A stretch of DNA of 35,293 nt, taken from Akkermansiaceae bacterium (GTDB taxonomy: Bacteria > Verrucomicrobiota > Verrucomicrobiia > Verrucomicrobiales > Akkermansiaceae). Where the stretch lies: positions 1 to 35,293 of the forward strand of contig JALQTQ010000009.1 of assembly GCA_023263995.1 (NCBI GenBank), written 5' to 3'. A model generated the notes under the pieces. That model made no database searches, was not told the origin of the DNA, and saw only the letters and a program-made list of their open reading frames with translations. A program made the position numbers and the translations under genes. Each line of letters starts with the position of its first letter. Positions within the stretch are counted from its first letter, which is position 1. Shown here in pieces: positions 1-35,293 of this stretch.

Positions 1-225
1 GAATTGCGATCGGGGAAGGACTTGAGCAGGGTGGAACTGCTTTGCTGTCGGGTGCGTTATTTCAGCGATGGTTTGGTGTTGGGGAGTCGGGAATTTGTCG
101 AGCAAGCCTTTCAGGCCAAGCGGGAGTGGTTTGGCCGCAAGCGTCAGACGGGAGCACGAGGGTTACCGGTCGAGGGTGGCGGGCTCTTCTCACTGCGTGA
201 GCTCAAGGTGCAGGCTTTGGAGTGA
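1..225 (+). CDS. IS200-like/REP-associated transposase, C-terminal end (partial)
   Basis: The frame is open from the left edge of the window and stops at TGA 223-225, so only the last 74 residues are seen. They contain CRVRYFSDGLVLGS, then EFVEQAF and KRQTGARGL. I recognise this pattern from the C-terminal tail of Y1_Tnp (IS200-like, REP-associated tyrosine) transposases of Verrucomicrobiota. Such proteins process single-stranded DNA hairpins with a catalytic tyrosine and an HUH motif. Both lie upstream of this fragment, so activity cannot be judged. No clear REP palindrome was seen in the 146 bases that follow. The family call rests on remembered tail motifs only. Confidence 0.62.
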   Translation, partial: ELRSGKDLSRVELLCCRVRYFSDGLVLGSREFVEQAFQAKREWFGRKRQTGARGLPVEGGGLFSLRELKVQALE

Positions 226-371
226 GAATCGTGGCGTAAAGCTCGTTTCGAATAATGCTACCCAGCGGAAGACCGCCATTTGCGGGGTGGAATCCGGGCG
301 AAAGATGATTGATCCGTGGACGGGACTGGCCACAGGTAACAGGCCTCACGCACAGGAGTGAAGCAAATGAG

Positions 372-1742
372 CTACTGCTTACCGTAAAAGCTCTCCCGGT
401 GTTTGAGAGCCAAGGCTTCAAGTCGTTGAGCGATCTTCGGGTGTTGAGCGAGGACGTTGGTTGTCTCCTTAGGGTCATCTTTCAGGTCAAAAAGCGATAA
501 CATGATTTCTTGGCTCACGGTGCGGCCTGGTTGCCCCCCTTTTCCACCCTCCGTGACGTGGCGGTAGCGGTGGGGAAGGTGGAGTTTCCATCTTCCGTCC
601 CCGCTGATGACGCCTTCGAAGGTGCGCCCAGTTGAGAAGGGATAATAGTCGTGGACCGCCTCGGCATTCTTGTCTCCCTTAAGAATAGGCCAGACATTCC
701 TGCCATCGATTTCATTCGCCGGAAGTTCCGATCCAGTGAGGTGGACCAGGGTCGGGAGGAGGTCGACCGAGCTCACGGGGCGATCGAGGATCGAGCCAGC
801 CTCAAGGTGGCCTGGGTATTTCATGAGAGTGGCCGAGCGGATTCCGCCGTCGAAGCCGGTAGCCTTATGTTCCCGGAATGGAGTGGTGCCAGCGTGCTCG
901 CCATACTCCGCCCATGGGCCGTTGTCGGAGCTGAAGATGACCATCGTTTTCTTTTCGACCCCCAGCTCGCGTAGCACTTTCATGATTTCTCCGACCGACC
1001 AGTCGATTTCCATGATGACATCGCCATACAAACCGACTCCCGATCGGCCTTGAAAGTTCTCGCTGCAGAAGAGCGGAACGTGCGGCATGGAGTGGGCGAG
1101 GTAAACAAAGAAGGGCGACTCGTGTTTGCGCTTGATGAAATCGACGGCCTGCTCGGTAGCCCATTTCGTGAGTTGGGTTTGATCCTTCTTGGTCACGTCG
1201 GCGATGGTGATCTTTCCGTTGCGCCAGTAGGGTAGCGGATGCTTTCCCCAGTGTTCGGGATTGACGGGGTGGAAGCGCCACATGTCGTTCGAAATCATGA
1301 GTCCGCCATGTTCGTCGAAGCCACGGGCGAGGGGCCGGGTGGCCGGGGTGTCGCCACAGTGCCATTTCCCATAGTGGGCAGTGGCGTAGCCATTTTTCCT
1401 TAACACCTCGGCTAGGGTGGCGAACTTCGGGTCGAGACCTTTCCCCCCTGGACCGTGGGCTCCAAAAACCTTGGTGCGGCCGGGATAGCACCCACTCAGG
1501 AGAGCGGACCGGGAAGCCGAGCAGATGGCCTGCGGAACGTAGAATTGATTGAGGCGCATCCCTTCACTAGCCAGGCTAGCCACATTCGGGGTGGGATACG
1601 CCGGCTTGCCGAATGGATGAAAGTCCCCGAAGCCGGAGTCATCAAGGAAGATAATGACGACGTTGGGGCTCGCCGGATGATCAGCGGGAGCGACCTCACT
1701 GGAGAGGAGCGCCACGAAGACGAGGATTAGGATCTTTCTCAT
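372..1742 (-). CDS. secreted sulfatase
   Basis: This 456-residue protein begins with a signal peptide (about residues 1-20) and continues as an arylsulfatase-type alkaline phosphatase-superfamily hydrolase. The first metal-binding motif is at residues 34-35 (LDDSGFGD). The formylglycine signature CSASR starts at Cys74, the residue oxidised to the catalytic formylglycine. GKWHCG and SSDNGP motifs follow in normal order. It should cleave sulfate esters outside the cytoplasm, probably on a polysaccharide or glycosaminoglycan, but the substrate cannot be read from sequence. It is transcribed away from the operon starting at 2159, with 416 bases between them. The length is normal for the family and nothing appears broken. 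Confidence 0.93.
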   Translation of the reverse strand: MRKILILVFVALLSSEVAPADHPASPNVVIIFLDDSGFGDFHPFGKPAYPTPNVASLASEGMRLNQFYVPQAICSASRSALLSGCYPGRTKVFGAHGPGGKGLDPKFATLAEVLRKNGYATAHYGKWHCGDTPATRPLARGFDEHGGLMISNDMWRFHPVNPEHWGKHPLPYWRNGKITIADVTKKDQTQLTKWATEQAVDFIKRKHESPFFVYLAHSMPHVPLFCSENFQGRSGVGLYGDVIMEIDWSVGEIMKVLRELGVEKKTMVIFSSDNGPWAEYGEHAGTTPFREHKATGFDGGIRSATLMKYPGHLEAGSILDRPVSSVDLLPTLVHLTGSELPANEIDGRNVWPILKGDKNAEAVHDYYPFSTGRTFEGVISGDGRWKLHLPHRYRHVTEGGKGGQPGRTVSQEIMLSLFDLKDDPKETTNVLAQHPKIAQRLEALALKHRESFYGKQ

Positions 1743-2158
1743 GGTGGGATGGTTCTGAAGGACCAGGTATGGAAAGACAAGCTCCCGAGTCGAGAGGACC
1801 TCACATTACTCGACGAAGGTGCGGCGTCTCCGTTTTTCGAGTTTGGTGCGGAAAGTCGTGGTGTCGTTGCCATGGGTCTGGGAAAGTATGATCAAGCGCG
1901 ACTAATCCCTCGTGAGGGACCGACATGCTTTCCACAACGACCTCGCCATCGGACACCTCTTGCTCCGGAAAATTTGAAAGCGGGGCAAAGTCACCCCCGG
2001 CGACCACCCGCAAACCTGGCGTCGGGGTGATCTAACAAAGGCAACCGATTCCTTCACAAGGCTTTGAGGGAGCGTTGCAAAACGTCAGCCGGAATCGATT
2101 CCGGAGACGGCAAAACGGATTCTTCACCTAGCGAGAAAAAGCACCTAAGCTACGCGCA
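1743..2158. other. divergent intergenic region, no gene recognised
   Basis: These 416 bases separate a leftward sulfatase from the rightward FG-GAP lipoprotein operon, so promoters for both should lie here. Short open frames exist on both strands, but none resembles a known protein or has a convincing ribosome binding site. No strong hairpin or repeat was seen. Confidence 0.5.
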
Positions 2159-5100
2159 ATGGCCAGGCTTGGTAACAAGGGACAAGGGCGTCGGGTCGAG
2201 GTGAAGAAGCTTGGCTGGTTGCTGGTTCTTTCGCTCGCAATGACCGGGTGCGGTGGCGACTCGGCAGAGGAGGAAGTTGGGGAGGCTGCGGTCGTCGGAA
2301 AGCAGTCTGATTTCTTGAACGAACTGATCGAACTCAGAGTTCGGAGCCGACGCAGCGATGATCGTTTTTCGGCATCAGACTCGGCAGGAGAAACCATCGT
2401 AGCGTACGAGGCCCTCGACGCCCCGCCGGGAGTGGCCGAGGAAATGGCCACACTCGATCCGGGGGGCGACTGGCAATCGGAGCATCTGAGTGCAGCGGCA
2501 GCGACCCAATTGAAGACCCTCCTCAAGGGGGCGGTCGCCACCGTGGTGGAAGCGGAAATATCGAGCTCGGCCTTGCGCCCCTCCGACCTCCAACGCGAGG
2601 ACCTGGCTGGCGGATACTTGGTCTTTCGACCTGCGGGCGACGACTGGAAGAAGGCCCGAACGAAAGGAATCGAAGCCCTCACCCGGCAGGTCTTGGCACT
2701 TTCCGCGCTTTTCGAGGGGCAAAATGTGGATCCCAAGGTGAAGGTCGTTGGTATCGCGTTGGGAAAGGGGGAATTTGAAGCCACCATGTTGGTCGAATTG
2801 CGTGGCACCGATGCGCAGTTTGCCTCTCCCTTGCAGATCAGCACAACCTGGTCGACGCGCTGGTCACTCGACGAAATCCCCCGCCTGCGCTCCCTCGACC
2901 TTCTTCAATACGAGGAAGTACGACGAAACCAAGGTGTCGGTTTCGGATTCACCGATGTGACCCACCACATTCTCGGAGAAACACCATACTATCGCTCGCA
3001 GATTCTGACGGGAATCGATTTTTGGGCTTCCCGCATCACGCGGCTGGGAGACTTTTCCATGACTGGGCATCACGGCCTCGCGGTCGGTGACGTGAACGGG
3101 GACGACCTCGAGGATCTCTACCTTTGCGACGGTGGAAGCCTTCCCAATCGGCTTTATCTCCAACAAGAGGACGGCACCCTGCGTGACGTCTCCCGCGAGG
3201 CGGGAGTCGATTGGCTGGAGGATTCTCGCTGCGCTCTTTTAGTCGATCTCGACAACGACGGCGACCTCGATTTGGTTGTGGCAACTATCGCGATGATCGC
3301 TTTTGCTGAAAACGACGGGAAGGGACGGTTCGCCGTGCGGGGAGGTCATCCCGGTGCCCGCTATCCCTTTTCCTTGAGTGCCGCCGACTACGACAACGAC
3401 GGCGATCTCGACCTCTACGCTTGCGTCTACAGTGCGGGCGACGGTGCCAGTGGCCGCGGATTTGAAGCGACCTCGCCCCTTCCCTTCAATGAGGCCGAGA
3501 ACGGCGGGCGCAATATTCTGCTCACCAACCTTGGTGACTTTCAGTTTGCCGACGGCACCAAAGTGGCGGGCTTGGACAAAGACAACACGCGGTGGAGCTT
3601 TGCGGCGGCGTGGGAGGACTACGACCGCGACGGCGATCCCGACCTCTATGTGGCCAATGACTTCGGCCGCAACTGCTTTTATCGCAATGATGGCGGGACC
3701 TTCTCGCAAGTCGCCGCAGAACTCGGAGTGGAAGACATGGCCTCGGGCATGTCAGTGGCATGGGGCGACTTCAACCGGGACGGCGCGGCCGATCTTTATG
3801 TGGGAAATATGTTTTCCTCAGCAGGCCGGCGGGTGAGCACTCAGGAAGACTTCACCGCAGCTGGATCCGGAGCTCAGATCTCGGGACTACGTCGCATGGC
3901 CCGCGGCAACACCCTCTTCGCTGGTAGCGAGGAAGGGCTTTTTCGGGATGTCAGTGAGGAGACCCGCACCTACCCCGGTCGCTGGGCCTGGAGCTCCGGA
4001 TTCGTCGACATCAACAACGATGGCTGGGAGGATCTCGCCGTCGCAAATGGCTATCTCACCGGACGCAAGCCCGACGACTTGTGAAGTTTCTTCTGGCGAC
4101 AGGTCGTGTCGCCCCGACAGCAAGCCGATCCCGAAGACTACGGGAATGCCTGGGCCGCTATCATACAACTCGTGCGCGACGGTCACTCATGGAGTGGGAG
4201 TGAGAGAAATTCCCTGTTTCTGAACCGTGGTGGCGGGGAATTCGCGGAGGCCTCGGCGGTGGCTGGTCTCGATTCCAAGGGGGACGGACGAGCTCTGGCA
4301 ATAGTCGATTGGGATCACGATGGCGACCTCGACCTGTGGTATCGGGATCGCACCGCGCCGCGTCTCCGACTGATGCGGAACAACCATGTCACCGAGAAAC
4401 CCGCCCGCGACTTTATGGCATTGAAATTGGAAGGCACCCACTGCAACCGCGATGCCATTGGAGCGGTGGTGGAAGTGACCACCGAGGGAAGTTCGGCACG
4501 CCTCGTGAAGTCGGTTCGGGCCGGCGATCTCTTCCTCTCACAATCAAGTCGTTGGCTCCACTTCGGCCTGCAGGGTGCCGGACCAATCCGGTCGGTCGAA
4601 GTCCTCTGGCCAGGGGGAACCCGCGAGACCTTCGCCGGGGTCGCGGCAGGTGGTCGCTTCTACCTCGTGCAAGGCACTGGACGCGCTCAAAAGGCCAGCC
4701 TTGCGAGCCGTTCGATTGCGGAGCCCCCCTCGGCAGGCCCGGGAGTCACGGTCTCGAAAAAGGCGCGGGTCACTTTACCGGCGCGGATTCCGCTCCCGCC
4801 GCTGGCGTTTCGTAACGCCGCCGGCCAAGGGCAAATGATCCGGGCAAGTGGGAAGCCTCAGCTGGTGCTACTCTGGTCGACCTCGTGCGACCACTGCCGC
4901 CGTGAGCTCAGCCACCTCGTCGGAGCCGCGACTCGTCTGCGGAAGACAGATCTGCAAATCTCGGCTCTTTCCGTCGATGGGAACGCGGCGGTTTCCGATG
5001 CCTACAATTTCATCGACGGCGTCAGGTGGCCCTTTGCATGGGGCCTTGTCGAAAAGGAATCCTTGGACCATCTCGATGCCTTCCAACGTGCCCTATTTGA

Positions 5101-5680
5101 TATCACGGTGCCTCTCGCCGTTCCTTTGGCCTTCCTCTGCGACCCGTCCGGCAATGTCCTCACGATCTACCGGGGAGAATTTGAAGCGGACACTCTCCTC
5201 GCGGATCTCGACCTCCTCTCTGGCGCCGATGTCGAAACCCTCCACCACTTCGCCCCGCCCTTCGCTGGGCGATGGTTCACGAGGCCAGTCGATTCTGCCT
5301 TCGCCTTGGAATTCATGGGCCGCGAGTTCGAAACAAGACTTCCGGAGGCCTCCCTCTTTTACCTCTCGGCCGCCATGGAGAAATCCAGCGGAAACCGTCG
5401 GGCCGCCCTGGCCCATGAGCTGGCGGGCAAACACCACCAGTTTGCCATGAGCTACAAGAAAGCCCGAAACCCGAGCCGTGCCGCCGAGCATTTTGAAAAA
5501 TCGCTCGCGGCCCTGCCAACCGCCGCCACTTTCCTCAACTACGGCACGATGGACGCGAGCTACGGCCGCCTGAGGGAAGCACAGGATCTCCTGGAAAAAG
5601 CCCTGGAACTGGATCCCACCCTCGAACCGGCCCAACAAGCCCTTGCCTTGGTCAAAAAGCTGCGTGCTGAAGGCCGGTAG
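2159..5680 (+). CDS. candidate selenoprotein: FG-GAP/ASPIC-UnbV lipoprotein with redoxin and TPR domains (in-frame TGA at 4082-4084)
   Basis: Read through the TGA this is about 1173 residues, with selenocysteine at position 642. The N-terminus is a lipoprotein signal (LAMTGC, Cys31). GTG 2201 is an alternative start giving a shorter signal with Cys17. Six FG-GAP-like calcium-type blades (for example DLDNDGDLDL and DYDNDGDLDL) precede the TGA. After it the same frame gives SFFWRQVV, a further blade (DWDHDGDLDL), an ASPIC/UnbV domain (FLSQSSRWLHFGL, VEVLWPGGTRETF), a thioredoxin-fold redoxin domain with CDHC at 910-913, and a TPR-like helical end at about 1105-1170. The TGA falls inside a continuous family domain and a SECIS-like hairpin follows it, so I read one gene. 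A gene caller would split it into 2159-4084 and 4106-5680, the second starting inside the hairpin loop. A nonsense mutation or sequencing error remains possible. The exact function is unknown; an extracytoplasmic redox role is inferred. Confidence 0.72.
4082..4113 (+). promoter_or_regulatory. UGA codon plus bacterial SECIS-like stem-loop
   Basis: TGA occupies 4082-4084. GGCGACA (4095-4101) pairs perfectly with TGTCGCC (4107-4113) around the loop GGTCG (4102-4106). Seventeen bases separate the UGA from the loop, and the loop starts with GG. Bacterial SECIS elements are known to lie just downstream of the UGA inside the coding sequence, with a loop about 16-37 bases away and a G among its first two bases. 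The E. coli fdhF loop also contains GGUC. The hairpin codes for WRQVVSP, so protein conservation could also explain part of the sequence. Confidence 0.68.
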
Positions 5681-5690
5681 CAGGCGTTCG

Positions 5691-8249
5691 TTGAAAGATC
5701 ACCCGAAAGTCCCAAGCGCCGCCCGACGTATCTCCCTCGCTTTGCGTCAGGCATTCCGATTGATCTTTTGTTTTACCATTCTCTCCGTTCCGGCCAGAGC
5801 AGACGAGGTGTCGTTCGAGGACCAGGTCCGCCCGTTGCTCGAGAAGCACTGCGTGAAATGTCACGGATCGGCGAAACAAAAGGGCGATTTCCGACTCGAT
5901 ACCCTCGCGACTGACTTCTCGGAAGCCGCGACCGCCTCGGCCTGGCTGGAAGTGCGCGACAACATCAATCTCGGCGAAATGCCACCCGACGGGGAAACGC
6001 CACTTGAGGGCGAAGAAGTGGCCCTGATTTCCGGCTGGATTGCCGGGCAGCAACGCGCCGTCGAACACCGTGCCCTTTCGGCCGGAGACCGGGTCCTCCT
6101 GCGCCGTCTCAATCGCGAAGAATACACCTCGACTGTGGCCGATCTCCTTCACCTGAAATTCCCTCCCGGAGAGAGCCCACTCGATTTTCTCCCGCCTGAT
6201 GGCACCGCCGAAGGATTCAACAAGGTGAGCGCCGCCCTCCTCCTCGACCCCTCTCTGATGCAGCTCTACTACGAGGTGGCACGCGGCATTTCCGAGCGCG
6301 CCCTCGTCGATGGCCCCCCGGCTTTTCCCACTGAAACGATGCGGCTGGAATTCGAGGAGATCGATGAATCGCGCGCCATCGGCTACCTCACCACCCGGCT
6401 GGGCATGCGGCCACTCGACGACGGTCTTCTTTTGATTGATGGATCGACCCGTTCCTTTGGCCTGCTCAACTATCCGGGCGAAAGAGGAAACAACGTCGCG
6501 CCGACCCCGGGATTTTACCGCTTCACCATCCGGGCGGGGGGCATCACCGGTGAGAACGGTCCGGCACCGCGCCTCGCCATCCGGCAGGGACACCCAAAGG
6601 ACGAGATGCGCCTAGTCGCCGAATTTGAGGTGAAAGCTCCGCTGGATCAACCGGCGGAGTATTCCTTCGTGGTGGCGCGCGACGAACTCGGCGGGGAAAT
6701 CAACGTCGAGATCGTTCCTGGAACCAGTCCCTACCAAAGCCAGCGACCAGGCGAGGAATTTCGTCGCTTCATCGAAGAAGTGGGCAAAGAGAAGCAATTT
6801 TCAGAAGTGCTCCGTCTCCGGGGCCGTCAGTTGGCCGAGGGAGCGGGCGGCGACCGTTCAACTCCCGACCCTGAAAAGATCGACCTCGAAAAGCACACCC
6901 GAGTTTTTCTCGACTGGTTAGAAATCGAAGGACCACTCTACGAAGACTGGCCGCCGCTCAGTCATCAGGAGATCTTTTTCAAAGGAGACGGTGCGGAAGA
7001 AACTCTTTCCTATGCCCGCGAGATCTTTTCCCGTTTCACACCGCGGGCCTGGCGGCGACCGGTGCCTGACCAGGAGATCGAACCCATCATCGGGATTGTG
7101 AAAAACGAACTGGCCCACGGGCAGACCTTTCTTGAAGCCATCCGAGTGGGCCTGACGGCGGTGCTCACCTCCCCGAAGTTTCTCTATCTCTTCGAGCCCG
7201 GCGGGGGAAATGCCAGCCGCAGGCTGAACGACTACGAGATTGCCTCGCGTCTCTCCTACTTTCTCTGGAACTCCCTGCCCGATGAGCGTTTGTTTGAGCT
7301 GGCCGCCGCCGGAAAGCTTCGCGATCCCAAAACGCTGGAGGAGGAAACCAACCGCCTCCTCGCTGATGAAAAGAAGTCGCGCTTCGTGGGCAGCTTTGCC
7401 CGACAGTGGCTGCGCACCGACAGCTATCTCGCCTTTGCCCCGAACCAATACCTCTACAAGGAATACACGCCCAAGCTGGGTAAAGCGGCGGTCACCGAAC
7501 CTCTTGTTTTCTTCGACACCGTCCTCCGCAATGACCTCAGTGTCCTCAACTTCATCGATTCAGATTTCGCAATGGTGAATGAAGCGCTCGCCCGCCACTA
7601 CGGCATCTCCGGGGTCGAGGGAGATCACTTCCGCCGGGTGACGCTCGATCCCGTTTCACCCCGGGGCGGTCTGCTCGGAATGATGGGGGTACACCTGGCC
7701 GGGTCCGACGGCCTCCGGACCAAGCCGGTGGCCCGTGCGGTCTTCGTGCGGGAAGTCCTCTTCAATGATCCCCCTGACCCGCCTCCCCCCAACGCCGGGG
7801 AGATCGAACCAAACATCAAGGGAGAACGACTGACCGTGCGGGAGCGACTACAACAGCACCAGGAAATCGAAAGCTGCGCCGGCTGCCATCGCCGCCTCGA
7901 CCCCTACGGTCTTGCTTTGGAAAACTTCAACGTCATCGGAAAATGGCGCGAGCAGCAAGACGGCGAGGATTTCCGGCACCGAGGCCCGCCCATCCTGATC
8001 GACGAAAAATTGCCCAGCGGCGAGGCCTTTCATTCCTACGATGAATTTCGTAATCTTCTTCTTGCCCGGAGCGATCGCTTCCGGAGAGCCCTCGCCGAGA
8101 AGCTCTGGATTTATGCCCTGGGACGACCGGTTGAACCCACCGACGATGGAACCTTGCAAGCCGCGGTCGAGCGGATGAAGGAAGAAGGCGACACCCTCCG
8201 CGCCCTCATTAAAAGCATTGTCACCAGCCCACAGTTTTTGAGCAAATGA
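5691..8249 (+). CDS. DUF1592-type planctomycete cytochrome-domain protein (PSCyt1/DUF1587/1592/1588/1585)
   Basis: With the TTG start at 5691 the protein has 852 residues. An export signal ends near SVPARA, followed by a cytochrome-like heme motif CVKCH at residues 54-58 and the LGEMPP motif usual in this domain. LRRLNREEYTSTVADLL marks DUF1587. The DUF1592 region has SRLSYFLWNSLPDE, and DUF1588 contains a second CAGCH at 729-733 within the RRLDPYGLALENF context. A DUF1585 end (LWIYALGRPVEPTDDG, SIVTSPQF) closes it. The family is exported and its biochemical role is not established; an envelope electron-transfer or polymer-processing role is guessed. No ATG is available near the signal, so TTG 5643, 5691 or 5742 are possible starts. 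It follows the upstream gene after 10 bases and probably shares its transcript. Confidence 0.9.
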   Translation: MKDHPKVPSAARRISLALRQAFRLIFCFTILSVPARADEVSFEDQVRPLLEKHCVKCHGSAKQKGDFRLDTLATDFSEAATASAWLEVRDNINLGEMPPDGETPLEGEEVALISGWIAGQQRAVEHRALSAGDRVLLRRLNREEYTSTVADLLHLKFPPGESPLDFLPPDGTAEGFNKVSAALLLDPSLMQLYYEVARGISERALVDGPPAFPTETMRLEFEEIDESRAIGYLTTRLGMRPLDDGLLLIDGSTRSFGLLNYPGERGNNVAPTPGFYRFTIRAGGITGENGPAPRLAIRQGHPKDEMRLVAEFEVKAPLDQPAEYSFVVARDELGGEINVEIVPGTSPYQSQRPGEEFRRFIEEVGKEKQFSEVLRLRGRQLAEGAGGDRSTPDPEKIDLEKHTRVFLDWLEIEGPLYEDWPPLSHQEIFFKGDGAEETLSYAREIFSRFTPRAWRRPVPDQEIEPIIGIVKNELAHGQTFLEAIRVGLTAVLTSPKFLYLFEPGGGNASRRLNDYEIASRLSYFLWNSLPDERLFELAAAGKLRDPKTLEEETNRLLADEKKSRFVGSFARQWLRTDSYLAFAPNQYLYKEYTPKLGKAAVTEPLVFFDTVLRNDLSVLNFIDSDFAMVNEALARHYGISGVEGDHFRRVTLDPVSPRGGLLGMMGVHLAGSDGLRTKPVARAVFVREVLFNDPPDPPPPNAGEIEPNIKGERLTVRERLQQHQEIESCAGCHRRLDPYGLALENFNVIGKWREQQDGEDFRHRGPPILIDEKLPSGEAFHSYDEFRNLLLARSDRFRRALAEKLWIYALGRPVEPTDDGTLQAAVERMKEEGDTLRALIKSIVTSPQFLSK

Positions 8250-8289
8250 CCGCCCACTGGAGCCGACTTCACCCCGAAACCACCAAGCC

Positions 8290-9612
8290 ATGAACATTTC
8301 AACCTACCGCCCGCTCAACCGCCGTCGCTTTCTTCGGGGGAGCGGGACGATGCTCGCCCTGCCCTGGCTCGAAGCGATGACTCCGGTCTTTGCACGCACG
8401 ACCAAAGATCAGTCCGGCCCGACGCCTCGCATGGGAATGTTTTATTTCGGAACCGGCATGAACATGCGGCAATTTTACCCCGAGGGATTCGGGAAGGAGG
8501 CCCGCATGTCGCGCATTCTTGAGCCCCTCGAGAAACATCGCGATCGATTCACCGTCCTGTCCAACACCTGGATCGAGCATGGCGGCGGTCACGATGGGGC
8601 CTATCCCTTTGCCACCGCAATCGCCAAAGGAGAAAAACAACAGATCTCACCCGATCAACTGGCTGCCGAGATTCACGGAAAGGAAACCCGCTTTCCCTCG
8701 CTGCAGTTTTCGGTCAAGCGGGGCACTGGCTTTGGCAGCCAGGCCCTCGCCACCATTTCATGGAATCGACAAGGTGTTCCGCTTGCCGCCGAGAATGACC
8801 CCAAGACGATTTTTGACCGACTATTCCGCCCGACCAATGCCGAGCAAAAGGCACGGCAAAGCGACGAGTTCCGGCAGCGGAGCAGCGTTCTCGATGCGGT
8901 CCTCAGCGACGCCAAGACCATGAAGAAGGCTCTCAGTCAAACCGACCGCGACCAGCTCGAGCAATATTTCAACTCCGTCCGCGAAGTCGAAAAAGGTCTC
9001 GAGCGCGAAATCAACTGGTCCGAAAAGGCCAAGCCAAAGCCAGACCTTGCCGACTACGGGAACTACCAGGAAGCGATGAGTCCGGAGGGCAACGGAAAGT
9101 TCATTTACGAAGACTACGCCAAGCTGATGTATGACCTCATCGCCCTCGCTTTTCAGACCGACTCAACGAGGGCCATCACCTACGTCGTCCGCACCGAGCT
9201 GGCCGGCGGGGTCTATCCCGAGTTTGGCGTTTCCAAGGGATACCACTCGCTCAGCCACCACGGCAACGATCCCAAGAACCTGGAGGATCTCGCCTTTGTC
9301 GACACCATCTACATGAAGCACTGGGCCTATTTTCTCGACCGCCTTCAGTCGATTCAGGATGGAGCCGGGACCTTGCTCGATCACACCATGCTCGGCTTTT
9401 CCAGCGGGATGGGCATTGGTCACAGCAAGACCAATCTGCCCACCGTGCTGTCAGGCGGAGGCGGACTCGGCATCAACCATCAGACCCACCTGCAACTGCG
9501 CGAGAATACCCCGCTTTCGTCCATGTGGCAGACGATGATCGAGAAAATGGGAGTCGAGGTCAGTGAAGGATTTCAGGACAGCCGGGGACCCATCAGCGAG
9601 ATCCTGTCATGA
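8290..9612 (+). CDS. DUF1552 protein, Tat-exported
   Basis: This 440-residue protein opens with a twin-arginine signal (NRRRFLRG at residues 10-17, then a hydrophobic stretch ending around VFA). The rest matches the DUF1552 family as I know it: an MGMFYFGTGMN-like start, a central helical DQLEQYFNSVREVE segment, and GYHSLSHHG with LDHTMLGFSSGMG near the C-terminus. DUF1552 proteins are regularly encoded just after DUF1592-type cytochrome proteins, as here, so the two probably act together outside the cytoplasm. Tat export suggests folding, possibly with a metal, before transport. Its stop overlaps the next start (ATGA at 9609-9612), implying coupled translation. The reaction is unknown. Confidence 0.92.
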   Translation: MNISTYRPLNRRRFLRGSGTMLALPWLEAMTPVFARTTKDQSGPTPRMGMFYFGTGMNMRQFYPEGFGKEARMSRILEPLEKHRDRFTVLSNTWIEHGGGHDGAYPFATAIAKGEKQQISPDQLAAEIHGKETRFPSLQFSVKRGTGFGSQALATISWNRQGVPLAAENDPKTIFDRLFRPTNAEQKARQSDEFRQRSSVLDAVLSDAKTMKKALSQTDRDQLEQYFNSVREVEKGLEREINWSEKAKPKPDLADYGNYQEAMSPEGNGKFIYEDYAKLMYDLIALAFQTDSTRAITYVVRTELAGGVYPEFGVSKGYHSLSHHGNDPKNLEDLAFVDTIYMKHWAYFLDRLQSIQDGAGTLLDHTMLGFSSGMGIGHSKTNLPTVLSGGGGLGINHQTHLQLRENTPLSSMWQTMIEKMGVEVSEGFQDSRGPISEILS

Positions 9613-10622
9613 AGCAAATCGTCCTTGCCTGCCTCCTCGGCACCGCTCAGGCCGGTGTGGGTGAAATCACTTTTGTGCCCGTCCCCGCAGGCGAGTTCGT
9701 GCAGGGGTTTCGTCATGACGAACGGCTCTTCGCCAAGGCTCACCCCTACAGCACTTCCCAGAATTTCAAGTCCGAGAAACCGGCACACCGGGTGGCGATT
9801 TCCAAAAAATACGAATTATCCAAGACTGAGGTCACGGTGGGGCAATTTCGCAAATTCGTGGACGCCACCGGCTACCGGACCGACGCGGAGAAAGGACGAG
9901 GGGCCCTGGGCTTTTTCCCGGACCGCAAGAACCACGTGGAACGCTTTGAGGTCAATCCCAAGATCACCTGGCGAGATCCTGGATTTGCCCAGAATGAAAA
10001 CCACCCCGTGGTTTGTGTCAGCTTGCGTGATGCGCTGGCTTTTTGCGAATGGCTATCCCAAAAAGAAGAGCGGATGATCCGGCTTCCGACGGAAGCGGAA
10101 TGGGAACATGCCTGCCGCGCCGGCAGTGAGGGCTGGTATTCTTGGGGCACGGATCCGGACTTGGCCTATCAATTCGCCAACGTCGCCGACGGGGCCTTGG
10201 AGGCGGCCCATCCCGGTACGACCCGCTTCCAGCGAGCCGTCAAGCTGGGGGCGAGCGAAGGCGACCGTGCGGTCTACACTGCGGAGGTGGGCAGCTACCG
10301 GCCCAACGCCCTCGGGCTCCACGACCTGCACGGAAACGTCTGGGAATGGTGCCACGACCGTTATCAGGAAGACCACTACGAGCGCCTCCTCGATGGAGTG
10401 CCGCGGCAGGAGCGCGAAAAATTCTTAGTGACCGACCCCCGCGGACCTGAAACCACCGCCCAGCACCAATACGGAGACTGGCGCGTCCTCCGAGGTGGCT
10501 CCTGGTTCACCGCTCCCGCCTACGTCCGCTCCTCCGCCCGTGCCTATGCCGAAGCCGGCGAATCCAGCTGCTACACCGGGTTCCGCGTGCTCCGGGAAAG
10601 CCTCAAGCTCACCGGTGAATGA
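9609..10622 (+). CDS. SUMF1/formylglycine-generating-enzyme-like domain protein, no catalytic Cys pair
   Basis: This 337-residue protein has a short signal peptide (about residues 1-15) and one SUMF1 (FGE/EgtB/PvdO-like) domain. Typical motifs are FVPVPAGEFVQG, LSKTEVTVGQFRKFV, RLPTEAEWEHACRAG, LGLHDLHGNVWEW, RGGSW and TGFRV. In true formylglycine-generating enzymes the segment after GGS carries two catalytic cysteines. Here that segment reads FTAPAYVRSSARAY and has none. It is therefore unlikely to be the copper-dependent FGE that matures the sulfatases in this window, and more likely has a binding or other modifying role for the operon's exported proteins. It is the last gene of the rightward run and overlaps the DUF1552 gene by four bases. 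Confidence 0.88.
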   Translation: MKQIVLACLLGTAQAGVGEITFVPVPAGEFVQGFRHDERLFAKAHPYSTSQNFKSEKPAHRVAISKKYELSKTEVTVGQFRKFVDATGYRTDAEKGRGALGFFPDRKNHVERFEVNPKITWRDPGFAQNENHPVVCVSLRDALAFCEWLSQKEERMIRLPTEAEWEHACRAGSEGWYSWGTDPDLAYQFANVADGALEAAHPGTTRFQRAVKLGASEGDRAVYTAEVGSYRPNALGLHDLHGNVWEWCHDRYQEDHYERLLDGVPRQEREKFLVTDPRGPETTAQHQYGDWRVLRGGSWFTAPAYVRSSARAYAEAGESSCYTGFRVLRESLKLTGE

Positions 10623-10992
10623 TAGGACGAGCCAAGATCTCCACCTTGGGGCGGCTGAGAAACCAGAACCTCGCCATACTTTACGAACTGCGAAAAGCTG
10701 GGTCGCTCGGGAACGGGATGGAATGTTGGCGCAACAAAACTGGCAGTTCGTTTGTGGCCTCTCCGACGAAGTGGAGCCAGAGGATATCGCGGAGCAAGTT
10801 GCGACAAGCCTGACCGGCATCTACTATCTGACCGAACTTTTTCTTGAGCCTCTCCGTGCTCCGGAGTCGGCAAAAAAGGAGATCCTGACGGTGCCGCGGG
10901 CGATCACAAAAAGCCGTTATGGTGTCCTGTTTAAGACACTGGCGATTGAACCGAGTGAAACCTGGGTCGTCATTCGGGCCATCCTGAATCTT
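10623..10992. other. intergenic region between convergent genes, no gene assigned
   Basis: The 370 bases lie between the ends of the SUMF1-like gene and dabA. One + frame is open across the whole stretch, with an internal ATG at 10723, and runs on antisense into dabA. I recognise no protein family in it. No hairpin with a T tract was found, so no terminator is called for either flanking gene. Confidence 0.4.
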
Positions 10993-13900
10993 CTAGACCG
11001 TCCGCGATTCATTCAGCTCGGCGGGGACTTCCGCCAACGGCGACTGACTCCACTCATCGTCTTCCCAAGTGTGCACCAGCCCGGTCTCGGGATCGACCAC
11101 CATGAGACGGATCCATTCGTTGCGAACGAGCGTTCGGACCGAGGGCACGGCTTCGACCGCCTGCCTGGCATGCTCGACCGGCGCCTCGATGACCGAGATG
11201 AGCCGCACCGGTTCATGGTAGGGCTTGCCATCCTTCAAGACCGTCTGGGCGGGCAGGCCGGTGCGGAGGTCGCTGAGGTTACCCGACATCACCCCGAACT
11301 TGCCCGAAACATTGTGGTAGACCTTGCTCCCGCTACCGAACTGATCGTTATCGACCGCCGAGAAGTAATGTTCCATGTTGATCCACTGGCCCACCACAAG
11401 AGGACCGGTGAGGATGCTTTCAAGTAGCTTCCCCCCGGGGTCAACGCGGTAGTCGTAGGAATGGAGAAAGGCTCGCCCTTCCAGGGTGTCCCGACGGGTC
11501 AGATCACGGCGCCCGATGATGAAGTAGCAGTTTCGGGAAAGGCCCCACTCGGGACGCACCTGCGACCAGTCGTTGGCATGGCGCTGCGCCAGCTCGTAGG
11601 CCTCGAGGGCGGTATCGGGCTGCTTCGCCGACAAAGTGGGCAGGCGTTCCTGGGCCGCAAGGTGGGAAGCCCGGGCAAGTCCCTGGCGCAACCAGTCGAG
11701 ATGGAAGAGCTGGGAAGGCGGAATCTGATCGAGGTCGTGCAGGCGGATTTCGTCAGTGGTGGTGTTGTGCAGGGCAGGCACAAAGCAGACCTCGTCGGGG
11801 ATCTCGATCCCCATCTCAGCGACGCGACGTCGGATCTCGGGCCGGTTGGCCATTTGCGCGATCACGCGCGCGCTGACGAGACCGTGGTTACCGCCGCAGG
11901 CCCCACAATCGAGGGCCGACTCATAGGGGTTGTTTTCGGTGAAGCTGCCGTGTCCAACAAAGAGAACAAAGCGGGAAAAGTTTCGGGTGAGCCCGATGGC
12001 CCTCAGAGCCGTGGCCACAAAATTGGCCTGCTCTTCGGGGGTGAAGCCGATCCGTCCCAGTTGCTCCCGCTGTTGTTCGGCAAACTTGCGGTTGATGCGA
12101 TAATCCACCCGGAGGTGCTCGATCAAGGTGTCGAGCCGGGACGATTCGATCTTGAGGAGGCGGCATAATTCCTCACGGTCAGTACCGATCCCGAGCGCCG
12201 TCTGGCGGAGCCCGAAGACCGCTCGCTCGGGAATCTGGTCGGCGTGATAACCGAGATCGTGCTTGATCGCCTTGATGATGAGGGCGCGCTGAACTGTCAG
12301 GAGAATCGCGTCGGCTTTCTCCGGATCTGGTTTATCGAGGAGCAGGAGGGTTTCCGGCTTTTCGTTGTTGATCAGCTTTTTTCGCCACTTGGCGTATCCC
12401 TTGGGTGCTAGGGTTTTGCCGATCATTTCGAGGCCAAAGAGTAACCCAATGGCCTCCACTGTGACAAAGGGTGAGACCACCGACTCCTTCAGGCCGTACA
12501 TCGCCTTCTCCAAGGTGGTAAGTGTGTCCGGATCCTCGGCGAGAGCATCGGTGGTGATTTCAAGAACGATATTCTCGGGGGTAAGAATGACCGGACAGAG
12601 TGGAATCTCACTCCCTTTCCCGAATTCAATAAAACTGATTGGCACCCCGAAAAAACCGGCCAGGCCATAGGTCTCATAGTCGCCGGTCCCCTCAAGCTGA
12701 CGGCGAATTCTCTCAGACCGGGTGTCGATGCAAAACAAGGCCTGCGCAAATGGGGCATTGTCCCGCTCGGCGACCTCCGTGATCCTGAGTTGATGCCTGA
12801 TCCGGTGCATGGCCTGCTCTTCCATGGCCCGCAGCCAGAACAAACCTTCCTTCTCCTCAGCCCGTATCAAGACGTGCCGCAATCGGCCTAGCCCTTCAAC
12901 GTCAAGACGGGCCAGAGCCTCCTCTTGGCCGATGGCGGAGGCGAGGCTCTGAAGCCGCTCGGCCTCCCGCTTGGCAAGAAACTGGCGCTTGGCCTCCACA
13001 TACTCGGCAAAGGTCTTCTTGATGACCTCTTCTTTGCGACGGCTGAGAGCCACATCCACATCGTGGGCCAACCGCGGCAGGACCTTTCTACGATGAAACT
13101 CATACCTCAGATAAGCCTCCTCGGTGGAGTGATCGATCATCTCTCTGATGGCCTCGACCGAGTTCGCCAGCCCTCTGCGGCCCCGGGCCTCGATGAGAGC
13201 GAGGGCCAAGGTCAGCCGAACGGCCACGAAGTCGACGAGGTCACCGGGAAACTTCTGATTGAAATAATAGTTGTCGGCCTGCTCGCGCCAGCGGATGAAA
13301 CCGGACCACCCATGCAGTTGAGCCAATTCAGCGGTGAAACATCCCGCCCATTGGTCCTCCTTAATCCCAAGGGTGCGGAGCACATGGATAATGGTGCCTT
13401 CGGCGGAGCCATCGGCATCGAGGATTTCCCGAAAGCGTAGCCCCAGGAGGGCAAAGCGGAAATTGCGCTGGGCGAGCTTCTTCCAGGCGTTGAAGAAGCC
13501 TTCCTCACGCAGGGGCATCTTCCAGACCGACTGCCCCTCATCGTAGAAATCGAGGCAGCTTTTGATGACGAGTTCGTTCAGGTCGTCGGTGACTTTACTT
13601 CCGTAGAGGGAATCGATGGCTTCGCCGAGGGGGCGTTCGCCGAGTAGTTCGCGGTGGAGGTAGGCCCGCAGCTTTTTCAAATCGACAGTGCCACCTTCGA
13701 GGGCCCGCCCGGCAAGAACGGCATGGGTGTCGCCCGCTGAAATTAGAACATCGGGCGTAGTGAAAAGAACGGGTTCGTGGTAGAATACCCGCCGTAGCCA
13801 GGCGACCAGATCGAGACCATCGGGCTGGTCGTGCTGGGAGGCGAAGTCCGAGAGGATGGCGTCCAGCTTACTCCGGTCGATCCGTCCTTCCTCGAGATAA

Positions 13901-14106
13901 GATTGATAGGTGGGGCGGGGTAGGAAAGTCCGGGCATGGAAGATCCGGCCTCCCTTGGCGGTGGCCTCGCCGAAGGGCAGATCCTCGAATCCGTGGAGCG
14001 GGTTGTGATGAATGAAGGCGCGCATCGGCCAGAAAAAGGGCACCGGCTTGCCCGCTTCCTCGACCATCGAGCGGACCATCAGTTTTTCTTCAGGTGAGAC
14101 ACTCAT
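10993..14106 (-). CDS. dabA: DabA-type inorganic carbon transporter subunit (DUF2309/UPF0753)
   Basis: This 1037-residue cytoplasmic protein is a full-length DUF2309 member. It begins with the diagnostic FFWPMRAFIHHNPLHGFEDLPF. DabA is a beta-carbonic-anhydrase-like zinc subunit that, with membrane subunit DabB, is proposed to drive one-way CO2 hydration using the cation gradient. The characterised zinc-site set Cys-Asp-His-Cys is recognisable: Cys459 and Asp461 in FCIDTRSERIRRQLE, and His719 and Cys734 in GHGSFTENNPYESALDCGACGG. The spacings (C-x-D, and 15 residues from His to Cys) match the known protein. Its ATG overlaps the stop of the upstream membrane gene (TCAT at 14103-14106 on the plus strand), so translation is probably coupled. 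No RuBisCO or carboxysome gene is nearby, suggesting a supply of bicarbonate for anaplerotic carboxylation. Confidence 0.95.
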   Translation of the reverse strand: MSVSPEEKLMVRSMVEEAGKPVPFFWPMRAFIHHNPLHGFEDLPFGEATAKGGRIFHARTFLPRPTYQSYLEEGRIDRSKLDAILSDFASQHDQPDGLDLVAWLRRVFYHEPVLFTTPDVLISAGDTHAVLAGRALEGGTVDLKKLRAYLHRELLGERPLGEAIDSLYGSKVTDDLNELVIKSCLDFYDEGQSVWKMPLREEGFFNAWKKLAQRNFRFALLGLRFREILDADGSAEGTIIHVLRTLGIKEDQWAGCFTAELAQLHGWSGFIRWREQADNYYFNQKFPGDLVDFVAVRLTLALALIEARGRRGLANSVEAIREMIDHSTEEAYLRYEFHRRKVLPRLAHDVDVALSRRKEEVIKKTFAEYVEAKRQFLAKREAERLQSLASAIGQEEALARLDVEGLGRLRHVLIRAEEKEGLFWLRAMEEQAMHRIRHQLRITEVAERDNAPFAQALFCIDTRSERIRRQLEGTGDYETYGLAGFFGVPISFIEFGKGSEIPLCPVILTPENIVLEITTDALAEDPDTLTTLEKAMYGLKESVVSPFVTVEAIGLLFGLEMIGKTLAPKGYAKWRKKLINNEKPETLLLLDKPDPEKADAILLTVQRALIIKAIKHDLGYHADQIPERAVFGLRQTALGIGTDREELCRLLKIESSRLDTLIEHLRVDYRINRKFAEQQREQLGRIGFTPEEQANFVATALRAIGLTRNFSRFVLFVGHGSFTENNPYESALDCGACGGNHGLVSARVIAQMANRPEIRRRVAEMGIEIPDEVCFVPALHNTTTDEIRLHDLDQIPPSQLFHLDWLRQGLARASHLAAQERLPTLSAKQPDTALEAYELAQRHANDWSQVRPEWGLSRNCYFIIGRRDLTRRDTLEGRAFLHSYDYRVDPGGKLLESILTGPLVVGQWINMEHYFSAVDNDQFGSGSKVYHNVSGKFGVMSGNLSDLRTGLPAQTVLKDGKPYHEPVRLISVIEAPVEHARQAVEAVPSVRTLVRNEWIRLMVVDPETGLVHTWEDDEWSQSPLAEVPAELNESRTV

Positions 14107-14858
14107 GACAAACGATCCATCATAACGATTCCAAAAACAGCGAGACCTCCAAGGAGCAAGCCATAGAGCCAGGCCACCATGATTGGAAGATCCTCCACCT
14201 CCGCGGGGTCATCCTTGCCCACCACGAAGCCTTGGATCAAACGAGCTCCGGCCCAGGCCCACATCATCCAGACCAGACACAAAACGATACTTTCCCAAAG
14301 CCCGGAAACGGCAGCCTGCAGGAAGGCCGCCATCATGGTCGCAAAACCGGGAAAGACCGGGGTGGCCACCACGGCCAGAATGGTGGCGACCAAAAGACCG
14401 CTGAAACGGGGCATGGCATGACCCAAACCATTATAGAGTCCGGCGTAGGACGCACCGAAACGCTTTTCAAGATGGCCGCTGAGCAGAGTGAGGATTCCCA
14501 GCGGAACACTTGACCCGAGAGCCAGCAAACCAACCGTTTCCCAGTCATCGTGAAAACCGGCCACCACCCAGAGGATGGTCCACGAGGACACGGCGAGAAA
14601 GCCGATCCAGTGAATCAATTCGCGGAGCACGATGGCCCGGAAGCCGTAAAGAAGCGAGGTCGCAAGGGCCAGAGCCATTACCCAACCGGGCACTGGCTCG
14701 CCTGCCTGATGAATCAACCACAGCCCGATCTGGGGCCAGGCCAGCAAAACCACCACTCGGGGAAGAGCATGGCGGAGCCCTTCAAACAAGAGATTGAAGA
14801 GCAGGCTCAGGGGGAAGAGCGGAAGAAACAGGGTGGCAGCAAGTATCTTGGGATCCAT
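14103..14858 (-). CDS. small NuoM/Mrp-antiporter-like membrane protein of the dab operon
   Basis: This gene of about 251 residues lies between dabB and dabA. I chose ATG 14858 (MDPKILAATLF), four bases after the dabB stop. ATG 14885 and TTG 14921 are in frame but overlap dabB. The protein is strongly hydrophobic, with about seven membrane segments. Its second half (GLGHAMPRFSGLLVATILA, then VATPVFPGF, then an amphipathic helix and a final pair of helices) resembles the C-terminal half of NuoM/MrpD-type proton-translocating subunits, in which a GL..MPR..L..LA pattern precedes a P..GF turn. It is about half the usual length and lacks an obvious membrane lysine in the middle. It may be an accessory membrane subunit of the DAB complex. 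Confidence 0.75.
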   Translation of the reverse strand: MDPKILAATLFLPLFPLSLLFNLLFEGLRHALPRVVVLLAWPQIGLWLIHQAGEPVPGWVMALALATSLLYGFRAIVLRELIHWIGFLAVSSWTILWVVAGFHDDWETVGLLALGSSVPLGILTLLSGHLEKRFGASYAGLYNGLGHAMPRFSGLLVATILAVVATPVFPGFATMMAAFLQAAVSGLWESIVLCLVWMMWAWAGARLIQGFVVGKDDPAEVEDLPIMVAWLYGLLLGGLAVFGIVMMDRLS

Positions 14859-14862
14859 CAGT

Positions 14863-16542
14863 CTATCGCCATCGGAGTAAAACATTGAGTCGGGCTGCCA
14901 ACTTGAGAGACGAGCGGGCAAACCACGAATAAAGATCCATCAGGTAAAATTCCCGGGAAACCAGGGCGTAGAAACCCAGCCACATCCGGTTGAATTGTTC
15001 CCTCCCCGCCAGGCGGTTTTGCTCCGAATAGTAGGTCAGGATCCACCCCGCCACGATGACCAAACTGGTGAGGATGAGAAGAAAGTCGAACCAGACCACA
15101 TCGATAGTCGCGGTCTGGTAGATTTGTTTGCGAAAGACCTCGTCAGGGTAGAGGAAGTGGTCGAAGGCGTGACTGACCAGGGTGTATCCGACGATCAGCA
15201 CCGTGAAAGAAACCAGCATGGTCCCGATGAGTCGCGGGAAGTTCCGCGCCTCCATGCGGTAGGTGGTGAAGAGAAGCTGGGCTCCGGTGACCCAACCGAA
15301 GAAGAGAAGAATGATCGCGCCCTGTTTTTCGTAGAAGTCCTTGGCCACCAACCAGTGGGCCACAAAAATGATGGCGATGGGCACGGCGATCGTGATAAGG
15401 GCCATTCCGAGCCAGGGCTGGCGGCGCACCGCCGTCTTTCGTTCCACCGCAAAAGTGTAGAGATCCTCCTTCGGTCGACCGTCATGCTCGCGTGCCTTGT
15501 GCATGGCATTGCCCGCTCCGAGGAACAGGGTTCCCTTGAAAAAACCGTGGGCAATCAAGTGGTAAATCGCCAACGAAAAGGCCCCGATCCCGCATTCCAT
15601 CACCATGAATCCCATTTGCCCCATCGTGGAGTAGCCGAGCGCCTTCTTGATGTCGTTCTGAGTCAGCATGAGCACCGAACCGACAATCGCGGTCACGAGT
15701 CCCACGAAGAAAATCAGGTGCAGCACTGTCTCGGTCTGGGCAAAGACGGTGGCGAAACGGTTGATCAGGAACCCCCCGGCATTGACGATCCCGACGTGCA
15801 TCAGGGCCGAAACCGGAGTCGGTCCGCCCATCGTGTAAGGGAGCCAAGTGTGCAGCAGGAACTGCGCTGAACGCGCAAAGGCAGCCAGGGCAATGAGGAA
15901 CCCGGTGATTTCCTCAACGGTGAACCCCCCGTAACGGTATCCACCGGGATTTTCGCGGAGAGCCTCAAAAATCCCCGAGAGCGACCAGGTGCCAAAGGCG
16001 TGATAAAGAATGGCCGCCGCAAAGACCATTGCGAGATCCCCAATGCGGTAGGTGATGAGCGTCCAGAAGGCGTGACGCGACGAAGTAGCGCTCCGCAAAT
16101 TGAAGCTGAGGAGGAAATACAAAACCACTCCCACCAGGTGCCATGCCACCAGCAAGGTGAGCAGATCGCCTGCCGAGCCCATGACCAAAAGAGCGGCCAC
16201 CATGAGATCGAGGAGGATGAAAAACCGTCCGTATCCGGCTTCCTCCGCCATGTAGTTCACCGAGTAAATCCGCACGATCAAACTGATCCCGGTGATCAAG
16301 ACCGCCATGAGGATACCCAAAGGATCGACCGTAAAATAACCCCAGTGAACCCCGATACGCACCTCCGCGCCCTGTCCATCGTGCAGGAGAAGCCCCAACA
16401 AAACCGAGGCGACAACGAACGCCACCCACCCGAAGCGCACCGAAAGATCTGCAGCAGAACGCCCCAGTGACCGGCCAAAAAGCTGGTTCAACAGCGCCGA
16501 CGCCAGTGGCAGGACGGGAAGAAGAAGGACAAGCTGTTCCAT
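14863..16542 (-). CDS. dabB: DabB-type inorganic carbon transporter membrane subunit (NuoL/MrpA-like)
   Basis: From ATG 16542 the protein has 559 residues and is a polytopic proton-translocating NADH-quinone-oxidoreductase/antiporter-family subunit. Seen motifs are RIYSVNYMAEEAGYGRFF, WLPYTMGGPTPVSALMH, MLTQNDIKKALGYSTMGQMG and LIAHGFFKGTLFLGAG, in the usual order for NuoL-type proteins. No other complex I or Mrp genes are nearby, and dabA is two genes downstream, so this is read as DabB, the cation-gradient-coupled partner. A GTG at 16569 would add nine residues. The ATG is preferred because a purine-rich GGCGGGGGTGG lies just upstream on its strand. It is the first gene of a leftward three-gene operon. 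Confidence 0.93.
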   Translation of the reverse strand: MEQLVLLLPVLPLASALLNQLFGRSLGRSAADLSVRFGWVAFVVASVLLGLLLHDGQGAEVRIGVHWGYFTVDPLGILMAVLITGISLIVRIYSVNYMAEEAGYGRFFILLDLMVAALLVMGSAGDLLTLLVAWHLVGVVLYFLLSFNLRSATSSRHAFWTLITYRIGDLAMVFAAAILYHAFGTWSLSGIFEALRENPGGYRYGGFTVEEITGFLIALAAFARSAQFLLHTWLPYTMGGPTPVSALMHVGIVNAGGFLINRFATVFAQTETVLHLIFFVGLVTAIVGSVLMLTQNDIKKALGYSTMGQMGFMVMECGIGAFSLAIYHLIAHGFFKGTLFLGAGNAMHKAREHDGRPKEDLYTFAVERKTAVRRQPWLGMALITIAVPIAIIFVAHWLVAKDFYEKQGAIILLFFGWVTGAQLLFTTYRMEARNFPRLIGTMLVSFTVLIVGYTLVSHAFDHFLYPDEVFRKQIYQTATIDVVWFDFLLILTSLVIVAGWILTYYSEQNRLAGREQFNRMWLGFYALVSREFYLMDLYSWFARSSLKLAARLNVLLRWR

Positions 16543-16822
16543 GTGAATCCACCCCCGCCGGGAATTCACCGCGCGGGTCCCGTAATCCTGCCGTGATTCG
16601 CGACCTAGGTCACTGCAAAAGTCAGACTTTTTTGGCCACCCCGTGTTGCCTCACGAAGGAAGACTCCATCCGCTTTCCGCAAAGCCCTCCCGGCCAAGCC
16701 GTGATCCCTTGGCCCTATACAGCTCGATCAAGGTGTTGGCGTAAAATCCCTGCATCCCGCGAATTGACCCTATCTGCAGATCGGAAATTGACAGCCCCCC
16801 CTCTTGGCGTTCAGATGAACGC

Positions 16823-17833
16823 ATGGCAAAGTGCGACTCTCCAAAATCGAGCAAGGAATCGAACTCTTTGACTTGTGTCGAGATTTGTTCTGGAGCGGGA
16901 GGGCAGGCCCTAGGTTTGGAACGAGCTGGATTCAAGGCCCTTGCGCACCTTGAGTTTGACCATCACGCTTGTGAGACTTTAAGGACAAATCGCCCGAATT
17001 GGCGAGTCATCGAGGGTGATGTGAGGGAATTTTCGGCCGTTGAATACAAGGGAGTTGACCTTTTGGCTGGTGGTGTTCCATGCCCCCCGTTTTCAAAGGC
17101 CGGCAAGCAACTCGGGTCAGATGATGAGCGAGACCTCTTCCCTGAAGCGATTCGCGTGGTTCGTGAATGTCAACCGAAGGCTGTGATGCTGGAAAATGTT
17201 CGTGGTTTTCTCGATGCGGTTTTTATCGATTATCGCCTCAATCTGGAACGGCAGCTCAAACAGCTTGGTTACCGAGCCAGTTGGCATCTGCTAAACGCAT
17301 CCGATTTCGGCGTTCCGCAGCTCCGCCCCCGAGTTGTGGTGGTGGCAATCCGGGAGGACCTGGCAGGAGGATTTCGCCCCCCAATCCCGCTGATCGACGG
17401 AGCCGCTGCTCCGACCGTCGGTGAAGCGCTAGTTGATTTGATGGCTGAAAATGGATGGGAAGGGGCATTTGAGTGGGCAAGTAAAGCCAGCTTAGTTGCG
17501 CCCACCCTAGTAGGCGGTTCGAAAAAGCACGGCGGCGCCGATCTGGGTCCAACCCGAGCCAAACGAGCTTGGGCATCTCTGGGGGTGGAAGCAAAGTCCC
17601 TCGCAAACGAAGCTCCCGAACCTGGCTTTGTCGGCATGCCCAGACTGACCCTACGCATGACTGCCCGCATTCAAGGATTTCCTGATGACTGGCTTTTCGC
17701 TGGCGGGAAGACTTCAGCCTATCGTCAAATCGGGAACGCGTTCCCGCCGTCGGTCGCCGAAGCTGTCGGCAAACGGATCCACGAAGCCATCGGCAGCCTC
17801 GCCGAAAATCGTCGGGTAAGCTCTGCTTCCTGA
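16823..17833 (+). CDS. type II DNA (cytosine-5)-methyltransferase, partner of the NaeI-like endonuclease
   Basis: This 336-residue protein has the ordered motifs of C5-cytosine methyltransferases: motif I for S-adenosylmethionine (EICSGAGGQALGLERAG, about 20-36), motif IV with catalytic Cys87 (GGVPCPPFSKAG), motif VI ENV at 124-126, motif VIII QLRPR at 166-170, and motif X YRQIGNAFPPS from residue 300. A target-recognition segment of roughly 100 residues lies between motifs VIII and IX. It should methylate the site cut by the downstream endonuclease. By family relation to NaeI that site may be GCCGGC, which occurs in this window (for example 4820-4825, 9202-9207, 10119-10124 and 33678-33683). 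The base composition looks less GC-rich than the flanks, fitting horizontal transfer. The start is the only ATG before motif I. Confidence 0.93.
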   Translation: MAKCDSPKSSKESNSLTCVEICSGAGGQALGLERAGFKALAHLEFDHHACETLRTNRPNWRVIEGDVREFSAVEYKGVDLLAGGVPCPPFSKAGKQLGSDDERDLFPEAIRVVRECQPKAVMLENVRGFLDAVFIDYRLNLERQLKQLGYRASWHLLNASDFGVPQLRPRVVVVAIREDLAGGFRPPIPLIDGAAAPTVGEALVDLMAENGWEGAFEWASKASLVAPTLVGGSKKHGGADLGPTRAKRAWASLGVEAKSLANEAPEPGFVGMPRLTLRMTARIQGFPDDWLFAGGKTSAYRQIGNAFPPSVAEAVGKRIHEAIGSLAENRRVSSAS

Positions 17834-17881
17834 ATGGTGTCCCGGGAGCTCCAGAAAGCAGCTCCTCTCCCATCTGAGGAG

Positions 17882-17897
17882 ACAGACGATCGTCTGT
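17882..17897. promoter_or_regulatory. perfect 16-bp palindrome, candidate C-protein operator
   Basis: ACAGACGATCGTCTGT is exactly self-complementary. It sits 10 bases before TTG 17908, and its centre is about 42 bases before the alternative GTG start at 17932. Restriction-modification control proteins bind palindromic operators just upstream of their own genes, so this is a likely autoregulatory site for the regulator and endonuclease genes. Binding is inferred. Confidence 0.6.
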
Positions 17898-17907
17898 AGA
17901 CACACGC

Positions 17908-18183
17908 TTGTCGCCAGCATTGATTGGCGGGGTGCGAGGTGGCGATATCGGAAAGTGTTTTGGGACGATCTTACGTCGACACCGTTTGTTGAAAGGTTTG
18001 ACCCAAGAAGGATTGGCTGACCTAGCGAATCTCCATCCGACCTACGTTGGGCTGATTGAACGAGGCGCAAAGAATCCTACCCTGCAGGTTTGCCAGCAAC
18101 TTTCCTGCGGGCTGGACTGCTCCCTTTCCGACTTGATCGTGGAAGCCGAAGAACTTGCGCTTGAGAAGGCGGAACGGTCATGA
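17908..18183 (+). CDS. C-protein-like XRE-family transcriptional regulator of the restriction-modification system
   Basis: This 91-residue protein (83 if GTG 17932 is the start) consists almost entirely of one HTH_3/XRE helix-turn-helix: FGTILRRHRLLKGLTQEGLA, then LHPTYVGLIERGAKNPTL. The TY-GLIERG-KNP pattern is typical of restriction-modification controller (C) proteins, which are small dimers that time expression so that methylation precedes cleavage. Its TGA overlaps the endonuclease ATG (ATGA at 18180-18183), the usual arrangement for coupled C and R genes. A perfect palindrome lies just upstream. The true start is uncertain because both candidates are non-ATG codons without a strong ribosome binding site. 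Confidence 0.85.
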   Translation: MSPALIGGVRGGDIGKCFGTILRRHRLLKGLTQEGLADLANLHPTYVGLIERGAKNPTLQVCQQLSCGLDCSLSDLIVEAEELALEKAERS

Positions 18184-19088
18184 GCACAGTTGACGATCCC
18201 GAAATTCAAGAAGTTGCCGCCTTTATCCAAGCGGCAGATCCAGCTGGGACCCGCTTTGCGAGAGTCTTTCGCGAAACAATCGACCAACTTTACGATGGTC
18301 AACGCACCGGCCGCTATCGCTGGGATCAACTCTTGAAAACAGAAAAGACTCACTGCGGGACCTTGGTTGAAATTAACCTGCAACGTGAATTTCAATTCGA
18401 TGACGGGAAAACCATGGATTTCTTGATCAATGAAGTGGAAGTCGATTGCAAATACTCCCAGACCCATGGGAGCTGGATGATCCCCCCCGAAGCGATCGGT
18501 CATCTGTGCCTGTTGACTTGGGCCGAAGACAGCTCAGATCCAAAATGGAGTGTCGGACTGGTGAGAGTTACCAATGAAATCCTCACCCTTGGCGGAAACC
18601 GCGACCGAAAAAGATCAATCAGCAAAGCGGGACGAGAGTCAATTTATTGGTTGTGGGATCATCACCCTTTTCCAGGCAACGTTCTTCTAGAATCGGACCA
18701 AAGTGTCGTCGCTCAAATCTTTCAACCAAAATCGGGAACAGAGCGGATCAACAGGCTCTTCCGGCTGATTCAAGAAAGAATCATCAGCCGGAATGTCGTT
18801 GCAACCGTCAATCAAGGAAAGGATTACATGAAGCGAGTCAGGGGAAACGGAGGCGCTCGCACATTCCTAAAAACCGAGGGAATCCTGATTCTGGGACAGT
18901 TTCAATCGCACGTCAAAGTCGCTCATGCGCTCGGACTGCCGGAACCAAAAGATGGCGACTCAATTTCTGTCAGAGTCGTTCCAGCCAATGGTCCCGGACC
19001 GGGTATTGCGAACATTGCCGGAAAATTTTGGAGGAAGGCTCACCCGACTGACCCTGTCGTCCAAGCTCCTGATCTACCGGTGAAATAA
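18180..19088 (+). CDS. NaeI-family type II (IIE) restriction endonuclease
   Basis: This 302-residue protein is collinear with NaeI as I remember it, with a constant offset of six residues. The catalytic set Glu64, Asp80, Asp89 and Lys91 (VEIN, MDF, VDCK) corresponds to NaeI Glu70, Asp86, Asp95 and Lys97. Leu37 in QLYDGQRTGRY corresponds to Leu43, the residue where a DNA ligase would have its nucleotide-binding lysine. The later RNGGAR and ILGQFQSH segments fit the C-terminal DNA-binding (Topo-type) domain, which must bind a second site before cleavage. The protein appears complete and all catalytic residues are present. The recognition site is probably GCCGGC by homology, but this is not proven. 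It ends five bases before the convergent propeller gene. Confidence 0.92.
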   Translation: MSTVDDPEIQEVAAFIQAADPAGTRFARVFRETIDQLYDGQRTGRYRWDQLLKTEKTHCGTLVEINLQREFQFDDGKTMDFLINEVEVDCKYSQTHGSWMIPPEAIGHLCLLTWAEDSSDPKWSVGLVRVTNEILTLGGNRDRKRSISKAGRESIYWLWDHHPFPGNVLLESDQSVVAQIFQPKSGTERINRLFRLIQERIISRNVVATVNQGKDYMKRVRGNGGARTFLKTEGILILGQFQSHVKVAHALGLPEPKDGDSISVRVVPANGPGPGIANIAGKFWRKAHPTDPVVQAPDLPVK

Positions 19089-19093
19089 TCTCC

Positions 19094-21946
19094 TCACTCC
19101 CCCCCCGGCAATTCCACCTGCCGGGGATGCCGGAGGTAGGCGACGAGGTCGCGGACCTGATCGGCAGCCAGGGCCTCGAGCAGGCCGGACGGCATCAGTG
19201 AGTCGGGAAGACGGGTCGTCTTTTCAATGGCAGCCTGCTCGACCGTGGTCTCGCCGGCCGGGCTTCTCAAGGTCACGGTGCGCTCATCGCTCGACACCAC
19301 CATCCCGCTCAAGGTGCGACCGTCTTTGAGCCGCACCGTGGACATCTGGTATTCCAAAGGCACGACCGCTCCGGGAGCGATGATGTTTTCAAGAAGGTAA
19401 TCGAGGTCCGCCCGCCCCGATCCCGTGAGGTCGGGGCCGAGTTTTCCACCTTGGCCATAGAGCTGATGGCAGTTCGCGCAGAGGGCTTCAAAATGCACCC
19501 TTCCCCGGCTCTTGTCTGCTCCCGTGAGCACCCCGGGCGTGAGGGTCTTCCTCCAAGAGGCGATCTTTTCGCGCAGGGCCTCATCGGACGGCCGCACTTC
19601 TCCCCAGACTTCGCGGAGCTTCCGGTGCAACCCCTCCTGATTCAACCCGGCAATCTGACGGGCCGCAAAGGGAGTGAGGGCTTGCCGGGGAATCCCTCCC
19701 TTTTTGATTTCTTCGAGCAGGATCTCCGCCCACCCCGGTCGGGTCACGAGCGCCGCAAGGACCGCAGCCCGGTCTTCCTCTTGACGGAGTCGCAGGTAGG
19801 TCGTCACCAGGAGGGCTCCGAGGGCCGGGTCATCGTCGATCGCCAAACCACGGACCGCCGTTTCGGTCAGACCGGGCACACCGAGCAGCCTTTCACAGAG
19901 CGGGCGAAGCCCCTCCACCCGGACCTTGACGAGGGACTCGAGAGCTCGCCTCCGGACCGGGAGGGGCTCCTCCCCGTCGAGGACCGCAGCCTTCAAGAGA
20001 TCGAAGGCCCGACCATCCCCAAACAGCGCACTCAGTTCACGGATCATCCCGGGATGACGGCCCTGCAAGGCCGCGACATAATCCTTCCACGCCGTCGGCA
20101 CCGGCGCTTTCCGCCATCCCTTGAAACCCTCCAGCAGACCTTTCAAGAGCGGACCGGATTTCTGCGCATGGCGGGAGGCCAAGGACAACACCTTGTCAAC
20201 CAAGGCTGGGTCATCGACCAAAGAGCGCGCGAGGTAACGCAAAAGGTTCGGCCACTCGGTCGCTTCGGCCACCGCCAACTTCTCCGCCTTCAGGGTCATG
20301 ATCCCAAACCAAACCAGCCTGGGGAGGTTGTGGTCACGAGCATCCTCCGCCCGGGCCGCCAGAGCCGAGGCCAGAACCGGGCGGTCTGCCAAGGGCATCC
20401 GTTGCAGGGTGGAAGCCAGCGCCAATCTGACCAGGCCTGAGGAATCGGTCCTCGCCATCCCGACAAAGCGGTCGCGCAGCTCCGGGTCGGACGGAGGCAG
20501 GCGATGAGGCATGGGGCCATCAACGGAATCAATGGGCCAGGCATCCGTCAGGAGGCGGATGGCCCAGACGCGCAAGTGTTCGTTCGCCGAGCCCAGCAAT
20601 CCCATCAATTCCTCGCGTGGCAGCTTGCCGTTGGTGTGGCGCCTCCAGAGATGACGGAGCTCGGACTCGAGCGGGCCCTTCATGGAGTCCGGCCTCTTGA
20701 CCTCCTCCCGATAAGAAAAACGGTAGATCCGGCCGCTCGTGCGATGCACACCGGTGTGGTCGTGGCACTCGCCGGTATCGCTCCAATCCAGCCCGTAAAG
20801 CGCACCATCCGGCCCCGGCCTGATCTCAAGGCCGCGGAACCATTCGTCGCCCGCGATGAACTGGTCGGGTTCGTGTCGCGCTAAGTAGCCACTCCCGTGC
20901 CGCTCCAGTCGTTCGCGGTTGAGTCGACGCCCGTGCTGATTCCAGGTGAGCAACTTCCCGTGCCATTCCTTCGGCAAATGATCCCCCTGATAGATACACA
21001 TCCCGATGTGGGCATGCCCCCCGCCGAATTCATTTGCGGCTCCATGTCGCGACTTGGTCCAGCTCCCGCTGGTATCAAAATGCCAATGGTCGGCATGCAT
21101 CTGGATCGCCTCGTAAACCAACGGGTTCACCGAGCGACCGAAGGGACGGTCGAAATGCCCGCCCGGGATGAGATGCCAGAGGTGGCCGTTGACGGTGTTG
21201 ATGAAAAATCCCTCACCCTGTTCGTTCCAGTCGTGACCCCACGGGTTGGTGGTACCATGCACGATGACCTCGAAAAATTTGCGCTTCGGATGGTAGCGCC
21301 AGATCCCCCCTCGCAAGGGAACCCGCTCCGCCTCCAGCGTTCCCGGCGCACCCACCTCGCCGGGACACGACCCACCGCATCGGCCATAAAGCCAACCGTC
21401 GGGCCCCCAGCGGAGACCATTGGCGAAGTTGTGATAGTTGCTCTGGGCCACCGTGAAGCCATCGAGCACCACTTCAGGCTCCCCATCGGGCACGTCATCC
21501 CCATCGCGATCCGGAACAAACAGAAGGCGCGGCGGACACATGAGCCAGACCCCGCCGGGCTGCACTTCGACACTCGTGAGCATCTGCAAGTTGTCGGCAA
21601 AAACCGTCCGACGGTCCGCTTTGCCATCGCCGTTGCGATCCTCAAAAACGACCACCCGGTCCCGCAACTTGAGATCAAACCGCTTGCTCCGCTCGGCGTA
21701 AGTGTAATTCTCCGCCACCCACATGCGCCCCCGCCCATCCCAGGTCATGGCGATGGGATTGCGCACCTCCGGTTCCGACGCAAAAACCGTCACCTCAAAC
21801 CCTTCCGGCACCTGGAAGGCCTTCGCGGCAGCTTCAGGTGGCATCGGCTCCCCTTTCTGATTCTTTTCGCTGTTGTAAACCTCCGGGAACTCATCAGCAA
21901 AAAGCAGACCAACTAGGCAAAGACAGAAAACGGCCGACCTCATCAT
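19094..21946 (-). CDS. PVC-type heme-binding CxxCH protein with N-terminal beta-propeller and HEAT-like repeats
   Basis: From ATG 21946 (MMRSAVFCLCL) the protein has 950 residues with a signal peptide of about 17. The first half is a membrane-bound-dehydrogenase-type (PQQ-like) propeller: FQVPEGFEVTVFASEPEV, GRGRMWVAENYTY, VFEDRNGDGKADRRTVF, YGLDWSDTGECHDH. The middle is rich in Leu/Ala helices and resembles HEAT repeats. The C-terminus is a cytochrome c domain with CANCH at 823-827 and the GQGGKLGPDLTGSGR context. Such proteins are common in PVC bacteria and may pass electrons from oxidised sugars, but the substrate is unknown. TTG-type or upstream ATG starts (22045) would add an unlikely preceding segment. 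Confidence 0.92.
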   Translation of the reverse strand: MMRSAVFCLCLVGLLFADEFPEVYNSEKNQKGEPMPPEAAAKAFQVPEGFEVTVFASEPEVRNPIAMTWDGRGRMWVAENYTYAERSKRFDLKLRDRVVVFEDRNGDGKADRRTVFADNLQMLTSVEVQPGGVWLMCPPRLLFVPDRDGDDVPDGEPEVVLDGFTVAQSNYHNFANGLRWGPDGWLYGRCGGSCPGEVGAPGTLEAERVPLRGGIWRYHPKRKFFEVIVHGTTNPWGHDWNEQGEGFFINTVNGHLWHLIPGGHFDRPFGRSVNPLVYEAIQMHADHWHFDTSGSWTKSRHGAANEFGGGHAHIGMCIYQGDHLPKEWHGKLLTWNQHGRRLNRERLERHGSGYLARHEPDQFIAGDEWFRGLEIRPGPDGALYGLDWSDTGECHDHTGVHRTSGRIYRFSYREEVKRPDSMKGPLESELRHLWRRHTNGKLPREELMGLLGSANEHLRVWAIRLLTDAWPIDSVDGPMPHRLPPSDPELRDRFVGMARTDSSGLVRLALASTLQRMPLADRPVLASALAARAEDARDHNLPRLVWFGIMTLKAEKLAVAEATEWPNLLRYLARSLVDDPALVDKVLSLASRHAQKSGPLLKGLLEGFKGWRKAPVPTAWKDYVAALQGRHPGMIRELSALFGDGRAFDLLKAAVLDGEEPLPVRRRALESLVKVRVEGLRPLCERLLGVPGLTETAVRGLAIDDDPALGALLVTTYLRLRQEEDRAAVLAALVTRPGWAEILLEEIKKGGIPRQALTPFAARQIAGLNQEGLHRKLREVWGEVRPSDEALREKIASWRKTLTPGVLTGADKSRGRVHFEALCANCHQLYGQGGKLGPDLTGSGRADLDYLLENIIAPGAVVPLEYQMSTVRLKDGRTLSGMVVSSDERTVTLRSPAGETTVEQAAIEKTTRLPDSLMPSGLLEALAADQVRDLVAYLRHPRQVELPGGE
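19103..19126. other. stem-loop at convergent gene ends
   Basis: CCCCGGCA (19103-19110) pairs perfectly with TGCCGGGG (19119-19126) around an 8-base loop. It lies 14 bases after the endonuclease stop and inside the last codons of the opposing propeller gene. It could slow transcription from either side, but neither side has a T tract, so it is not called a terminator. Confidence 0.35.
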
Positions 21947-22031
21947 TCCCAAAGCCAAGCAGAATCCATCGCGGGCGACACTTCCAAAAAAGAATGATGA
22001 GGCTGTCTTCGTTTGCGGTAAGACAGCAACG

Positions 22032-22067
22032 AAAAAAACGACCAACCCGGCGAGGGACTGGTCGTTT
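22032..22067 (-). terminator. rho-independent terminator of the Cys-rich protein gene
   Basis: AAACGACCA (22036-22044) pairs with TGGTCGTTT (22059-22067), and a smaller GC pairing is possible inside the loop. On the minus strand the hairpin is followed by a run of T (complement of 22032-22038). It begins 27 bases after the stop of the leftward gene ending at 22094 and also lies before the start of the propeller gene, insulating the two. Confidence 0.8.
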
Positions 22068-22093
22068 GTTCGAATGACGGGTGGTCGATGACC

Positions 22094-22447
22094 TTACTTA
22101 ACCTTGGCGAGGGCCTTTTTCGGATCGGCCTTCACCTTCTTGGCACAACCGCCGCAGCACACACCGATGGTGGCCGTGGAGGACTTGTCGTCCTTGACGG
22201 GCTTGCCACTGATGGGGCACTCGCCGTCCTTGGCAGCAGCAAACTTCTTGAGTCCGGCGAGGACATCGGCGTCGAACTTATCCTTGCACTTACCGCAGCA
22301 GAATTTGACTTCGACCTGGGCAGTCTTGCTGCTGGCGTCGACTTTCTTATCCTTGATCGGACAGGTGGTGTTGACGGGATCACCGGCGAAGGCGCTGGAG
22401 AGACCGAGGACGAGACCGCAGGTGATGAGAGACAGGATTTTTTTCAT
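22094..22447 (-). CDS. small secreted Cys-rich two-repeat protein, possible metal binding
   Basis: From ATG 22447 (MKKILSLITCG) the protein has 117 residues with a clear signal peptide ending at SSAFA. The mature part holds two copies of one pattern: CPIKDKKVD, then about 15 residues, then KFCCGKCKDKF; and CPISGKPVKDD, then IGVCCGGCAKKV. Each repeat has one Cys-Pro-Ile and a CCGxC cluster, similar to YHS/TRASH-like metal-binding motifs. It is lysine-rich at the end. Likely roles are binding or sensing copper or another soft metal in the periplasm, but this is inference. It stands alone with its own terminator, suggesting separate and perhaps high expression. An upstream in-frame start at 22528 would destroy the signal peptide. 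Confidence 0.82.
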   Translation of the reverse strand: MKKILSLITCGLVLGLSSAFAGDPVNTTCPIKDKKVDASSKTAQVEVKFCCGKCKDKFDADVLAGLKKFAAAKDGECPISGKPVKDDKSSTATIGVCCGGCAKKVKADPKKALAKVK

Positions 22448-22524
22448 AATGGTGTCGAGTCTAATGCTCGGATGATAGATGGGGCCAGCGCACCGGCCTG
22501 TCAAGCGACAAGATAAGGCGGCCT

Positions 22525-23958
22525 TCAACGGTGGTCCCAGACGGGTGAATCCGCGATCAGATCGTCGTAGGCTTCCTGCAGGACCTTGCGCAGCCTCGCA
22601 AGCTCTTCGGGTTGCTCGTCGGCTAGGTTCCGGACCTCCCCGACATCATCGCTCACCCGGTAGATTTCAAGGTCGGTAAGTCGGGCCTTTTGTAGCGCCT
22701 CCGCGTTTCCGCGGTGGAGATTGGAGGTCTTTTTTACCGCTCCTCCATCCAACTTGGCGAGGACCTTCCAGTCGCCATCGCGCATTGCCACCCGGTGGTC
22801 ATTGATCGCATTGTAATAACACCAAATCAGGGGCTTGGAGCGCTCCAAGGACTGGCTCCCGAATCCCTCGGCCACGCTGATGCCATCGGGCTTCAAACCG
22901 GACGGCACCTCCACCCCGGCAAGTTCACAGAAGGTGGGCAAGAAATCGAGGGAGGACACCGGGCGACCGACGGTTTGTCCGGCCGCGATCATGCCGGGCC
23001 AGCGGGCGATTCCGACCACCCGGAAACCCGCCTCGGTGGTCCAAAGTTTCATCCCGCGAAGAGGTCCCGGTAGGCCCCAAGAACGACTTGCCCCACCATA
23101 ACGGTTCAAGGTTTCCGGGCCGTTGTCCGAGGTGAAGATAACGAGGGTGTTTTTGTCGCGGCCCGATTCTTTGAGCTCCGCGAGGACCCGTCCCACCGCG
23201 AGATCGACATTCTCAACGTTGGCGAAATACTGGGCCTGCTTCTCATTTTTGGCGACTTCTTGGTATTGCCCGACCAGCTCGGGCGGGGAAGCCACCGGCT
23301 CGTGAGGTTCGTGAAAGGCCAGGTAGAGGAAAAAGGGCGGTTGGTCCGTGCCCGGGGTCCCTTTGCCCTTCATCCAAGTCAGGGCTTCGGTGGTGGCGAG
23401 CTGACAGCTGAAACCATCGAGGGGTCCGACCTCCCGACCATTGCGCACGTAGTTCCGCGGGTTGGCGTGCGAGGGCGAAGCATTGTTCTGGGTGGCAAAC
23501 CAATGGTCGAATCCGACATCGCCCGGCTGGGCTTGGGCCGACGAGTTGAACATGGCATTACAGTGCCACTTGCCGGAGAGACAGGTCGCATAACCGGCCT
23601 GCTTGAGAATTTTGGGAATCGTCACCGCGTCCGCCTTGAGGTGCACCTGCTCGCGCGCGTCAGGTCGTTTGCCGCCCGGGCGGGAGGCCGGGATCCAGTC
23701 GTAAACACCCGAGCGGTTGGGCGAACGACCAGTGAGCAAACCAACCCGCGAGGGCGAACACACCGGGGCCGCCGAGTAAAAGGAAGTGTAGCGGATGCCC
23801 TCCTGCGCCATACGATCGAGGTTCGGCGTCTTGATCTGGGGATGCCCGTAACAGGCCAAATCGCCGTATCCAAGATCGTCGCAAATGATCACGATGATAT
23901 TGGGCTTGGCGGCCATAACCGGGGAGAGGAAGAGAAAGACGAAAAGGCTTCTGACCAT
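22525..23958 (-). CDS. secreted sulfatase
   Basis: From ATG 23958 (MVRSLFVFLFL) this is a 477-residue sulfatase with a signal peptide cleaved near VMA. The metal-binding Asp pair is at 27-28 (CDDLGYGDLACYG), and the formylglycine motif CSPSR begins at Cys67. GKWHCN, FTSDNGPE and a normal C-terminal part with EEL.RLR follow. It resembles arylsulfatase A/N-acetylgalactosamine-6-sulfatase-type enzymes, but the substrate is not determined. It differs from the sulfatase at 372-1742 in its signature (CSPSR instead of CSASR) and is not a recent duplicate. The frame extends upstream to 24195, but that would place 79 residues before the signal peptide and overlap the divergent gene. Confidence 0.94.
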   Translation of the reverse strand: MVRSLFVFLFLSPVMAAKPNIIVIICDDLGYGDLACYGHPQIKTPNLDRMAQEGIRYTSFYSAAPVCSPSRVGLLTGRSPNRSGVYDWIPASRPGGKRPDAREQVHLKADAVTIPKILKQAGYATCLSGKWHCNAMFNSSAQAQPGDVGFDHWFATQNNASPSHANPRNYVRNGREVGPLDGFSCQLATTEALTWMKGKGTPGTDQPPFFLYLAFHEPHEPVASPPELVGQYQEVAKNEKQAQYFANVENVDLAVGRVLAELKESGRDKNTLVIFTSDNGPETLNRYGGASRSWGLPGPLRGMKLWTTEAGFRVVGIARWPGMIAAGQTVGRPVSSLDFLPTFCELAGVEVPSGLKPDGISVAEGFGSQSLERSKPLIWCYYNAINDHRVAMRDGDWKVLAKLDGGAVKKTSNLHRGNAEALQKARLTDLEIYRVSDDVGEVRNLADEQPEELARLRKVLQEAYDDLIADSPVWDHR

Positions 23959-24030
23959 GTCGATCTCTAGCAAAGGGAGCCGGGAAGAACGACGAGAAAG
24001 ATTAGCCCCCGTGGCACAGTAGCCGTCCCA

Positions 24031-26502
24031 ATGCCCTGCCGTCGGTTGATTCTCCTGCCATTTCTTCTCACGACCGGCACCCTTCCGGCCGAAATCGATC
24101 GCGCCGCTTTCGAGACCACGATCAAACCCTTTCTCACGCAATACTGCGCGGACTGTCACGGCGCAAAAAAGCAAAAGGCCGACTTCACCGTCCACGATAT
24201 CAATGGGCTGGTGAGCAAGGGGAAAGATGTTGATCGATGGGAGAAGATCCTCGAATTGGTCAGCCTTGGCGACATGCCCCCCGAGGACGAAAAACAGCCC
24301 CCGAAGGTTGAAAAAAGCCGGGTAACCGGATGGATTTCAGCCGAACTCCGCAAGATCGGGCGTGGTCATGATCCATCGAAGCTCGCTCTCCCCCACCAGG
24401 CCAACCGGGTGGACCATAACGAACTTTTCAACGGCAAACATCAAGGCCCGGCCTCTTCCCCGCCCCGACTCTGGCGCAAAAGCCCGCACATCTATTCCCG
24501 CTTCGCCCGCGAGATGCGAATCAAACTTTCCCAACCACTCCTCGGACTGGGAGGACGGGGCATTCAGGACTACGCCAATCTCATCGCCGATGAAGCCACC
24601 ATCAAGACGATGATGCGCAACAGCAATCTCATCGCCGAGCACATGGTCTCCCCCACCCGCTCCCACATCAATCGCTTCCTCAACCCTTTTTTCACGGATG
24701 GAGCGGAGAAACCAACCGAGGAGGACATCGAGCGCGCTCTCAGCGAATTGTTCCAACAAATCTTCCAACGGGAACCGACACCGGAGGACCGGGAGCGCTA
24801 CCTTGACGGTTTGTTTGAGAAAAACCGTCAGCTCGGCGGCCTCGCACTCGGCTTCCGCAGCCTCATCATGGGCATGCTGATGTCCCAAGAGTTTGTCTTC
24901 CGACAGGAATTGGGACTTGGGGAGACGCGGCCCGACGGACGCCGCATGCTCGGTCCGCTCGAGCTGGCTTACGCCCTCTCCTATGCCTTCCATGACCGAC
25001 CGGACGAAGAACTCCTCAAGGCCGCGCGCGACGGCCGCCTTTCCACCCGGGAAGACGTCGCGCGGGAGGTCCAACGAATCCTCGAGGAACCCGACCCGAA
25101 CAAGGAATACTGGCACTACCCGATGTATCATCGATGGGGCGAGGACTACTACCACCACCGACCACGCGAATTGCGCTTCTTCCAAGAGTTCTTTGGATAC
25201 ACGGGAGTGGTCGATATTTTCAAAGATCAGCAACGGGCCCACTTCCATCACGCCAACCGACTTCGTAAGGACGCCGACCTCTTTGTCCTGCAAATCCTTG
25301 AAGAGGATCGGGATGTGCTCGCTCGGCTCCTGACCTCAAATCACTATCCCATGGATTACCTTCGGGATCAGCAACAGATCACAAAGCTGACCGAAAAGCC
25401 CGACGACCGGCGTATCAAGCATCTCCGCGAACAATACAGTGAGGAACAATGGGCCAAGATCCTCCGGTCCGGGAAATGGCCCGGGCTCGGCAGCAATCAC
25501 GTCGAGGCCTACAACCTCGGTCACGACAAGGCAATGAACATCCTCCGCTCGCCGGGTGAGCCGGTGGTCTTTCCCAAACAGGAGCGGGCGGGTATGCTCA
25601 CCCACCCGGCGTGGCTGGTGGCCCACAGCTCCAATACCGAGAATGACCCCATCCGCCGGGGCAAATGGATCCGCGAACACCTCCTCGCCGATCTCGTCCC
25701 CGAAGTGCCGATCGGGGTCGACGCCAAAGTCCCCGAGGACCCTCATCGCACCCTGAAACAACGACTCGCCAAGGTGCGACCCGAAGAATGCTGGCGCTGC
25801 CATCGCCAGATGAACCCGCTCGGCGAGGCCTTTGAGCACTACGACGACTTTGGCCGCTACCGCACCCGGATCGTGTTGGGCGATGCCGATGCCTTCTTCG
25901 AGGCCCAGCGCAAATACGAGCATGACAAACAACGAACCGAAGAGGACCTTCGTCGGTGGCAGGTCCTCGATGCCGAAGGGAGAAAGGCCAAAGTCGCCGA
26001 AGCTGAGGCTCAGTTGGCCGAACTCAAGAAACGCCTGAAAGATGGAAAAAACGGCCAAGCCGCTCGCAGGCGACACGAGAATAATCTCAAACGCTGGACC
26101 AACGAACGGACGAAGTGGCTCGAAATGACCGATGCGCAATGGCGGGCGGAAATCGCCCGGATCGAAGCCCGACTCTCCGACCTCACGCCCCCCGTTCCTG
26201 AAAAAGCCGTCCCGGTCGATGCCACCGGCGAACTCCGCGGAACCGGCGACCCCACTCTCGACGGCCCGGTCACAGATGCCATTGATCTCGTCCACCGCCT
26301 CGCCCGCTCCGAACGGGTCAGGCAGTCCTTTGTCCGCCATGCCTTCCGCTTCTGGATGGGACGCAACGAAACCCTCGACGACTCCCCTACCCTCATCGCG
26401 GCCGACCGGGCCTACGTCGAAAGCGGGGGCAGCTTCAAGGCACTCCTCGTTTCTCTTTTAAGCTCCGATTCCTTTCTCTACCGTCAATCCCCCAACCCAT
26501 GA
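24031..26502 (+). CDS. DUF1592/1588/1585-type cytochrome-domain protein with coiled-coil insertion
   Basis: This 823-residue exported protein has a signal peptide (about 1-20) and a heme motif CADCH at 39-43 followed by LGDMPPED. The DUF1587 region is diverged (NRVDHNELF). The DUF1592 region includes LELAYALSYAFHDRPDE, and DUF1588 contains a second CWRCH at 587-591 (RQMNPLGEAFEHYDDFGR). Residues about 623-720 form a very charged helical, coiled-coil-like segment (AEAEAQLAELKKRLKDG) absent from the similar protein at 5691-8249. The DUF1585 end follows (HAFRFWMGRNETLDDSPTL). It is distantly related to the protein at 5691, and is likewise followed by a DUF1552 gene, with an ATGA overlap at 26499-26502. 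Confidence 0.88.
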   Translation: MPCRRLILLPFLLTTGTLPAEIDRAAFETTIKPFLTQYCADCHGAKKQKADFTVHDINGLVSKGKDVDRWEKILELVSLGDMPPEDEKQPPKVEKSRVTGWISAELRKIGRGHDPSKLALPHQANRVDHNELFNGKHQGPASSPPRLWRKSPHIYSRFAREMRIKLSQPLLGLGGRGIQDYANLIADEATIKTMMRNSNLIAEHMVSPTRSHINRFLNPFFTDGAEKPTEEDIERALSELFQQIFQREPTPEDRERYLDGLFEKNRQLGGLALGFRSLIMGMLMSQEFVFRQELGLGETRPDGRRMLGPLELAYALSYAFHDRPDEELLKAARDGRLSTREDVAREVQRILEEPDPNKEYWHYPMYHRWGEDYYHHRPRELRFFQEFFGYTGVVDIFKDQQRAHFHHANRLRKDADLFVLQILEEDRDVLARLLTSNHYPMDYLRDQQQITKLTEKPDDRRIKHLREQYSEEQWAKILRSGKWPGLGSNHVEAYNLGHDKAMNILRSPGEPVVFPKQERAGMLTHPAWLVAHSSNTENDPIRRGKWIREHLLADLVPEVPIGVDAKVPEDPHRTLKQRLAKVRPEECWRCHRQMNPLGEAFEHYDDFGRYRTRIVLGDADAFFEAQRKYEHDKQRTEEDLRRWQVLDAEGRKAKVAEAEAQLAELKKRLKDGKNGQAARRRHENNLKRWTNERTKWLEMTDAQWRAEIARIEARLSDLTPPVPEKAVPVDATGELRGTGDPTLDGPVTDAIDLVHRLARSERVRQSFVRHAFRFWMGRNETLDDSPTLIAADRAYVESGGSFKALLVSLLSSDSFLYRQSPNP

Positions 26503-27908
26503 GATCCATGCTCACGCGTCGAAATTTCCTCCGCAACTTGGGAGCCAGTTCCCTCGCCCTCTCTCCCTTCTTCCAGCACCTCCGTGCCGAAGCGTCCGGA
26601 AAAGGCCACCCCCCCAAACGCTTCGTCTTCGTGATGCGAGGTAATGGCCTGCGACCTTACGGCGTGGTCCCCGAAGGATGCGAGGAATTCGGTCATGACC
26701 GCCTCAAACTCGACCGCTTAGTCGACCGCCCTCTCGCCGATCTGAAGCTCAACCCGAGCATGTGTTCGCTGGAACCCTTCAAGGACCGCCTCACCGTCAT
26801 TCAGGGGCTCTCGAGCAAAGTTTGCAAAGGTCCCCACGGGGGGCACTTCGGAGTCCTCGGAGCTTACACCTCGGGCGACCACGCTCCACCGCGCCAGGAA
26901 ACCCTCGACGCCACCATCGCCAAAAAATTCCCCGGTATCTTTCCTCACCTTGCCTTCCACATCGGGACCCGGTCCGACGAACTCTTTCGCTACCTTGACA
27001 TCTCGGCCCAGGGCAAGAACACCCGGACCCCGGCCTACGCCTCGGCGATGCTGGCCTACAAAGAAATCTTCGGCACCGTCATGACCGGGGACGATGCCCG
27101 CATCGAGACGCTGGCCCAGCGCAACCTCATGGACTTCCTCGTCGATGACGTGAAGCGCGCCCGCAAATCACTGACATCAAATGAAAAGGAAAAGCTCGAT
27201 CATTACCTCACCGGCTTCGAAGCCCTGCGCGACCGACAGGTCAAGCTGAACACGATGGGCGATTCACTTGCCAAGATGGCTCCCGCGCTCGATGACAAAT
27301 TCACCTCGGAAATCGAGACCCATCGTCTTGAGGCCCACTTCGACCTGGCAGCCTCGGCTCTCGTGACCGGGCTCACCAATGTCGTCACCATCCGCGCCGA
27401 CGAACTGGACGTGCGCTACCAAGGTTTCGACCACCCCCGCATGAAGGAAATCTCGGTGCACGACATCGGGCACACCGCCGATGTCGAAGGCAACGAGGAT
27501 CGCTTCGAGTCCAACTGGCAAGAGGGACGGGAAATGCGCGCACTGATCCGGACTTATCAGATGGAATTGATCGCCGGGCTGGCCGGGAAACTCGACGCCA
27601 TGCCGGAAGGCGACGGCACGATGCTCGACAACACTGTGATCGTGTTCCTCAGCGATGCGGGATCCCAGCACCACACCGGTTACGAGAATATGCCATTGAT
27701 CGTCCTCGGCAACCTCGACGGGGCCTTCAAGACCGGCCGATACCTGCACTACCCGACATACAACCAGAGTGGTCACCGTATTCTCGCCAACTTCCTGATG
27801 AGCTTGCAACACGGAGCCGGAATGCCCGTCGACCAATACGGCGACCGCGACCTCGGCCTCAGCGAAGCCATCGACCAAAAAGGTCCGCTCGCTGAGTGGA
27901 TGGCCTGA
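26499..27908 (+). CDS. DUF1552 protein, Tat-exported
   Basis: This 469-residue protein starts with a twin-arginine signal (TRRNFLRNLGAS, then a hydrophobic stretch). The body follows the DUF1552 family: KRFVFVMRGNGLRP near the start, a helical EKEKLDHYLTGFEALRDRQ segment, HDIGHTAD, and DNTVIVFLSDAGSQHH towards the end. It pairs with the DUF1592-type protein directly upstream, and their coding regions overlap by four bases. It appears to be a diverged paralogue of the DUF1552 protein at 8290-9612. The two share gene order rather than close sequence similarity. The function is unknown, but Tat export and pairing with a heme protein suggest a folded extracytoplasmic complex. Confidence 0.9.
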   Translation: MRSMLTRRNFLRNLGASSLALSPFFQHLRAEASGKGHPPKRFVFVMRGNGLRPYGVVPEGCEEFGHDRLKLDRLVDRPLADLKLNPSMCSLEPFKDRLTVIQGLSSKVCKGPHGGHFGVLGAYTSGDHAPPRQETLDATIAKKFPGIFPHLAFHIGTRSDELFRYLDISAQGKNTRTPAYASAMLAYKEIFGTVMTGDDARIETLAQRNLMDFLVDDVKRARKSLTSNEKEKLDHYLTGFEALRDRQVKLNTMGDSLAKMAPALDDKFTSEIETHRLEAHFDLAASALVTGLTNVVTIRADELDVRYQGFDHPRMKEISVHDIGHTADVEGNEDRFESNWQEGREMRALIRTYQMELIAGLAGKLDAMPEGDGTMLDNTVIVFLSDAGSQHHTGYENMPLIVLGNLDGAFKTGRYLHYPTYNQSGHRILANFLMSLQHGAGMPVDQYGDRDLGLSEAIDQKGPLAEWMA

Positions 27909-27953
27909 GGGCGGTGATCGACCATCGCGAAAGAAATCCAGCCCGCATTCGGT

Positions 27954-27958
27954 AGGAG
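27954..27958 (+). promoter_or_regulatory. ribosome binding site fixing a TTG start
   Basis: AGGAG lies five bases before TTG 27964. It supports this non-ATG start for the DUF1549/1553 gene, whose signal peptide begins directly there (LQLLRLLGLCG). Confidence 0.7.
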
Positions 27959-27963
27959 AACCG

Positions 27964-29895
27964 TTGCAACTTCTTCGTCTCCTTGGCCTTTGCGGATGCT
28001 TGCTCGGCTCTCTTTGCCGGGCCGAGCCCCATTGGGCTTACCAACCCGTCAAGGATCCGGAATGCCCGCCCATCACGCAGTCCGAATGGGCTCGTGAAGA
28101 ACTCGACCGTTTCATCCTCGCGCCGATGGAAAAAAGGGGCTTCCAGCCGACTCAACCTGCCGACAAGCGGACCCTCGCGAAACGAGCCTACCTCGATCTC
28201 CACGGCCTCCCACCCAGCCCCGAACAGATCGAGGAATTTGTCAATGACCCCCGTCCCGACGCGTGGCAACAGCTCATTGACGCCCTGCTGGAATCCCCCC
28301 GCTATGGCGAACGATGGGGCCGTCATTGGCTTGACGTCGCCCGTTACGCCGACACCAATGGCATGGACGAGGATATCGCCTACCCGTCTGCCTGGCGCTA
28401 CCGCGATTACGTCATCGACTCCTTCAACAAGGACAAACCCTTTAACACCTTCATCATTGAGCAACTGGCCGGCGATCTCCTGTCGTCCGAAAACCTCTCC
28501 CGAAAACGCGAACAAACGAGCGGCCTCGGCTTTCTCTCGGTCGGACCGAAAATGCTGGCCTGCGACGACCCGGACAAGATGCGCCGCGATATCGTGGACG
28601 AACAACTCGACACGATGGGGCGCGCTTTCCTGGGGATGACCATTGGGTGCGCCCGCTGCCATGACCACAAGATCGACCCGATCTCGATCCAAGAATACTA
28701 CGGCCTCGCCGGGATCTTCATGTCGACCAAGACTCTCACGAAGTATACCGTGGTGGCCGATGTTCATGAACATGACCTCACCGCAGACGACGTCCGCCAA
28801 GGGTGGGCCAAGGTGAAGGAGCTGGAAAGACAACAGGGCCAAAAGGACCTCAACAAAGAAGAGCAGGAACGCCAGGGTCGCGAACTTGCCGCCCTCAAGG
28901 AAAAGCTGCCCTCCCCTTACCTCGTGATGGGGCCCACCGAGTATCCCACCCAGAATGTGAAAGTTCACCTTCGAGGCGATTACCAGACGCTCGGCGAAGA
29001 AGTTCCCCGCGGCGTTCCGGCGGCTTGGACCGGCGGAGCGGCCGTCGCCATGCCTGAAAAACAGAGCGGCCGCCTGGAACTGGCCCGGTGGATCGCCTCG
29101 CCCGACAATCCGCTCACCGCCCGAGTCATCGTCAACCGGATTTGGCGCTGGCACTTCGGGCGAGGTCTCGTTCCCACCCCCGACAACTTCGGAGGCCTCG
29201 GAGAGAAGCCCACCCACCCCGAACTCCTCGATCATCTGGCGCGACGCTTCGTTGAAGCAGGTTGGTCAATGAAAGCCATGCACCGCCTCCTGATGAACTC
29301 GGCCACTTACCGGCAATCATCGCATGCCCCACAGGTTCTTCTCGATGACGACCCGGAGAACCAGCTCTTTGCGCGCTGGAAGCGACGCCGCCTGGAAGCC
29401 GAAGCAGTCCGCGACGGCATTCTCATGAAGTCAGGCCGCCTCGATCTCACCATGGGAGGCTCTCTTCTGAAAGCGCGGGACAACCGATACGCCGACCGCA
29501 GCCACCTCGAAGCCCACTCACTCGTCCCGCGTCGCACCGTCTATCTCCCAGTCTATCGAAGTACCGGATACGACGGCCTCAAAGCCTTTGATGTCTCGGA
29601 CCCCGCCGTGTCCGAGGGTGACCGCCGGACTTCCACCGTGGCCAGCCAGGCCCTCTTCCTGATGAACAGCCAGCTGATACACGAGTCATCGGGCGCTCTT
29701 GCCCAAAAGATCATGGCAGTCCCGCAAGACCGACGAGCCTCGTGGGCGATCCGGCATGTTCTGGGCCGCGAGACCACCAGCGACGAAGAACAACGCACCA
29801 CTCTTTTCGTCAACACCTACGGTGACACTGAACAAGCCTGGGCCGCCTTTGCCCGCGTTCTTTTCTCCAGCAACGAATTCCTCTACCTTGAATAA
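27964..29895 (+). CDS. DUF1549/DUF1553 protein (PSCyt2/PSD1), without N-terminal cytochrome domain
   Basis: This 643-residue exported protein starts at TTG 27964 behind an AGGAG site and has a signal peptide ending near LCRA. DUF1549 is recognised by KRTLAKRAYLDLHGLPPSPEQIEEF, YGERWGRHWLDVARYADTNG and the heme-like GCARCHDHKIDPIS motif. DUF1553 is seen as LARWIASPDNPLTARVIVNRIWRWHFGRGLV, the FGGLGEKPTHPELLDHLA motif and MNSATYRQSS. Many relatives carry an N-terminal planctomycete cytochrome domain and are longer; here that domain is absent, and the linker between the two DUFs is short. It lies directly before a DUF1501 gene, the usual partner, seven bases apart. Its role in the envelope is unknown. 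Confidence 0.9.
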   Translation: MQLLRLLGLCGCLLGSLCRAEPHWAYQPVKDPECPPITQSEWAREELDRFILAPMEKRGFQPTQPADKRTLAKRAYLDLHGLPPSPEQIEEFVNDPRPDAWQQLIDALLESPRYGERWGRHWLDVARYADTNGMDEDIAYPSAWRYRDYVIDSFNKDKPFNTFIIEQLAGDLLSSENLSRKREQTSGLGFLSVGPKMLACDDPDKMRRDIVDEQLDTMGRAFLGMTIGCARCHDHKIDPISIQEYYGLAGIFMSTKTLTKYTVVADVHEHDLTADDVRQGWAKVKELERQQGQKDLNKEEQERQGRELAALKEKLPSPYLVMGPTEYPTQNVKVHLRGDYQTLGEEVPRGVPAAWTGGAAVAMPEKQSGRLELARWIASPDNPLTARVIVNRIWRWHFGRGLVPTPDNFGGLGEKPTHPELLDHLARRFVEAGWSMKAMHRLLMNSATYRQSSHAPQVLLDDDPENQLFARWKRRRLEAEAVRDGILMKSGRLDLTMGGSLLKARDNRYADRSHLEAHSLVPRRTVYLPVYRSTGYDGLKAFDVSDPAVSEGDRRTSTVASQALFLMNSQLIHESSGALAQKIMAVPQDRRASWAIRHVLGRETTSDEEQRTTLFVNTYGDTEQAWAAFARVLFSSNEFLYLE

Positions 29896-29901
29896 ATCAT
29901 C

Positions 29902-31290
29902 ATGAGTCTTTGTCGTCATCGGGCTGGTCATCCCCTGAGCCGCCGAGAAATGCTGGTCCGCTCGGGCACCGGCTTCGGGGCCCTCGCGCTGCAGGCCATG
30001 CTGGCTCGCGAGGCACGAGGCGCAAGCCAGCCGCCGCCCCTTCCGGGTACCGCCAAGCGGGTTATTTTTCTCTTCATGCACGGTGGCCCGTCGACCGTGG
30101 ACCTCTTCGACCCCAAGCCCCTCCTGACCCGCGACAACGGCAAGCCCTATCCCCTTGAAGCTCCCCGAATCCAATCTCACAAATCCAAAAACCTGCTCCT
30201 CCAATCACCCTGGTCCTGTCAGCCACATGGCGAAAGCGGAGCGCAGGTCTGCGAGCTCCTGCCTCACCTCGCCTCCATCGTCGACGACCTCTGCTTTGTG
30301 CGCTCGATGCATTGTTCCAACTCCCGCCATGGAGGTGCCCTGCTCGAACTGCACACCGGGTCGGACACCTTTGTCAGACCTTCCATGGGCTCTTGGATCA
30401 ACTACGGGCTGGGCAGCGAGAACGACAATCTCCCGGGCTTTATCACGATCAACCCCACCAATGGTCACGGGGGTGCCGGAGCATGGTCGCCAGCCTTCCT
30501 TCCAGCCGAGCACGGCGGCACCCGCATTGAGGGAACCGGGGGCTCCTTCAAGATCCCCTTCATCGACAACCCCCTCAAGGATCGCGCTAAGCAGCGCAAG
30601 GAACTCGACCTTCTCGCCTCCTTCAACCGCGACCACCTTAACGACCGGGCCTACGACCATGACCTCGAATCCCGCATCGCCTCCTACGAGTTGGCTTTCA
30701 AAATGCAAATGGAAGTTCCGGGCGTGCAGGACATTTCGCAGGAGCCCGATCACATCAAGAAACTCTACGGAGCGGACGCCGGACCCACCAAGAGCTTTGG
30801 TGAACAGTGCCTCATGGCCCGACGATTCAGCGAGGCCGGGGTGCGCTTCGTCCAAGCTTCCCATCGCTACTGGGACTCGCATGGCAACCTCACCAAAGAC
30901 CACGAACGCCTCTGTCAGGAAATGGACCAACCGGTGGCCGGTCTCATCACCGACTTGAAACAGCGGGGGCTCCTCGACGAAACCCTCGTCCTTTGGGGCG
31001 GAGAATTCGGACGAACCCCCACTGCCCAGGGCAAGGACGGGCGCGATCACAATCCCCACGGCTTCACCATGTTCATGGCAGGCGGCGGGATCAAGCCGGG
31101 CACGGTTTACGGCTCGACCGACGACTACGGTTACTACGCCACCGAAAAGAAGGTCCACTTTCACGACCTCCATGCCACCATCCTGCACCTCTTGGGCATC
31201 GACCACGAAGAGCTGACCTACCACTACGCGGGCCGCGACTTCCGCCTCACCGACGTCGAGGGCCGCGTGGTGAAGGGAATCCTCGCTTGA
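29902..31290 (+). CDS. DUF1501 protein, Tat-exported
   Basis: This 462-residue protein has a twin-arginine signal (SRREMLVRSGTGFG) and the DUF1501 domain of the alkaline-phosphatase/sulfatase superfamily. Typical segments are KRVIFLFMHGGPSTVDLFDPKP, the SWINYGLGSENDNLPGF segment, GEQCLMARRFSEAGVRFVQ, and LVLWGGEFGRTPTAQG with a later HNPHGFTMFMAGGG. The fold suggests a metal-dependent hydrolase-like site, but the reaction is uncharacterised. It is the expected partner of the DUF1549/1553 protein just upstream and probably shares its transcript. The start ATG lacks a strong ribosome binding site. Confidence 0.93.
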   Translation: MSLCRHRAGHPLSRREMLVRSGTGFGALALQAMLAREARGASQPPPLPGTAKRVIFLFMHGGPSTVDLFDPKPLLTRDNGKPYPLEAPRIQSHKSKNLLLQSPWSCQPHGESGAQVCELLPHLASIVDDLCFVRSMHCSNSRHGGALLELHTGSDTFVRPSMGSWINYGLGSENDNLPGFITINPTNGHGGAGAWSPAFLPAEHGGTRIEGTGGSFKIPFIDNPLKDRAKQRKELDLLASFNRDHLNDRAYDHDLESRIASYELAFKMQMEVPGVQDISQEPDHIKKLYGADAGPTKSFGEQCLMARRFSEAGVRFVQASHRYWDSHGNLTKDHERLCQEMDQPVAGLITDLKQRGLLDETLVLWGGEFGRTPTAQGKDGRDHNPHGFTMFMAGGGIKPGTVYGSTDDYGYYATEKKVHFHDLHATILHLLGIDHEELTYHYAGRDFRLTDVEGRVVKGILA

Positions 31291-31300
31291 GAAAGTCCGC

Positions 31301-31340
31301 AGCCCTTCGGGCCAAGCCGCTTTCCAGAACCCCGAAGGCT
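31301..31340 (+). other. intergenic stem-loop
   Basis: CCTTCGGG (31304-31311) pairs with CCCGAAGG (31331-31338), and the stem extends with AGC/GCT around one bulged C. It lies 10 bases after the DUF1501 stop. No T tract follows, so it is more likely an mRNA-stabilising or pausing element than a rho-independent terminator. Confidence 0.35.
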
Positions 31341-31429
31341 ACCCTTCACCAACGACCACAATCGACCAACCTCACGCCCCCAAGAGCACACTGGCATCTT
31401 GAATTTTTTACGTCATCTTAGCTTGAGTC

Positions 31430-32866
31430 ATGGGAGAACACGCCAAACCAACCCCGGAAGCACAAGCCCGCATGGCCGCGCAACGCCGGGCCGCCTCCAT
31501 CAGCAGCGTTGTCGTCGCGCTTCTGATCATGTTTTTCGTGGGCCTCCTTCTTTTCCTGATCAACCTCGCGGTGGACTCCCGGGAGATCTCGATGGAAGTT
31601 TCCTACGTCCGCCCTCCCGGAAATGAAGAGGAGGAACAAGCCAGCCTCAGCCGCACCAAGGTTGAGGTTGCCCGCAAACCAACTCCTCCCGGTGGCGGCG
31701 CTCCTTCCCGGGTCATCTCAGCCATGACCTCCTCATCGGTGGCCGTTCCCATCGCGGTGGAAGCCTCAATCGATCAAACCTTCGGCCTGAGCGAAGACTT
31801 TGGCCTTGATGACGACAGCGGCTTTGGCGGGGGCAACTTTGGCAATCTCCCTGGTGGTGCCGGCAAGCGTTGCAATGCCGATGACCGCCTCAAGCGCCTC
31901 CTCGCCACCGGTGGTAATCCCGCCTGCGAAACCGCTGTGCTCAAAGCCCTCCGCTACCTCAAGAAGCAGCAGCAAAAAGACGGATCGTGGAACGAAAAAT
32001 ACCGCGTGGGCATCACCGGCTTGGCCCTTCTCGCCTACCTCGGCCACTGCGAAACCCCGATCTCACCCGACTTCGGCGAATCCGTCTTCGCAGCCACCGT
32101 CTACCTCGTCGATCGCGGCATGAAAAACAAAGGCCGCCTTTTTGATGACCCGAAAACCCACTGGTGCTACGAACACGCCATCGCCACTTACGCTCTCTGC
32201 GAAAGTCACCTTTTCAGCCGGTCTTTCGGGTATCAGATTCCCAACCTCGAAACCGTGGTGCGCCAAGCAGTCGAATGGATCATCGACTCGCAAAACAACG
32301 TCGGCAGTTGGGGATATCAATATGGAGGCGGTGGGCGCTACGACACCTCGATCACCGCCTGGCATCTCCAGGCTTTGAAAGCAGCCAAAGCCACCGGAAT
32401 GAAATTCCCCCGGATCGATGAGGTGATCCAGAAGGGTCTGACCTCGTTGGTCGAAGCCCAGGCCGCCAACGGCGGGTTCGCCTACCAACCCGGTCAGGGG
32501 AATACCGGCCACCTCCCCCTCACCGGCGCTGGGGTTCTCTGCCTGCAACAACACCGCGGTAAACGGGATTTCGACGCCCGCCAAGGCCTCACCTACATCG
32601 CGGAAAACTCACGCTTTCATTTCAAGAAAGGAGCCAACCTCTACGAGCACTATTACGTCTCGCAGGCCGCCATCAACGAAGGCGGAGGCTTCTGGAAGAG
32701 CTACAACAAGATGTTCCGCGACCAACTTCTCGAAAACCAACACGCCGACGGCTCGTGGCCCAATCCCCCCGGCAACCGCCACTCCGAGGGGACCATCTAC
32801 AACACCTGCCTCGCCACCCTGATGCTCGAAGTCTATTACCGCTACCTCCCCGGAACGGGTCAGTAG
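31430..32866 (+). CDS. membrane-anchored prenyltransferase/squalene-oxidase-repeat (alpha-toroid) protein
   Basis: This 478-residue protein has a short cytoplasmic start, one transmembrane helix (about residues 24-48) and a low-complexity acidic, glycine-rich linker to about residue 145. The remainder consists of alpha-alpha-toroid repeats of the squalene cyclase/prenyltransferase fold, marked by QQKDGSW, SQNNVGSWGYQ, AQAANGGFAYQ and QHADGSWPNPP. I see no DxDD motif of squalene-hopene cyclases, and the membrane anchor plus linker are unlike terpene cyclases. A scaffold or binding role is therefore more likely than cyclisation. It lies between two DUF1501 genes on the same strand, after a 139-base gap with a stem-loop. 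Similar proteins recur in PVC genomes with unknown function. Confidence 0.85.
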   Translation: MGEHAKPTPEAQARMAAQRRAASISSVVVALLIMFFVGLLLFLINLAVDSREISMEVSYVRPPGNEEEEQASLSRTKVEVARKPTPPGGGAPSRVISAMTSSSVAVPIAVEASIDQTFGLSEDFGLDDDSGFGGGNFGNLPGGAGKRCNADDRLKRLLATGGNPACETAVLKALRYLKKQQQKDGSWNEKYRVGITGLALLAYLGHCETPISPDFGESVFAATVYLVDRGMKNKGRLFDDPKTHWCYEHAIATYALCESHLFSRSFGYQIPNLETVVRQAVEWIIDSQNNVGSWGYQYGGGGRYDTSITAWHLQALKAAKATGMKFPRIDEVIQKGLTSLVEAQAANGGFAYQPGQGNTGHLPLTGAGVLCLQQHRGKRDFDARQGLTYIAENSRFHFKKGANLYEHYYVSQAAINEGGGFWKSYNKMFRDQLLENQHADGSWPNPPGNRHSEGTIYNTCLATLMLEVYYRYLPGTGQ

Positions 32867-33032
32867 CCGCCAAGATTTCCGCCCTTCAGCGGACCTGCCC
32901 CAAGAGCCCTCCACCGTTGCAGAGTCGGCAACTTCGGCTATCTTTCAACCGAGAGACCCCTCTCTTCTCTGCAACAGATCCCGGGAAATCCCCGTAAGAA
33001 AGACCCGGGTGCGCCACCCGATTTCCACCCCC

Positions 33033-34463
33033 ATGCACGATCCCATTTCCCACGCCCAACTCCTCGTCAACCGGCGCCACTTTTTTGGCAAATCCGCCTC
33101 CGGAATCGGCATCGCCGCCCTTTCCTCGATGCTCGGGGAAAGTTTCGGGGAAAGCCGGATCGTCGCGCCCGCCCCGAAGGCCAAACGAATGATCTACCTC
33201 TTCCAGAGTGGTGCCCCCTCACCGCAGGACCTCTTCGATTACAAACCCAAACTCCAGGAACACCACGGCAAGGAACTGGGCGATTTCGTCGACCTCAACC
33301 AACGCAAAACCGGAATGACGGCGGGGCAGAAGTCCTTCCCGATTGCGGGCACGAAATATCAGTTCCAGAAGCACGGCCGCTCCGGGATCGAGATCTCGGA
33401 ACTCCTCCCCCACATCTCCGGGATCGCCGATGAGATCTGCCTCATCCGCTCGATGTATACCGAGGCCATCAACCACGACCCCGCCATCACCTTCTTCCAA
33501 ACCGGATCTCAAATCCCCGGACGACCCTCCATGGGATCGTGGCTCAGCTACGGACTCGGCTCGGTGAACAAAAACCTGCCCGACTTCGTTTCCATGGTCT
33601 CCCGGGGCACCGGCCGCCCGAACTGCCAACCCCTCTACGACCGCCTCTGGGGATCGGGCTTCCTCCCCACCAAACACGCCGGCGTCAAGTTCATGTCGGT
33701 CGGCGATCCCGTCCTCTACCTCTCCAATCCCGCCGGATTCTCAGCCGCGGCCCGACGTAAGATGCTCGATGACCTCGCCGCGCTGAACGAAAAGAAATTG
33801 GCCGAATTTGCCGACCCGGAAATCGAGACCCGCATCCAGCAATACGAACTGGCCTACCGCATGCAGTTGGAGGTCCCCGAGGTGATGAACATCGATAAGG
33901 AGCCGGAATCCATTCGTGAAATGTATGGCCTCCACAACAGCCTCACCGGAAGTTTCGGGCGCCAATGCCTGCTTGCCCGTCGACTGGTGGAGCAGGGAGT
34001 CCGCTTCATCCAGATCTTTGCCGGGGGCTGGGATTCCCACGATTATCTTGAACGCGGTCATTCATCCCGGATCGCTGCGGTCGACCAAGCTTGGGCGGCT
34101 CTGATCAAGGACCTGAAACGCCGGGGCATGCTCGAGGACACTCTCGTGGTTTGGACTGGAGAATTCGGGCGAACCCCGGACAACAACATGCGGGGCGGGG
34201 TCTATTCAATTGGTCGAGGCCACAACGCTGACGCCATGAGTATCGTGATGGCGGGAGGGGGTGTGAAAAAAGGAGCAGTGGTCGGAGCCACCGACGACAT
34301 TGGTGCAACCGCCGTCGACACGGTCCATCCCATCCGCGATTTCCACGTGACCCTGCTCCACCTCCTGGGGTTGGACGATCAAAAACTGACCTACTTCCAC
34401 GGCGGTCGCTACAAGCAACTTTCGCAATTCGGAGGAACAGTGATCAGCGAGTTGCTGGGTTAG
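33033..34463 (+). CDS. DUF1501 protein, Tat-exported
   Basis: From ATG 33033 this is a 476-residue protein. GTG 33009 would add eight residues. A twin-arginine signal (NRRHFFGKSASGIG) leads into a DUF1501 domain: KRMIYLFQSGAPSPQDLFDYKP, GSWLSYGLGSVNKNLPDF, RQCLLARRLVEQGVRFIQ and LVVWTGEFGRTPDNN, then GRGHNADAMSIVMAGGG. It is a diverged paralogue of the protein at 29902-31290, but has no DUF1549/1553 partner directly upstream. Instead it follows the alpha-toroid membrane protein. Its TAG stop overlaps the TAA stop of the opposing DUF6580 gene by two bases. Confidence 0.93.
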   Translation: MHDPISHAQLLVNRRHFFGKSASGIGIAALSSMLGESFGESRIVAPAPKAKRMIYLFQSGAPSPQDLFDYKPKLQEHHGKELGDFVDLNQRKTGMTAGQKSFPIAGTKYQFQKHGRSGIEISELLPHISGIADEICLIRSMYTEAINHDPAITFFQTGSQIPGRPSMGSWLSYGLGSVNKNLPDFVSMVSRGTGRPNCQPLYDRLWGSGFLPTKHAGVKFMSVGDPVLYLSNPAGFSAAARRKMLDDLAALNEKKLAEFADPEIETRIQQYELAYRMQLEVPEVMNIDKEPESIREMYGLHNSLTGSFGRQCLLARRLVEQGVRFIQIFAGGWDSHDYLERGHSSRIAAVDQAWAALIKDLKRRGMLEDTLVVWTGEFGRTPDNNMRGGVYSIGRGHNADAMSIVMAGGGVKKGAVVGATDDIGATAVDTVHPIRDFHVTLLHLLGLDDQKLTYFHGGRYKQLSQFGGTVISELLG

Positions 34464-35044
34464 AACTCGCCGAGGGGCTTTTCCCCTTGGCCTTTCTCGC
34501 TGCACCAGACCGGAAGCCCGACCAAGCCATGCCGGGCCAGAAGAAACAGACCGGTGAAAAGAGCCTGCGCGATCAGGGCATTCCTGAAAAACATCCAGGT
34601 CGGGGGATAGCCGGGTAAACCAGTCCAGAGGGACTGAGTCAGGGTGGCAAGGGACTTGGGCGCGTAGAGCGGGTCAAAGATCCAACTCAGGGAATTGGTC
34701 ACGAGGTAGAACACCACGGCAGACAAGAGGGATCCTGCAAGGAGCCTTGTCCCGTCGGTTTTCCGGAAGAACGAGGCCAGCCCGATCATGCCGGCAAACC
34801 CGAGGAGAGGTGACAACAATTCGGCACCCAAGCTGTGCCCCTGAATGGCATTGGTCACCGGATAGGTCAGCATCCAAGCCGCAGCCGGCAGGATTGTTCC
34901 GCGCCAGCCAAAGCAGGCCATGCCACAGAAAAAGAGAGCTCCCAAAGGTGAGAGATTGGCCCATCCGTCAGGAGACAGGGACCCGATGACCCGGGCCGCA
35001 CCGAGAACGACAAAGAAAACGGCGAGAGGAATGATCCGCTGCAT
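34460..35044 (-). CDS. DUF6580-family integral membrane protein
   Basis: This 194-residue protein has about five or six hydrophobic helices: IIPLAVFFVVLGAARV, LSPLGALFFCGMACF, LLSPLLGFAGMIGLASFF, LLAGSLLSAVVFYLVTN and ALIAQALFTGLFLLA. The layout and the NLSPLGALFFCG, TNSLSWIFDPLY and WMFFRNALIAQALFTGLFL segments fit the DUF6580 family, which resembles substrate-binding membrane components of vitamin/ECF-type transporters. A transport role is only a family-level guess. It is read leftward, convergent with DUF1501 and divergent from the sulfatase at 35127. The start ATG 35044 gives a normal first helix. Confidence 0.8.
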   Translation of the reverse strand: MQRIIPLAVFFVVLGAARVIGSLSPDGWANLSPLGALFFCGMACFGWRGTILPAAAWMLTYPVTNAIQGHSLGAELLSPLLGFAGMIGLASFFRKTDGTRLLAGSLLSAVVFYLVTNSLSWIFDPLYAPKSLATLTQSLWTGLPGYPPTWMFFRNALIAQALFTGLFLLARHGLVGLPVWCSEKGQGEKPLGEF

Positions 35045-35126
35045 GGCCTGATGGTAGCGGCGAATCGAAGAATGAAAATGAAAGAGTTTGTCTTCTCCCG
35101 GAGCTGTTCATTCCGTATCGTTCGGT

Positions 35127-35293
35127 ATGCCCCATCTCCTTACCAGTCTTGTTCTCCTTCTTGCCTCAATTTCGCTCGGAGCGACCCGGCCCAACGTCGT
35201 GGTGTTTCTTTCCGATGATCAGGGCTGGGGTGATCTGAGTCATTCCGGCAACCGCGACCTCGAGACCCCGCACATCGATTCGCTCGCCCGGGA
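35127..35293 (+). CDS. secreted sulfatase, N-terminal fragment cut by window end
   Basis: Only about 55 residues are visible. They comprise a signal peptide ([19 protein letters not shown]) and the sulfatase opening [22 protein letters not shown] with the metal-binding Asp pair, then [11 protein letters not shown]. This is the usual start of arylsulfatase-type enzymes. The formylglycine motif lies beyond the window. It is divergent from the DUF6580 gene, sharing an 82-base intergenic promoter region. Confidence 0.88.

Follow-up and report, generated by a model that had tools for sequence, protein, structure and literature searches.

The gene at positions 2159-5680 of the window (the whole 35,293-nucleotide stretch analysed, from an Akkermansiaceae bacterium) almost certainly encodes a genuine selenoprotein, in which the UGA at 4082-4084 is inferred to be decoded as selenocysteine (Sec) at residue 642. 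There is no protein-level evidence; the inference rests on sequence comparison and is strongly supported by several independent comparative tests. An earlier note on this DNA had proposed the same reading of the TGA, and the proposal now draws strong support from a homologue column that holds TGA or Cys, from a covarying hairpin downstream and from selA, selB and selD in the source genome. Each of the three refuting conditions set in that note was checked, and none applied. That note had also described a single TGA interrupting 2159-5680, after which the frame resumes for 531 codons, and the stop count bears this out: TGA 4082-4084 (residue 642 of 1173) is the only internal stop on the forward strand frame, while the remaining five frames contain 12-31 stops each across the same interval. 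The gene and its elements are as follows.

2159..5680, + strand: complete selenoprotein gene (1173 residues, Sec642), ending in TAG
2159..2251, + strand: signal/lipobox-like N-terminal segment (...LLVLSLAMTGC, Cys31), read from the translation; predicted export
3062..4393 (approximate limits), + strand: CRTAC1-like FG-GAP beta-propeller (Pfam FG-GAP_3 1e-40, FG-GAP 4e-18)
4082..4084, + strand: UGA, putatively decoded as selenocysteine 642, in the motif DDL-U-SFFWRQVV at the predicted N-terminus of a short helix
4095..4113, + strand: putative SECIS hairpin, conserved core 4096-4101/4107-4112, apical loop GGUCG at 4102-4106
4454..4651, + strand: ASPIC/UnbV domain (PF07593), E 7e-15, above the gathering score
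4844..5158, + strand: TlpA/ResA-like thioredoxin domain (AhpC-TSA below the Pfam cut-off for the single sequence; family profile to TlpA 1jfu, 1.6e-16; Foldseek ResA/TlpA)
4886..4897, + strand: CXXC (Cys910-Asp-His-Cys913) of the thioredoxin domain
5432..5647, + strand: C-terminal TPR-like repeats (Pfam TPR models, below cut-off)

Judged from these profiles and from a predicted structure, the product is a CRTAC1-type protein that combines an FG-GAP propeller and an ASPIC/UnbV domain, both above their Pfam cut-offs, with a fused TlpA-like thioredoxin domain. An AlphaFold2 model built on the family alignment (pLDDT 92.5, pTM 0.93) has murine CRTAC1 (9etn) as its best PDB match (E 2.5e-24), and its C-terminal part matches ResA/TlpA in Foldseek. 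The likeness to the CRTAC1/ASPIC-UnbV FG-GAP proteins (PF13517, PF07593) thus covers the propeller and the ASPIC/UnbV domain in sequence (4.4e-32) as in fold, but the murine protein has no counterpart of the Sec/Cys loop in the alignment and no TlpA-like domain. With the TlpA/ResA reductases (1jfu, 1st9) the product shares the C-terminal CXXC thioredoxin-fold domain; here, however, this domain is fused behind a Sec-containing propeller, and the Sec lies outside it. Among Sec-clade members that span the site, Cys910 is retained in 133/134 and Cys913 in 129/134. The domain is found in the Sec clade only and is missing from the Cys clade; several Sec matches of a third subfamily (WRTVVR and alike) stop short of it. 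Export of the product is predicted from the lipobox-like N-terminus and was not computed.

The read-through protein was searched against 58 related genomes, in which nearly every full-length example among the long matches carries exactly one TGA. The earlier note had suggested aligning homologues at this codon. In the joint alignment, column 642 is TGA (152) or Cys (30) in all 182 homologues that possess the surrounding loop; six further aligned sequences lack the loop motif. GTDB contigs were also scanned with a DNA pattern that accepted TGA, TGT or TGC at the codon and was blind to other residues; this contributed additional TGA members from Verrucomicrobiota, Planctomycetota and Acidobacteriota and revealed Cys members additionally in bins of gammaproteobacteria, deltaproteobacteria and myxococci. 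Because the scan sees only these three codons, the unbiased evidence consists of the members found by homology and the paralogues caught in passing. In the homology-only matches, all loop-bearing members examined have TGA, down to about 30% identity, with the one exception of a Cys-containing locus (L049); the paralogues of about 30% identity recovered by homology alone share the Sec column. Profile-profile alignment (hhalign) independently places the Sec on a Cys. Coding sequence is conserved on both sides of the UGA, and identity stays high beyond it, in the propeller, the UnbV domain and the CXXC domain. The nearest named homologues suggest a member of the Verrucomicrobiales close to Roseibacillus/Akkermansiaceae.

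The Cys-type bacterial CRTAC1 homologues (KDY-C-TxFW[CR]HD) form a sister family with Cys exactly at the Sec column, but without Sec, a SECIS-like hairpin or a fused CXXC. On the tree a single change separates the Sec set from the Cys set; the Sec side is only weakly supported (65). Two loci, L117, in an Acidobacteria bin, and L154, carry Cys-type members as tandem pairs. In divergent paralogues that lack the FW motif the column is occupied by other residues; the source genome has at least one such FG-GAP paralogue, in which the aligned position is Ser (L243; G000:C111:27244-28917).

The earlier note had placed a perfect 7-bp stem 17 bases past the TGA. The stem (4095-4101 with 4107-4113) and its loop GGTCG (4102-4106) are present, with 7 bp and -12 kcal/mol for 27 nt, but the 17 nt lead to the apical loop and the stem begins after 10 nt; nor is the whole stem conserved, since the inner six pairs are kept while the outermost, 4095-4113, persists in only 33/109 relatives. 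The published bSECIS model demands a stem of 4-16 bp, a loop of 3-9 nt with G within its first two positions, a spacing of 16-37 nt and an MFE <= -7.5 (PMC13188914). It is satisfied by the present hairpin (7 bp, 5-nt loop, GG, 17 nt, -12 kcal/mol) and by 137/152 Sec members, in agreement with the note's expectation. Taken as a single sequence, the 27-nt hairpin is equalled by 8/200 shuffles, and a 71-nt window around it folds no better than shuffles (z -0.14), so that the hairpin is unconvincing on its own. An Rfam search of the hairpin region returned nothing but a sub-threshold chance match to Prion_pknot.

Comparative evidence carries the inferred hairpin far beyond chance. In a gap-free alignment of 109 members, comprising 42 bases from the TGA onward, the six inner pairs are retained in 94-100% of sequences and compensatory changes, for which the note had suggested a covariance check, are present across the family; pair 4099-4109 occurs as G-U, A-U, G-C, C-G, U-A and U-G. 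Hairpin cells are paired in 86.6% of cases, against 22-75% in slid registers, and double-changed cells number 36 against 6.9 in shuffled alignments (0/500 shuffles). The covariation score, like the paired cells and the double changes, is higher than in any of the 500 shuffles or any slid register. Constraint on the amino acids does not account for the hairpin, because the full inner stem is found in 85% of Sec members, compared with 2.6% expected under a family codon-usage null and 60% when synonymous codons were shuffled between sequences (0/300). The hairpin is missing from the Cys homologues, and folding gave -2.9 kcal/mol for Cys forms versus -10.3 kcal/mol for Sec forms. In the third subfamily the hairpin is retained with its stem displaced by one base, TGGCGCACGGTCGTGCGC (register read by eye). 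One locus of the source genome (L200; G000:C542:5500-11500) holds two third-subfamily Sec genes tail to tail, each with a hairpin in the shifted register.

The source genome contains selA, selB and selD, all over cut-off, and its selD bears a UGA of its own in the context SCAG-U-ASK (GUxxK). The complete selABCD set that the note had looked to was recovered only in part: tRNA-Sec (selC) was not found in the source genome, an assembly of 562 contigs that is 81% complete, but it is present, with anticodon TCA, in the near relatives G002, G009 and G017. Seven tRNA-Sec candidates in the source genome were rejected as ordinary tRNAs. Across the 58 genomes, a SECIS covariance model has matches in 25/37 selA-positive relatives versus 0/21 selA-negative ones (Fisher P=1.3e-7, relatedness uncorrected). 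When 388 genomes spread across the phylum were sampled, only two gave matches, one of them the source genome and both selA-positive, and the family is therefore patchy. Where it occurs it is often multicopy: the source genome has at least seven TGA members alongside several TGA-free, more distant FG-GAP paralogues, and the SECIS model alone finds up to 12 copies in one relative, a count that mostly omits the third subfamily. The family ranges over Verrucomicrobiota, Planctomycetota and Acidobacteriota. Weak SECIS-model matches also lie outside the propeller-family hits listed, at G004:C77:281-323 and G006:C19:281-323, and might mark other selenoprotein genes.

Could the TGA simply end translation? 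A mechanical ORF with a GTG start does exist at 4106-5680, and standard annotation would divide the gene at the TGA, just as the earlier note had foreseen, so that a second protein made from GTG 4106, or a gene disabled by mutation or sequencing error, has to be weighed. The break would land within the propeller, however, identity stays high across it as far as the CXXC domain, and the identical TGA column, with Cys as its alternative, is found in three phyla. The recurrence of the TGA in about 150 homologous genes, drawn from many assemblies, rules out a sequencing error, which the note had named as a possible refutation. We regard two genes or a pseudogene as highly improbable. The open frame through the UGA would also be accommodated if UGA were read genome-wide as an ordinary amino acid, or leaked through without selenium, but UGA is the normal terminator for 9/18 genes in the window, this gene requires no other UGA, and both the hairpin and the link to selA would be left unexplained; we give this reading practically no credence. 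Code reassignment, a pseudogene and two separate genes were accordingly rejected on the recurrent TGA/Cys column, the UGA stops, the hairpin and the selA link, which leaves decoding as Sec as the preferred reading.

That SelB and tRNA-Sec read UGA 4082-4084 as Sec 642 under the guidance of the downstream SECIS hairpin is strongly supported; what the Sec then does is much less certain. In the proposed mechanism the residue, which opens helix 442-448 of the AlphaFold2 model and is inferred to lie in an inter-blade loop of the propeller, would act as a redox nucleophile; a helix N-terminus in thiol enzymes favours a reactive nucleophile. It would react with an extracytoplasmic substrate, whose identity is unknown, and would then be reduced again by the fused CXXC domain. 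This redox cycle, with Sec recycled by the CXXC domain, is inferred without any Sec-CXXC distance, and we hold it only tentatively, at somewhat short of even chances. Against a role for the CXXC speak the Cys clade, which lacks the domain, and the third-subfamily Sec matches that end before it. The main rival accepts the Sec but makes it a metal ligand or structural residue of the propeller in place of a thiol-type redox centre, with Met531 and Met551, invariant in Sec and Cys sets alike, as possible co-ligands. Sec serves as a metal ligand in formate dehydrogenase and [NiFeSe] hydrogenase (PMC13188914), which provides a precedent. The fused CXXC domain nevertheless tracks the Sec clade, and no His/Cys cluster is prominent among the invariant residues of that clade (no distances were available), so we consider a ligand or structural role unlikely, if a serious possibility. 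The redox cycle remains our working proposal.

The genes around the Sec gene include a sulfatase gene upstream and three genes downstream, the first of which may belong to the same operon.

5643..8249, + strand: PSD/PSCyt neighbour (DUF1592/1588/1585/1595/1587 and planctomycete cytochrome c); possible operon
8290..9612, + strand: DUF1552 (HXXSHH) neighbour
9609..10622, + strand: formylglycine-generating-enzyme-like (FGE-like) neighbour

PSD and DUF1552 genes are same-strand neighbours of the Sec gene in the close Roseibacillus homologues L051 and L125; in L059 only DUF1552 is seen. Such neighbours are rare family-wide and most Sec members lack them, a frequency that is a lower bound because the loci are short. 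A substrate drawn from the gene neighbourhood was rejected since the PSD/DUF1552 link is limited to close homologues, and the context thus names none. Elsewhere in the window, 10993-16569 encodes DabA and a proton-antiporter-M protein, a probable inorganic-carbon transporter, and 16823-19088 a restriction-modification pair (C-5 cytosine methylase and NaeI-type endonuclease). A second cluster at 24031-34463 contains planctomycete-type cytochrome/PSD, DUF1552 and DUF1549/1553 genes together with a pair of DUF1501 genes that flank a squalene-hopene-cyclase-like protein.

In 2026, 119 prokaryotic selenoprotein (sub)families were catalogued (PMC13188914). These, for example the Prx-like, TlpA-like UGC protein, UshA-like and MtrB/PioB-like families, resemble the present one in UGA/SECIS/SelB decoding, and several are exported; FG-GAP, UnbV and CRTAC are absent from the catalogue. 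No selenoprotein model in NCBIfam 20.0 (June 2026) matches the protein. The earlier note's remark that FG-GAP/UnbV proteins are not known as an established selenoprotein family agrees with both sources. The family goes unmentioned in the deep-Sep paper, and no relevant open-access literature linking selenoprotein or selenocysteine with FG-GAP, ASPIC or CRTAC1 was found; a supplement or a subscription-only paper may contain an earlier mention. We therefore describe the FG-GAP/UnbV selenoproteins as a new selenoprotein family within the known CRTAC1-like proteins, without excluding a prior prediction.

Standard annotation would split each such gene, and the putative active residue of a widespread family therefore sits at a false stop. 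The CRTAC1/UnbV superfamily, of which little is known biochemically, gains in this Sec or Cys a candidate active residue open to mutational testing, and a Sec site in a propeller fold is added to the thioredoxin-like folds dominant among known selenoproteins. The findings also show that lineages of Verrucomicrobiota, Planctomycetota and Acidobacteriota make heavy use of selenium. We see an even chance that exported propeller selenoproteins form a large, ancient, lineage-expanded system common to these three phyla, with up to a dozen or so copies per genome, or more, in which the propeller Sec and the thioredoxin CXXC make up an internal redox relay that serves an extracytoplasmic chemistry not yet discovered. 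If so, they would be among the more numerous uncharacterised selenoprotein families.
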